Below the pieces are notes generated by a model. It worked only from the letters and a program-made list of their open reading frames with translations. It was not told the origin of the DNA and made no database searches. The position numbers and the translations under genes were made by a program. Source: Desulfonauticus sp. (GTDB lineage: Bacteria; Desulfobacterota; Desulfovibrionia; Desulfovibrionales; Desulfonatronovibrionaceae). From it: a stretch of DNA of 48,561 bases. The stretch covers positions 1 through 48,561 of the forward strand of contig JAUZRP010000054.1 in NCBI GenBank assembly GCA_030950395.1, in the 5' to 3' direction. How positions within the stretch are numbered: position 1 is the first letter of the stretch; every line of letters starts with the position of its first letter. Of the stretch, positions 1-48,561 are shown in pieces.

Positions 1-51
1 CGTTTAGCCATAAAGGAACCGTCCTCCGCCCCCTGTAAGTTAAAATTTTGT

Positions 52-71
52 CCCATCCCCTAGGGGATGGG
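52..71. other. 20-bp perfect palindrome downstream of truncated cmr6
   Basis: The 20 bases CCCATCCCCTAGGGGATGGG are their own reverse complement. They lie 24 bases beyond the stop of the truncated cmr6. The palindrome could form a hairpin ending the leftward operon, but no clear T-run follows on the minus strand, so a terminator role is only possible. A related core, ATCCCC-A-GGGGAT, occurs at 12744-12756 beside the CRISPR leader. Confidence 0.45.
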
Positions 72-94
72 CTGATGGGGAAAAGAAACCTAAC

Positions 95-775
95 TCAAAA
101 CCCCATCTCCTTGAGGCGACATCTATCCTGACACAGAGGGAAAATGACTTTTCCTTTCTGGTCTTGAGTGCCAAAAATTTCTATTATTTCATGATGATTC
201 TCGTATTCTTTGGCTAGTTCTTCAAACTCCTCGCCGTACGGTAAAATATCAGTATTTCCGCTTAAATTCATAATCGCTGCCCGTCTTGTGATGCCTTTTA
301 GGGCACTTCCTGGGATAATTGGAAGCCCTGTTAAAAAATCTAGCGTGATGCTAGTTTCGTAAGGTGATGCTTCACCAAGCCCAACAATGAGAGGCTGGGC
401 GGTTTGCATGGCAAGAATTTCTGCCTTGCTTTCATTTGAAAAAACAAAGTTTTTAATTTTGTTTTCAATTTCTTGGTTATTTTCTACATTAGAAATCAAA
501 TGATAAATATTTGTTTCTGGAATACTACTTTTGTCAAAGTTAAAGTTTTCAATAAGAGTTTTGAGCCATGCTCTTTTTGATTCTGAAAGATTTTCAGATA
601 TATCTGGTGCGTACTTGTAAAAAGCAAGAGATAAATTATAAAATTCGTTTAAAAATTTAGACTCATAACTTTCTAGTTTATCCTTACCTTTGTTTTTAAA
701 TTTACACTTACGCTGAACAAACTTTTCATTTTTTGGTAAGGGAAGGAAAGCTGGTTCTCTTAATTGTTTACTCAT
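95..775 (-). CDS. cmr6: Cmr6, type III-B RAMP subunit, C-terminally truncated
   Basis: Cmr6 is a RAMP protein that caps the Cmr backbone filament next to Cmr1 in the type III-B RNA-targeting complex. The family signature is clear at residues ~125-165: VGLGEASPYETS, then the glycine-rich GSALKGITRR. The product is only 226 aa. The other Cmr6 in this window (386 aa) runs ~105 residues past the shared GKVIF motif, whereas here GKVIF is followed by only 14 unrelated residues before a stop. The C-terminal part of the second ferredoxin-like fold is therefore missing. The start follows a GGAGG motif and overlaps cmr5 by 8 bases. It is the last gene of the left Cmr operon. A breakpoint near position 150 (deletion, recombination or insertion) is inferred. 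The protein may be inactive or replaced by the intact Cmr6 of the other operon. Confidence 0.85.
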   Translation of the reverse strand: MSKQLREPAFLPLPKNEKFVQRKCKFKNKGKDKLESYESKFLNEFYNLSLAFYKYAPDISENLSESKRAWLKTLIENFNFDKSSIPETNIYHLISNVENNQEIENKIKNFVFSNESKAEILAMQTAQPLIVGLGEASPYETSITLDFLTGLPIIPGSALKGITRRAAIMNLSGNTDILPYGEEFEELAKEYENHHEIIEIFGTQDQKGKVIFPLCQDRCRLKEMGF

Positions 776-1136
776 TTTTCGCCTCCATTGCTTCGGCCAA
801 TCTCTTAAGCCACGTGGCGTATTTCAAAGCCTCGTTGGAAAGAAGGATGTAGGTATCATGGTCTGAAGTTCTAATCTTTTCAAGCAGGTCTTTTCCACAA
901 TTTATCCCCTCTATAGCTGTAATTTTTGACATAGTCTCTGCTACGTTATTAATAATTTTTTTATGGTCATCTTTTGAAAGATAAAAGGCGACAGCCTGTC
1001 CAAGACCGGAGGTGAGGATAAGAGCTGGTAGTTTCTTTATGTGAGACGAAATTTTATCAAAGTTTTCTGCTATAGAATTGACGAACTCCCAGGCAAGCTT
1101 TGCTCTTGTTTGCTCAAGAGATTTGAAATCAGACAT
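768..1136 (-). CDS. cmr5: Cmr5, type III-B small subunit
   Basis: This small, largely helical protein of 122 aa matches the Cmr5 family, which forms the inner filament lying along Cmr4 subunits and the target RNA. Visible family traits are the N-terminal LEQTRAKLAWEFV helix, the central LGQAVAFYLSK segment (residues ~50-60) and the C-terminal LKYATWLKRLAEA helix; the same three segments recur in the second Cmr5 of the window. I chose the ATG at 1136 because GGAGGAG lies just upstream; an in-frame ATG five codons earlier overlaps that ribosome-binding site. The gene sits 1 base after the cmr4 stop and overlaps cmr6. Confidence 0.9.
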   Translation of the reverse strand: MSDFKSLEQTRAKLAWEFVNSIAENFDKISSHIKKLPALILTSGLGQAVAFYLSKDDHKKIINNVAETMSKITAIEGINCGKDLLEKIRTSDHDTYILLSNEALKYATWLKRLAEAMEAKNE

Positions 1137-1137
1137 T

Positions 1138-2001
1138 TTAATCTCCTCCATTAAGCTCTTTTACCTTCAGTCCCACAAATCCCTTACCCACAGTTTCGTC
1201 ACCACCGAGATGGATGACCTTTGAGTTAACTTTTGGTTCAAGCCATTTAAGGGCATTATTACTTTCATCAATAACCTTTTCATCGTCTTCCAGGTAAGAA
1301 AAAAGATGAGTTTCAGGTGGAAGGTGTTCTTCAGTCCATATGCCTCCGATTTGCTTGTCAACAGTTCCAGTTTTATAATTAATTTTGTTTCTTGATACTA
1401 TCTGCGTGGCAAATTTGACAAAGTATTGGAAGATATCATCGTGAACGAGAAAAAGGCGAGATTTTATATCATCTGGTAAGCCAAGTTTATTGCTAACCCA
1501 ATTGAAATCACCATCTCCCACAGTTTCAACCGTGAAATTCAGGTCTTCAAAATAAACCCTGTTGTTTATTGCGTATTTTGATCTTGTTGAATTCAGGGTT
1601 TTCACCTTGCTTTTGTCACTTAAATCCAAGAGATTATCAGAAATTTGTAAGTTAACATGCGGCATATTAAGCCTTTTTAAGATCTCCGGGCAGGTAACAA
1701 GGGCATAAAGGCCTTTTAGGGTGCGAACTGGATAAAAGAGAAGACTGGCATCGGAGATGATGAGCGAACCTTTCCTGAAATCAGAGCCTTCCACTTCACG
1801 GGGACCGAAAACCTTATTCAAAACATCTTTCTGTTCATCCTTAAGATAACTCCTTATCGCCCCTTTCAAGCTTGAACCCTGGATAAAGGGAAACTCGGTG
1901 GTAACTTCTCTTTGGAGCATAAGGTCAATGGCGCCAACAGACGTGCCTGCCCCAGGATGAGTGGGTGTCAATGTCCTTATAATTAAAAGTCCTTTTGCCA
2001 T
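1138..2001 (-). CDS. cmr4: Cmr4, type III-B backbone RAMP and target-RNA nuclease
   Basis: Cmr4 forms the multi-copy backbone of the type III-B complex and cuts target RNA at 6-nt intervals. The 287-aa product has the family hallmarks: TPTHPGAGTSVGAIDL near the N-terminus, with Asp26 at the position of the known catalytic aspartate, then LQREVTTEFPFIQGSSLKGA, and a C-terminal glycine-rich segment, HLGGDETVGKGFVGL. Its length is normal, and target RNA cleavage is probably intact. It lies 18 bases after the TOPRIM-like gene with a GGAGG-type ribosome-binding site, so the ATPase/TOPRIM pair sits directly upstream of it in the same operon. Confidence 0.95.
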   Translation of the reverse strand: MAKGLLIIRTLTPTHPGAGTSVGAIDLMLQREVTTEFPFIQGSSLKGAIRSYLKDEQKDVLNKVFGPREVEGSDFRKGSLIISDASLLFYPVRTLKGLYALVTCPEILKRLNMPHVNLQISDNLLDLSDKSKVKTLNSTRSKYAINNRVYFEDLNFTVETVGDGDFNWVSNKLGLPDDIKSRLFLVHDDIFQYFVKFATQIVSRNKINYKTGTVDKQIGGIWTEEHLPPETHLFSYLEDDEKVIDESNNALKWLEPKVNSKVIHLGGDETVGKGFVGLKVKELNGGD

Positions 2002-2019
2002 TTTTTACCTCCATTTGGG

Positions 2020-2739
2020 CTATATAAGGCCAGATAAGTTGTTTACCCAGGTAATTTGTTCGTTTGTTAAAGTTTCTTTTATACCTTGCTTGTTAAAAAG
2101 CGTCTCAAACAAGTGATAATAGCACCTTTCTCCGATCATGGCCTTGATTAAACAGGTTTTTCTTTTATCTATGTGTTTGCTAAAAAGTCTTTCTAGTTTC
2201 TTGGAACATTCTTGGAGCCATGTTTTCCACTCTGGTTTTTCATTTAAAAAATAATTGTCAAAAATTTTAAGAACTATGTCTTCTGGAGTGGGCTGGGTTG
2301 CTATTAAGACTTCCTGATTATTTACATAAAGTTCGGTTAACTCTTCTAACTTTTTTAAATTTATGTCAGTATCAAAGACATAAGCAATAAATAGCTGTTG
2401 GATTTCTATATAAAAATTTTCAACCTGTAAGTTTTCTTTTACTTTTCTTTTGAGAGGCTTTATTGCAGAAACGTTTTCTCTGGCAAATTTAAGAAGTTTG
2501 TCTTTACCATTTTTGCTTTTTATAATTACTAGAGATTGTTTGGAGCTAGAAAAAAGAACAATGGAATCTTTTAGTGGAATAAGTTCACCACCAAATCTCA
2601 TCTCTTGCTGAAGAGCTTCAAGTTCCTTATCCTTTATCTCCTCATATCCAAGCACGTTTACAAAGAAGGTTTTATACATGATTCTGTCCGTTGCACCTTC
2701 CACAAAAATAGAGGCCAAGTTTCTGATTTCTTTCTTCAT
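2020..2739 (-). CDS. TOPRIM-like nuclease-domain protein embedded in the cmr operon
   Basis: This 239-aa protein has no confident family name. Residues 12-18 (FVEGATD) match the first TOPRIM motif, in which the glutamate is catalytic, and residues 120-126 (YVFDTDI) match the second, DxD motif. These are the metal-binding motifs of OLD-family nucleases, DUF4435 and DUF3226-like proteins. The remainder is predicted helical with no membrane segment. The start codon overlaps the stop of the upstream ABC-type ATPase by 4 bases (ATGA), so the two are translationally coupled. ATPase plus TOPRIM pairs act in OLD, Gabija and PARIS (AriA/AriB) anti-phage systems. I infer a split OLD- or PARIS-like nuclease/effector working with the neighbouring Cmr complex. 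The fold assignment rests on motifs only. Confidence 0.65.
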   Translation of the reverse strand: MKKEIRNLASIFVEGATDRIMYKTFFVNVLGYEEIKDKELEALQQEMRFGGELIPLKDSIVLFSSSKQSLVIIKSKNGKDKLLKFARENVSAIKPLKRKVKENLQVENFYIEIQQLFIAYVFDTDINLKKLEELTELYVNNQEVLIATQPTPEDIVLKIFDNYFLNEKPEWKTWLQECSKKLERLFSKHIDKRKTCLIKAMIGERCYYHLFETLFNKQGIKETLTNEQITWVNNLSGLI

Positions 2740-3839
2740 CTCAAATCAATCTCCAGTTTGTTAAAGTTGATGTAAGCATCTTTAAGGTCATATATTTCAA
2801 TTTCAGGAATTCCTTGAGACAGGCTGTAAAAGCCAAAGACTTTTAAGTCTTGTTCTTTTACTTTGGCCTTCCAGAGCAGTTTTTGGAGAAACTCAAGGTT
2901 GTGCGTGACAATGAAAATTTGATGTCTGGACGTAACTATTTCTTCTACAAGTGAATTTAGCATGTTGGGATGCATGTAGTTTTCTGGCTCTTCAAAAAAC
3001 AAGTAAGAAGTCTGACGCAGGTTTAAAATCAGGTAGTGAAGCGTAAAATACCTTAGTCCATCTCCAAGCATGGAAAAAGGAATCCTGTGAGAATTGATGT
3101 TCACGTAAAGGTCGCTAAAGGAAGGCTCTATGGACTTTATTTCGGTTTCAAAATATCCTGAAAAAATTTTCTTTAACTTGTTGTAAACGTTTTCGTTTAG
3201 CTCAGGTTCGAGTTTTTTTATGATTTCGCTAATGTTGTTAGAACACTCACAAAGCAAACAGGTATCAAGGAGAAATTTTAGAGAATTAGAATGTTGATGG
3301 TTGGTATTTAAATAAACAATCCGAAATTGTTTTTTCCTTTCACTTTCAAGGAGTAAAAGAACCGGTGTCTTGTTTTCATCTAGACTAGCTAGAACGTAAT
3401 ATTTTTCTCTAAGGTTCAATTTTTTCAGATACCTTTTGGTTGATAGACTTATTCTGGGATTTTTCTGAATAAGATCGTCAATCTTAAGGAGTTCCTCGTA
3501 TTCTTTGAACTCAAAATTGTGAAGATGCGAAGCCTGACTAGTCCCAATTCTGATATGCGCACAGGACTCATTTTTATAAAAGAAATGGGATTTAAGATAG
3601 GAAATAACCTCCTCTGGAGAGCCGTTATAAAACCGTTGGGATAGTCCCCTTCTTCTCATAATATTCCATATGGGTGAAATATGAATGAGGTCTGCTCCTA
3701 AGGCAACAAGATAAAGGGCTTCAAGAAGTGCACTTTTGCCAAGGTTATTTTTGCCTATGAATACATTTAGCCGTGAAAACCCAGCTATTTTCAGTTCCTT
3801 AAAACTTCTGAATTTTTCAAGTCTGACTTCTTTTATCAT
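2736..3839 (-). CDS. ABC/OLD-type AAA ATPase embedded in the cmr operon
   Basis: This 367-aa SMC/ABC-like ATPase is of the AAA_15/AAA_21 kind. Visible motifs are Walker A GKNNLGKS (residues 29-36), an ABC-signature-like SMLGDGLRYF (256-265), Walker B YLFFEEPE with two acidic residues (279-286) and the switch His313 in IVTHN. The N-terminal MIKEVRLEKFRSF strand is typical of OLD, RecF and AriA ATPases. The ~200-residue insertion between Walker A and the signature is not recognised. It lies between cmr3 and the TOPRIM gene with 4-base overlaps on both sides, on the operon strand. The pairing with a TOPRIM partner suggests an ATP-dependent sensor/clamp controlling a nuclease. ATPase identity is secure; its defence role is inferred. 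Confidence 0.85.
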   Translation of the reverse strand: MIKEVRLEKFRSFKELKIAGFSRLNVFIGKNNLGKSALLEALYLVALGADLIHISPIWNIMRRRGLSQRFYNGSPEEVISYLKSHFFYKNESCAHIRIGTSQASHLHNFEFKEYEELLKIDDLIQKNPRISLSTKRYLKKLNLREKYYVLASLDENKTPVLLLLESERKKQFRIVYLNTNHQHSNSLKFLLDTCLLCECSNNISEIIKKLEPELNENVYNKLKKIFSGYFETEIKSIEPSFSDLYVNINSHRIPFSMLGDGLRYFTLHYLILNLRQTSYLFFEEPENYMHPNMLNSLVEEIVTSRHQIFIVTHNLEFLQKLLWKAKVKEQDLKVFGFYSLSQGIPEIEIYDLKDAYINFNKLEIDLR

Positions 3840-4906
3840 TGTTTTTTTACCACTAATAAAGCCTCAGGTTCGTTAAGTTGGGGGTGAAATTTTGACAATT
3901 TTGGTTTTCCATGGTTTACGGAAAGGCTCAAATTTTTAATCACTTCAGTGGTATTTTCATTATTAAATTTAATTTTGTAAACTTCTGGATTTGGTTCGTT
4001 TATGGGTTTAACCAATAGCACTGAACCTGGTTTTAGGGCTTTTACCAGTGGTTTAGCCCGATTTTCTTTGTAGTCCCAACCGCTTATGGCGTCCAACTTG
4101 TTGACACACCAATTTTTGATTTCATATTGGCCATCTCTATCTTTTTTGATTGGAATGAGGGTCAATGCCACTAATCCGTCAAAACGCGCTGAACTCTTAG
4201 AAACTGTGGTGCTTTCGATCATTTCCCATATGGCTATGTGGCCTTCTCCACCAAGCCTTGTGGTGAACTTTTCTGGCAACACATTATCTTCCATTTCCAC
4301 TCCCACCAGAAAACCCACACCCTTTTTAAGCCTTGCTACACTCATGCGGTAAAATTTACTTCGTTCGCTGGTTTTAGTGTCTTTCGTAAGAGTCAAGCCG
4401 ACTCGGTTCTCTATTTGATAAAGCTCTGAAGCAGGGATTATTTCTTCAGAAGATGGCCTTAAACCTCGGGTATATTGCAAAAAACCTTTTAGGGAAAGAT
4501 AAGAAGTTTCTTTTTTAGAAATTTGCTTTTCTTTTTTTATGGGAACCAGAGTGTTTTCTCTTATTTCGTTTTCAAAAACAAATTTTTCTACAGAAAGTCT
4601 TTTCCAGGAGCTAAAAGCATCGCATGGCATAGGGAGAATGGGATTTTCGTCTTTAAAAAAAGAAAACCAAAAAATGGAAATATTTTCTAATTCACCTGCA
4701 ACGCCTTCTCTAAACAACTGAGAAATAGATTTTTTTTCTTTAGAAGATTTTATTTCCAGATATTTTGTCCTGAGAGCTCCAAGAAAAGGGCTTATTCCTG
4801 GTGGAAAATTGAGCCTTGCCAGAGATTGCTCTCCTGCCAGAAACGGCCTTGTATCCCTGAAAAAAAGAACAGACAAAGGAGTAACTTTATAAAACATTAA
4901 GTTCAT
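3836..4906 (-). CDS. cmr3: Cmr3, type III-B Cas5-like subunit
   Basis: Cmr3 is the Cas5-group RAMP that binds the 5' repeat-derived tag of the crRNA and contacts Cas10 at the base of the Cmr complex. The 356-aa product shows the classic N-terminus, VTPLSVLFFRDTRPFLAGE, followed by FPPGISPFLGALRTKYLE, and the RLGGEGHIAIWE glycine-rich motif near residue ~215. The Cmr3 of the other operon has the equivalent DTLFFRDSKPF and KLGGEGKGALY segments. The start overlaps the Cas10 stop and its stop overlaps the ATPase start, both by 4 bases. It is the point after which the operon departs from the usual cmr gene order. Confidence 0.95.
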   Translation of the reverse strand: MNLMFYKVTPLSVLFFRDTRPFLAGEQSLARLNFPPGISPFLGALRTKYLEIKSSKEKKSISQLFREGVAGELENISIFWFSFFKDENPILPMPCDAFSSWKRLSVEKFVFENEIRENTLVPIKKEKQISKKETSYLSLKGFLQYTRGLRPSSEEIIPASELYQIENRVGLTLTKDTKTSERSKFYRMSVARLKKGVGFLVGVEMEDNVLPEKFTTRLGGEGHIAIWEMIESTTVSKSSARFDGLVALTLIPIKKDRDGQYEIKNWCVNKLDAISGWDYKENRAKPLVKALKPGSVLLVKPINEPNPEVYKIKFNNENTTEVIKNLSLSVNHGKPKLSKFHPQLNEPEALLVVKKQ

Positions 4907-7900
4907 TTTCTTTCCTCCTCTCTTGCGAGGAAGCCTGTAATTAATAATGCTTCTAAAAATGCAGAAGGCTTTAGAAAATACGTATTATCTCTTTTTATCT
5001 CTGAAATAAGGCTGCAAAGAAGGTTTTTGTGAGATTTACCTGTGCCGCGGCTTCCAAATTTGATAAATTCAGCCTCAAAAACTTCTGGCATTTGGTCATA
5101 AATGTGTTTTTCTCCGTAAAGCTGATGAACAAACCTTTCAGAAAGTCCTTCTTTAATGGCTTTTTTGAAAGTTTTCATAGAAGATACAAATTTCCAGGGC
5201 ACCACAGCCTCTTTTTCGCTGCCTGAATGAACCAATACCTTAAAGCCGACTCTATTTTTACCTTCGTAAGATTTTGTTTTTTTAAGCATTTCTTGAGCTT
5301 TTAAAAGGGTGATGTCCAGAGGATCTAAATAATGGGCAATGGCCACTCCTGCAGAAAGCGTGGCTTTTGTTCCCATAACACGGATGATTTCTTTTAAAGA
5401 ATTATTTTCGTAAATTTTGATAAATCCTTTTTCACTTATGAATTTTCTGTGACCAGTTTCTACGACATAATTTTCGCCTGAATAAAGTTTACGCAGTGCA
5501 GTAAGGGTATCCAGGAGATTTTCTAGTGGAATGAGAAAAAGGGTGTCGTCTCCACCAGAATAGACGAGAACGCCAAGGTTGTGTTCTACCACATAGGGCA
5601 CGACTTCAAGGGCAAAGTCTCTTAAAGCGCCCGAAATGGCACGGTGAATGGCAGGGGTAACCGGGCGTTTTAAGTCTTTGATATCTTCAAAAAGAGGGTC
5701 ACTTGCTATTTCCCTAACAAAGTCAGGATGGAAAACCTGCTCTATCTTTGGAGCCTTATCTCCCCTTAGCCACTTTCCAAGGTCGTCGCCATCAAGGTAA
5801 ACTGCAGCGTAATATTTGGGCAGGGAATAATCGTCTCCGAGTTTTTCTTTTGCTTCTTTTTTTATTTGAAGGACAGCTTTTTCTATTTCCCTTGACCACT
5901 CATCTTTTATACTCTTGTCCTCGTCTTTGTCACTTTCTGCTTTGAGTTCTTCATAAAATCTTGGGAAGGCTTCATCATAAAACCATTCAGGTTCAAAATC
6001 ACCGTCAAATCTTTCACCTGCAATGTTTTGAGGGATAATTCGGTCTTTAATCTCAGGGACAGTTCGTCCCTCTGTGAAATGTGCGTCAAGAAAGTTTTTA
6101 ACTTCTTTGTTTTGCTTGAGCAAAATCTCAATTGCTTTTTCAATTGGCGATAGGTCAACTTCGGAATCCATCAGTTTTTTGATAAACGGCGCCAGAGCAA
6201 TAGAGGCTGTTGAGGGGAAGTGGAAATCAAATTTGAATTCAGGAGAGTTTGAACAAATTTTTAGGAAAAACTTTTCAGGGTTGTTCCAGATTACCTTTGG
6301 TGCAAGCCTTTTAACAAGGCATACCGCACAAAGGTATTCGTTTTCCTTGATGTGTCCGAGAAAGGTATTGGACATCTCTTTCCATAAGTCCTTGAGGCGT
6401 TTGTAATAGAGTTTGTTCCGTTTCTTTTTGAAATCTTGTTCTTTTTTTAAGTTTTCGTTGTATTCAAACTTCTCAATAAGGCTGTTAACATAGGCCTCAT
6501 CAGTTTCCAGTTTTTCAAGGTCAATATCCACGAGCGCGCTTCTTTCACCACAAAGAGAGCACTTTTCCCATGGTTCTTCTGCAAATTTTACTTTCCCCCG
6601 GTATTTCATAGCTTTAAGGCCAGTTTGAGCCATTTCAACCAGAAGTGAATACGTATCCCCGATGTTTGGATTAATATTCCTTTCTTTCATCTTTCCCCAG
6701 AGTCTTCCAAACTCCCAGCAGGTGCCAGGCTCCATGAGATTTTTGTAATCTTCTATTGCCTTTTCTGGATCATCACCCCATTTGAGGCCTAGCCAGTAGA
6801 TGTCAAATGGCAGTTTCTGAGTTTGCTGATCGAACTGTTGATACAGGAAGTTATCTTTAATCAATCCGTTTTGTGGAAGTAAATCTCTTACATTTTTGAC
6901 AAGTTCTTTCCATGCATTTTCAAAGTTTTGAACCACTTTTTTAGCGTAATTTTCTTCATCTCCGTCCTTTACAATGGCCAGAAAAGTATTGGGCAGGGTT
7001 GGAAGTCTCAATTTCCCTTCATCAAAATTAAGGTCTGCGATTCCAACCTCGTCTCTTAGCCACTGGTCAACAAAGGGTTGTTTGTAGAGGTCAGGATAGA
7101 CGATATTGTCGGGTCCGAGTTTATCGGCAATGGGTTTCATGGCCTGCCAGGAAAGATAGGATATGAGCCAGGAACCAAACCAGAGGTCTCTTGTTTTTTG
7201 GGCATTGGCAATAAACTTTTGCACTGGTCCAAATTCTAGAATGAGGAAGGAGGGGTGAGGATTTGCATTTTCATCAACAGTTGTAGAAATTGCTGATTGA
7301 ATTGTTTCAAGATCATAAAGAGAGTTATCAGGTAATATAGGTTCAGGAGGTGTTAAAAGCGAAAGAAGAGGTGGATTGCGCCAAATAAGAAGAAAAATTT
7401 TTTGTGGATCATTCTCATCGTGAATTAGACTTTTAAAGTAATCTACAATCTCATCTCTAAGTCTTTCCCTCTCTTGTTCATTTAATTGAGATTTATATGT
7501 GCTGTCTGTTAGACTTTCGAAAACCCATTGGGCATTTTCATCAAGTGGATGAATTGTTATTAAAGTCAATTCCTTGCTGGACTTAAATCCAAAGTCATTA
7601 ACTCTTAAATTCGAAGCCGCAATTTGATGAAATTTCCTATTATAAAAAGTTTTTAATATGCTTTGAAAGCGGCTCAATATTCTTCCGCTAGTTTCTATAT
7701 TAATACTTCTCAATTCAGATTTATTTAGTCGCTTATATTTGTTGGTTTGCGTTAAGTAGTTAATAAAATTATGCCAATTATTTTGCAAACATTGCTTAAC
7801 TGGTTGAAGGGATGGATCAGAAATAGTAGAAAGATTGAAATAGAAAGGTGGTTGAGTTGTTCCAGTAATCCAAGTCCAATATCTTAGGCAATCATAATCT

Positions 7901-7983
7901 CTCGTTCCAAAAAAATATCCTTTATCCGGCGGGTCGTGCAAAAACGCGGCTATCTTTTTAAGCCAGAGGTCATTGTCAGGCAT
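4903..7983 (-). CDS. cmr2: Cmr2/Cas10 with HD and GGDD domains
   Basis: Cas10 is the large signature subunit of type III systems. This 1026-aa protein has an N-terminal HD-type region (FLHDPPDK, His16-Asp17), linked in the family to ssDNA cleavage. It also has the GPVQKFI...KTRDLW start of the first palm-like domain near residue ~255, two CxxC zinc-binding pairs (CSLC ~475; CAVC ~550), a YLDGDDLGKW motif and the GGDD cyclase motif at residues 810-813. All parts needed for target-activated cyclic oligoadenylate synthesis are present. Unusually, its own operon has no CARF gene; the only visible candidate receptor is encoded in the other Cmr operon. It overlaps cmr1 by 8 and cmr3 by 4 bases. Confidence 0.96.
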   Translation of the reverse strand: MPDNDLWLKKIAAFLHDPPDKGYFFGTRDYDCLRYWTWITGTTQPPFYFNLSTISDPSLQPVKQCLQNNWHNFINYLTQTNKYKRLNKSELRSINIETSGRILSRFQSILKTFYNRKFHQIAASNLRVNDFGFKSSKELTLITIHPLDENAQWVFESLTDSTYKSQLNEQERERLRDEIVDYFKSLIHDENDPQKIFLLIWRNPPLLSLLTPPEPILPDNSLYDLETIQSAISTTVDENANPHPSFLILEFGPVQKFIANAQKTRDLWFGSWLISYLSWQAMKPIADKLGPDNIVYPDLYKQPFVDQWLRDEVGIADLNFDEGKLRLPTLPNTFLAIVKDGDEENYAKKVVQNFENAWKELVKNVRDLLPQNGLIKDNFLYQQFDQQTQKLPFDIYWLGLKWGDDPEKAIEDYKNLMEPGTCWEFGRLWGKMKERNINPNIGDTYSLLVEMAQTGLKAMKYRGKVKFAEEPWEKCSLCGERSALVDIDLEKLETDEAYVNSLIEKFEYNENLKKEQDFKKKRNKLYYKRLKDLWKEMSNTFLGHIKENEYLCAVCLVKRLAPKVIWNNPEKFFLKICSNSPEFKFDFHFPSTASIALAPFIKKLMDSEVDLSPIEKAIEILLKQNKEVKNFLDAHFTEGRTVPEIKDRIIPQNIAGERFDGDFEPEWFYDEAFPRFYEELKAESDKDEDKSIKDEWSREIEKAVLQIKKEAKEKLGDDYSLPKYYAAVYLDGDDLGKWLRGDKAPKIEQVFHPDFVREIASDPLFEDIKDLKRPVTPAIHRAISGALRDFALEVVPYVVEHNLGVLVYSGGDDTLFLIPLENLLDTLTALRKLYSGENYVVETGHRKFISEKGFIKIYENNSLKEIIRVMGTKATLSAGVAIAHYLDPLDITLLKAQEMLKKTKSYEGKNRVGFKVLVHSGSEKEAVVPWKFVSSMKTFKKAIKEGLSERFVHQLYGEKHIYDQMPEVFEAEFIKFGSRGTGKSHKNLLCSLISEIKRDNTYFLKPSAFLEALLITGFLAREEERK

Positions 7984-9202
7984 TTGGATACCTCCTGGTT
8001 AAGCCTAAATAATTCTGCAAAAATTTTTCTATTCTTTGAAAATCATTTTCATTAGGTTTCCTAAGTTTTAAAGATGGCTGTTGGTCAGCTATATAGTTCG
8101 CCTTCTCAGGTAGGAATTTAGATTTGAATAAAGTTGCCCTTATTAATCCTATGTCAGGCTCTACATGTAGGATAAGAGGAGAAGCTCGTCGATTTATTTC
8201 TTTTTCTTTAACATTTATGATTGCTGTTTTTCTTTTTTTTCCATATTGCTTAGAAAATTGAATTGGCAGGCCAAAAACATCATTTCGAGGATTATCACTT
8301 TTAACGTCTCGTTTCTCAAAAATTGGCTGAATTATATCTAAAAAGTCTCGAGTGTGGCCGTATCGTCCAAAATTGTCTCCATCATGCTTTCTAAATTCTC
8401 GGTAAGTTTTTCCAATGTAAGACAGTAAGGAGTCCCATTTCTTTTCGTCTGGCCTTTGTCCTTCCCAGATTTGATAATAAGGGATAGCAAATAAAGGAAA
8501 ATCAGGAAGGTTATTAAATTCTTTTTCTGGTGCAATTTTTAAGGATTCAGCCATGGTTTTGATTTTTTCAATGACTTCTTCAATAGGAGAAAAATCAAAT
8601 TTATTAGGAGAGTTACCATTTATTTCAACTATCTCACAACTTCCAAAACCATGTCTCCATCGGGTGCCAAATCCGCCAAGATGGATAGCAATCTTTAATA
8701 CACTAACTATTATATTGAGGGCCAAAGTATTTGTCCCTGAAAGTTCAATCAAAAATTCAAAGTTAGGTAGAAAAGCCCCTCTATCCCAGTAGAATCCTGG
8801 TGGATTTTTGCTGTTTTCCCTTTCCAAATCTCTCTTACTGTAATATTTCACCAGTCCCATATTTGCTAAATAGACCAAAAACTGGTGCTTTTTGGGAATA
8901 GGTTGGAGGTTTCCTTCCTTTAATGCATCCTGTCTCTCTAAGATCATTTTTTTGCATTTTTCCTCATTTAAAACATTTTTCACCCTCACCACAACCCTAC
9001 TCTTCCTCTCCGTATTGCCGAAAATTTCGGATTCCAGTTTGTAAACTTCTTGTGGATCACTTGTAACCGCTCCTGCCATGGCGCGGAACCAGAATCGCAT
9101 AGCTCCTCGTATGGAGGCTGCTCTAAGTTCTGGCTCTTTCTGAGGCTCAGCACCGCCCATGAACATGGGCGTTAATACTCTTAGCTTAAAGGTGGTCTTC
9201 AT
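7976..9202 (-). CDS. cmr1: Cmr1, type III-B RAMP subunit
   Basis: Cmr1 is the Cas7-like RAMP at the tip of the Cmr complex. The 408-aa product shows LTPMFMGGAEPQKEPELRA, then SIRGAMRFWFRAMAG, the GFGTRWRHGFGS glycine/arginine loop near residue ~185, and RRASPLILHV in the second half. The C-terminus ends normally (LTRRYPNA) with no extra domain, unlike the Cmr1 of the other operon. It is the first gene of the left Cmr operon, with a GGAG ribosome-binding site and a plausible sigma-70 promoter at 9246-9274. The truncated cmr6 is the last gene, ~9.1 kb downstream. Confidence 0.95.
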   Translation of the reverse strand: MKTTFKLRVLTPMFMGGAEPQKEPELRAASIRGAMRFWFRAMAGAVTSDPQEVYKLESEIFGNTERKSRVVVRVKNVLNEEKCKKMILERQDALKEGNLQPIPKKHQFLVYLANMGLVKYYSKRDLERENSKNPPGFYWDRGAFLPNFEFLIELSGTNTLALNIIVSVLKIAIHLGGFGTRWRHGFGSCEIVEINGNSPNKFDFSPIEEVIEKIKTMAESLKIAPEKEFNNLPDFPLFAIPYYQIWEGQRPDEKKWDSLLSYIGKTYREFRKHDGDNFGRYGHTRDFLDIIQPIFEKRDVKSDNPRNDVFGLPIQFSKQYGKKRKTAIINVKEKEINRRASPLILHVEPDIGLIRATLFKSKFLPEKANYIADQQPSLKLRKPNENDFQRIEKFLQNYLGLTRRYPNA

Positions 9203-9245
9203 AAAAGACTCCAGATTTTGTTAAGATTTGACTTAGTTGCCAAAC

Positions 9246-9274
9246 ATTCTACAATTACTTTAGTTTTTTATCAA
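9246..9274 (-). promoter_or_regulatory. Candidate sigma-70 promoter of the left cmr operon
   Basis: Read on the minus strand, TTGATA and TAGAAT are separated by 17 bases and lie ~45 bases upstream of the cmr1 start. The surroundings are AT-rich. No operator-like repeat was noticed. The remaining gene-free sequence from here to the array end (9203-9487) holds only this element and a partial copy of the 263-bp unit. Confidence 0.5.
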
Positions 9275-9599
9275 TTTATATTTTGTAATGACACTAAAAT
9301 ACAAAAATACACTTGGCTGGGAACGAATTGTTTTGTTATTTAGTAGGGATGAATAAAGATGATTAAAAGCAGGTATTGGAGAGATAAATGTATGGCATGT
9401 AATAATGATTTGTAAAATGTCTCAGAAGTCAAAATTTACTTCTAACCTAACTAAAAACAGTTCACTGCTCACTGTTCACCAACTTTGGTTTCCATTCCTC
9501 ATAGGTAGGCTTCCGTGAACTGTGAATGGTGAACAGTGATTTTGGTAAGAGCTAAGAGCTTTTTTTTGAGATAAAATCCAAATAGGAGGCAAAAACAAA

Positions 9600-9701
9600 A
9601 TGAAGACGTTGATTACAAAGTTCTTTTTATTTTTAATTAGAGATAAAAAAGACAGGATTGTCGTCAATTTGAATGTCTTAAAAGTTAAAATTTACTTCTA
9701 A
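9600..9701 (+). CDS. 33-aa ORF in 263-bp unit, copy 1
   Basis: The ORF starts with ATG 10 bases after AGGAGG and begins MKTLITKFFLFLIRDKK, a hydrophobic stretch followed by a basic tail ending in VKIYF. It recurs in all three complete units. No family is recognised, and expression is unproven. It runs opposite to crRNA transcription. Confidence 0.25.
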   Translation: MKTLITKFFLFLIRDKKDRIVVNLNVLKVKIYF

Positions 9702-9994
9702 CCTAACTAAAAACAGTTCACGGTTCACTGCTCACTGTTCACCAAGAGTGAGTTTCCATTCCTCATAGGTAGGCTCAAAACAATGAATGAAGGAAAACTG
9801 TATTTTAATAAAAATCTGTTTCCATTCCTCATAGGTAGGCTCAAAACGGAATGAACTCTCCTAAGTAATCACCTGTTGATGAAGTTTCCATTCCTCATAG
9901 GTAGGCTTTAATGTCCGTGAACTGTGAATGGTGAACAGTGATTTTGGCAAGAGCTTTTTTTTGAGATAAAATCCAAATAGGAGGTAAAAACAAA

Positions 9995-10096
9995 ATGAAG
10001 ACGTTGATTACAAAGTTCTTTTTATTTTTAATTAGAGATAAAAAAGACAGGATTGTCGTCAATTTGAATGTCTCAAAAGTTAAAATTTACTTCTAA
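9995..10096 (+). CDS. 33-aa ORF in 263-bp unit, copy 2
   Basis: This is the second copy of the small hydrophobic-basic ORF. It keeps the AGGAGG ribosome-binding site and differs from copy 1 by a Leu-to-Ser change near residue 27. Conservation may simply reflect recent duplication. Confidence 0.25.
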   Translation: MKTLITKFFLFLIRDKKDRIVVNLNVSKVKIYF

Positions 10097-10257
10097 CCTG
10101 ACTAAAAACAGTTCACGGTTCACTGCTCACTGTTCACTAAGAGTGGGTTTCCATTCCTCATAGGTAGGCTTTAATGTCCGTGAACTGTGAATGGTGAACA
10201 GTGATTTTGGCAAGAGCTTTTTTTTGAGATAAAATTCAAATAGGAGGCAAAAACAAA

Positions 10258-10359
10258 ATGAAGACGTTGATTACAAAGTTCTTTTTATTTTTAAATAGAG
10301 ATAAAAAAGACAGGATTGTCGTCAATTTGAATGTCTCAAAAGTTAAAATTTACTTCTAA
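10258..10359 (+). CDS. 33-aa ORF in 263-bp unit, copy 3
   Basis: This is the third copy of the small ORF, with AGGAGG upstream and an Ile-to-Asn change at residue 13. The frame is intact, as in the other copies. Confidence 0.25.
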   Translation: MKTLITKFFLFLNRDKKDRIVVNLNVSKVKIYF

Positions 10360-12614
10360 CCTAACTAAAAACAGTTCACGGTTCACTGCTCACTGTTCAC
10401 CAAGAGTGGGTTTCCATTCCTCATAGGTAGGCTCAAAACGAAAAGAAGACAACGCCGTTATTTTCCCCACCACTAGTTTCCATTCCTCATAGGTAGGCTC
10501 AAAACCAAAGCTGCAGTTATTCATGATTGGCTTTACCATAGTTTCCATTCCTCATAGGTAGGCTCAAAACCAGGATTGGTTTTGTTTCTGGAAGCTGGAA
10601 TTTCAGTTTCCATTCCTCATAGGTAGGCTCAAAACTTATGCTGGTTTAATTATTGCCGCATTGGTCGGGAGTTTCCATTCCTCATAGGTAGGCTCAAAAC
10701 CTGCTTCTCCTTTTCTTGGAGATGCTGTATGTTGTACGTGGTTTCCATTCCTCATAGGTAGGCTCAAAACAAGCTTAGAAACCCATCAATTAGGATAGTA
10801 ATACCGTTTCCATTCCTCATAGGTAGGCTCAAAACTTGTTAGCTATATCAGGAGAACAGATAAAAGAAAGATGTTTCCATTCCTCATAGGTAGGCTCAAA
10901 ACCGTCTATACAGATACTTCTGTCAGAGAAGTATCTTGTTTCCATTCCTCATAGGTAGGCTCAAAACTAAGATAGGTTTAAGAAGACAAACAGTGTTTTT
11001 AACGTTTCCATTCCTCATAGGTAGGCTCAAAACGGTATATTTACTAGGTGGATATAATGGATCATCTACGTTTCCATTCCTCATAGGTAGGCTCAAAACA
11101 GTTGCAAGAGAAGCATTCACACTTCCAGTTGCTTGTTTCCATTCCTCATAGGTAGGCTCAAAACTAAACAATCTGCACCAGAAGCAGTAATTAATACATG
11201 TTTCCATTCCTCATAGGTAGGCTCAAAACTGGAATAGGATTACAACCTTCTTTTATGAATAAATGTTTCCATTCCTCATAGGTAGGCTCAAAACGGATAG
11301 TCCTTTTTAGATAAGAAAATAAAAGAAAGGGGGGTTTCCATTCCTCATAGGTAGGCTCAAAACTCATATGCATCTTTACCTTTGACAATATAATCTTGAG
11401 TTTCCATTCCTCATAGGTAGGCTCAAAACAACCACATTGAACCACATCTCAGAAATATAAATTTGGTTTCCATTCCTCATAGGTAGGCTCAAAACCAAAA
11501 TGACAAGCAAAAAAATAAAAAAAGAAGTTTGTTTCCATTCCTCATAGGTAGGCTCAAAACTGGGACGGCTTAGTGCAGTTTCCCCAATAGTCCTCAGTTT
11601 CCATTCCTCATAGGTAGGCTCAAAACAGAAGAATATATAAGAACAGAAGAAGCTTTTTATTGGTTTCCATTCCTCATAGGTAGGCTCAAAACAACAGATT
11701 TGTTAAATTCCAATGTAGCAGAAGAGAAGTTTCCATTCCTCATAGGTAGGCTCAAAACTTTGAACCCTTTCTTTTCTAAATACCGAGTCAAATATAGTTT
11801 CCATTCCTCATAGGTAGGCTCAAAACCCATAGGAGGTATAGTTAGTTATTTCTTCTTTGATAGTTTCCATTCCTCATAGGTAGGCTCAAAACTTTCACTA
11901 GACCTTGATCGTGTTTTCACTAGACCTGTTTCCATTCCTCATAGGTAGGCTCAAAACGCTAGCTCCCTAACAGCTTCCGTAATTCCCACCCGGTTTCCAT
12001 TCCTCATAGGTAGGCTCAAAACGTTGCACAATGTGTTTACACCATTGCTGGAAAGGTTGTGTTTCCATTCCTCATAGGTAGGCTCAAAACACGGCTCTTT
12101 TTCTAACGCCTTTTTCATCTCATCGGTTTCCATTCCTCATAGGTAGGCTCAAAACTTTTTTATTCATAAAAGTTCTCAAAGAACTTTTCATGTTTCCATT
12201 CCTCATAGGTAGGCTCAAAACTATATACCTTGTGGAAATTCAAGCATCTGTAGTAGGTGTTTCCATTCCTCATAGGTAGGCTCAAAACACCAACAAAAAA
12301 AGTTATATAGATAACATTATTTTGTTTCCATTCCTCATAGGTAGGCTCAAAACGTCTTTATTTAACGACGAAGAGTCTGTCAAAAGCAGTTTCCATTCCT
12401 CATAGGTAGGCTCAAAACTATTGTAAAGTTAAATGTAATAGTTGTCTTTACTAGTTTCCATTCCTCATAGGTAGGCTCAAATCGTGTATTTACAAATAAA
12501 AAACATAATAAAAAACTAGTTTCCATTCCTCATAGGTAGGCTCAAAACCTTGCGGACCTGAAAATTCCCTGAAAGCTTTGATATGTTTCCATTCCTCATA
12601 GGTAGGCTCAAAAC

Positions 12615-12899
12615 CAACCATAATCCTTTATGGTTTTATGTTTTTGGGGTTATTCAAATTCAAAGAACTATCATCTTTTTAAGCCATAATTTACTGGTAT
12701 GTCAAATAAAATAAAAAGGTTAAATTTTTTTTGGGTGGCGTCTATCCCCAGGGGATTTTACATTACTTCCCATGGACGACATTATCCTTGCTATAGGTTG
12801 ATACTTATTCAAACTGGAGAAGGGTAGGAATTTCCAAGATTTCATAATTAAAGCCTAAATTGAACGATTTTGGGTGATTAAAATTTCTTTAGCCTGGAG
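12615..12899 (-). promoter_or_regulatory. CRISPR leader
   Basis: This AT-rich, gene-free stretch lies between cas2 and the first repeat, at the GTTTTGAG side of the array, where a leader is expected. It holds a candidate promoter (12677-12705), an 8-bp inverted repeat touching the first repeat (12616-12623 with 12628-12635, loop TCCT) and a 13-base palindromic core ATCCCC-A-GGGGAT (12744-12756). New spacers would be added at its junction with 12614. Confidence 0.8.
12677..12705 (-). promoter_or_regulatory. Candidate array promoter in the leader
   Basis: On the minus strand a perfect TTGACA is followed after 17 bases by TTAAAA, a weak -10. Transcription would begin roughly 50-60 bases before the first repeat, a usual arrangement for CRISPR leaders. 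Confidence 0.5.
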
Positions 12900-13163
12900 T
12901 TATAGTATGTTTTCCACAATATTTTTCTCTATTCCCAACACGTCTCTTTTAAAATAAGTTTTTGTCCTTAACTGGTAAAAAATTATGGAGTCCTTTTCTA
13001 AATCTATTGTACTCTTTAATTCTGACTTTAATCTTTCAAATTGGGCTTTGGTGAGTTCTCCTTCAAGCACGGAATTTTGCACCCAATTTAAATATTTTCT
13101 ACTTATTTTTAAAACCTTATTTACTCGCTCTACTTCAATATCATAGACCATAATAACGTACAT
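12900..13163 (-). CDS. cas2: Cas2, spacer-integration subunit
   Basis: Cas2 forms the core dimer of the Cas1-Cas2 integrase that inserts new spacers. The N-terminus MYVIMVYDIEVERVNKV carries the conserved first-strand aspartate (VYDI), followed by the YLNWVQNSVLEGELT segment typical of the family. I chose the ATG at 13163, giving 87 aa and the canonical N-terminus, with AAGGTGGTGAG upstream; GTG codons three codons earlier are an alternative overlapping the cas1 stop. It is the last cas gene before the leader. Confidence 0.93.
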   Translation of the reverse strand: MYVIMVYDIEVERVNKVLKISRKYLNWVQNSVLEGELTKAQFERLKSELKSTIDLEKDSIIFYQLRTKTYFKRDVLGIEKNIVENIL

Positions 13164-13165
13164 TC

Positions 13166-14161
13166 TCACCACCTTGCCACAAATGGTTTGTATTCTTCAT
13201 CTTCTAAAATATGTTTTTCTAATTTATACAATTCAAGCCTTATAAGCCTCTTATAAGATACATTTCTCCCCAGTCCTCTATGTTTTATGGTTGTTTGAAG
13301 TCTTTTTTCCCATTCTTGTAAAAAAATCTTTTGCCCATTTTCTTTTAAAAAAATTCCTCCAAGTTCATTTTTAAAATGAGATTTTTTTATAATTTTTTTA
13401 TTTAAGATAGTAAATATTAACCTATCTACGAGAATTGGCTTAAAAATTTCTGCAACATCCAAATTTAAGGTAAATCTTCGCATATTGGTTGAATGTAAAT
13501 ATCCTATTCTAGGATCTAAGTGGGTACGATAAATTTCAGACAATACCAGAACATATAAAAGACTGTTTCCAAAACTAATAAGAGCATTTAATCTATTGGC
13601 AGGAGGCCTTCTGCTCCTTTGTTCAAAACTAAAATCACTGTTGTTTATTATTTTGTCAAAAGCTGTGTAATACACATCTCTTACATTTCCTTCCACAGCC
13701 ATAATTTCTTCTACACTGTTTCTTTTATTTAATGAGAGAAAGAGATTGTTTATTTCTTTTTCAACCACATCAAGATCAACTCCTCTATTTTTATAATAGG
13801 CAATTACTTTCAGTATATTTTTAACTGCTCCTTCAACAAATTTTTTGGCAAGCACTAATCTTTTTTTATTGTCCAAATAGTTTTCAGCCTGTTTTAAAAT
13901 TATAAGCCCAGAATTATAGTGCTCTCTTGGATAATATGTCCCAACATAGTATTCGTGATAATTGAAAAAATGAAGTAGGATTTCTTTTTGAGTTAGATAT
14001 TCCAGCAATTTTTTATTTATTGAGACTTCTCCAAAAATAAATATTTCTGAAACAGCCTCTATGGGCAGATATTTTTTATCTCCATCTTCTGTTTCAAAAT
14101 AAAGAGTATTTTGTTTTCTCTTTATTTCTCCACCTGAAAATATATAAATGGATTTTTTCAC
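13166..14161 (-). CDS. cas1: Cas1, type I-B spacer integrase
   Basis: Cas1 is the metal-dependent integrase of CRISPR adaptation. The 331-aa product has a normal length and the expected residues: Glu157 in AVEGNVR, His223 in GYLHST, and Asp235/Glu238 in NLDVAEIFKP. The QRSRRPPANRLNALISFGNSLLY stretch before them is typical of the I-B-type Cas1 family. It lies 12 bases after the right-operon cmr6 stop and overlaps or abuts cas2. The matching cas4 is ~8.2 kb upstream, on the other side of the Cmr operon, which suggests that the cmr block interrupted a cas4-cas1-cas2 cluster. Confidence 0.96.
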   Translation of the reverse strand: MKKSIYIFSGGEIKRKQNTLYFETEDGDKKYLPIEAVSEIFIFGEVSINKKLLEYLTQKEILLHFFNYHEYYVGTYYPREHYNSGLIILKQAENYLDNKKRLVLAKKFVEGAVKNILKVIAYYKNRGVDLDVVEKEINNLFLSLNKRNSVEEIMAVEGNVRDVYYTAFDKIINNSDFSFEQRSRRPPANRLNALISFGNSLLYVLVLSEIYRTHLDPRIGYLHSTNMRRFTLNLDVAEIFKPILVDRLIFTILNKKIIKKSHFKNELGGIFLKENGQKIFLQEWEKRLQTTIKHRGLGRNVSYKRLIRLELYKLEKHILEDEEYKPFVARW

Positions 14162-14173
14162 TTTTGTTAATCC

Positions 14174-15334
14174 CTAATTTTTTACTTTAAAAATTCCATA
14201 TCCAAGAGATGTTTTTGCACCTATACCATATTCATATAAGGCATATTTTAAGTTATCATAAATAACATCAAAAATATTTTTCCCTAAAAAAACTCCTCTA
14301 TCAATTATAATATTATTTTTTTCTTTTATACCAAGTAAGAATTTAAACTTAGTATCTTTAACTGTTAAAAAAAATATTGGATTTGGATTTTGATAATCAG
14401 CAGGAGGTTTATTATCTGTATAATAATCTGGATAATGTACGTTAATTATATCAATATCTATTTGAGGTTTTTCAACGGGAAATGCATCAAAAAAAATAAC
14501 TTTTCCTATCTTTGCTTTGTTGTAAAAACTATCCTTAGGACAACCAAAAATATCACAAAAACCTTTATCAAAAAAGGCATCTTTTTCCATTCCATTAAAT
14601 AAATTTATAATAATGTAATTGCGCACCATACCTTTTATACTACTTGCAGGAATATAGGGTATACCATAAAGATGATGCAGAGTTAATGATGTTTCATATA
14701 CTGATTCATTGCCAAGTCCAACTATCAATCTACTTTCTGGTTGTAATATAATATTTTTTAAATTATAATTTTGTTCTTTTAAACTTTTAAATAAACAATT
14801 TTGATTGTTTTTGATTTTATCAATAATATCTTGAACAGTGTTAAAATTAAATTCAATTTCAAATTTGCTTATTATTTTTTCTCTTTTGTTTTTAGATTCT
14901 CTTTTATACAATAAGATTTCCTCTTTGTCTTTTTGTTTATTAAAACGAAAATTAATGCATTTGTTTAGTTTTAAATAAAAGTTATCAATTAAATTTTCGT
15001 GTTGCCGCAAATTGTTTTTTGTATCTAATGGCAGTTTTGTATTGTTAATTGAGAACATATTTTTAATTTTATAATTATTATATCTATCATGTTTTGCAGG
15101 ATCTGTTTTATGTTTCTTAAAACTATTCTTTTTTAATAGTTCTTTACCATCAACCAAGATTTTTTTTATTTGTCCTTTATCCATTTCTAAATTGCATTTT
15201 TTACCATCTAAAGATAGATCATTAAAAGAATAAAAAGAAGGAACAGGCATTTCTTTATCATTTAATTTTACTATACCGTAAAATTTTCCTTTTCTATTTT
15301 TCTTTATAAACAATATCCCTTCTACTTTTTTCAT
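14174..15334 (-). CDS. cmr6: Cmr6, type III-B RAMP subunit, long form
   Basis: This is the intact Cmr6 (386 aa) of the right Cmr operon. Residues ~205-245 contain VGLGNESVYETSLTLHHLYG and IPASSIKGMVRNY. GKVIFFDAFPVEKP follows, and the end is the glycine-rich YEYGIGAKTSLGYGIFKVKN. The first ~110 residues, lysine-rich and partly like an S1/OB-type RNA-binding lead (GILFIKKNRKGKFYGIVKLNDKEMPV), are extra compared with the truncated left copy. Its C-terminus shows what the left copy has lost. The gene is very AT-rich, like the rest of this operon, overlaps cmr5 by 4 bases and precedes cas1 by 12. Confidence 0.92.
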   Translation of the reverse strand: MKKVEGILFIKKNRKGKFYGIVKLNDKEMPVPSFYSFNDLSLDGKKCNLEMDKGQIKKILVDGKELLKKNSFKKHKTDPAKHDRYNNYKIKNMFSINNTKLPLDTKNNLRQHENLIDNFYLKLNKCINFRFNKQKDKEEILLYKRESKNKREKIISKFEIEFNFNTVQDIIDKIKNNQNCLFKSLKEQNYNLKNIILQPESRLIVGLGNESVYETSLTLHHLYGIPYIPASSIKGMVRNYIIINLFNGMEKDAFFDKGFCDIFGCPKDSFYNKAKIGKVIFFDAFPVEKPQIDIDIINVHYPDYYTDNKPPADYQNPNPIFFLTVKDTKFKFLLGIKEKNNIIIDRGVFLGKNIFDVIYDNLKYALYEYGIGAKTSLGYGIFKVKN

Positions 15335-15741
15335 TCCTCTTCTCCTTCAATTAATCCTTCTGCAAATCTTTTTAACCAGCTTAAAAATGCTAATACCTCT
15401 ATTGTTAAAGAACGGTATTCTGAGGAATTAAGTTCTACTGTTCTTTTAACTAAATCTGAAAAAGAGTCTAAGTTATCACTATCTGTCAAAATTTTTTTAT
15501 CATCTTGTTTAAGCCAATCTAAAATTTGCTTTCCTATAATTTCATATGTACCACCTTTAGAAAGCATAAAGGCAAATGTTGCCCCAAGACCATTAGTTTT
15601 AATAAGCATTAAAATCTTTTTTACATAAGATTTGTATTCTTTTTTCTTTTCATACTCACTGCCCTTTTCTGCACATCTATATGCAAACTCAGCCCTTCCC
15701 TGTTCAAGTTTTTTTAAATTAGATGAAATATTATTGGACAT
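15331..15741 (-). CDS. cmr5: Cmr5, type III-B small subunit
   Basis: This is the helical small subunit of the right Cmr complex, 136 aa from the ATG at 15741. I chose that start because GGGAGGA lies just upstream and the N-terminus MSNNISSNLKKLEQGRAEFAY then matches the family; an upstream in-frame start would extend further into cmr4. LGATFAFMLSKGG in the middle and a final LAFLSWLKRFAEGL helix parallel the left Cmr5. It overlaps cmr4 by 11 bases and cmr6 by 4. Confidence 0.9.
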   Translation of the reverse strand: MSNNISSNLKKLEQGRAEFAYRCAEKGSEYEKKKEYKSYVKKILMLIKTNGLGATFAFMLSKGGTYEIIGKQILDWLKQDDKKILTDSDNLDSFSDLVKRTVELNSSEYRSLTIEVLAFLSWLKRFAEGLIEGEEE

Positions 15742-16678
15742 CACTATCCTCCCATAATTTAATTTCAACGATTCCTTTTCCAATTGTAGCATTACCGCCT
15801 ATTTGAATGATATTAGGTATTCCTTTTTCAAAAAATTCCATTACTAAATATTCTTCTTCCTTGTTGTTTGTGTTAAAAATTCCTTTATCTTCATTAAAAA
15901 TAGGGGTTGTTAATGCAAGGGAGTATAAAATTGTCTCACACGGCAAATATTCTTCTGTGAAAAGTTGTCCATGTTGTACTGTTCCTGTTTCAGGGTCAAT
16001 CTTAATTCTTGTAATAACCTCTGTTGATAGATTAACAAAATCTCTAAAATCATTGTCTGATAACACAACAAGTCTATCTTCTATCTCTTTATTATTTGTT
16101 ATTTGGCTTAACCATTTGGAAAATTTTTTTGTATCTTCATTTTCTTCTACCTTAAAACTATATTCTTCAAGAATAACATTTTGGTTTATTGCCAATTTAT
16201 TTTTATTAGATATTGTATTTTTCAAAGAAATTATATTATTGGTTGGAAAATCAGATTTTATTCCGTTTGTCTTTTTGCATATTTTAACATCTTGTTTGAA
16301 TCGTTCTAATACTAAAGGACAAGTGATATATGCAAACACGCCTTTCATGGATTTTACTGGAAAAAGAAGTATTCTTGCATCAGTAAAACCTAATGCCCCT
16401 GCATGGGCATCTCCTTCCTCTGGTCCAAAACTAAGAGAAATAGCTTTGTTATAATTATTCCTGTTTTTTAAATCAGGAAAAGACTCAATTAATTTTTTAC
16501 TGGTAAAAGACTCAAAAACCTCTCTTATACTCCCCTTTAATCCAGAACCTTCTATTTTAGGGAAATCAGTATGCCTTTCCCTTTGAATTGGAAGATCAAT
16601 AACTCCAAGATCTGTACCACTTCCTGCATGAAGTGGAGTTATTACTTTTATAAAAAATGGCTTTGCAAACTTATACAT
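15731..16678 (-). CDS. cmr4: Cmr4, type III-B backbone RAMP and target-RNA nuclease
   Basis: This is the backbone subunit of the right Cmr complex, 315 aa from the ATG at 16678. VITPLHAGSGTDLGVIDLPI carries Asp28 at the catalytic position, and ERHTDFPKIEGSGLKGSIRE and QIGGNATIGKGIVEI follow as in the left Cmr4. I prefer the second of two nearby ATGs because AAGGAGG is only ~3 bases before the first and ~9 before the second. It overlaps the CARF gene slightly, so the CARF effector is co-translated within the core operon. Confidence 0.94.
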   Translation of the reverse strand: MYKFAKPFFIKVITPLHAGSGTDLGVIDLPIQRERHTDFPKIEGSGLKGSIREVFESFTSKKLIESFPDLKNRNNYNKAISLSFGPEEGDAHAGALGFTDARILLFPVKSMKGVFAYITCPLVLERFKQDVKICKKTNGIKSDFPTNNIISLKNTISNKNKLAINQNVILEEYSFKVEENEDTKKFSKWLSQITNNKEIEDRLVVLSDNDFRDFVNLSTEVITRIKIDPETGTVQHGQLFTEEYLPCETILYSLALTTPIFNEDKGIFNTNNKEEEYLVMEFFEKGIPNIIQIGGNATIGKGIVEIKLWEDSDVQ

Positions 16679-17795
16679 ACTCATTAACCTCCTTGTTTTC
16701 TATTTCTATAATTCTTTTTTTTGACTCATTTTTTATCTTTTCTTTATCAATTAATAAAACTTTTCTTATAAAATCATCAGATTTTTTGTGATTAGTAAAT
16801 ACGTTATATATGTATAATTTGTTATCTGATTCAAAATAAAATATTCTATTTTGATTATCTCCATCATCAAAAACTATATGAATGTTTTTTTGTTCTGTCT
16901 TAGACTCTCTAAGTATTTTAAAACAGAATTTAGTCTTTAATATTCGCAATATTTCTTTTTTGTTATTTATATCTTTCCATACTTTATCTGATGCATAAAA
17001 TATAAAAAATTTATTTTCATATTTATATAAAAAAATCTTCCCCAATGGACTCAACAAAGCAATATCTCCATCTGTATCAATAAATCCATTTATATCTTCT
17101 AATTTTGAATAATTAATACTTTGCCATTGTTGATAATTATCTATACCATTATCAAGCTCTTTAAGTAAGTTAAAATTTTCTTCAATAATTTTAAAATCAA
17201 CTTGTATAGGGGTTTTAGGTATTTTTATTAAAGAATCTGTGTCTTCAAATATATAGTATATATCGCATCCATTGATCTGTGCCATTATAGTTATATAGGG
17301 AATGATTGCTTTATATCCTCCAGTAATGTTAAAAATAACGTTTTCATAATAATTGCTACAAATATTTTCTACTTCAATAATTAGATTGATAAGTCCATTT
17401 TTAAATTTTTTATCATCCTCCACTTGAAGATCCTTAATCAGTACGATCTTTTTTATATTGATATTATTTATTTCTGTAAAATATTCTTCTATTATTTCTG
17501 CAGCAATATTTGAAAGTATAGTATCAGAGGTCAAAAGGTGAATATCTAAAAAAGAATTACTAAATTTTTTATTCAATTTTAAAATGCTTTTTATTTCTGC
17601 ACATATATTTTCTTTATTGTTATGTCCATTGATCCAGTTTCGTATCTGATCTTTTAAGTCTTTAATATCATCTTTGTATTCATTATATCTATAATATGAT
17701 TTTTGTTCTAAATCTTGTATAAGTTCATCTGTTCCATTATCTTTTTGATAATTAAAAAATATTGATGTTCCAACTGTAGTTATTATTTTTTTCAT
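16671..17795 (-). CDS. CARF-domain effector with RelE-like C-terminus (Cami1-like)
   Basis: The N-terminal half (residues 1 to ~220) is a CARF domain of the APE2256/TIGR02619 type. TTVGTSIFFN at residues 6-15, the LLTSDTILSNIAAEII segment and FNITGGYKAIIPYITI followed by YYIFE are characteristic. CARF domains bind the cyclic oligoadenylates made by activated Cas10. The C-terminal ~140 residues contain NRIFYFESDNKLYIYNVFTN followed by a basic helix, which resembles the RelE/HigB mRNA-interferase fold. A CARF-RelE fusion (Cami1) is known to cut ribosome-bound mRNA, so a translation-blocking effector is likely. CARF is confident; RelE is by pattern only, and another effector domain is possible. 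The gene sits between cmr3 and cmr4 on the operon strand. Confidence 0.75.
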   Translation of the reverse strand: MKKIITTVGTSIFFNYQKDNGTDELIQDLEQKSYYRYNEYKDDIKDLKDQIRNWINGHNNKENICAEIKSILKLNKKFSNSFLDIHLLTSDTILSNIAAEIIEEYFTEINNINIKKIVLIKDLQVEDDKKFKNGLINLIIEVENICSNYYENVIFNITGGYKAIIPYITIMAQINGCDIYYIFEDTDSLIKIPKTPIQVDFKIIEENFNLLKELDNGIDNYQQWQSINYSKLEDINGFIDTDGDIALLSPLGKIFLYKYENKFFIFYASDKVWKDINNKKEILRILKTKFCFKILRESKTEQKNIHIVFDDGDNQNRIFYFESDNKLYIYNVFTNHKKSDDFIRKVLLIDKEKIKNESKKRIIEIENKEVNEYV

Positions 17796-17797
17796 AA

Positions 17798-18877
17798 TTA
17801 ATTCTCCATATTATTTAATTTACCTACAAAAGTAATTCCAAAACCTTGTTTGTTATTTATATCTGAAATTGATTTACAGTGAAAATTATCTTTAATTTCA
17901 TTAAAAGTTCCTTTTAATAGTTTAAAATAATAAACACTTCCATGGGGTACGGCTTTAAACATGGGCTTTGGTCGTCTGTTTTTTATATCAAACCCACTAA
18001 TATAAATTGGTTTTCCCATTACAACACTTAGTAATTTAAGTTTTAAACTATTAATATTTCCAATCAAAGTTTCTTCATCTATCCATGCAGGAATCCATCC
18101 TTTTTTAAAAATAGCAGGAGTAGTTAATACTAACTTAAAATATGTTTCATTATTATTAAAATTAGGGAAATCTATATTCGGTACAACATCTTTATTAACA
18201 CTATACAGTGCTCCTTTACCTTCTCCACCTAGTTTTAGTAATCCTGTATTAGGTAAGTTTAATCCTTCAAAATCCACTACAATTGAAAAATTCTCTTTGA
18301 ATCTCTTCATATCAACTCTATACAGTTTACTTTCATCACTAGAAAGGGTTTTGCGAGAACGAGTTATACCAATTTTGGGTTCTGACTCTATGACATCTGA
18401 TAATTTTTTTACAACAAAAGGATCTAGTAAATGAGAATTCAAGTATTTTTTTAAATTTGATTGTCTAATTAATCCATTTAAAATATTTTCTATTTTTTTA
18501 TCATTGTCCAATCCAACTATATAATCTAATGGAATATCTGAAAAAAAATATTCTTTTTTTAGTAATTTTAGTGTAGTATGTATTTTCTTTTCATTACTAT
18601 CTTTATATTTTATACAATCTAATGGTAAAGGAAAGTAAATAGAATTTCCTATTTTAAAACAAATAGATTTTATATTTAAGTTTATTGTGGGATCATAAGC
18701 AGTATTAGCTTTTTTTATTTCACCTGAATTATTTGCAAAATAAACACTTCTTAAAGCACCGTAAATTACAGAAGGGTAGGGTAGAGACATGCTATCTGAC
18801 CATGTTTCTTCACCCATATAAAAAGGTTTGCTATCTCGAAAAAAAAGAGTATCCATTGGAGTTATTTCTATTACCAT
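17798..18877 (-). CDS. cmr3: Cmr3, type III-B Cas5-like subunit
   Basis: This is the Cas5-group subunit of the right Cmr complex, 359 aa. ITPMDTLFFRDSKPFYMGEE at the N-terminus and SLPYPSVIYGALRSVYF after it are diagnostic. KLGGEGKGALYSV (near residue ~215) is the glycine-rich motif, and RPKPMFKAVPHGSVYYF near the C-terminus corresponds to AKPLVKALKPGSVLLV in the left copy. It starts 1 base after the Cas10 stop. Divergence from the left Cmr3 is high, so the two operons are not recent duplicates. Confidence 0.94.
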   Translation of the reverse strand: MVIEITPMDTLFFRDSKPFYMGEETWSDSMSLPYPSVIYGALRSVYFANNSGEIKKANTAYDPTINLNIKSICFKIGNSIYFPLPLDCIKYKDSNEKKIHTTLKLLKKEYFFSDIPLDYIVGLDNDKKIENILNGLIRQSNLKKYLNSHLLDPFVVKKLSDVIESEPKIGITRSRKTLSSDESKLYRVDMKRFKENFSIVVDFEGLNLPNTGLLKLGGEGKGALYSVNKDVVPNIDFPNFNNNETYFKLVLTTPAIFKKGWIPAWIDEETLIGNINSLKLKLLSVVMGKPIYISGFDIKNRRPKPMFKAVPHGSVYYFKLLKGTFNEIKDNFHCKSISDINNKQGFGITFVGKLNNMEN

Positions 18878-18878
18878 T

Positions 18879-20615
18879 TTATTTCCCCTTTCTTGTTATA
18901 AAGTCAGAGATATGTAGAAAAGATAAAAAATTATTTTTTTCTTTATAATTGTATAGATTGGATAGTTTTGTTTGCCAATACTGAACTTTTTTGGCTTTTT
19001 TATCTTTATCTTTAATTTTTGAAGATCTATTGAGTAAACGTTTTAATTCAGGAAGTAACATGGTTTTTGAAAATTTAGCAAGCCTTTCACATTCTTTTGA
19101 TAGGACATTAATAAATGTATTTGAAAAACCATTTTGTTCAGCATTTAATTCAGTTATTAATTCATGCATAATATCTAAAACAAAATCTTCATTAACATAC
19201 CACTTATAAACTGTTTTATGTATTTCTCCTGAACGTTTTAAAACTGCAATTGCAAAGGCATCTCTTTTTCCTCTTTCTTTTGCCTCTTCTTCCATTCTTT
19301 TTGTCCACTTTAAAACTTCTGATAAGGGTGTTTTATAATGTGTTATTGCAATGCCAGCTGAGACAGAAGATTTATGTTTTAATTGAAACCCTGAATTTTC
19401 AAATTTTGGAAATTTTTTTCTCAATTCTTTTAGAATTTTAAATAAATAGTTTAAATTGACAAAGGCCATTATATCATCACCACCAGCATAGACAAGGCGA
19501 CCTTTATGTTTAGTAATAATTGAATTTACACTTTGAGTATATTCTCCTAAAAGTTCACTTAATTTTTTATGAAAATCTAACAGGTTATCTTTATTTTCTA
19601 AATACTCTCCAGAAAGCCACCTTCCCATATTATCTCCATCTAACATAATAATAGCATAATACTTTTTAGGCTCTCCATATTTTTTGTATAAATCGTTCAA
19701 TAACTTTTTACAATTAGCTAATTCTTTTTCATTTTTAAGGTAATTGTATTTTTTTAGATATTTTTCAGTTAGGTTTTCCTTAAAAAACAATTCTTCATCA
19801 AAATTTTTAAAAAAATTTTTATATGTTTCTAATTTATCTTTAGGTATATCCTCAATCCAGTTTAATAATGCAATTTCTGCTGTTGAAGGAAAAGAATAAT
19901 CAAAAAAGAATCTTTTTATGAAACATATTCCACACAATCCTTCTCCTGATTGCATGCCTATATCATCTTTTTTATAAAAAATTACATCTTCTTTTTTTAA
20001 GTATAGTTTTTTTAATAAACCATCTTTTCTTTTTTTTATCCCATTTTTTACTTCTTCATCTGTTAATTTATAAATTATTATATTTCGTTGTCCACATACA
20101 GAACATTTCCTTCCAATTTCACCATTTCCATTGTTTATTTGAGAGAAGATCTTTATATTTTTTATACTTCCCATATACTTCTCAATGTTATTATAAACAG
20201 AATAATATTTATTTTGAATGAAAGGTAACGCTAACCAATAAATTTGAAGATAATCTTTGATTTGATCTAATAAAAGAGTTTTTATCTTTTCATTATTTTC
20301 ACAAATTTTATTTAATGTATCATTACCAATTACAAACAGTTCTTTTTGTATAAATTTTTTTAATTCTTTTCCTATTTTATCTATATTACCATCAATTTTT
20401 ATTTTTGCAATAAAACGGTTTGGTTTTGTATTGATTTTTTTGTGAGGGAAAATAAACTCTACACTATTTTTATTTTCTAATTCTTTCATTGCTTTATCTA
20501 TTAAGATAGATAATAATGAACTTCCAGCATATAAATCTTGTGTTTTACGTGATTGTGATATAAAAGATTGTACTGGACCAATTGTAAAAAGAAACAAATA
20601 TTCTTTACTGTTCAT
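18879..20615 (-). CDS. cmr2: Cmr2/Cas10 lacking the HD domain, GGDD intact
   Basis: This 578-aa Cas10 starts directly at the palm-like region (LFTIGPVQSFISQSRKTQDL, residue ~10), which in the left Cas10 lies near residue ~255. The N-terminal HD nuclease region is absent, with no sign of it upstream because the HEPN gene ends 9 bases away. It keeps two zinc-binding pairs (CSVCGQ, CGICF), MLDGDNMGRWLSGE and GGDD at residues 378-381, so cyclic oligoadenylate synthesis is expected while ssDNA cleavage is not. This fits the CARF effector gene two genes downstream: signalling appears to be its main output. Confidence 0.94.
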   Translation of the reverse strand: MNSKEYLFLFTIGPVQSFISQSRKTQDLYAGSSLLSILIDKAMKELENKNSVEFIFPHKKINTKPNRFIAKIKIDGNIDKIGKELKKFIQKELFVIGNDTLNKICENNEKIKTLLLDQIKDYLQIYWLALPFIQNKYYSVYNNIEKYMGSIKNIKIFSQINNGNGEIGRKCSVCGQRNIIIYKLTDEEVKNGIKKRKDGLLKKLYLKKEDVIFYKKDDIGMQSGEGLCGICFIKRFFFDYSFPSTAEIALLNWIEDIPKDKLETYKNFFKNFDEELFFKENLTEKYLKKYNYLKNEKELANCKKLLNDLYKKYGEPKKYYAIIMLDGDNMGRWLSGEYLENKDNLLDFHKKLSELLGEYTQSVNSIITKHKGRLVYAGGDDIMAFVNLNYLFKILKELRKKFPKFENSGFQLKHKSSVSAGIAITHYKTPLSEVLKWTKRMEEEAKERGKRDAFAIAVLKRSGEIHKTVYKWYVNEDFVLDIMHELITELNAEQNGFSNTFINVLSKECERLAKFSKTMLLPELKRLLNRSSKIKDKDKKAKKVQYWQTKLSNLYNYKEKNNFLSFLHISDFITRKGK

Positions 20616-20624
20616 ACATTACTC

Positions 20625-21038
20625 CTAATAATCTTGTTCTATTCTGTTTTTTATTTCTTTATATAGTTCTTCTAATACATTAAAATATTTATCCACAATA
20701 TTTTGAAATATAATTCTAGAGAAATTTAGAGAGTACTCATGAACTAGCCTATTCCTTGCGTCTATCATTTCCATCCATATTTCATCATTAAATATTAAAT
20801 CATTTATTTTAGCTTGTTTATAGCAATCTCTTGGATTTTTACAAATTATGCCTAAATCCTCTAAATATACTTTTATCATCTTCCAACTGAGTTCATAACA
20901 GAGTTCAAATCTCTTTATGGTCCCATCTACATTTAGATCGTTTATTTCTGACTCTTTAGTTGTTTCTTTTATTGCACTTTTAAGATTTTCTATTGCACTT
21001 TCAAAATTTAAAAATGTCCTTTTAACCTTTTCTCTCAT
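20625..21038 (-). CDS. HEPN-domain RNase toxin, HI0074/HepT family
   Basis: This 137-aa helical protein matches the HI0074 'nucleotidyltransferase substrate-binding' HEPN family: KRFELCYELSWKMIKVYLED, GIICKNPRDCYKQA and MIDARNRLVHEY. Residues 95-102 (RNRLVHEY) are a perfect RX4HXY motif. In HepT/MntA toxin-antitoxin systems Arg and His form the RNase site, and the Tyr (here Tyr102) is AMPylated by the MNT antitoxin to neutralise it. Its start overlaps by 4 bases the gene whose C-terminus encodes an MNT domain fused to Cmr1. I infer a toxin or effector whose control is tied to the Cmr complex. The family call is strong; the CRISPR-linked function is inference. Confidence 0.88.
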   Translation of the reverse strand: MREKVKRTFLNFESAIENLKSAIKETTKESEINDLNVDGTIKRFELCYELSWKMIKVYLEDLGIICKNPRDCYKQAKINDLIFNDEIWMEMIDARNRLVHEYSLNFSRIIFQNIVDKYFNVLEELYKEIKNRIEQDY

Positions 21039-22354
21039 AATATAACCCCTTCTGTTTTTACTATATTTTTTAAATCATCTGGTGCTTTCTTTAAATTTAC
21101 AATATCTATTGGACCTATTAAGTCTAATTCACCAATAGCTTTGTCTGTATCAATAGCTATATCAATATCAGAAGTTTTATATGCATCGCCTCGTGCCCGG
21201 GAACCAAAAAGAATAATTTTTGCAGAAGGATTATGTTTAATTATATTTTTTTTTATATTATCTAATATTTTTGGAAATGAAAGAATTTGTTCTCTGTTGT
21301 CTTTTTGTATGTTGTTCCAGAATTCATCTATTAATTTAAAATTTGGCTTTTGGGTTTTAGTAATATTAAATTTTTCCTTTAAAGCTAATACATCTCCTTG
21401 AGGTAAAAATTCTCCTGTTAATCTTATTGTAATCCAGTAGTATGAATTTTGTGTTTTTAGAATTTTTATTATTAATGGAGAAGACCGTCTATTATGAATT
21501 TTACCTTCTACTTTAATAGAATTTTTGTGTTGTACAGGAAGTCCAAAAATTGCAGAATCAAAAACGTCTTTTTTGGTCCTGTATCTAAAATCAGCAAATT
21601 TTACTCCTATTTCATTTAGAGCATCTTTCCATGTAGTTTTTGACTTGGAGCTTATTATTATCCTTGCAAAGGATAGGTTAGAATAAGAAGATGTAAAGTT
21701 TTTGGGCTTCTTTTCTCCTGTAATAAATTCAAAACACACCTCTAAATTTTTCTTTAACCAGTGAGAAATGTTTTTTGCATCCTTTACTAAAGGAATAAAT
21801 TCAAGTCCTAAGGCATCTCCTTCAATTTTTTCTACAACAATATTCCCACCGCCTCTTCTTGACCTTGTGCCAAAGCCTCCTAAATAAATGGATGTCCAAA
21901 GAGCAGCCAGGGCATTTTTAAATGTTATATCATCACGGCTTAAAAGTTCTATTTTAAAAGTAGAATCTGTTTTAAAGTATTTTCTTTCTCTGTTAGGTAG
22001 AACAGTTGAATACAAAAGATATCCAATTCCCATATCTTTTCCTGTTAATCTATGTTCTGTTTTGTTAAAATCCCACCTTAATCCATAATCCTTTTTTATG
22101 TTTTCTCCTTGTAAAACACTTTGTGGTCGTATTCTAAGCATTACTTTACTTTTTCCTTCTTTTTCTTGAGTGCCACCAAAAATGTTGGATTCTTCTTCTC
22201 TTAATTTGCTTATATTATCTTCACATTTTAATGCCCTCCACCAAAATCTCATCGTCCCTTTAAATCCAGATGGCCTTAGTTCTGGCTTATTGATGGTCGC
22301 CCCACCCATAAACAAAGGAGTTATAGTTTTACAAAGCAGATAAATTTTTTTCAT
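21035..22354 (-). CDS. cmr1: Cmr1 fused to a minimal nucleotidyltransferase (MNT) domain
   Basis: Residues 1 to ~350 are a complete Cmr1: TITPLFMGGATINKPELRPS, GFKGTMRFWWRAL, GFGTRSRRGGGNIVV and NRRSSPLIIKI, ending in a helix matching the end of the left Cmr1. Residues ~354-439 are an added MNT domain: ILFGSRARGDAYKTSDIDIA carries the GS (384-385) and DxD (396/398) metal and nucleotide motif, and a third acidic residue is Asp417 in GPIDIV. No stop or restart separates the two parts. MNT antitoxins AMPylate HEPN partners, and a HEPN gene follows with a 4-base overlap. The fusion thus appears to tether the antitoxin half of a HEPN-MNT pair to a Cmr subunit. It opens the right Cmr operon, 28 bases after cas4. 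Confidence 0.93.
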   Translation of the reverse strand: MKKIYLLCKTITPLFMGGATINKPELRPSGFKGTMRFWWRALKCEDNISKLREEESNIFGGTQEKEGKSKVMLRIRPQSVLQGENIKKDYGLRWDFNKTEHRLTGKDMGIGYLLYSTVLPNRERKYFKTDSTFKIELLSRDDITFKNALAALWTSIYLGGFGTRSRRGGGNIVVEKIEGDALGLEFIPLVKDAKNISHWLKKNLEVCFEFITGEKKPKNFTSSYSNLSFARIIISSKSKTTWKDALNEIGVKFADFRYRTKKDVFDSAIFGLPVQHKNSIKVEGKIHNRRSSPLIIKILKTQNSYYWITIRLTGEFLPQGDVLALKEKFNITKTQKPNFKLIDEFWNNIQKDNREQILSFPKILDNIKKNIIKHNPSAKIILFGSRARGDAYKTSDIDIAIDTDKAIGELDLIGPIDIVNLKKAPDDLKNIVKTEGVIL

Positions 22355-22382
22355 CTTTTATCCCTCTTGTTGTTTCTATTTT

Positions 22383-22889
22383 TCACTCTTCATCTCCAAA
22401 ACAAAATTCATAAAATGCACACGTTTTACAAAATCTTATCTTCTTTTTTTTAGGAGGTCTATCTTTGGTTAAGGTATCTTTTATTTCTTCAAGTAAATTT
22501 TTTATTTTTTCTTCTAACTCTTGAGTTAAGGTAATGGTTTCTTTTTTCCTTTCTTTGGGGAACAAAAGGACACCTTTGAACTTAAGTCCCTTGTTGTGTT
22601 TCAAGTAGTAGAGATAGTAGGCAAGTTGCATCTTGGCTGCGTTTATGTGTCTTGAGGATTTTTTTACCTCTGCCACCATTTGGTCCTTGAACAGGTCTAT
22701 TTTTAGGAGCTGATCCACGAATATTTCTTTTCTATCTCGTTTATAGGAGTCTTCGTGCATCAAGCGTCCAAGAGCCAAAAATTCGTGTTCTTGATCAGAA
22801 TGGATGTCGTGGTATTCCAGCCATGCCTCGCGTGGGCAGGTAAGATAAGCCTGAAAAATATAGGGACTGATGAATTTCATAATACCCAT
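22383..22889 (-). CDS. cas4: Cas4, spacer-acquisition nuclease
   Basis: Cas4 is a RecB-like iron-sulfur nuclease that trims prespacers and selects PAM ends. The 168-aa product has Cys18 (LTCPREAW), the motif-III-like EVKKS (residues 74-78) and the C-terminal cluster CKTCAFYEFC (Cys154, 157, 163), giving the four Fe-S ligands. His45 lies in GRLMHEDS. It overlaps the cas3 end by 13 bases; an internal ATG at 22880 (MKFISPY) is an alternative start. In standard I-B operons cas1 and cas2 would follow at once, but here the right Cmr operon intervenes. Confidence 0.93.
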   Translation of the reverse strand: MGIMKFISPYIFQAYLTCPREAWLEYHDIHSDQEHEFLALGRLMHEDSYKRDRKEIFVDQLLKIDLFKDQMVAEVKKSSRHINAAKMQLAYYLYYLKHNKGLKFKGVLLFPKERKKETITLTQELEEKIKNLLEEIKDTLTKDRPPKKKKIRFCKTCAFYEFCFGDEE

Positions 22890-25237
22890 ATGTCTTCGCT
22901 TATATCCTCTTCTCTCCAGCGAAACCCCGTATCTTTTTTATAAAAATGTTTTAACTGATCACATGGTATCCACCTAAAGGAAGTATCTTCCCACGCGGGT
23001 GGTAGATTTTTTAAGGCCCTTGTATTTAACAGTCGTAAAGTTCGCTGATGGAGCCATGTTCTGTGTTTTAAATAAGCCTCCTTACGTTTTAAAAAATCTT
23101 TTTCTTTAAATACACTTTCATAAATTTGTTCTAATATTTTCTCATCGTCCTTGGAAAGCATCACCAGAACAGGAGTCTCTGGTTGTTCAGAAATAAGAGG
23201 ATAGTCTTTTAGCGTAGATAATAATCCCTTGGGATCTGAAAAAAACAATCTGGAATATTTCTCCCATAAGCACCACGAAGGCTCATCAGACTTGCGTTGT
23301 AAAAGATTTTCAAAGTATTTTTCAAGCAGGTCTGACAAATTAATTTCATCTATAGGCTCGCCTTTCCACACTTCTCTGGCAACTTCCAGGGTTACTTTGC
23401 CATAAATCAGGCCAGATCTCCTCAGGCTTTGTTTTAGATAAAAACGATACACAAGCCCTTTTTCTCTACTGCCTTCTCTATTACACCTGCCTGCTGCCTG
23501 AATTAGGGCATCAATAGGAGATACTTCCCGAAAGACCACGTCAAAATCAAGATCTACCCCTGCTTCAACTACTTGAGTAGCCACGACCAATACTGCCTCT
23601 TCTAAGGATAATTTTTCTTTGATTTCGTTTATACGTTCTTTTCGGTGGAGAGGAATGATATTGGTGGAAAGATAAAACTTTGTTCTTTTTTGATTGACTA
23701 GATAATCCCATAGTTCCAGGCTGGTCCTGATGGTGTTGACCACTATCAAAACGCTTTGCTCTTTTAAAAGTGTCTTTTCAAGAGTTTCAAAAAAAGCCTC
23801 TTTAGTTTGCAAATCTTTCACCTGATAGCGGTTAACACTCTTTTTAAAAGCTGTAGTTAGAGCAGGGGTGACAAGCTCTTTATGCTGAGTGTTTGCTAAT
23901 ATTTTAGGTTGGGTGGCAGTCATAAAAAGCACTGTGATTCCCATTTCTTTGCGTAATAACTCCATCATCCAACCAAGAGCTTTCCAGTAATCTGTAGGGA
24001 ATTGTTGTGGTTCATCAAGGATTAAGATACTTCCTATAAGATTATGCAGTTTTTTTAGCCACCTGTTAGCATATCCAAAAAGTGTGAGGAAGATTTGAAC
24101 AAACGTAGTAACGATTATTTCGCTCTCCCAATCTTCAACTAGGAGTAAGGCTTCTTGTAAAGGATATTCTTCTTCTGCTCTATAGTGAATTTCTCCTAAG
24201 TGATGATGAGAGATTAAAAAGGTTTCAGGAGCTTTTTGATATTGGTGAAGATTTTGAAGAACCTTTTTTAGCACTATTTCTGTTTGCTCTATAAGATTTA
24301 TAAAAGGAAGTGCATATATTATGCGGGGTGGATACCCCCACTTTTGGGTAAGTTCTTTGCGTATTGCAAGGGCTGCTTTTAAAGAAGTAAGGGTCTTTCC
24401 TGAACCTGTAGGGGCAGTTAATGTAAGTAAGTCTGGGGCTTTAATACTTTTTAGATTTTCAAGCACGCTTTGCTGCATTGAATAACGTAGTTTTGCCAAA
24501 GGAGAAGGTGGTAAAGATTTTAAAAAAGTATCTACCAGATTTATTGGAATTTCTGGTCGTAAAGGCCTTTTTATGGCAGCAGCGCTAAATTTGTCTGCAC
24601 TAATTAACGCAGAATAAACCAACTGGGTTTGTAAAGCCAGTTTGCCGTGGACTGAAGTTAAATCTTGTGGCTGCTCTTCACAATCAGGAATTTTGCCCAC
24701 TATATTTTTGTAAGTTCTTTTTAATATAAGAATGTTTTGATTTACAATGTTTTCTAAAGGTTGTTCCAGAAAACCTGCATCACCTTTGTCCCATACTTGA
24801 TAAAGTAAGTGTTTAACATCATCTTTTCTGGTTATTAGATCTTCCCATTGTTTTTGTAAGTTGTTTAGATCCTCTTTTTCAGGCCAGGAGTGTTTAGGTA
24901 TTCGAAGATGGCCATGATGACGATGCACCACAAGATAGGCAATAAGCCAAAGCTGCGGTTCATTGGGAAAATATTTTTTAGCTAGATAAGCAGAAAAAAG
25001 AGCAGAAAGCAAGCTATGATGATAAAGGCCATGTTTTACTCTTTCTTTTTGTAAGTGACGTTGAAAAAAAGTGGTTGCCTTTCCAAAATCGTGAGCTATT
25101 CCACAGAGAAATGCCAGTTGTTTGAGTTGTTCATGATGATTTAAGGCTGGATGGTCCAGTAGAGCTCTGGCATTATGAGCTACCTCTTTTAAGTGATTTT
25201 CCAGGCGAACTCCTGGATGCGAATAAAGCGTTTTCAT
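22877..25237 (-). CDS. cas3: Cas3, HD nuclease-helicase of type I-B
   Basis: Cas3 unwinds and degrades DNA marked by Cascade. The 786-aa protein has an N-terminal HD nuclease domain (NHLKEVAHNARALLDHP, then CGIAHDFGKA with His49-Asp50). An SF2 helicase follows: Walker A APTGSGKT near residues 275-282, the motif-II ILDEPQQFP near ~405, MTATQPK, and motif VI region AAGRCNREG. Motif II reads DEPQ rather than DEAH/DECH, a variant also seen in other type I Cas3 proteins. Length and order are complete. It starts 5 bases after cas5. Confidence 0.95.
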   Translation of the reverse strand: MKTLYSHPGVRLENHLKEVAHNARALLDHPALNHHEQLKQLAFLCGIAHDFGKATTFFQRHLQKERVKHGLYHHSLLSALFSAYLAKKYFPNEPQLWLIAYLVVHRHHGHLRIPKHSWPEKEDLNNLQKQWEDLITRKDDVKHLLYQVWDKGDAGFLEQPLENIVNQNILILKRTYKNIVGKIPDCEEQPQDLTSVHGKLALQTQLVYSALISADKFSAAAIKRPLRPEIPINLVDTFLKSLPPSPLAKLRYSMQQSVLENLKSIKAPDLLTLTAPTGSGKTLTSLKAALAIRKELTQKWGYPPRIIYALPFINLIEQTEIVLKKVLQNLHQYQKAPETFLISHHHLGEIHYRAEEEYPLQEALLLVEDWESEIIVTTFVQIFLTLFGYANRWLKKLHNLIGSILILDEPQQFPTDYWKALGWMMELLRKEMGITVLFMTATQPKILANTQHKELVTPALTTAFKKSVNRYQVKDLQTKEAFFETLEKTLLKEQSVLIVVNTIRTSLELWDYLVNQKRTKFYLSTNIIPLHRKERINEIKEKLSLEEAVLVVATQVVEAGVDLDFDVVFREVSPIDALIQAAGRCNREGSREKGLVYRFYLKQSLRRSGLIYGKVTLEVAREVWKGEPIDEINLSDLLEKYFENLLQRKSDEPSWCLWEKYSRLFFSDPKGLLSTLKDYPLISEQPETPVLVMLSKDDEKILEQIYESVFKEKDFLKRKEAYLKHRTWLHQRTLRLLNTRALKNLPPAWEDTSFRWIPCDQLKHFYKKDTGFRWREEDISEDIWVL

Positions 25238-25242
25238 CTAAT

Positions 25243-26013
25243 TTAGGGGTGTTCTGTAAAAAATGTTCCAAAAATATTTTCTTCCTTGGTATCTGGTAAA
25301 AGAAATACAGGATAAGGCAAACGAACCCAAAAAGGTTTTCCATCTTTTTCGTATAAGATTTCAACTGTTTTTTCCGTACTTCTATATGGATGAGGTAATA
25401 TGTCCAGGGTAAATTTATCTAGCAATAATTTTACGGGTCTGTTATCGTCCAGTCTTAGCTCCATTTGGGAATGGAGAATTATGGGTGTGCCCACAAGAAG
25501 ATAATCATCTTTTTGCCTGTAAGTTGTTTTTCCTATCCAGATATCTGGCTCAATCCAGGCGGCTGCTTCACTGATCCCAAGATAAGGAGGCCAGCAAAAT
25601 TTTTTACTTGAAAACACATTTATAATTTCTCTCCATAACTCCGTATCAGGAGTAGATAAATACACTCTATAGCGCAATACACGAAAGGGCTCACGGGGCA
25701 ACACCCAACCCATGGGGATTTGGGTGCCCATACCTTTATCGTAAAGGGTATTTCCTTTGGTAAATAAATAGTTAACAGTGTAAGTTCTAATTCTAATAGG
25801 GGTGCAGATTCTTACTCCAATCCAAAGACGTTCACTGGAAAGGGATTCATAGTAACTGTCTTTTTTTCTTCCTAAAAGTCCAGCCACAAGTCCCATAAGT
25901 GTTGTTCGGGGAGGAAAGGGATAAGTAAGGGCAGAGGTATTGGTATAAAATTTTCTAAAATGCGCCATGGGTCCAGCAATGGTAAAGGCCATTAAAGGTA
26001 TCTCTTTACTCAT
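25243..26013 (-). CDS. cas5: Cas5b, type I-B Cascade subunit
   Basis: Cas5 holds the 5' handle of the crRNA in Cascade. The 256-aa product has the RAMP N-terminus FTIAGPMAHFRKFYTNTSAL followed by YPFPPRTTLMGLVAGLLGR, the I-B/Csh-type hallmark. The C-terminal half has no special motif. It lies 7 bases after cas7 and 5 before cas3. Confidence 0.94.
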   Translation of the reverse strand: MSKEIPLMAFTIAGPMAHFRKFYTNTSALTYPFPPRTTLMGLVAGLLGRKKDSYYESLSSERLWIGVRICTPIRIRTYTVNYLFTKGNTLYDKGMGTQIPMGWVLPREPFRVLRYRVYLSTPDTELWREIINVFSSKKFCWPPYLGISEAAAWIEPDIWIGKTTYRQKDDYLLVGTPIILHSQMELRLDDNRPVKLLLDKFTLDILPHPYRSTEKTVEILYEKDGKPFWVRLPYPVFLLPDTKEENIFGTFFTEHP

Positions 26014-26020
26014 GGTCTAA

Positions 26021-27022
26021 TTACTCTATTTTTTTTAGATATTCTGATCCCAATTTAGATTCAAGAGCATCAATAAAATCTTTTCCTGAGGGAAAATCAG
26101 GATGAAGACAACATGCAATTTGATTGATTTTGTCCTTTACTTTGCTTAACTTCTCAACACAACTAGAAAAATCCATAACAACATCTTCAATACTTTCTAG
26201 TCCCTCTTCTTTTTCTAGTTTTAATCCTTCTCTAAAATCACCTAAAAAAGTGTGATTATCTTTGTATTCAATCCTTAAATAGAGTCTTGGCGTTTGTCCT
26301 ATTTTGCTTCGAGAAGTGGCCATAAGAGGCAAAGCGGAAAAAATGCTTTTATCTAATAAATTTAAGTCGATATCGCTCATACCTGTTTCTTTTGCTCTAA
26401 AAGCGCTCACAACACCCCAGAAGGCAATAAAAGAATATTTTACCCTCCAGTCTTTGCCCATGGTTCCGTGTTGGGCCTTTTCTCCTGTATCTCTTCCTGC
26501 AAAAGTAGAGGTAATGGTAGAAGAAGGAAGAATGTCCACCCGATTTAAGGAATAACCCCACGTAAATTGAACAGGACCTGTAAAAGTCAAAGAATCTCCA
26601 CCACCACCACTTTTACCACCAATTGGAATGGTGGCTCCAAAAAAGCGTAGGTCTAAAAGGTGTTTTTTTAGAAATTCTCTAAATTTGGGATCCTTTGTCA
26701 GGTCCTTTGCCTTTTGACCTGAAGCATATTTTTGGGCCAGGTTTTCAATCCTGTCTTTTGCTGTGACTGTTTTGACCTGCCCATCTTGAGTTTCACGGCG
26801 CACCCACACGTCTTGGGGTTCACTATACCCCCATTTTTCCCATTCTTCATTGGAAAAAGTAAGCCAATAATCTCTTAAATAGCGTTTTAGACGAACATCA
26901 CTTACCAGATTTCGTCCTGTTTCGTAGTCCATTCTAGGACGGTTTTCTTCGTCAGGGTCCCCATTGGGATTACACAGCCTGGCATCGTACAAAAATAAAA
27001 TTTCACTGTTACAGGAAATCAT
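26021..27022 (-). CDS. cas7: Cas7 (Csh2-type), type I-B Cascade backbone
   Basis: Cas7 subunits line up along the crRNA spacer in Cascade. The 333-aa protein has the characteristic FLYDARLCNPNGDPDEENRP near residues 9-28, then RNLVSDVRLKRYLRDYWL, a glycine-rich IGGKSGGGGDSLTFTGPVQF loop and DTGEKAQHGTMGKDWRVKY, all typical of Csh2/Cas7 of type I-B. It sits between cas8b and cas5 in the usual order. Confidence 0.95.
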   Translation of the reverse strand: MISCNSEILFLYDARLCNPNGDPDEENRPRMDYETGRNLVSDVRLKRYLRDYWLTFSNEEWEKWGYSEPQDVWVRRETQDGQVKTVTAKDRIENLAQKYASGQKAKDLTKDPKFREFLKKHLLDLRFFGATIPIGGKSGGGGDSLTFTGPVQFTWGYSLNRVDILPSSTITSTFAGRDTGEKAQHGTMGKDWRVKYSFIAFWGVVSAFRAKETGMSDIDLNLLDKSIFSALPLMATSRSKIGQTPRLYLRIEYKDNHTFLGDFREGLKLEKEEGLESIEDVVMDFSSCVEKLSKVKDKINQIACCLHPDFPSGKDFIDALESKLGSEYLKKIE

Positions 27023-27037
27023 AACCTAACCTCCCCA

Positions 27038-28990
27038 TTATTGATTATCTTTTTTGTCTTTTAAACCTAAACGTGAAAAACCATATCCTGCCAACACCCA
27101 ATAAGTATTTTCATAAGCAGGAAGAGAGCTTTTGTCTGCTTCTAGCAAATAAAGGGCTGTAGCCAGGACTTTTTCTGCTTCGTTATAATCCCATCCTTTA
27201 AGATAATGACGCATACGATCTGCCACCTGATTGACCATACGCCTAATTTTTACATCGTCCATACCTGTAAAAGATATTACGTTAAGAATAGCAGGACTTT
27301 TGGTCTCATTAAGCTTTATACCTTTTTGCTGAGAGTGCGCAATCAGTCCAATTACATAACCCAGAAGAAATAGAGCCTGAGCTTTGTTCACTGGAACCTG
27401 ATTTTGGATATACGTTTTAAGATGATCAGGTAAATTTTCTAATGTCATTTTTTGACCTCCTGTTGGTAAAAAAGCAATTACTCCTAATTTTTTAGCGTAA
27501 TGCTGAAAAATTAGAGTTTGAACCATAAATTGTTCCAGAGTGTGGCCGGACGGGACACCCTTAAATCCACCTACATATCCCAGATAATGAGCGCGGGCTA
27601 TTTCCAGAAACCCTTTAATCAAACTCTCACGAGGGAAAATATCTCCAAGTAATAAGCTTTCTAAATAATTTAAAAATAAACTAGGAACTTTTGTATCTTT
27701 TCTGGTGGGAATTAAAGAAAATTGAGTTTTTAAATCCAAATTCCATATGTACGGTTTTTTGTTCACTTCATCAAAGTATTGTTCTGCCCACTTAGCAGAT
27801 TCTATACGGGCATTGTCAATTTCATCTAGGCGAGAAGGTGGTACATCTTGAATGACTTTAAGTACTTTTACTGAGGACTGTGATGAGGCAAAAAATACAA
27901 AGTCTATGTAAGTGCTTTCCTTTATTTCTTCCCATAGATTATTTATCTCTCTCTGCTCTTTTAAAAGGTTTTTAAATTCTTGCCATGCTTCTATAGTATT
28001 GATTGCGTTTAATCTTTTTTTGAGAAGTTCTCCCAGTTCTTTAAGGTCTGTTTTTTCAGGCACAGGATAGGGCAGAAGTATCACTCCAACCTGGGCTAAT
28101 TGGCTTTTTAGGTTTTCCCAGGCAAAATGATCTCCCGAAAGTATAACTTCATAGCAATTTGCACATAGGCCAAAAGCAGAAGAGAAATTTTCAGACTGCA
28201 AAAGGGGAGCAAAACCGGGTTTATCAGTGTTCCAGAATTTAAAGAATTTAAAGGCAGAAGTTTTGGGCGTGAGTTTGTCTTTTTTATTACACAGGCGACA
28301 GATACCAACCCTGCCTTGGTCAAATTTGGGTTTAAACGTATATTCTACATATTTGCGATATTCAGGATCTTCAGGAAGAATGCCGTGTTCATCTTTAAAG
28401 GTAAAAAGGATCTGGCTTTTAGCAGGAATACCAGTGTTAATTATTTCTTGTAAGGTACTTGAAACCAATTTTTCAAAGTCTTGTTGTTTTAGAGTAGGGG
28501 CAGAGTTGTTTAACACATCTTCTATAGTAGCGTTTTCTTTATTGTATTCTAGAGCATTTTTTAATTTTTCTAAAAAGACTTCCTGTTGTGTAGGCTCAAG
28601 AAGTTTGTAGACTTTTAGCATTAAAAAAGACTTGTCTTTGTTATTTTTTAGTTCAAGTATGCCTATTTTGTGCGTGATGCTATTTAGACGAGTTATTAAA
28701 TTCTGAAGAGAAATATTTTTTAAATCTTTCAAAGAGTTAAGAAACAAAAAAGGAGTGGTAAATATAAGGTAACGTAAAGCATCACCCTCTACAATCAGGC
28801 GGTCTTTGGATGCCTGTCCTTTTCTATTCCCCACCCACACATAGCGTTTTGCTTTTTGAACATCCAGTTCTTCTGTCTTCAAACTATTATTTTGAACATC
28901 AAAAATTATTAGATATGAATTTTCTCTAATGGGTTGATAGGGAATAGCCCTGGGAATTCGCTGACCAAGGTCATAAAGTATGTGAAGCAT
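27038..28990 (-). CDS. cas8b: Cas8b (Csh1/TM1802-type), type I-B large subunit
   Basis: The large Cascade subunit recognises the PAM and the non-target strand. The 650-aa protein matches the TM1802/Csh1 group by its N-terminus (MLHILYDLGQRIPRAIPYQP), a zinc-binding pair CRLCNKKDK near residue ~230 and CANCYE near ~280, and its position before cas7-cas5-cas3. It is the first gene of the I-B operon, with a weak AGGA ribosome-binding site and a candidate promoter at 29053-29080. Sequence recognition is less direct than for Cas7 because Cas8 proteins diverge fast. Confidence 0.9.
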   Translation of the reverse strand: MLHILYDLGQRIPRAIPYQPIRENSYLIIFDVQNNSLKTEELDVQKAKRYVWVGNRKGQASKDRLIVEGDALRYLIFTTPFLFLNSLKDLKNISLQNLITRLNSITHKIGILELKNNKDKSFLMLKVYKLLEPTQQEVFLEKLKNALEYNKENATIEDVLNNSAPTLKQQDFEKLVSSTLQEIINTGIPAKSQILFTFKDEHGILPEDPEYRKYVEYTFKPKFDQGRVGICRLCNKKDKLTPKTSAFKFFKFWNTDKPGFAPLLQSENFSSAFGLCANCYEVILSGDHFAWENLKSQLAQVGVILLPYPVPEKTDLKELGELLKKRLNAINTIEAWQEFKNLLKEQREINNLWEEIKESTYIDFVFFASSQSSVKVLKVIQDVPPSRLDEIDNARIESAKWAEQYFDEVNKKPYIWNLDLKTQFSLIPTRKDTKVPSLFLNYLESLLLGDIFPRESLIKGFLEIARAHYLGYVGGFKGVPSGHTLEQFMVQTLIFQHYAKKLGVIAFLPTGGQKMTLENLPDHLKTYIQNQVPVNKAQALFLLGYVIGLIAHSQQKGIKLNETKSPAILNVISFTGMDDVKIRRMVNQVADRMRHYLKGWDYNEAEKVLATALYLLEADKSSLPAYENTYWVLAGYGFSRLGLKDKKDNQ

Positions 28991-28999
28991 GAAGTTGTC

Positions 29000-29013
29000 C
29001 TTGATTAATCAAG
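29000..29013. promoter_or_regulatory. 14-bp palindrome in the cas8b leader, possible operator
   Basis: CTTGATTAATCAAG is perfectly palindromic and lies 10 bases before the cas8b start, between it and the candidate promoter. It could bind a dimeric regulator. It also overlaps the place where a ribosome-binding site would be. No second copy was noticed. Confidence 0.3.
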
Positions 29014-29052
29014 TTGCCTGATTTTATTGTTGAAATTAAAATTTCCTCATAA

Positions 29053-29080
29053 TTTATAATTACCCCATACAACAAGACAA
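29053..29080 (-). promoter_or_regulatory. Candidate promoter of the type I-B cas operon
   Basis: On the minus strand TTGTCT and TATAAA are 16 bases apart in an AT-rich gap (28991-29164) upstream of cas8b. The match is moderate. The next gene upstream, an ATPase on the same strand, ends at 29165, so this gap is the only place for a dedicated promoter. Confidence 0.4.
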
Positions 29081-29164
29081 ATCAAGGGAAAATAGCAAAT
29101 TTTTACAGTTGTTATTAAAATCAGCAAAATTGTTTGGAGAAGAATTTTAGATTATTGTAATGTG

Positions 29165-30442
29165 TTAATCTTTAAACAACGTGCACGTAAAACTAAAAGG
29201 CAAAACATACCTGATATCGTTTGTTGTCTGTTCAGAAAGATTTACTAAAAAGGCCTTGCTTTCAGGATAGCTCTTTTGAAAGGCCTTAAGTCCTCGCAAA
29301 TCCATTGGCTTTAATTTGGTTTTAAACTTAACTTCTATAGCTATTTGGAAGCTTACCTTGTCGATAATAAAATCTACTTCGTGGCGGGCTTTGTCCTGCC
29401 AGAATTTTATTTCTTCCTTATCTAAACCAGCCTTTAAGAGTTCGCTCATAACAAATGTTTCAAAAAGTTGGCCTCCATCCTGACGATATCTGGGATCATT
29501 AAAATTGTTGGTAAAAAAATTGCTTACACCAGGATCTAAAAAATAAACTTTGGGTATTTTAACCAGCTCTTTATTTTTGTTAGTAAAAAAAGGCCTGATT
29601 ATCTGCACAAGAAAAACTTCTGACAAAAGTTCCAGATAATCTTTGGCAGTTTTTAGGGAAAAACCTGTAAGTGTTGCTATGTTTTCATATTTTATTTTTT
29701 GGCCGTTATTTATGGCCAGATAAATAATCATTTCTTTAAGTTCTCTGATTTTTTTGACCTTTAAATATTCTACCAGGTCTTTTTTCACAAACAGATCAAA
29801 AATACTTTTTAAAACTTCTTTTTTGTCTTTTTCGTTGCGTTGAAGAGTAACCTCGGGATACCCACCAAACTGTAAAAACTCATAAAGTCTTAAAAGAAGA
29901 ACTCTAATCACCTTATCAAGACCTTTTCCTTGCAATAAAGAAACGTTTTGCAAAACTTTGATGGCTTTATCGTCTTCTATAAAGGATAAATATTCTTCAA
30001 AATCAAGAGGATATAAATAATGTAAAAATTTTCTGCCAGCCAGAGATTCCTGAATGCGATGTTTAATGGTGAGAGAGGATGAGCCTGTAGCATAAACTTT
30101 AACGTTTGGATGATGGTCGTATAAGTTTTTTAAGACTATAGAAAGATCTTCATAGCGCTGGAATTCGTCTAAGAATACAAAGAATTTTTCAGGAGAATCT
30201 CCTCTATAGCCGTGCAGCCGAAAAGTATTGAGTGCAGATTCGTAAGTTGCTATGGACTCGTATTCAGAAAAAATGTCTGCATCTATAAAAACGCCCTTGT
30301 GCCCCTGGGCTTTGCAAATCTCCTGATAAAGAAGTTTTAAAACACAGGTCTTGCCCACCTGCCTTGGGCCAACAATAATAGAGAGTTTCCTTGTATCCTT
30401 TTCGGATAAAAGTTTTTTTAAAATTCTTCTCTCTTTGAGCAT
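29165..30442 (-). CDS. AAA_14/DUF4143 family ATPase
   Basis: This is an ATPase of the AAA_14 plus DUF4143 family, a common but poorly understood prokaryotic group. Visible motifs are Walker A VGPRQVGKTC, Walker B-like FFVFLDEFQRYEDL, the sensor-like YATGSSSL and the C-terminal DUF4143 nuclease-fold-like part (ETFVMSELLKAG, WQDKARHEVDFIID, AIEVKFK), whose D...EVK pattern resembles PD-(D/E)XK enzymes. I chose ATG 30442 (425 aa, MLKERRILKK); a TTG 19 codons earlier is an alternative without a ribosome-binding site. It lies between cas6 and cas8b with no known CRISPR role. A second, distantly related ATPase lies 0.8 kb to the right on the other strand. Confidence 0.88.
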   Translation of the reverse strand: MLKERRILKKLLSEKDTRKLSIIVGPRQVGKTCVLKLLYQEICKAQGHKGVFIDADIFSEYESIATYESALNTFRLHGYRGDSPEKFFVFLDEFQRYEDLSIVLKNLYDHHPNVKVYATGSSSLTIKHRIQESLAGRKFLHYLYPLDFEEYLSFIEDDKAIKVLQNVSLLQGKGLDKVIRVLLLRLYEFLQFGGYPEVTLQRNEKDKKEVLKSIFDLFVKKDLVEYLKVKKIRELKEMIIYLAINNGQKIKYENIATLTGFSLKTAKDYLELLSEVFLVQIIRPFFTNKNKELVKIPKVYFLDPGVSNFFTNNFNDPRYRQDGGQLFETFVMSELLKAGLDKEEIKFWQDKARHEVDFIIDKVSFQIAIEVKFKTKLKPMDLRGLKAFQKSYPESKAFLVNLSEQTTNDIRYVLPFSFTCTLFKD

Positions 30443-30579
30443 GTCCAGAATAGATACTCTAAAATGGAGTAAGTGTCCAGTTTGGAGTAGATTATTCAAA
30501 GAAATGGTAGTAATGGTTGAGAAAATGGGTATTCTAGTTATTTTTAAGCCATGTGTTTGAAATATAATGTTAAATTTTG

Positions 30580-30605
30580 TAGGGGCAATTCATGAATTGC
30601 CCCTA
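30580..30605. repeat. 26-bp perfect palindrome, REP-like dispersed repeat
   Basis: The palindrome TAGGGGCAATTC... is centred between bases 30592 and 30593. It lies just downstream of the membrane-protein gene, whose stop is at 30612. Near-identical GTAGGGGCAATTCATGAATT sequences are scattered in many bacterial genomes as intergenic palindromes. Here it could act as a hairpin terminator. Only one copy is in this window. Confidence 0.6.
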
Positions 30606-30611
30606 GGTTTA

Positions 30612-31031
30612 CTACAAAACATACATTGCATAAATTAGGGTGAAAACAAAGAGACAACCATAAAACCAACCAATGGTTACTGAAAACGTTATCCTTAATT
30701 TTGACTGCTCTTCATGTTTAAACCTATAAGCATTCATATCAAAAAGATGTTCATCTGTATTCATTCTATTTTTTATCACCCAATTATAAAGCCTTCTATA
30801 CAGCCGCTCCTGCCAGAGGAAATAGGCATCTAGAAACCAAAAGACTAAAATTGGCATGAATGCTATTAAAATTTGATATGTTGTTCCTCTTAAAAGTAAT
30901 GTTACAGCAACAAGCGTAATGGTCCATCCTTTGATCATAAATGAATTAAATGCCATACGTTTAATAACATCTTGAATTATTTCGATCTCTTTTAGCATAA
31001 ACTCTTTTAATTCCTCTTTTGTATATCTCAT
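30612..31031 (-). CDS. Small conserved membrane protein, function unknown
   Basis: This 139-aa protein has three likely membrane segments: residues ~32-48 (TITLVAVTLLL), ~50-68 (LIAFMPILVFWFLDAYFL) and ~115-137 (IGWFYGCLFVFTLIYAMYVL). A cytoplasmic loop carries WQERLYRRLYNWV. The IKRMAFNSFMIKGW and FWFLDAYFLWQERLYRRLY pattern is one I recognise from a widespread uncharacterised prokaryotic family, but I cannot name it or its role. Its neighbours are two AAA_14/DUF4143 ATPases, in a block separating cas6 from the I-B operon. A defence-linked membrane effector is possible but unsupported. Confidence 0.75.
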   Translation of the reverse strand: MRYTKEELKEFMLKEIEIIQDVIKRMAFNSFMIKGWTITLVAVTLLLRGTTYQILIAFMPILVFWFLDAYFLWQERLYRRLYNWVIKNRMNTDEHLFDMNAYRFKHEEQSKLRITFSVTIGWFYGCLFVFTLIYAMYVL

Positions 31032-31168
31032 ACCTAAACTCCTTTTTTTGTTATTTAATCATTTTTTTCAGAAAATATGTTAAAAGAAATTTCCAATAAA
31101 AAGCAAGTGGTTTATGTTTAGATTTACTTGAGAGAACCTACAAAATGTCATTTGAATTTCTTGACAAA

Positions 31169-31187
31169 TTGAACATAGGGTGTTCAA
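31169..31187. promoter_or_regulatory. Inverted repeat upstream of ATPase gene
   Basis: TTGAACA and TGTTCAA form a perfect 7-5-7 inverted repeat starting 3 bases after a consensus TTGACA (31161-31166), ~75 bases before the ATPase start. The layout suits an operator over a promoter for the rightward ATPase, but no good -10 box was found at standard spacing. Confidence 0.35.
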
Positions 31188-31261
31188 CTTGCAAAGGTTT
31201 TATAGCGATAAGATGTAAGGTAAGAAAAGATTTTTTTTGTTGAATTTTTGGGAGGGATATT

Positions 31262-32461
31262 TTGGTTTTAAAGACGAGGTTTCTTGAGAAAAAGATAAGA
31301 GAAGTGTTGAAGTTATTCCCTGCAGTTACCATTATTGGCCCGCGTCAGTCTGGAAAAACCTGTCTGGTGCAGCAGGTTTTTCCAGATTATGCGTACGTAA
31401 ATCTTGAAGACCCTGAAAACAGAGCTTTTGCCAAAGAAGATCCCCGGGGCTTTCTAAGGCTATATCAAGAAAAAGTCATTTTTGATGAAATTCAGCGCGT
31501 TCCAGAGTTACTTTCTTATCTTCAACCCATTATTGACGAAGATCCCTCGCCTGGTAGGTTTATCTTTACTGGTTCTGGTCGTTTTCAACTCTTAAAAAGT
31601 GTCACCCAAAGCCTTGCAGGAAGGACTATTTTTTTTACTCTTCTGCCCTTTAGTCTGAGAGAGCTTCTTGAAGCCTCACCTGTTGATCCTGAGAAGTTAG
31701 GGGAAAAAATCTCCAGCCCCAAAAAAATTTCATTCTCTCTGGAAGAGTTGCTTTTTAAGGGTTTTTATCCTCCTGTGCACGTGCGCAACGTTCCACCGCG
31801 TGAGTGGTTAGCTTCTTATTATGTAGCCTATGTGGAGCGAGACGTGCGCGATCTGGTAAATCTTGGCAATTTAGAGACGTTTCAAAGGTTTGTGCGTCTT
31901 TGTGCTGGAAGGGCAGGCCAGATACTTAATTTTTCCTCTTTGGCTTCAGATGCTGGTATCTCCCACACCACAGCGCGCAGGTGGCTTTCTGTGCTTCAGG
32001 CGGCCTTTGTTATTTATCTTTTAAAGCCACATCACGAAAACTTTTCTAAAAGACTTATCAAATCTCCAAAGATTTATTTTTATGACACAGGGTTACTTTG
32101 TTATTTACTTGGCCTGAGAAGTTCAGAGGACATTGTTTTACACCCTTTAAGGGGAGCTATTTTTGAAAATTTTGTGTTTGCAGAACTGTACAAGGCCTTT
32201 GCTCACAGCGGAGAAGAGCCGCCTCTTTACTTTTGGCGCGACCGCACCGGCCATGAAGTGGATTTTGTAATAGATCTGGGATTAAGACTCATTTTAATTG
32301 AAGCTAAATTTTCAGTGACGGTAAGTAGGGATCACCTAAAAAACTTGCATTATTACTGCAAATTAGCAGGAGATAGAGTGAAGCAAACTCTTGTTGTGTA
32401 CGCGGGAGAAAACTTTTTCGTTCGCGATAGAGTTACCCTCTGCCCCTGGTTTTATTTGTGA
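31262..32461 (+). CDS. AAA_14/DUF4143 family ATPase
   Basis: This 399-aa ATPase has Walker A IGPRQSGKTC (residues ~23-32), Walker B-like VIFDEIQRVPEL, FTGSGRFQLL, and a C-terminal DUF4143 region (GAIFENFVFAELYKA, FWRDRTGHEVDFVID, LIEAKFS). The start is a TTG preceded by GGGAGGG at proper spacing. It belongs to the same broad family as the ATPase at 29165-30442 but is clearly diverged and faces the opposite way. It is likely a stand-alone gene with its own promoter region (31032-31261). The role of the family is unsettled; links to mobile or defence regions are common. The 167 bases after it contain no clear gene. Confidence 0.88.
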   Translation: MVLKTRFLEKKIREVLKLFPAVTIIGPRQSGKTCLVQQVFPDYAYVNLEDPENRAFAKEDPRGFLRLYQEKVIFDEIQRVPELLSYLQPIIDEDPSPGRFIFTGSGRFQLLKSVTQSLAGRTIFFTLLPFSLRELLEASPVDPEKLGEKISSPKKISFSLEELLFKGFYPPVHVRNVPPREWLASYYVAYVERDVRDLVNLGNLETFQRFVRLCAGRAGQILNFSSLASDAGISHTTARRWLSVLQAAFVIYLLKPHHENFSKRLIKSPKIYFYDTGLLCYLLGLRSSEDIVLHPLRGAIFENFVFAELYKAFAHSGEEPPLYFWRDRTGHEVDFVIDLGLRLILIEAKFSVTVSRDHLKNLHYYCKLAGDRVKQTLVVYAGENFFVRDRVTLCPWFYL

Positions 32462-32628
32462 AAGGATTACTTTGAATCCTCTTTCTACCTTTGAAAAAGG
32501 CCTTCCTCAAGCTGTAAACTTTCGGCGGCAGGTTCAGTTTGTCCAAGAGGAGGGCTCCTTCATCCAATACGTCTAGGATTCGGATGTCCTCCGCGTTTAC
32601 AATTCACCCACCCTGCCGTGCCCTTACG

Positions 32629-33462
32629 TTATGCCTTGTTATATTTGTTTTCCCTCATTATCTCTATCATCCCAAATCCCTGGCTATTTCTGGAGCCCAG
32701 TCCCGCATAATAGGCCAGGTGAAAATAGGGCTCAGGCAAGTTTAACTCGTACACTCCATTCCAGGCCTTTATCCAAAAACCTTTGAAATTTATAATAGAT
32801 AGACTTTTGGTATCCACCCTAAGGGGTTTTAGGTAAGCACCGTCTAAGGGCGGAGGGTTTTCCTTTCCAAGATAAGCCATTATCTTTCTCTGTAAATTTT
32901 CCATTATTTTTTTAGAAAAATCAGTTTCAAAGGGATTGTAAAAGTATGTTTTTTTCTTTCCCATACTGTCCACAAGGGTGCTGTAAGTGGTAATGGGAGA
33001 AAGGGTTTTTATTTTTACAGGAGATGTGGGTCGAATAGGTTTTTCCACTTCCACAGAAAGTAAATTACAAAATTGGTTGTTTAACTCTATATTTTCAGAT
33101 TTTATAAGATGTATGGCAAGGGATTCCAAAATGTCTGTGTGAACAGCACTTATTTTTAAGGTGATTTTGTGATAAAAATGGATTTGTTTATATTTTTTGT
33201 CCACGAAATAATCTTTTGATAATAGTCTGGAAAAGGTAAATAATTTGAAATTCCTCTTTTCATAAAAAAAACCTTTTTCGTGGAGCCAGGTAGCCAGAGC
33301 ACGGTCTAAATTGCGATAGATCATGGCTTGGACGATGTGATTGTAATGAATGGGCAGGATTAATCCAGAAGGGCGATTGGGGGGTTTTCCTTTGTTTGCA
33401 ACGGGAATAAAAGTTAAGGATATGCGCACAAATTTTGCTCCTTTTAGGGTACGTTTAGGCAC
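32629..33462 (-). CDS. cas6: Cas6, pre-crRNA processing endoribonuclease
   Basis: Cas6 cuts the repeat transcript to give crRNAs. The 277-aa protein ends in YHLAYYAGLGSRNSQGFGMI, containing the family's glycine-rich loop. The middle has VEVEKPIRPTSPVKIKTLSP, a pattern seen in Cas6 proteins, and the N-terminal part has His and Arg/Lys candidates such as IHYNHIVQAM. The start is GTG with no clear ribosome-binding site; an in-frame stop five codons upstream prevents a longer protein. It is the only cas6 in the window, so it presumably matures crRNAs for one I-B and two III-B complexes. It is separated from cas8b by 3.3 kb of unrelated genes. Confidence 0.93.
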   Translation of the reverse strand: MPKRTLKGAKFVRISLTFIPVANKGKPPNRPSGLILPIHYNHIVQAMIYRNLDRALATWLHEKGFFYEKRNFKLFTFSRLLSKDYFVDKKYKQIHFYHKITLKISAVHTDILESLAIHLIKSENIELNNQFCNLLSVEVEKPIRPTSPVKIKTLSPITTYSTLVDSMGKKKTYFYNPFETDFSKKIMENLQRKIMAYLGKENPPPLDGAYLKPLRVDTKSLSIINFKGFWIKAWNGVYELNLPEPYFHLAYYAGLGSRNSQGFGMIEIMRENKYNKA

Positions 33463-33512
33463 AGTTGTGGTGCTCGTTTATTTGTGAAGGAGAAGAGCAA
33501 GGGGAGTAGAAG

Positions 33513-33935
33513 CTAAAACACTCCTAGCACTTTTAAAAAAGCTCCTAATACCCCTAACACAGAGATCATTATGGCGATAGAAAACATTCTTAAAGTAAAG
33601 TTTCTGTGTTCTAAGTCTCTTTTGTCTAATTTATCAGATAACTTGTCTATAGACGCAATTATCTGTTCAAAACGTTTATCTACCTGTTCAAAACGTTTGT
33701 CGACCTGTTCAAAACGTTTGTCTATTAGACTAAATCTATAATCAACGTCTTTTTTAAATTCCTTAATTTCTTCCCTCATAATTTCTTGATTTCTTCTAAG
33801 TTCGTCTATTTGAACCTGCAAGTAGTCGAACTTTACGTCAAAATATTTAGTATTCGGAACTATACCAGCAAAAAGAGCATAGATTTCTGGAGATAATTTT
33901 TCCTGTAAATTTCTTTCTTTGTCTTTATCACTCAT
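33513..33935 (-). CDS. Coiled-coil protein with C-terminal membrane anchor
   Basis: This 140-aa protein of unknown function is mostly a coiled coil. Residues ~82-102 are three tandem copies of DKRFEQV, encoded by three 21-bp repeats at 33663-33725. A hydrophobic segment (MFSIAIMISVLGVLGAFLKV) forms a likely C-terminal membrane anchor. Such tail-anchored coiled coils often follow heptad expansion by slippage. It lies 50 bases upstream of cas6 on the same strand and could be co-transcribed with it, but nothing else ties it to CRISPR. Confidence 0.75.
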   Translation of the reverse strand: MSDKDKERNLQEKLSPEIYALFAGIVPNTKYFDVKFDYLQVQIDELRRNQEIMREEIKEFKKDVDYRFSLIDKRFEQVDKRFEQVDKRFEQIIASIDKLSDKLDKRDLEHRNFTLRMFSIAIMISVLGVLGAFLKVLGVF

Positions 33936-34162
33936 TTGTTTATCCCCCCTGTTAATTAGATTATTTGCCTTAAATGCATATATCTAGGTTTAAATTCCTT
34001 GTAAAGTTTTTGCTGTATGTTTTTCTATTCGTAAGATATAGATAGTGTCTTCGCATAGTTGTTTAAAACCCAAATAATCCCAGGTGAACAGTAGAGGAAG
34101 TTACTCATTCGAGTGGACACAATGTTTTTTGGTAAAAATACATTTAGGGAAGCGCCTAACCT

Positions 34163-34194
34163 AAATAAATTTGCGTTTTGAATGAAATTTATTT
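34163..34194. other. 10-12-10 AT-rich inverted repeat before the M16C protease gene
   Basis: AAATAAATTT and AAATTTATTT flank a 12-base loop ~40 bases upstream of the M16C protease start, in the 297-base divergent gap 33936-34232. It may be a regulatory hairpin or operator. Apart from this the gap shows no gene. Confidence 0.35.
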
Positions 34195-34232
34195 AATCTT
34201 TTTAATTAACACATTTTTTGTGGGAGGTAAGT

Positions 34233-37106
34233 ATGTCTGATGATTTTGTATTGATAAAAAAGCAACGATTATCTTTACCTAAAGGTACTGCCAGCCTTTA
34301 TCGTCATAAATCAACAGGTGCAAAGATTTTATCTATTTGTACTTCTGATAAAAACAAAGTCTTTGGCATAAATTTTAGAACTCCTCCCAAAGATAGTACG
34401 GGAGTTCCTCATATTTTAGAACATTCTGTGTTGTGCGGTTCCAAAAAGTATCCTTTAAAAGAACCTTTTGTGGAATTATTAAAAAGCTCTTTACAAACTT
34501 TTTTAAATGCTATGACCTATCCAGATAAAACATGCTATCCTGTGGCCAGTACCAATGAAAAGGATTTTTATAATTTAATAGATGTGTATTTAGATGCAGT
34601 TTTTTTTCCTTTATTGCACAAATATACTTTTTATCAGGAAGGATGGCACTATGAATTGTTACATCCAGAAGATGAATTAAGTATTAAAGGTGTGGTCTAT
34701 AACGAGATGAAAGGAGCCTATTCTTCTCCTGATAATTTGCTATTTGAATTATCTCAACAGAGTCTTTTTCCTGATACTCCCTACGTTTTTGATGCAGGTG
34801 GCCATCCAAAAGAGATTATAAAACTTACTTATGAAGGGTTTGTAGATTTTCACAAAAAATATTACCATCCCTCCAATAGTTGGATTTATTTTTACGGAGA
34901 CGATCCAGAAGAGAAACGTTTGCAAATTTTAGCGAAATATCTAAACCAATTTTCTAAGCAACAAGTTGATTCTGATATTGCACTCCAAAGTAAACTTTAT
35001 CTAAATTTTAAAACCACAACCAGAGCCTATAGTGCCAATTCAGAGCAAGACAAACACGTTTTTACTTTGAACTGGCTTATCCCCGAAGAATTAAATGGGG
35101 AGGATAATATTGCCCTACGTGTTCTGGAAACTGTTTTAATTGGTTTTCCTGGTTCTCCTTTGCGTAAAAATTTAATAGAATCAGGTCTGGGACAAGATTT
35201 GGCTGGTGTTGGGTTAGAAACAGAGCTGAGGCAAATGTATTTTTCTATAGGTTTAAAAGGGGTTGCAGAGCAAGATGTCCCTAAAGCAGAACGTATTATT
35301 TTAGATACTCTAGAACAATTAAGTCAAAAAATAGACAATAACTTGTTAGAGGCAGGATTAAATACCATAGAATTTCGTATCAGGGAAAATAATACAGGGC
35401 ATTATCCTCAAGGGTTAGTTTTTATGTTAAAAAGTCTCACCTTTTGGCTTTACGATAAAGATCCTTTAGAGTTATTTTACGTAGATGACATATTTAATGG
35501 GCTTAGAAAGAAAGCCAAACAGGGATATTTTGAAAATTTAATAAAAAAATATTTTTTAAATAATCCTCATAGCACCAGAGTAGTTCTGGTGCCTGAAATA
35601 GGATTGTTTGAAAAAGAACAAAAAAAAGAGAAACAGGATTTACAACAGATAAAATCCAGACTGTCTGAAGATAAGATCCAGGATATTGTTCGTTTAACCA
35701 AAGAATTACAGGTTTTTCAACAGCGAGCGGATAAACCTGAAGATCTTCAAAAGATTCCTGTTTTGACTTTAAAGGATATTGAACGAGACGTAGAAATTAT
35801 CCCTTGTATTGCAGAGGATGGCCTTTATGTCCATCCTTTGGAAACAGATAAGATTGTTTATCTTAATCTTGGTTTTGGATTACAGGGGCTTGAACCAGAA
35901 GAATTGGTTATGGCAGGCGTTTTGGGGAAGTTAATGCTAGAAATGGGTACAGCTAGAAGGGATTACATTGAATTAAATATGGATGTTTCTAGACACACAG
36001 GTGGTATTCGCTCCGTGACTTTGGCTGATGCTCATGTAGATAGTGGAAGGGCTTTTGCCCTGTTGTGGTTTAAAAGTAAGGTGTTGTTGCCCAAGATGCA
36101 CTTTTTGCTAGATATTTTTAAAGAGATTTTGACTGAGTTTAGATTTGAGTCTGCAAAGAGATTAAAAGAAATTCTTTTGGAAGAAAAAGCAGGTTTAGAA
36201 GCCAGTTTTGTGCCTAGTGGGCATGGAGTAGTCTTGGGCAGATTAAAGGCCTTTTGTGAGCCAAAAGGAGTGTTGGAAGAATTTTTAAGTGGTGTTGAAT
36301 ATTATCTTGGCTTAAAAAGGATTTTACAAAAGTTAGAACAAAATTCAGAAGAAGTGTTGGTGAAATTTCAAAATCTTGCCCAGAAGGTTTTTATTCAAAA
36401 CAATTTGCTCCTCCACGTTACCACTTCGCAAAACAACTTGGATAAGATAAAAAATAGCCTTTTGTCTTTAAAAGCCTGTTTAAATTCAGGCCAACCGTTA
36501 GAGAATGTCCAGGACTTTGCTTTTACTCCTAAAAACGAGGGATTGCTCGTTTCTTCACAAGTTAATTACGTAGGACGAGCTTACAAGTTAGAGGCTGAAT
36601 TTACAGGCAGTGCGTTGGTAGTCTCTCGGTTTTTACGTACAGGTTATCTGTGGGAACAGGTGCGGGTTAAGGGTGGAGCGTATGGAGCCCTGGGGTATTT
36701 TGATGTATTTGCTCAAGAGGCTTATTTTTGTTCTTATCGCGATCCCAATCATCTGGATACGCTGGCCGTTTATGATGGCATTGGTCCTTTTTTACAAAAT
36801 TTACAATTAACACCAAAGGACATTGAAAGGTTGATTATTGCAGCCATAGGAGAGTTAGAGCGGCATAAATTGCCTGATGTCAAGGGATTTGAAGCAATGC
36901 TTTGGGAGTTAAAAGGATTGGATTTAGAAAAAAGACAAAAGATTAAAGACCAGATTTTGCAGACAAGGTTAGCAGATTTTCAGCACATGGGTGAATTATT
37001 CCAAAATAAAGTAAAAGAAAAATGGACAGTTGTTTTGGGAGGAGAAAATAGTCTGAACTTTTTAAAAGATAACCAAATTATCTCAGAGATATTAAAAATT
37101 GGTTAA
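34233..37106 (+). CDS. M16C metallopeptidase, PreP/presequence protease-like
   Basis: This large zinc peptidase of the M16C family (957 aa) degrades peptides inside a closed clamshell of two halves. The inverted zinc motif HILEH is at residues 60-64 (PHILEHSVLCGS), followed ~75 residues on by the third ligand Glu in GVVYNEMKGAYSS. YHPSNSWIYFYGD and the second-half RVKGGAYGALG are typical family segments. I chose ATG 34233 because GGGAGGT lies immediately upstream; an in-frame TTG five codons before would absorb that site. No signal peptide is visible, so it is likely cytoplasmic. The gene is monocistronic, converging on the M23 gene with a hairpin between them. Confidence 0.94.
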   Translation: MSDDFVLIKKQRLSLPKGTASLYRHKSTGAKILSICTSDKNKVFGINFRTPPKDSTGVPHILEHSVLCGSKKYPLKEPFVELLKSSLQTFLNAMTYPDKTCYPVASTNEKDFYNLIDVYLDAVFFPLLHKYTFYQEGWHYELLHPEDELSIKGVVYNEMKGAYSSPDNLLFELSQQSLFPDTPYVFDAGGHPKEIIKLTYEGFVDFHKKYYHPSNSWIYFYGDDPEEKRLQILAKYLNQFSKQQVDSDIALQSKLYLNFKTTTRAYSANSEQDKHVFTLNWLIPEELNGEDNIALRVLETVLIGFPGSPLRKNLIESGLGQDLAGVGLETELRQMYFSIGLKGVAEQDVPKAERIILDTLEQLSQKIDNNLLEAGLNTIEFRIRENNTGHYPQGLVFMLKSLTFWLYDKDPLELFYVDDIFNGLRKKAKQGYFENLIKKYFLNNPHSTRVVLVPEIGLFEKEQKKEKQDLQQIKSRLSEDKIQDIVRLTKELQVFQQRADKPEDLQKIPVLTLKDIERDVEIIPCIAEDGLYVHPLETDKIVYLNLGFGLQGLEPEELVMAGVLGKLMLEMGTARRDYIELNMDVSRHTGGIRSVTLADAHVDSGRAFALLWFKSKVLLPKMHFLLDIFKEILTEFRFESAKRLKEILLEEKAGLEASFVPSGHGVVLGRLKAFCEPKGVLEEFLSGVEYYLGLKRILQKLEQNSEEVLVKFQNLAQKVFIQNNLLLHVTTSQNNLDKIKNSLLSLKACLNSGQPLENVQDFAFTPKNEGLLVSSQVNYVGRAYKLEAEFTGSALVVSRFLRTGYLWEQVRVKGGAYGALGYFDVFAQEAYFCSYRDPNHLDTLAVYDGIGPFLQNLQLTPKDIERLIIAAIGELERHKLPDVKGFEAMLWELKGLDLEKRQKIKDQILQTRLADFQHMGELFQNKVKEKWTVVLGGENSLNFLKDNQIISEILKIG

Positions 37107-37139
37107 AAGATTTTGGTAGTGAGAATAGCATGAAGGGCA

Positions 37140-37159
37140 GGGTGAGCTCAAGCTCACCC
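37140..37159. terminator. Hairpin between convergent genes
   Basis: GGGTGAGCT and AGCTCACCC form a perfect 9-bp stem with a 2-base loop between the M16C stop and the M23 stop. There is no strong T-run on either side, so termination in both directions is plausible but not certain. Confidence 0.55.
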
Positions 37160-37162
37160 GTA

Positions 37163-38467
37163 TTAATACAATCTATCATAGATATTGTTTTGAAGCCAGT
37201 GTTTGTCTAACCACTCAATGGGATTGACAGGTAGTCCAGATACCAGCACTGCAAAGTGCAGGTGATCTCCTCCTGCAAGTCCTGTTGAACCTGTGCGGCC
37301 TATTGTCTGACCTTTTTGGACTATTTCGCCAGGTGTAACTTTTATTTCGCTTAAATGGGCATACAGAGTTTGTAACCCAAGACCGTGATCGATAATTACC
37401 ACATTTCCATATATTCCCATTTGTCCTGCAAAAATTACTCTTCCTTTGTTGGCTGCAGGCACTTTGGCTCTGGCAATGGAAGCCAGATCCAGACCTAAAT
37501 GAGTTTGCCGGTCTATTTTTTGGCCGTGATAAAAGTAATCTCTAATTTCTCCAAAAGAGGCTTTTTGGGCAGAATTGGGAAGTCTTTTAAAAACTCCTGA
37601 AAATAGAGGAATATTGGACGTATCTTGTCCCAGTTTTTTTAATTGTTGTCTGTTTTGTTTTCTAAGGGTGCGATTTACTTTTAGAAATAATGTTAATAAA
37701 TTTGTTTCATGGGGAAAATATTGTTTGAAGTAAGGCATTTTTCTTTTTAAGAAACTATCGGAAATATTGATGTTTTCATGAGGAAATTTTTTGGGATTTA
37801 CATGATAATAAAACGTTGTTTGGGCCACGTTTCCGGCCAGATCTTCTGCTATAAGTAGAGGTTCGTGATCTGGGGATAGAGAATAAGGCCAGGCAAAAAT
37901 ACAGTAATATTTATTTTGGGAAGGGTTGTAATAAGCAGGGAAAAAATAATTATCCAATTTAATCCCTGCTTTTTTTACTTTTTCATTTAAGGTGAACACG
38001 ATTAGACCACTTCCCCCTTGGTTTAGATAGTGAGCCTTAGATAAAATAGAAAATCTGGGCGGCATAGGGTCGTAGGTCAGTTTTTTGGTTAAAAGAGTTA
38101 GATTGCCCTGTCCAAAATTTTTCCAGGAAGAATCCCAAACTTTAATTTCTAAAGTCAGTATTCCTGGTTTTATTTTGCTTTTGGGTAATTCAAAAGAAAT
38201 GGTCAGAGATTTTTGTTGATTTAAATCTTTATCCAGAAGAGCTATGCTCTGGTTATTTTGAATTAGATATACACTAACGTGTTTTAATCCTTGCTTTTTG
38301 TCCTCTAGAGCTAGAGAAAGCTTGGTGTTAGGAGAGATAAATTTAGACGTGGGAGTTAAAATTATGCTGGGTGGCTCAGATTCAAAATAAGTAAGGTATA
38401 GATTCCATCCTAAAATAACTGCCCCTAACCCACATAAGATTAAAAAGATTGTTTTTATTTTAGACAT
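37163..38467 (-). CDS. Membrane-anchored M23 family peptidoglycan peptidase
   Basis: A single membrane segment near the N-terminus (residues ~4-22, IFLILCGLGAVILGWNLY) is followed by ~270 residues of beta-rich periplasmic sequence. A C-terminal M23/LytM zinc peptidase domain comes next: HLGLDLA (first His and Asp ligands), YGNVVIIDHGLGLQTLYAHL and DHLHFAVLV (the HxH motif). All ligands are present, so an active endopeptidase on cell-wall cross-links is expected. I start at ATG 38467 (434 aa), preceded by AAGGAG; an upstream in-frame start adds 13 residues without a ribosome-binding site. Comparable proteins act in cell-wall remodelling. Confidence 0.92.
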   Translation of the reverse strand: MSKIKTIFLILCGLGAVILGWNLYLTYFESEPPSIILTPTSKFISPNTKLSLALEDKKQGLKHVSVYLIQNNQSIALLDKDLNQQKSLTISFELPKSKIKPGILTLEIKVWDSSWKNFGQGNLTLLTKKLTYDPMPPRFSILSKAHYLNQGGSGLIVFTLNEKVKKAGIKLDNYFFPAYYNPSQNKYYCIFAWPYSLSPDHEPLLIAEDLAGNVAQTTFYYHVNPKKFPHENINISDSFLKRKMPYFKQYFPHETNLLTLFLKVNRTLRKQNRQQLKKLGQDTSNIPLFSGVFKRLPNSAQKASFGEIRDYFYHGQKIDRQTHLGLDLASIARAKVPAANKGRVIFAGQMGIYGNVVIIDHGLGLQTLYAHLSEIKVTPGEIVQKGQTIGRTGSTGLAGGDHLHFAVLVSGLPVNPIEWLDKHWLQNNIYDRLY

Positions 38468-38802
38468 AGACTTTCTCCTTAGTTGTTTAAAGATATATTC
38501 TGGCATAGACTTTTCTTAGGTTAAACAAGTTTGGCGCGATTGACAACTTTTAAAATTAGCGTCTGCTGGGTTTGGTTGCTTTTTTATTTTTGTTTATTTT
38601 ATTTTTTTAGTGAACAAATTTTATTTTAGTAACAACAATTATGAATAAAAAAAATAAATTTATCGATTTAAAAAAAATGTGTTGCCATTTATTTTAAATT
38701 TTGATTAATATAGAATTTAAATAGAACCAGGTCTGTTTTATTTGTAAGAGTAATAATGGTTGATAGGTGTACCTGTCAGCTCAAAACCGAGGAGGAGGGG
38801 GT
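38468..38802. other. Divergent intergenic region, AT-rich, with the hydrogenase promoter
   Basis: This 335-base gap separates the M23 peptidase and the hydrogenase operon. It is very AT-rich between 38580 and 38720. Its right half holds a candidate promoter (38682-38711) for hysBA. No ORF, tRNA or other RNA signature was noticed. Confidence 0.6.
38682..38711 (+). promoter_or_regulatory. Candidate promoter of the hysBA operon
   Basis: TTGCCA and TAATAT are 18 bases apart on the plus strand, ~90 bases upstream of the hysB start. The match is moderate. No metal- or selenium-responsive site was recognised. Confidence 0.4.
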
Positions 38803-39720
38803 ATGACTTTAAAACGACGAGACTTTGTTAAGCTGTGCACGAGTACAGTGGCTGGCCTTGGTATTTCTCAGTTATTTAACCCGGTACTAGTTAGGGCTAT
38901 GGAGCAGGCCGTGCAACGTACTCCAGTGCTTTGGATTCAGGGACAGGGATGTACGGGTTGTTCTGTTTCTTTGCTGAACACTGTACATCCTAGTATTAAA
39001 GAAGTTTTATTAAAAATTATTAGCTTGGAGTATCATCCCACAGTTATGGCCGCTGAAGGAGAATTGGCTTTGGAGCATATGTATGAAGTAGCCAATAAAT
39101 ATAAAGGAAAGTTTTTTTTAGTAGTGGAGGGAGCTATTCCTAAAGCTGCTAATGGCAAGTATTGTATAGTTGGAGAGTTGGAGGGCAAAGAGATTACCAT
39201 GTTAGAATTGAGCAAGGAATTGGGCCAAAAAGCCGCTGCTACTTTGGCTATAGGGGCTTGTGCTTGTTTTAATGCAGGGATTCCTGGGGCAGAAGGAAAT
39301 GTAACTCAAGCTACTTCAGTAAAAGGGATTTTTGATGAAAATAAAATAACTACACCGGTTGTTAATATTCCTGGTTGTCCACCTCATCCTGATTGGATGG
39401 TAGGCACTATAGCTCATGTTTTGCTTTATGGCTTGCCTGAGTTGGATGAGAATTTACGCCCAAAATTGTTTTTTGGTTTAAATATTCACGATAACTGTCC
39501 TTATCGCAGTTATTATGAGGATGAGAATTTAAGTCCTGTTTTTACTCAAAAGCAGGGCTGTAGGTATGATTTGGGCTGTAAAGGGCCTATGACTAATGCG
39601 GATTGTTGGAAGAGGCATTGGAATAATGGAGTAAATTGGTGTATTGAAAATGCAATTTGTATTGGATGTGTGGAGCCAGGTTTTCCAGACGACATGTCTC
39701 CATTTTATGAATCTATGTAA
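38803..39720 (+). CDS. hysB: [NiFeSe] hydrogenase small subunit, Tat-exported
   Basis: The electron-transfer subunit of a periplasmic uptake hydrogenase passes electrons from the active site through Fe-S clusters to periplasmic cytochromes. Translation from ATG 38803, after GGAGGAGGGGG, gives 305 aa starting MTLKRRDFVKLCTSTVAGLG, a classic twin-arginine (RRDF) signal. An upstream GTG would place this signal 12 residues in and is unlikely. Cluster ligands are visible in GQGCTGCSVSLLN, GACACF, NIPGCPPHPDW, HDNCPY, GCRYDLGCKGP and WCIENAICIGC. The sequence closely resembles Desulfovibrio HysB. It is followed 19 bases on by hysA. Confidence 0.96.
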   Translation: MTLKRRDFVKLCTSTVAGLGISQLFNPVLVRAMEQAVQRTPVLWIQGQGCTGCSVSLLNTVHPSIKEVLLKIISLEYHPTVMAAEGELALEHMYEVANKYKGKFFLVVEGAIPKAANGKYCIVGELEGKEITMLELSKELGQKAAATLAIGACACFNAGIPGAEGNVTQATSVKGIFDENKITTPVVNIPGCPPHPDWMVGTIAHVLLYGLPELDENLRPKLFFGLNIHDNCPYRSYYEDENLSPVFTQKQGCRYDLGCKGPMTNADCWKRHWNNGVNWCIENAICIGCVEPGFPDDMSPFYESM

Positions 39721-39739
39721 AAAATAGGAGGTAATGATT

Positions 39740-41257
39740 ATGGCAGGATGTGCACCAAAACAAGCTCCTGCAGCCGCAGTGGCTCCAGGTAAAAAGATAA
39801 AAATCGCAGTTGATCCCGTAACTAGGATTGAAGGTCACTTAAAAATAGAAGTAGAGGTAAAAGATGGCAAAGTAGTTGATGCTCATTGTTTTGGGGGAAT
39901 GTTTCGTGGATTTGAAAATATTTTAATTGGGCGTGATCCCAGGGATGCTTCTCAACTTACCCAACGTATCTGTGGGGTGTGTCCTACTGCTCATGCTACG
40001 GCTTCTGTAAGGGCTTTGGATGAGGCCTTTAAAGTCAAATTAACCACCAATGGTAGAATTGCCAGAAATTTAATTTTAGGCGCAAACTATTTGCAGTCTC
40101 ACATTTTGCATTTTTATCATTTGGCCGCTTTGGATTATGTAAAAGGTCCTGATACAGCTCCCTTTGTGCCTCGTTATAAAAATCCGGATTTGCGCCTGGA
40201 TCCTAAAGTAAATCAAATAGGAGTAGATCAATATCTAAAAGCCTTGGAAATTAGACGTATTTGTCATGAGATGGTGGCTTTATTGGGTGGTAAAATGCCC
40301 CATGTGCAGGGGATGGTTGTTGGTGGAGTGACTGAAATTCCAACTTCAGATAAAATTGTTGCTTACCTATGGCGTTTTAAAAAAGTAAAAGAATTTATTG
40401 AAAATGATTACTTGCCTCTGATTTATAAACTGGCCAGTGTATATGCTGAACTTTTGGAAACTGGGATTGGTTGGAAAAATGTGCTTTGTTACGGAGTATT
40501 TCCTCTTAATGATGAAGAAAGTGAATTTTTATTAAAACCTGGTGTTTATACAGATGGCCAAGATTATCCTTTAGATACTAGTCAAATAAAAGAATATGTA
40601 AGATACTCCTGGTTTGACGATGCGGATACAGCTCTTCACCCAAGTCAGGGTAAAACTAATCCCCGGCCAGGGAAAAAAGGAGCTTATTCTTTTATTAAAG
40701 CTCCTCGTTATAATGGTAAACCTCACGAAGTGGGACCCTTGGCCAGGATGTGGATTACTAATCCTGAGTTAAGTCCTATTGCTCAAAAAGCAGGTTTTAA
40801 AAGGATGAGAGATTTTGGAGACAAGGCCTTTTCAATTTTGGGACGACATGTGGCTAGAGCAGAGGAAGCCTATTTAGTGGCTAAGGCTATTGAAAAGTGG
40901 TTAATGGAAATAAAACCAGGTGCTGAAACTTACGTAAAGAGTAGTGTTCCAAAACAAGGAGAAGGTCTTGGGCTAACAGAAGCTCCTAGAGGAAGTTTGT
41001 TGCATTATATTAACATAAACGATGCGGTGATAAAAAATTATCAGGTCGTTGCTGCTACCATTTGGAACGCTTCTCCGCGTGATGACATGGGACAAAGAGG
41101 AGCCATAGAGCAAGCCCTAATAGGAGTGCCTGTGCCTGATCCTAAAAATCCTGTTAACGTGGGTAGGCTTATTCGTGCTTTTGACCCGTGACTGGGTTGT
41201 GCTGTGCACGTGTTGCACGCAGAAACTGGCGAGGAGCACGTAATTAATATAGAGTAA
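39740..41257 (+). CDS. hysA: [NiFeSe] hydrogenase large subunit, selenoprotein
   Basis: This is the catalytic subunit for H2 oxidation/evolution. The N-terminal motif RICGVCPTAHA supplies two active-site cysteines. At 41189-41191 an in-frame UGA interrupts the C-terminal motif, giving D-P-Sec-L-G-C-A-V-H, exactly the selenocysteine position of Desulfovibrio HysA; reading continues 21 codons to TAA. The full product is 505 aa with Sec484; maturation would remove the 15 residues after His490. Stopping at the UGA would delete the metal ligands, so recoding is strongly favoured. I start at ATG 39740 (MAGCAPKQAP), ideally spaced from AGGAGGT; an ATG six bases earlier is too close. The early Cys resembles a lipobox-like start seen in HysA. 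Insertion requires selABCD genes, which are not in this window. Confidence 0.95.
41192..41222 (+). promoter_or_regulatory. Candidate bacterial SECIS hairpin in hysA
   Basis: Immediately after the UGA, CTG (41192-41194) can pair with CAG (41220-41222), and GTGC (41199-41202) with GCAC (41215-41218). These close a 12-base loop TGTGCACGTGTT. Position and size fit bacterial SECIS elements read by SelB, but the fold was worked out by eye. Confidence 0.6.
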
Positions 41258-41293
41258 TTTCATTTGCTTTTTTCTGACGTGAAGATTAACATA

Positions 41294-41325
41294 AGAGGGT
41301 CTCAAAAGAGACCCTCTTTGTTTTT
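41294..41325 (+). terminator. Rho-independent terminator after hysA
   Basis: AGAGGGTCTC and GAGACCCTCT form a perfect 10-bp stem with an AAAA loop, followed by TTGTTTTT. It lies ~40 bases after the true hysA stop, supporting an hysA end beyond the UGA. Partial read-through would be needed to reach the maturation protease gene, unless that has its own promoter. Confidence 0.9.
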
Positions 41326-41420
41326 GAGTTATCAGAAGTTTATTCAATCTTTAAAATTAGAGAGTTAAGCTCAGGTGTTTTTTGGGAGAGTGATGTTGTG
41401 AAACGTAGAGGGGTAAAGGG

Positions 41421-41909
41421 ATGAACTTGAAAAAGCTTTTAGTTTTGGGCATTGGAAATATCTTGTTGAAAGATGAAGGGATTGGGGTCAGAGCTGTTCA
41501 AGAATTGGCCAAAAGAGAGTGGCCAGAAGGTGTTGATTTTTTAGATGGGGGTACTTTTACTCAGGATTTGTTTTATTTGTTTGAACAGTATAGACATATT
41601 TTGGTGTTAGATTGCATTAAGGGGGGTAAATCTCCTGGCACGATATATAAACTTCACCAAAAAGATCTACTTTACAACGAAAAACAGTCTATTTCGCTGC
41701 ACGATATAGATTTGTTAGATTCTTTAAAAATGGTAGAGTTGCTTGGCAAATCTCCTGAATTGACAGTGCTTGGCGTAGAGCCGTCCCAATTAGAATGGCA
41801 TCTAGGTTTAAGTCCTGAATTGGAAAACGTATTGCCTACATTTTTAGAAGTGGTAACCAAAGAGATACAAAAGATACTTTCAGATGGGATTAATAAAACA
41901 GACGTGTGA
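41421..41909 (+). CDS. Hydrogenase maturation protease (HybD/HycI family)
   Basis: This nickel-dependent endopeptidase clips the C-terminal tail of the hydrogenase large subunit after metal insertion. The 162-aa product has VLGIGNILLKDEGIGVRAVQ with Glu19, HILVLDCIKGG with Asp64 and SLHDIDL with His94. These three residues correspond to the metal ligands of the family (HybD Glu16, Asp62, His93). Its location after hysBA indicates that the HysA tail VLHAETGEEHVINIE is its substrate. It lies ~160 bases beyond hysA with a terminator between, so expression may be separate. Confidence 0.93.
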   Translation: MNLKKLLVLGIGNILLKDEGIGVRAVQELAKREWPEGVDFLDGGTFTQDLFYLFEQYRHILVLDCIKGGKSPGTIYKLHQKDLLYNEKQSISLHDIDLLDSLKMVELLGKSPELTVLGVEPSQLEWHLGLSPELENVLPTFLEVVTKEIQKILSDGINKTDV

Positions 41910-42103
41910 TTTATAGATATTAGCCCTTAACCAAAAGAGAACATAAATTTTATCTCAATTAACTTTAAAAATTAATTTTAAATTTGACAAAGAAGGAAAA
42001 TTTTATTTTTGATAAATTGACTATAAGATGATTGCTGAATATTGAGAGTCAGTTTATATTCGGATAATTAAGTGATAATTAAGTACGCTAAGGGGGGTAT
42101 GAA

Positions 42104-42769
42104 ATGCAGGAATTAGCTCTTGAAAACAGAGTAGATTATTTAGAACAAGCTCTTTTAAAGCTTGCCCGCCAGGCCAGACGTTCAGATTTTAAAATAGAGA
42201 TACTTTCAGACGAGATGAGATTCTTTAAAAATGAGATGAGACTATTCAAAGACGAGATGTTGGATTTTAAAAATGAAATGAAGGACTTCAAAGACGAGAT
42301 GCTGGATTTTAAAAATGAAATGAAGGAATTTAAAGATGAGATGAACAAAAAGTGGGGAGATTTGGCCAACAAATTGGGGACAGTGGCCGAAGACATTGTT
42401 GCTCCTGGCATTCCTTTTGTTATTAAAAAGCATTTTGGTTTTGATGTTCAGGAGCTTTGCGTTCGAAGAAGAAAAAAATTACAGCACAGAGTGAGAGAGT
42501 ACGACGTAGTAGCAGTGGCTGGCAAGTATATTTTTGTGGTGGACGTAAAGTCAACTTATAGAAGACACTATATAGAAGAATTTGAAAGAGCTTTGAATGA
42601 TTTTTTTGTTTTTTTTCCTGAATACGAACAGTATAAACTTATGCCAGTGGTGGCTTCTTTTAATTTGACCGAAGAGATAATAAACATAACCTCTTCTAGG
42701 AACTGGCTGGCTTTACACATGTTTGGAGATTATCTTGAGTTTGTAAATATAGATAAGGTCAACGTGTAA
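42104..42769 (+). CDS. Coiled-coil protein with PD-(D/E)XK nuclease-like C-terminus
   Basis: The first ~85 residues of this 221-aa protein are a long coiled coil built from repeats of the form DEMxxFKNEMxxFK. Two exact-length 42-bp repeats encode part of it (42251-42292, 42293-42334). The C-terminal ~120 residues (VREYDVVAVAGKYIFVVDVK) match the PD-(D/E)XK nuclease-like fold of DUF3782-type proteins, with Asp in EYDVV and a DVK motif. Such proteins are common in cyanobacteria and thermophiles and are uncharacterised. No signal peptide is present. It is preceded by a 194-base gap and a GGGGGG-type ribosome-binding region. A link to the hydrogenase genes is not implied. Confidence 0.75.
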   Translation: MQELALENRVDYLEQALLKLARQARRSDFKIEILSDEMRFFKNEMRLFKDEMLDFKNEMKDFKDEMLDFKNEMKEFKDEMNKKWGDLANKLGTVAEDIVAPGIPFVIKKHFGFDVQELCVRRRKKLQHRVREYDVVAVAGKYIFVVDVKSTYRRHYIEEFERALNDFFVFFPEYEQYKLMPVVASFNLTEEIINITSSRNWLALHMFGDYLEFVNIDKVNV

Positions 42770-42804
42770 GATATGGCTGAAAAGAAGTGAAGAGGTAATA
42801 AAAA

Positions 42805-43356
42805 ATGTTAAAAGCCGTGCTTTCTGTTTTAGGAGAAGATAGACCTGGTATTGTGGCTAGCGTTTCTGCTTTGTTGGCCGAGTTGGAATGCAACATAGAA
42901 GATATAAGTCAAACTATTCTTCAGGGCGAGTTTGCAGCGATTTTTTTGTTTTCTTTAAAAGCAGAACATAATTTTGACAAAGTAGCTGAGATTATCTCTG
43001 CCACTCTAAAAGAACAGGGCCTAACTATAAAGTTAAAGCAAAAGGCAAAACAAACTTTTACTCCTTATGTCTCTACCCAACCTTTTATTCTTACTGCTAT
43101 TGGTAAGGATAAGCCAGGACAAATAGCGAAGTTAACTCAAATTATAGCAGAATTTGGTTGTAATATTGCCAATTTGAGGGCTACTTACCAGAGTGAATTA
43201 TATCCTGATAAGGTATTGATGTTTTACGAGTTGGATATACCTGAAGATATAGATTTGATGAATTTTAAAGAGAAAATTATGAACGCAGCAAAAGATATGG
43301 GCATGGAAGTAACTTTGCAACATAAAAATATCTTTGAAAATATTCATCGTATCTAG
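42805..43356 (+). CDS. Tandem ACT-domain protein, GcvR-like
   Basis: This 183-aa protein consists of two ACT domains. The first starts AVLSVLGEDRPGIVASVSAL (residues ~4-23) and the second TAIGKDKPGQIAKLTQIIAE (~95-114). The arrangement is that of GcvR-type regulators, which sense amino acids such as glycine. There is no DNA-binding domain, so it would act on a partner protein. It sits 108 bases upstream of the PFL/DUF711 gene; ACT proteins (UPF0237) and DUF711 proteins (UPF0210) are commonly neighbours, so the two probably function together. Confidence 0.88.
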   Translation: MLKAVLSVLGEDRPGIVASVSALLAELECNIEDISQTILQGEFAAIFLFSLKAEHNFDKVAEIISATLKEQGLTIKLKQKAKQTFTPYVSTQPFILTAIGKDKPGQIAKLTQIIAEFGCNIANLRATYQSELYPDKVLMFYELDIPEDIDLMNFKEKIMNAAKDMGMEVTLQHKNIFENIHRI

Positions 43357-43464
43357 GTTGTTCAAAGAAAAGCTAGCAATTGCTTAGAAGCGGTTGCTAA
43401 ATATCTTAGTTATTTGGGTGATTGAAAGGTTAATTACTATTAAGTAAATAACAAAGGAAAAGAC

Positions 43465-44835
43465 ATGTTTTCAGAAAAAGAAATTCTGGCAACCTTTGAA
43501 ATGATCAAAAATGAGCATCTGGACGTTAGAACCATAACTCTGGGTATATCTATTTTTGACTGTGCTAGTACCCATCTTGAAGAATTTAAACAAAAGTTAG
43601 AACAAAAAATTATTGGCTATGCGGATAAGTTAGTTTCTATTTGTGATGAAGTGGGGGATAAATATGGTATTGAAGTGGTAAATAAAAGGATTGCTATTAG
43701 TCCTATTGGTGTTGTTGCGGCTAGTTATTCTCGAAACCAAATGGTAGAAATAGCTAAGACTTTGGATGATATTGCTGAACGAGTAGGTATAGATTTTATT
43801 GGAGGTTTTTCGGCCCTTATTGAAAAGGGTATGACTAAAGGAGATAGAGCCCTAATTGAAGCTATACCTGAGGCTTTGTCTTCTACCTCTCGGGTCTGTG
43901 CCTCTGTGAATGCAGCCTCCTCTAAGGCAGGTATTAATATTAACGGAGTTTATAAACTGGCTAAAATTATCAAACAGGCTGCTGCACTTAGTGCTGCTGA
44001 GGATGGCATTGCCTGCGCCAAGATGTGTGTTTTTGCCAATATTCCTCAAGACGTACCTTTTATGGCAGGAGCTTATTTAGGCGTCGGCGAACCAGAAGCA
44101 GTGATAAATGTAGGGGTTAGTGGTCCTGGTGTGGTAAAAAGAGCTATAGAGCGCGCCCTTGTAACCAAACCAGATGCCGATTTGGGATTTATGGCTGAAG
44201 TTATAAAAAGGACTGCCTTTAAGGTTACTCGGGTGGGAGAATTAATAGGGCGAGAAGTTGCTGAACGGTTGGGAGTGAAGTTTGGTATAGTAGATCTTTC
44301 TTTGGCACCTACTCCTAACGTGGGAGATAGTGTAGGGGAGATTTTTCAGGCCCTGGGACTGGAGTCTATTGGAGTGCCTGGAAGTACTGCGTTGTTAGCT
44401 ATGTTAAATGATGCTGTAAAAAAAGGAGGTTCTTTTGCCAGCTCTTATGTGGGAGGATTAAGTGGAGCTTTTATACCGGTAAGCGAAGATTTAAATATTA
44501 ATCAGGCCGTAACTAGCAGGTGCTTATCTTTGGCCAAACTGGAAGCTATGACTTCTGTTTGTTCTGTGGGGCTGGACATGGTTGCTATCCCTGGAGATAC
44601 ATCAGAGGAAACGTTAGCTGCTATTATTGCAGATGAGCTTGCTATAGGGGTTATCAATAATAAAACTACTGCTACCAGAATTATTCCTGTGCCTGGCAAA
44701 AAATCAGGAGAAAAGGCGTTTTTTGGAGGACTGTTGGGGGAAGCTACCATTATTGAGGTGCCTCAAGGGAGCAGTAAAGATTTTATCACAAAAGGAGGCC
44801 TTATCCCCGCTCCTATCCATAGTTTAAAAAATTAA
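43465..44835 (+). CDS. PFL family protein (DUF711/UPF0210)
   Basis: This 456-aa protein matches the DUF711/UPF0210 family, which shares the fold of pyruvate formate-lyase-type enzymes but has no proven reaction. Recognisable segments are EHLDVRTITLGISIFDCAST, SYSRNQMVEIAKTLD, FIGGFSALIEKGMTKGDR, VGVSGPGVVKRAIE and IDLSLAPTPNVGDSVG-like sequence near residue ~280. Length is as expected and the protein is probably cytoplasmic. It most likely forms an operon with the ACT-domain gene upstream. Confidence 0.92.
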   Translation: MFSEKEILATFEMIKNEHLDVRTITLGISIFDCASTHLEEFKQKLEQKIIGYADKLVSICDEVGDKYGIEVVNKRIAISPIGVVAASYSRNQMVEIAKTLDDIAERVGIDFIGGFSALIEKGMTKGDRALIEAIPEALSSTSRVCASVNAASSKAGININGVYKLAKIIKQAAALSAAEDGIACAKMCVFANIPQDVPFMAGAYLGVGEPEAVINVGVSGPGVVKRAIERALVTKPDADLGFMAEVIKRTAFKVTRVGELIGREVAERLGVKFGIVDLSLAPTPNVGDSVGEIFQALGLESIGVPGSTALLAMLNDAVKKGGSFASSYVGGLSGAFIPVSEDLNINQAVTSRCLSLAKLEAMTSVCSVGLDMVAIPGDTSEETLAAIIADELAIGVINNKTTATRIIPVPGKKSGEKAFFGGLLGEATIIEVPQGSSKDFITKGGLIPAPIHSLKN

Positions 44836-44866
44836 TTTGGAGTTTTCTAGTTAAAAATCTTGGATC

Positions 44867-45715
44867 CTACTTATACATAAAAACAGATTCACCTATTTTT
44901 TTGCCTGTAATTTGCTCTACCACAGGACATTTTACTTTAAAGGCAAAAAAGACGTTATTTTTTTGATCTAAAAGAGCTTCAAAATTACCCTGTCCTTTGC
45001 TAAGGATAATTGGTGTCTTATTTAATTTTTCTTTAAATTCTTTAGAACAGGCTTCAAGCACTGTACCAGGGGTATTTACCCCAGAAGAGATTACCGTGCA
45101 TAGCTCAGTCATCCCTACTTGTCTGGCGTCCTCTATAGTAGCATCGTTAATAATGGGCCTTTCTCTAACCACATAAATAACCTTTTTGCTCAGTTTTACC
45201 AGCTCTTCTACTAAAAGTTTGTCCAGGACTATTTCTCCTGCATTGTCTCCTAAGATCATTATTTGAGAATGGTTTTCCAATTGTTGGAGAAAAAAATTGA
45301 TAGTATCCTGATTAAGAGTATTTTCTTCTTGGTGTAGAGCCTTTTCCCAGTCAAATGTTAGGTCAATGCCAGCGTCAATGTAGTTGCCTATGATGGAAAT
45401 GTGCAGAGCTGTTTTTAATGGGTCCGAATGTTTTTTTAGCATTTCTTTTAATTGGGGCAATAAGCTAAGTGCTTTTTGGTTTACCTTTTGTTTATAAGCT
45501 TTAAAGGGATCGTTTTGGCCTGTTAGTTTATTAATGTGTTCATAAATTTTTCCTGCAAGGGCTGGAGGAGATAAGGATAAATCAAATTTAGGCACTAAGT
45601 TGCAAAATTTTAAAATTATCTTTTTATGTATTTCTTCTTGTCCTGGTGCAGCCAGTCTGCTTGCTTTTAGAGCCTGGCGTAAAAAACAAGGAATACAGTC
45701 CAAATAAGTGTGCAT
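44867..45715 (-). CDS. DUF89 (ARMT1-like) family protein
   Basis: This 282-aa DUF89 protein is of the prokaryotic type. DUF89 proteins are metal-dependent phosphatases thought to act on damaged phosphosugars. The N-terminus HTYLDCIPCFLRQALKASR carries the CxxC pair typical of the bacterial/archaeal subgroup, and MILGDNAGEIVLDKLLVEEL holds the conserved Asp-Asn motif; RERPIINDATIEDA follows. Its start immediately abuts the stop of the hydrolase gene, making it the last gene of the recJ operon. Confidence 0.88.
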   Translation of the reverse strand: MHTYLDCIPCFLRQALKASRLAAPGQEEIHKKIILKFCNLVPKFDLSLSPPALAGKIYEHINKLTGQNDPFKAYKQKVNQKALSLLPQLKEMLKKHSDPLKTALHISIIGNYIDAGIDLTFDWEKALHQEENTLNQDTINFFLQQLENHSQIMILGDNAGEIVLDKLLVEELVKLSKKVIYVVRERPIINDATIEDARQVGMTELCTVISSGVNTPGTVLEACSKEFKEKLNKTPIILSKGQGNFEALLDQKNNVFFAFKVKCPVVEQITGKKIGESVFMYK

Positions 45716-46486
45716 TTAATTTGCTCCTTGATAAAAGTTTTTTTGAAAATTTTTTATAAATTCTAGTACGTTATGAAAAACAAAAAGTTTTGTTTCTTGG
45801 TGAGTGGGCAACATGTGGGCACTGGTAATGTTTTCTCTAATTTTTAATAAACAGAGCTGTTTTAGAGAAGAATTGATGTGGCGTAAGATGTAGTAAGCGT
45901 TTTCTAGGGGAACTGTTTTGTCTGTTATGGAATATATAGCCTGAAGAGGGCAGGTGATTTTATTTAGATGTTGTTTTACTATTTTCATGTTTTTTAGAAA
46001 ACTATCCAAGGGCCAAAGGGCCACACATCCTTCATATCCTTGCCAGGGTGCGATTTGTCGTGACTGGGGATTGGATGCTTTTACAGGAAAAAAAGGTTTT
46101 ATGTGTTTTAAGATAGGGACGAAAAATAATCTCCAGTCTGAGGCTAAGGGTGGAAATATTCTGGTCAAAAATACAGGAGCTGCAATGATAATCAGAGCAT
46201 CTACTTTATCTTCCTGAGCCAGGTTTAAGGCTAATGTTCCTCCCATGGAAAAGCCTACGACCACTACAGGTTTGTTATCTTGTTGAAGTTGTCTTAAACA
46301 TGCTTTTGCTTTGGCTAGCCAATGGGAATAATTGGTTTTGGCAAAGTCGTTTACGTTGGTATTGTGTCCTGGCAAACACGGTAAAAGAGTAGAAATGTTG
46401 TGATTTTGTAAAAAAGATTCTAATTCTTTTAGTTCAAAAGGGCTTCCGCCAAATCCGTGTAACAGCAAACAATTTAAAGAGTTCAT
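45716..46486 (-). CDS. Alpha/beta hydrolase, carboxylesterase/lipase-like
   Basis: This 256-aa alpha/beta-fold hydrolase resembles Est30-type carboxylesterases. LLLHGFGGSPFEL (residues ~7-19) forms the oxyanion region, and VVGFSMGGTLALNLA holds the nucleophile Ser80. The acid is probably Asp in YSITDKTVPLE and the base His in ITSAHMLPT. A lid-like insertion of ~60 residues between strands is present. The protein is probably cytoplasmic, with an ester substrate that cannot be told from sequence. It overlaps the recJ end by 4 bases. Confidence 0.9.
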   Translation of the reverse strand: MNSLNCLLLHGFGGSPFELKELESFLQNHNISTLLPCLPGHNTNVNDFAKTNYSHWLAKAKACLRQLQQDNKPVVVVGFSMGGTLALNLAQEDKVDALIIIAAPVFLTRIFPPLASDWRLFFVPILKHIKPFFPVKASNPQSRQIAPWQGYEGCVALWPLDSFLKNMKIVKQHLNKITCPLQAIYSITDKTVPLENAYYILRHINSSLKQLCLLKIRENITSAHMLPTHQETKLFVFHNVLEFIKNFQKNFYQGAN

Positions 46487-48180
46487 TGGACCTCTAAAAT
46501 TTCTTCGATTTGAAGAGTGACACTTAAAAGGTCTCTGTAATTGTTTAATCTAGGAGAAAAGGCCAGGCGTACTTTTTTGTTGATAAAGTTGATGTTTTTA
46601 TATTTATGACCCTGATGCCAGATTTTACCTTCTAGATTTAGGTTACTGCTGGTATCCTTGAGGTAAAAACTAATGTGACTGTCGTCCATTCCAAAAAAAT
46701 TTTGGGCTTTAACCTCTAAGAGAGGACTTAAAAATAATGGTCTCGGATTTCCGGGTCCAAAAGGTTGGAGCATTTCTAATTCTTTTATAAGAGAAGGAGT
46801 CAGGGCATTGAAATTTATCAGGGCATCTAAATAGATGGTGGGAGTAAATTTATCTCCGTAAGTTTGACTTATAATCTCCTGGAATTGTTTTTGAAAACTG
46901 GGAAAGTTTTCTTTTTTTAACTTCAGGCCTGCTGCCATTTTGTGGCCTCCAAAGGATTCTAGCAAATGAGCAGTTTTATTTAAGATAGCGTATAAGTCAA
47001 TTTCTGGAATACTTCTTCCTGATCCTTTTAGGAAACCATTGTCTTCAGTTAAAATTATACAAGGGCGATAAAATTCCTGAACGATTTTGGAGGCCACTAT
47101 ACCTATGACTCCTTCATGCCAGTTAGGGGCAAACAACACAAGTCCTGGAGTGGGATAAATGTTTTTGGCTTGCAAACAGGCTTGTTTGAGGATTTCTTCT
47201 TCCACCTGCCTTCTTTGGGTGTTGAGAGATTCCAACTCATTGGCTATTTTTCTGGCTTCGTTGATGTCTGTTTCTAAAAGTAGCCTTAGGGCAGGATTGG
47301 CTGTTTTTAACCGTCCGCAAGCGTTTAAACGAGGTCCTAAAATAAAACCTATGTCTCCACTGCCAAGTTTTTTCTTTTCACTCAAACCACTTTTTTCTTT
47401 TAAAGCTATGATTCCTGGTCGTTGAGAATTGGCAAGGACCAGAAGGCCGTTTTTGGTCAAAATCCTATTGACCCAGGATAACTCTACCACGTCGGCTATA
47501 GTACCTAAGGCCACAAGGTCCAAATAATAACGAATATCTAGCTTAGGTCCAGGTAAAAAACGATTTAGGGCAGCTGCAAAGAGAAAAGCTACACCTACCC
47601 CTGCAAGATCGGTGTAAGCAGAATTTATAAGCTTGGGATTTAAAATAAATTTTGCTTCTGGTAATTGGGCTGGAGGAGTGTGATGATCTGTAATGATTAG
47701 TTCAAGATTACAAGATTTGGCAAAGGCTGCTTCTTGGCATTGGGATATGCCACAATCAACCGTAAGAACGATGTTTATACCCTGTTCTTGAAGTTTTTTT
47801 AAACCTGGTTCGTTTAAGCCATATCCTTCTGAACGAGAGGGGATATAGGTTAGGACAGATATGTTTTTTTGTCGGAAAAAATCTGTTAACAGGGCTGTAG
47901 AGGTAATGCCATCAACATCATAATCACCCCAAATAGCAAGTTTAGCTCCCTTACTTATCTTTTGAGACAGGTATTTGGCCGCATCTAAAAGTTCTGGCCA
48001 TACTTCTAGTGGTGGAAGGTGTTTTAAACTGGGATTTAAGAATATTTCTATGTCTTGTTTATTAGATAAACCCCTGTTGTAAAGGATCTTGCCCAGTATG
48101 GGAGAAATTCCTATCTGTTTCCAGACAGAGATTAAACTTTGAGGAAGAACTTTTGTATTGTTTTTTAGTTGCCATTTCAT
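46483..48180 (-). CDS. recJ: RecJ, single-stranded-DNA-specific 5'-3' exonuclease
   Basis: RecJ resects 5' ends in recombination and mismatch/base-excision repair. The 565-aa protein has the DHH-family motifs AIWGDYDVDGITSTALL (near residue ~80), LTVDCGISQ and ITDHHTPP (~165), DLVALGTIADVVEL, and the DHHA1 motif GGHKMAAGLKL near ~400. An OB-fold-like C-terminal domain follows (LQPFGPGNPRPLFL). The length is normal. It starts the three-gene minus-strand operon; the gap to the right (48181-48366) has no gene. Confidence 0.96.
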   Translation of the reverse strand: MKWQLKNNTKVLPQSLISVWKQIGISPILGKILYNRGLSNKQDIEIFLNPSLKHLPPLEVWPELLDAAKYLSQKISKGAKLAIWGDYDVDGITSTALLTDFFRQKNISVLTYIPSRSEGYGLNEPGLKKLQEQGINIVLTVDCGISQCQEAAFAKSCNLELIITDHHTPPAQLPEAKFILNPKLINSAYTDLAGVGVAFLFAAALNRFLPGPKLDIRYYLDLVALGTIADVVELSWVNRILTKNGLLVLANSQRPGIIALKEKSGLSEKKKLGSGDIGFILGPRLNACGRLKTANPALRLLLETDINEARKIANELESLNTQRRQVEEEILKQACLQAKNIYPTPGLVLFAPNWHEGVIGIVASKIVQEFYRPCIILTEDNGFLKGSGRSIPEIDLYAILNKTAHLLESFGGHKMAAGLKLKKENFPSFQKQFQEIISQTYGDKFTPTIYLDALINFNALTPSLIKELEMLQPFGPGNPRPLFLSPLLEVKAQNFFGMDDSHISFYLKDTSSNLNLEGKIWHQGHKYKNINFINKKVRLAFSPRLNNYRDLLSVTLQIEEILEVQ

Positions 48181-48366
48181 TTATTTGTGCAAGATGTAAA
48201 AAGCTCTATTGAAAATTTAAAAGTTATCTTTATTTTTAACTAATTGGCTAAAAATTTTGGCTAAAAATTTGATAGTATTAAAATTCTGGTTATAACTATT
48301 TGTCCAAAGAAATATGTCAATGTGTTAAGATTATAAAAATACAAAAAATAAGTAAGTTATTGGTTG

Positions 48367-48561
48367 CTATTGAAAGCTATCTGCTTCTAGTTGTTTTAAT
48401 AAATTTTTAAACTCCTCCAGACTATTAACTTTTATGGCTGAGCGAAGAAGACCTTTTAAAATTTCTTTTTGTTCAATATTTTTTATTTTTCTAACAACAG
48501 ATGGAGGCAAAAGACCAAATTTTTCTTCTAACACTTCTAGAACCATCTCTGCTGCACCTTC
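48367..48561 (-). CDS. C-terminal fragment of a DUF4351/Rpn-like protein (cut by window edge)
   Basis: An open frame enters from the right edge and ends at TAG at 48367; 64 residues are visible. MVLEVLEEKFGLLPPSVVRK, then an acid-rich ILKGLLRSAIKVNSLEEFKN, resembles the C-terminal helical tail (DUF4351-like) of Rpn/PD-(D/E)XK transposase-related nucleases. The catalytic part would be outside the window, so the identity is tentative. Confidence 0.5.
   Translation of the reverse strand, partial: EGAAEMVLEVLEEKFGLLPPSVVRKIKNIEQKEILKGLLRSAIKVNSLEEFKNLLKQLEADSFQ

Follow-up and report, generated by a model that had tools for sequence, protein, structure and literature searches.

In the oldest slots of a CRISPR array of Desulfonauticus sp., we identified a cassette of approximately 230-240 bp that does not resemble a spacer, follows a repeat deprived of its last six bases, and is present in three full copies and one partial copy, with a fifth copy in the oldest slot of a second array of the same genome. 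This cassette is a putative, unusual passenger of the CRISPR arrays. On balance, with moderate confidence, we favor a scenario under which it was captured once at the distal end of an array and was then multiplied and shared between the two arrays by repeat-mediated recombination.

The window, that is, the whole stretch of 48,561 nucleotides that was analyzed, shows the following organization around the array:

95-9202, minus strand: type III-B Cmr operon with an internal AAA ATPase, adjoining the leader-distal end of the array
9488-12614, minus strand (crRNA strand): CRISPR array of 39 repeats (36 full-length and 3 truncated), oriented by the position of cas2 and the leader and by related loci
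12615-12785, minus strand: leader, homologous to that of the second array (83% identity, 164 aligned columns)
12900-28990, minus strand: cas2, cas1, a second type III-B set with a CARF-RelE protein, and cas4-like, cas3, cas5, cas7b and cas8b genes (type I-B); the cas4- and cas5-like genes were called only from reading the translations and from position
12900-13172, minus strand: cas2, beyond the right end of the array
13166-14161, minus strand: cas1, beyond the right end of the array

The array repeat is GTTTCCATTCCTCATAGGTAGGCTCAAAAC (RF01315), and the ordinary spacers are 35-40 nt long. Because the minus-strand repeat ends in ATGGAAAC, the 5' handle, and the same arrangement is seen near related cas1 genes, the leader can be placed at 12615 and the left end of the array is the oldest.

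Several additional features of this locus and genome were recorded. Within the left III-B operon, between its Cmr genes, the minus-strand segment 2020-3839 encodes an AAA ATPase (AAA_15; the best PADLOC match is AbiLi) and a 239-aa protein that has no confident family assignment and shows a sub-threshold match to an OLD-like TOPRIM domain. The spacer at 11893-11927 contains a 13-mer present twice (TTTCACTAGACCT...TTTCACTAGACCT), and a 21-bp tandem repeat (CTGTTCAAAACGTTTGTCTAC, n=3) is located at 33663-33724. The 2.2 Mb draft genome encompasses four separate cas1 genes (contigs C1, C24, C46 and C123).

The copies at the leader-distal end are arranged as follows:

9416-9487, plus strand: u0, the 3' part of a unit (72 nt; 91% identity over 64 nt)
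9488-9511, plus strand: R', a CRISPR repeat without its final six bases, preceding u1
9512-9751, plus strand: u1, a full unit without TTAATG and with a 7-bp duplication
9752-9883, plus strand: two ordinary repeat-spacer units with 36-nt spacers, between u1 and the next R'
9884-9907, plus strand: R' preceding u2
9908-10146, plus strand: u2, a full unit (TTAATG followed by 233 nt)
10147-10170, plus strand: R' preceding u3
10171-10409, plus strand: u3, a full unit with 98% identity to u2

This layout agrees with an earlier sequence-only reading of the locus, which had described three near-identical units and a partial one, bounded by inverted GTGAAC/GTTCAC arms, located at the leader-distal end and each preceded by a repeat lacking exactly its last six bases. 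The three truncated repeats (at 9488, 9884 and 10147) indeed retain 24 of the 30 bases (GTTTCCATTCCTCATAGGTAGGCT) and lack CAAAAC, which is replaced by TTAATG in u2 and u3, with nothing in its place in u1. The 263-bp size given for the unit in the same reading is exact as a period for u2 and u3 but not for u1, where the step is 264 bp and the 7-bp duplication is found. The full units are 240 nt (u1), 239 nt (u2) and 239 nt (u3) long and show pairwise identities of 97.9-98.3% over aligned columns. The full copies all point in one direction, with the truncated repeat always on the same side; a complete repeat follows u1 and u3 on the 3' side, whereas u0 runs into the truncated repeat of u1 and u2 into that of u3, such that u2 and u3 form a tandem with R' between them. 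With 233-240 nt following a truncated repeat, as opposed to 35-40 nt for the other spacers, the units are not spacer-like, and ordinary spacer acquisition was correctly dismissed by the sequence-only reading.

The partial copy, u0, deviates from the others. Its left edge was probably cut by a deletion, and its terminal bases before the repeat (9464-9487) are CAACTTTG compared to CAAGAGTG in the other copies (CTTTG versus AGAGTG). Both u0 and the copy in the second array contain CAGAAGTC and lack the same heptad. At the left edge of u0 (9416), the sequence is joined at the microhomology ATTTG..AATGTCTC.

When the whole draft genome was searched for further copies, only one was identified beyond the array of the window, on contig C108. 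Its setting is again a CRISPR array, where it occupies the oldest slot, follows a truncated repeat and points the same way as the copies of the first array. The unit is not confined to one array, and in this respect the sequence-only reading was incomplete. The two repeats that flank the cassette on C108 have the form characteristic of the first array (GGTAGG), whereas the other six contain GTTAGG. Between the two arrays, the cassette differs in 8 of the 227 aligned positions (96% identity) and the leaders in 28 of 164 (83% identity; Fisher p ~1e-5 for the comparison of cassette with leader divergence). This lower divergence of the cassette suggests either that crossover in the repeats on its two sides exchanged or homogenized it after the split of the leaders, or that it is under stronger constraint than the leader. 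New CRISPR repeats are templated on the leader-end repeat, so the GGTAGG form seen distally in the C108 array may simply be the ancestral one. In the locus that contains the second array (L007), an ORF to the left of the array (4850-5194) enters the terminal repeat and stops there; no relative of this truncated ORF was detected in 60 genomes, and therefore no empty site could be read. Just past the leader of this array and close to the contig end, the C-terminal part of a Cmr6/RAMP-like protein is encoded (L007, 6104-6409).

Under the scenario that we favor, approximately 233 bp of DNA, consisting of inverted heptad arms around a mini-gene-like interior, would have been captured and would have settled in the oldest spacer slot, apparently removing six bases of the adjacent repeat. 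With a truncated repeat on one side and a full repeat on the other, the cassette would then be treated by homologous recombination as an overlong repeat-spacer unit, leading to duplication within the first array, to at least four copies, and to passage between, or inheritance by, both arrays of the genome. The cassette was probably carried without strong selection because spacers at the distal end contribute little. We infer this order of events from the uniform orientation of the copies and the constant side of the truncated repeat, the location of the other copy in the oldest slot of the second array, the tandem of 98% identical u2 and u3, the lower divergence of the cassette compared to the leaders, the GGTAGG flanks on C108, the presence of inverted heptads around other interiors (see below) and the neutral-like variation of the ORF. 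Multiplication through recombination between repeats, as suggested in the sequence-only reading, is thus supported, with the mechanism itself deduced from the arrangement of the copies. Against this scenario, we found no donor site; the right end of u0 (CTTTG versus AGAGTG) could point to a second insertion and, together with TTAATG in u2 and u3, may leave room for more than one; and the high identity between the arrays could reflect constraint on a functional unit.

The features by which some copies deviate, namely the right end of u0 and TTAATG to the left of u2 and u3, would also fit a MITE or another mobile element that inserted specifically into CRISPR repeats several independent times, as would the inverted arms and the identical junction in the two arrays. 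The arms consist of inverted GTGAACN heptads with a perfect 13-mer pair (TGGTGAACAGTGA/TCACTGTTCACCA) at the core, and in folding calculations both strands outperformed nearly all shuffled sequences (z-scores of -2.8 and -3.8). These arms, however, appear to be degenerate heptads common to unrelated loci rather than defined termini, and their correspondence to the terminal inverted repeats of a MITE is ambiguous. They are scattered throughout the genome, with GTGAACNGTGAAC found at 30 sites, and inverted heptad pairs enclose other interiors on contigs C39, C73 and C74. None of the copies shows a target-site duplication; the left flank is the truncated repeat (..AGGCT) or ..TTAATG, and the right flank is AAGAGTGA/G or AACTTTG. 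All five copies reside in CRISPR arrays, none at unrelated sites, and no transposase-related sequence was recognized. The sequence-only reading had classified the unit as MITE-like and had proposed a search for stand-alone copies and target-site duplications; given that neither was found, that the interior has no copy outside CRISPR in this genome and that a mini-gene-like ORF lies inside, we do not file the cassette as a MITE, and we consider repeated insertion of a mobile element unlikely.

The cassette interior has no copy outside CRISPR arrays in the whole draft genome and no relative in several hundred genomes; in 199 related genomes, matches were confined to the heptad arms, and both a class-level search and a comparison with plasmids and phages returned only short pieces at chance level. 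The CRISPR repeat is missing from 17 other genomes of the genus, family and order, a search with an exact 33-mer gave no match in a genome-contig collection, and the exact repeat gave none in viral contigs. In the arrays located beside related cas1 genes, most of which are interrupted by contig ends, no comparable unit was observed.

The interior of the cassette resembles a small gene in its organization. On the plus strand, it includes, in this order, TTGGCA-17-TAAAAT, AGGAGG, ATG and 33 codons:

9944-9972, plus strand: predicted sigma-70-like promoter of u2 (TTGGCA-17-TAAAAT), with its counterpart in u3 at 10207-10235
9995-10096, plus strand: mini-ORF of u2, preceded by AGGAGG and encoding 33 aa (MKTLITKFFLFLIRDKKDRIVVNLNVSKVKIYF), antisense to the crRNA strand

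The mini-ORF is also open in u1 (9600), u3 (10258) and the C108 copy, that is, in all four full copies. In dinucleotide shuffles, a Shine-Dalgarno hexamer followed by a closed ORF of at least 30 aa arises at a frequency of 0.085% and a promoter of equal quality at 4.8%; given this rarity, the interior probably represents a gene start, either real or captured. The promoter taken alone is weak evidence, with 13 promoter-like sites in the region compared to 11.7 expected. Across the copies, four nonsynonymous and three synonymous variable sites were detected in the ORF, a pattern indistinguishable from neutral (p 0.13); seven random changes would break the ORF with a probability of only 0.47, so its intactness is weak evidence. 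The peptide has no match in Pfam or PADLOC and no homolog in the 199 related genomes, the tblastn matches being weak and unconvincing.

These features bring up the possibility that the cassette is a functional mini-gene module maintained at the distal ends of the arrays and encoding a toxin, either a small peptide or an RNA, with an mRNA that would be antisense to the pre-crRNA and would be repressed by pairing or by crRNA-guided Cmr cleavage, such that loss of CRISPR transcription would be punished. The correct order of promoter, AGGAGG and ORF and its rarity in shuffles, the ORF open in four of four full copies, the identical location in both arrays, and the better conservation of the cassette than of the leaders between them are all compatible with such a module. 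Nevertheless, the lack of homologs of the peptide in Pfam, PADLOC and the 199 related genomes, nonsynonymous changes not significantly rarer than chance, the limited weight of ORF intactness, and the promoter spacing, which is widened and thus broken by the 7-bp duplication in u1, make it unlikely. A more specific version, namely a CRISPR-embedded addiction gene, with a small toxin transcribed in the direction opposite to the array, silenced by the pre-crRNA or by Cmr with a crRNA whose spacer is the 3' end of the cassette, and spread from array to array via the repeats, appears quite improbable.

An assembly artefact, in which the copy number was collapsed or multiplied in the draft genome, is conceivable with 172 contigs and copies in tandem, but very improbable considering that exact identity between copies extends over at most 97 nt (89 nt for copies of the first array), that SNPs and indels distinguish the copies, and that an independent contig carries one of them. 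With exact shared stretches of at most 97 nt, ordinary short reads could be expected to separate the copies. A system of the CreTA kind, with a toxin repressed by Cascade under a guide RNA from degenerate repeats, is also very improbable: the genome does encode type I-B components (cas8b, cas7b and cas3), and truncated repeats adjoin a mini-ORF that contains AGA/AGG codons and follows a strong ribosome-binding site, but guides starting at the repeats beside the units fail to match the promoter region over seed positions 1-5 and 7-11, the array spacers match the cassette no better than shuffled guides (two guides compared to 1.3 expected), and the putative toxin would be encoded antisense to its guide rather than upstream of it in one operon.

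If the favored scenario is correct, a CRISPR array can become home to a cassette that is not a spacer, and such a cassette can be copied via the repeats within, and perhaps between, arrays; this would represent a route for exchange of array content without Cas1-Cas2. Should the mini-ORF be expressed, it would be a gene residing inside a CRISPR array, antisense to that array.

Repeat-spacer blocks are gained or lost through recombination between CRISPR repeats, and the cassette is similarly a repeat-bounded block that changes copy number; it differs in not being a spacer and in its presence in a second array as well. In the literature, we found nothing closer than MITEs in CRISPR loci and CreTA. 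MITEs have been seen in CRISPR loci, but rarely; the MITEs and IS elements reviewed for archaeal CRISPR loci comprise an ISH4 element and a 132-bp MITE, one of each, in euryarchaeal loci (PMC4390879). Like these, the cassette is a non-spacer element with inverted arms within an array, but it lacks a target duplication and free copies, fills a whole spacer slot, comes with the loss of six repeat bases, has been multiplied and is found in two arrays. Locus F of Sulfolobus solfataricus contains an 899-bp plasmid-like fragment between two repeats (PMC4390879), also a long foreign segment occupying a spacer slot; that case, however, was described as one fragment, compared to five copies, two arrays and a mini-ORF here. 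With CreTA, which is defined by a guide seed matching the toxin promoter (PMC8501985), the cassette shares a mini-ORF, a promoter and a strong Shine-Dalgarno sequence, all predicted, beside altered repeats in a genome with type I-B genes. The defining seed match (positions 1-5 and 7-11) is missing, which makes assignment to CreTA very improbable; furthermore, the ORF is antisense to the guide strand, the repeats are truncated rather than degenerate, and the cassette is located inside the array.
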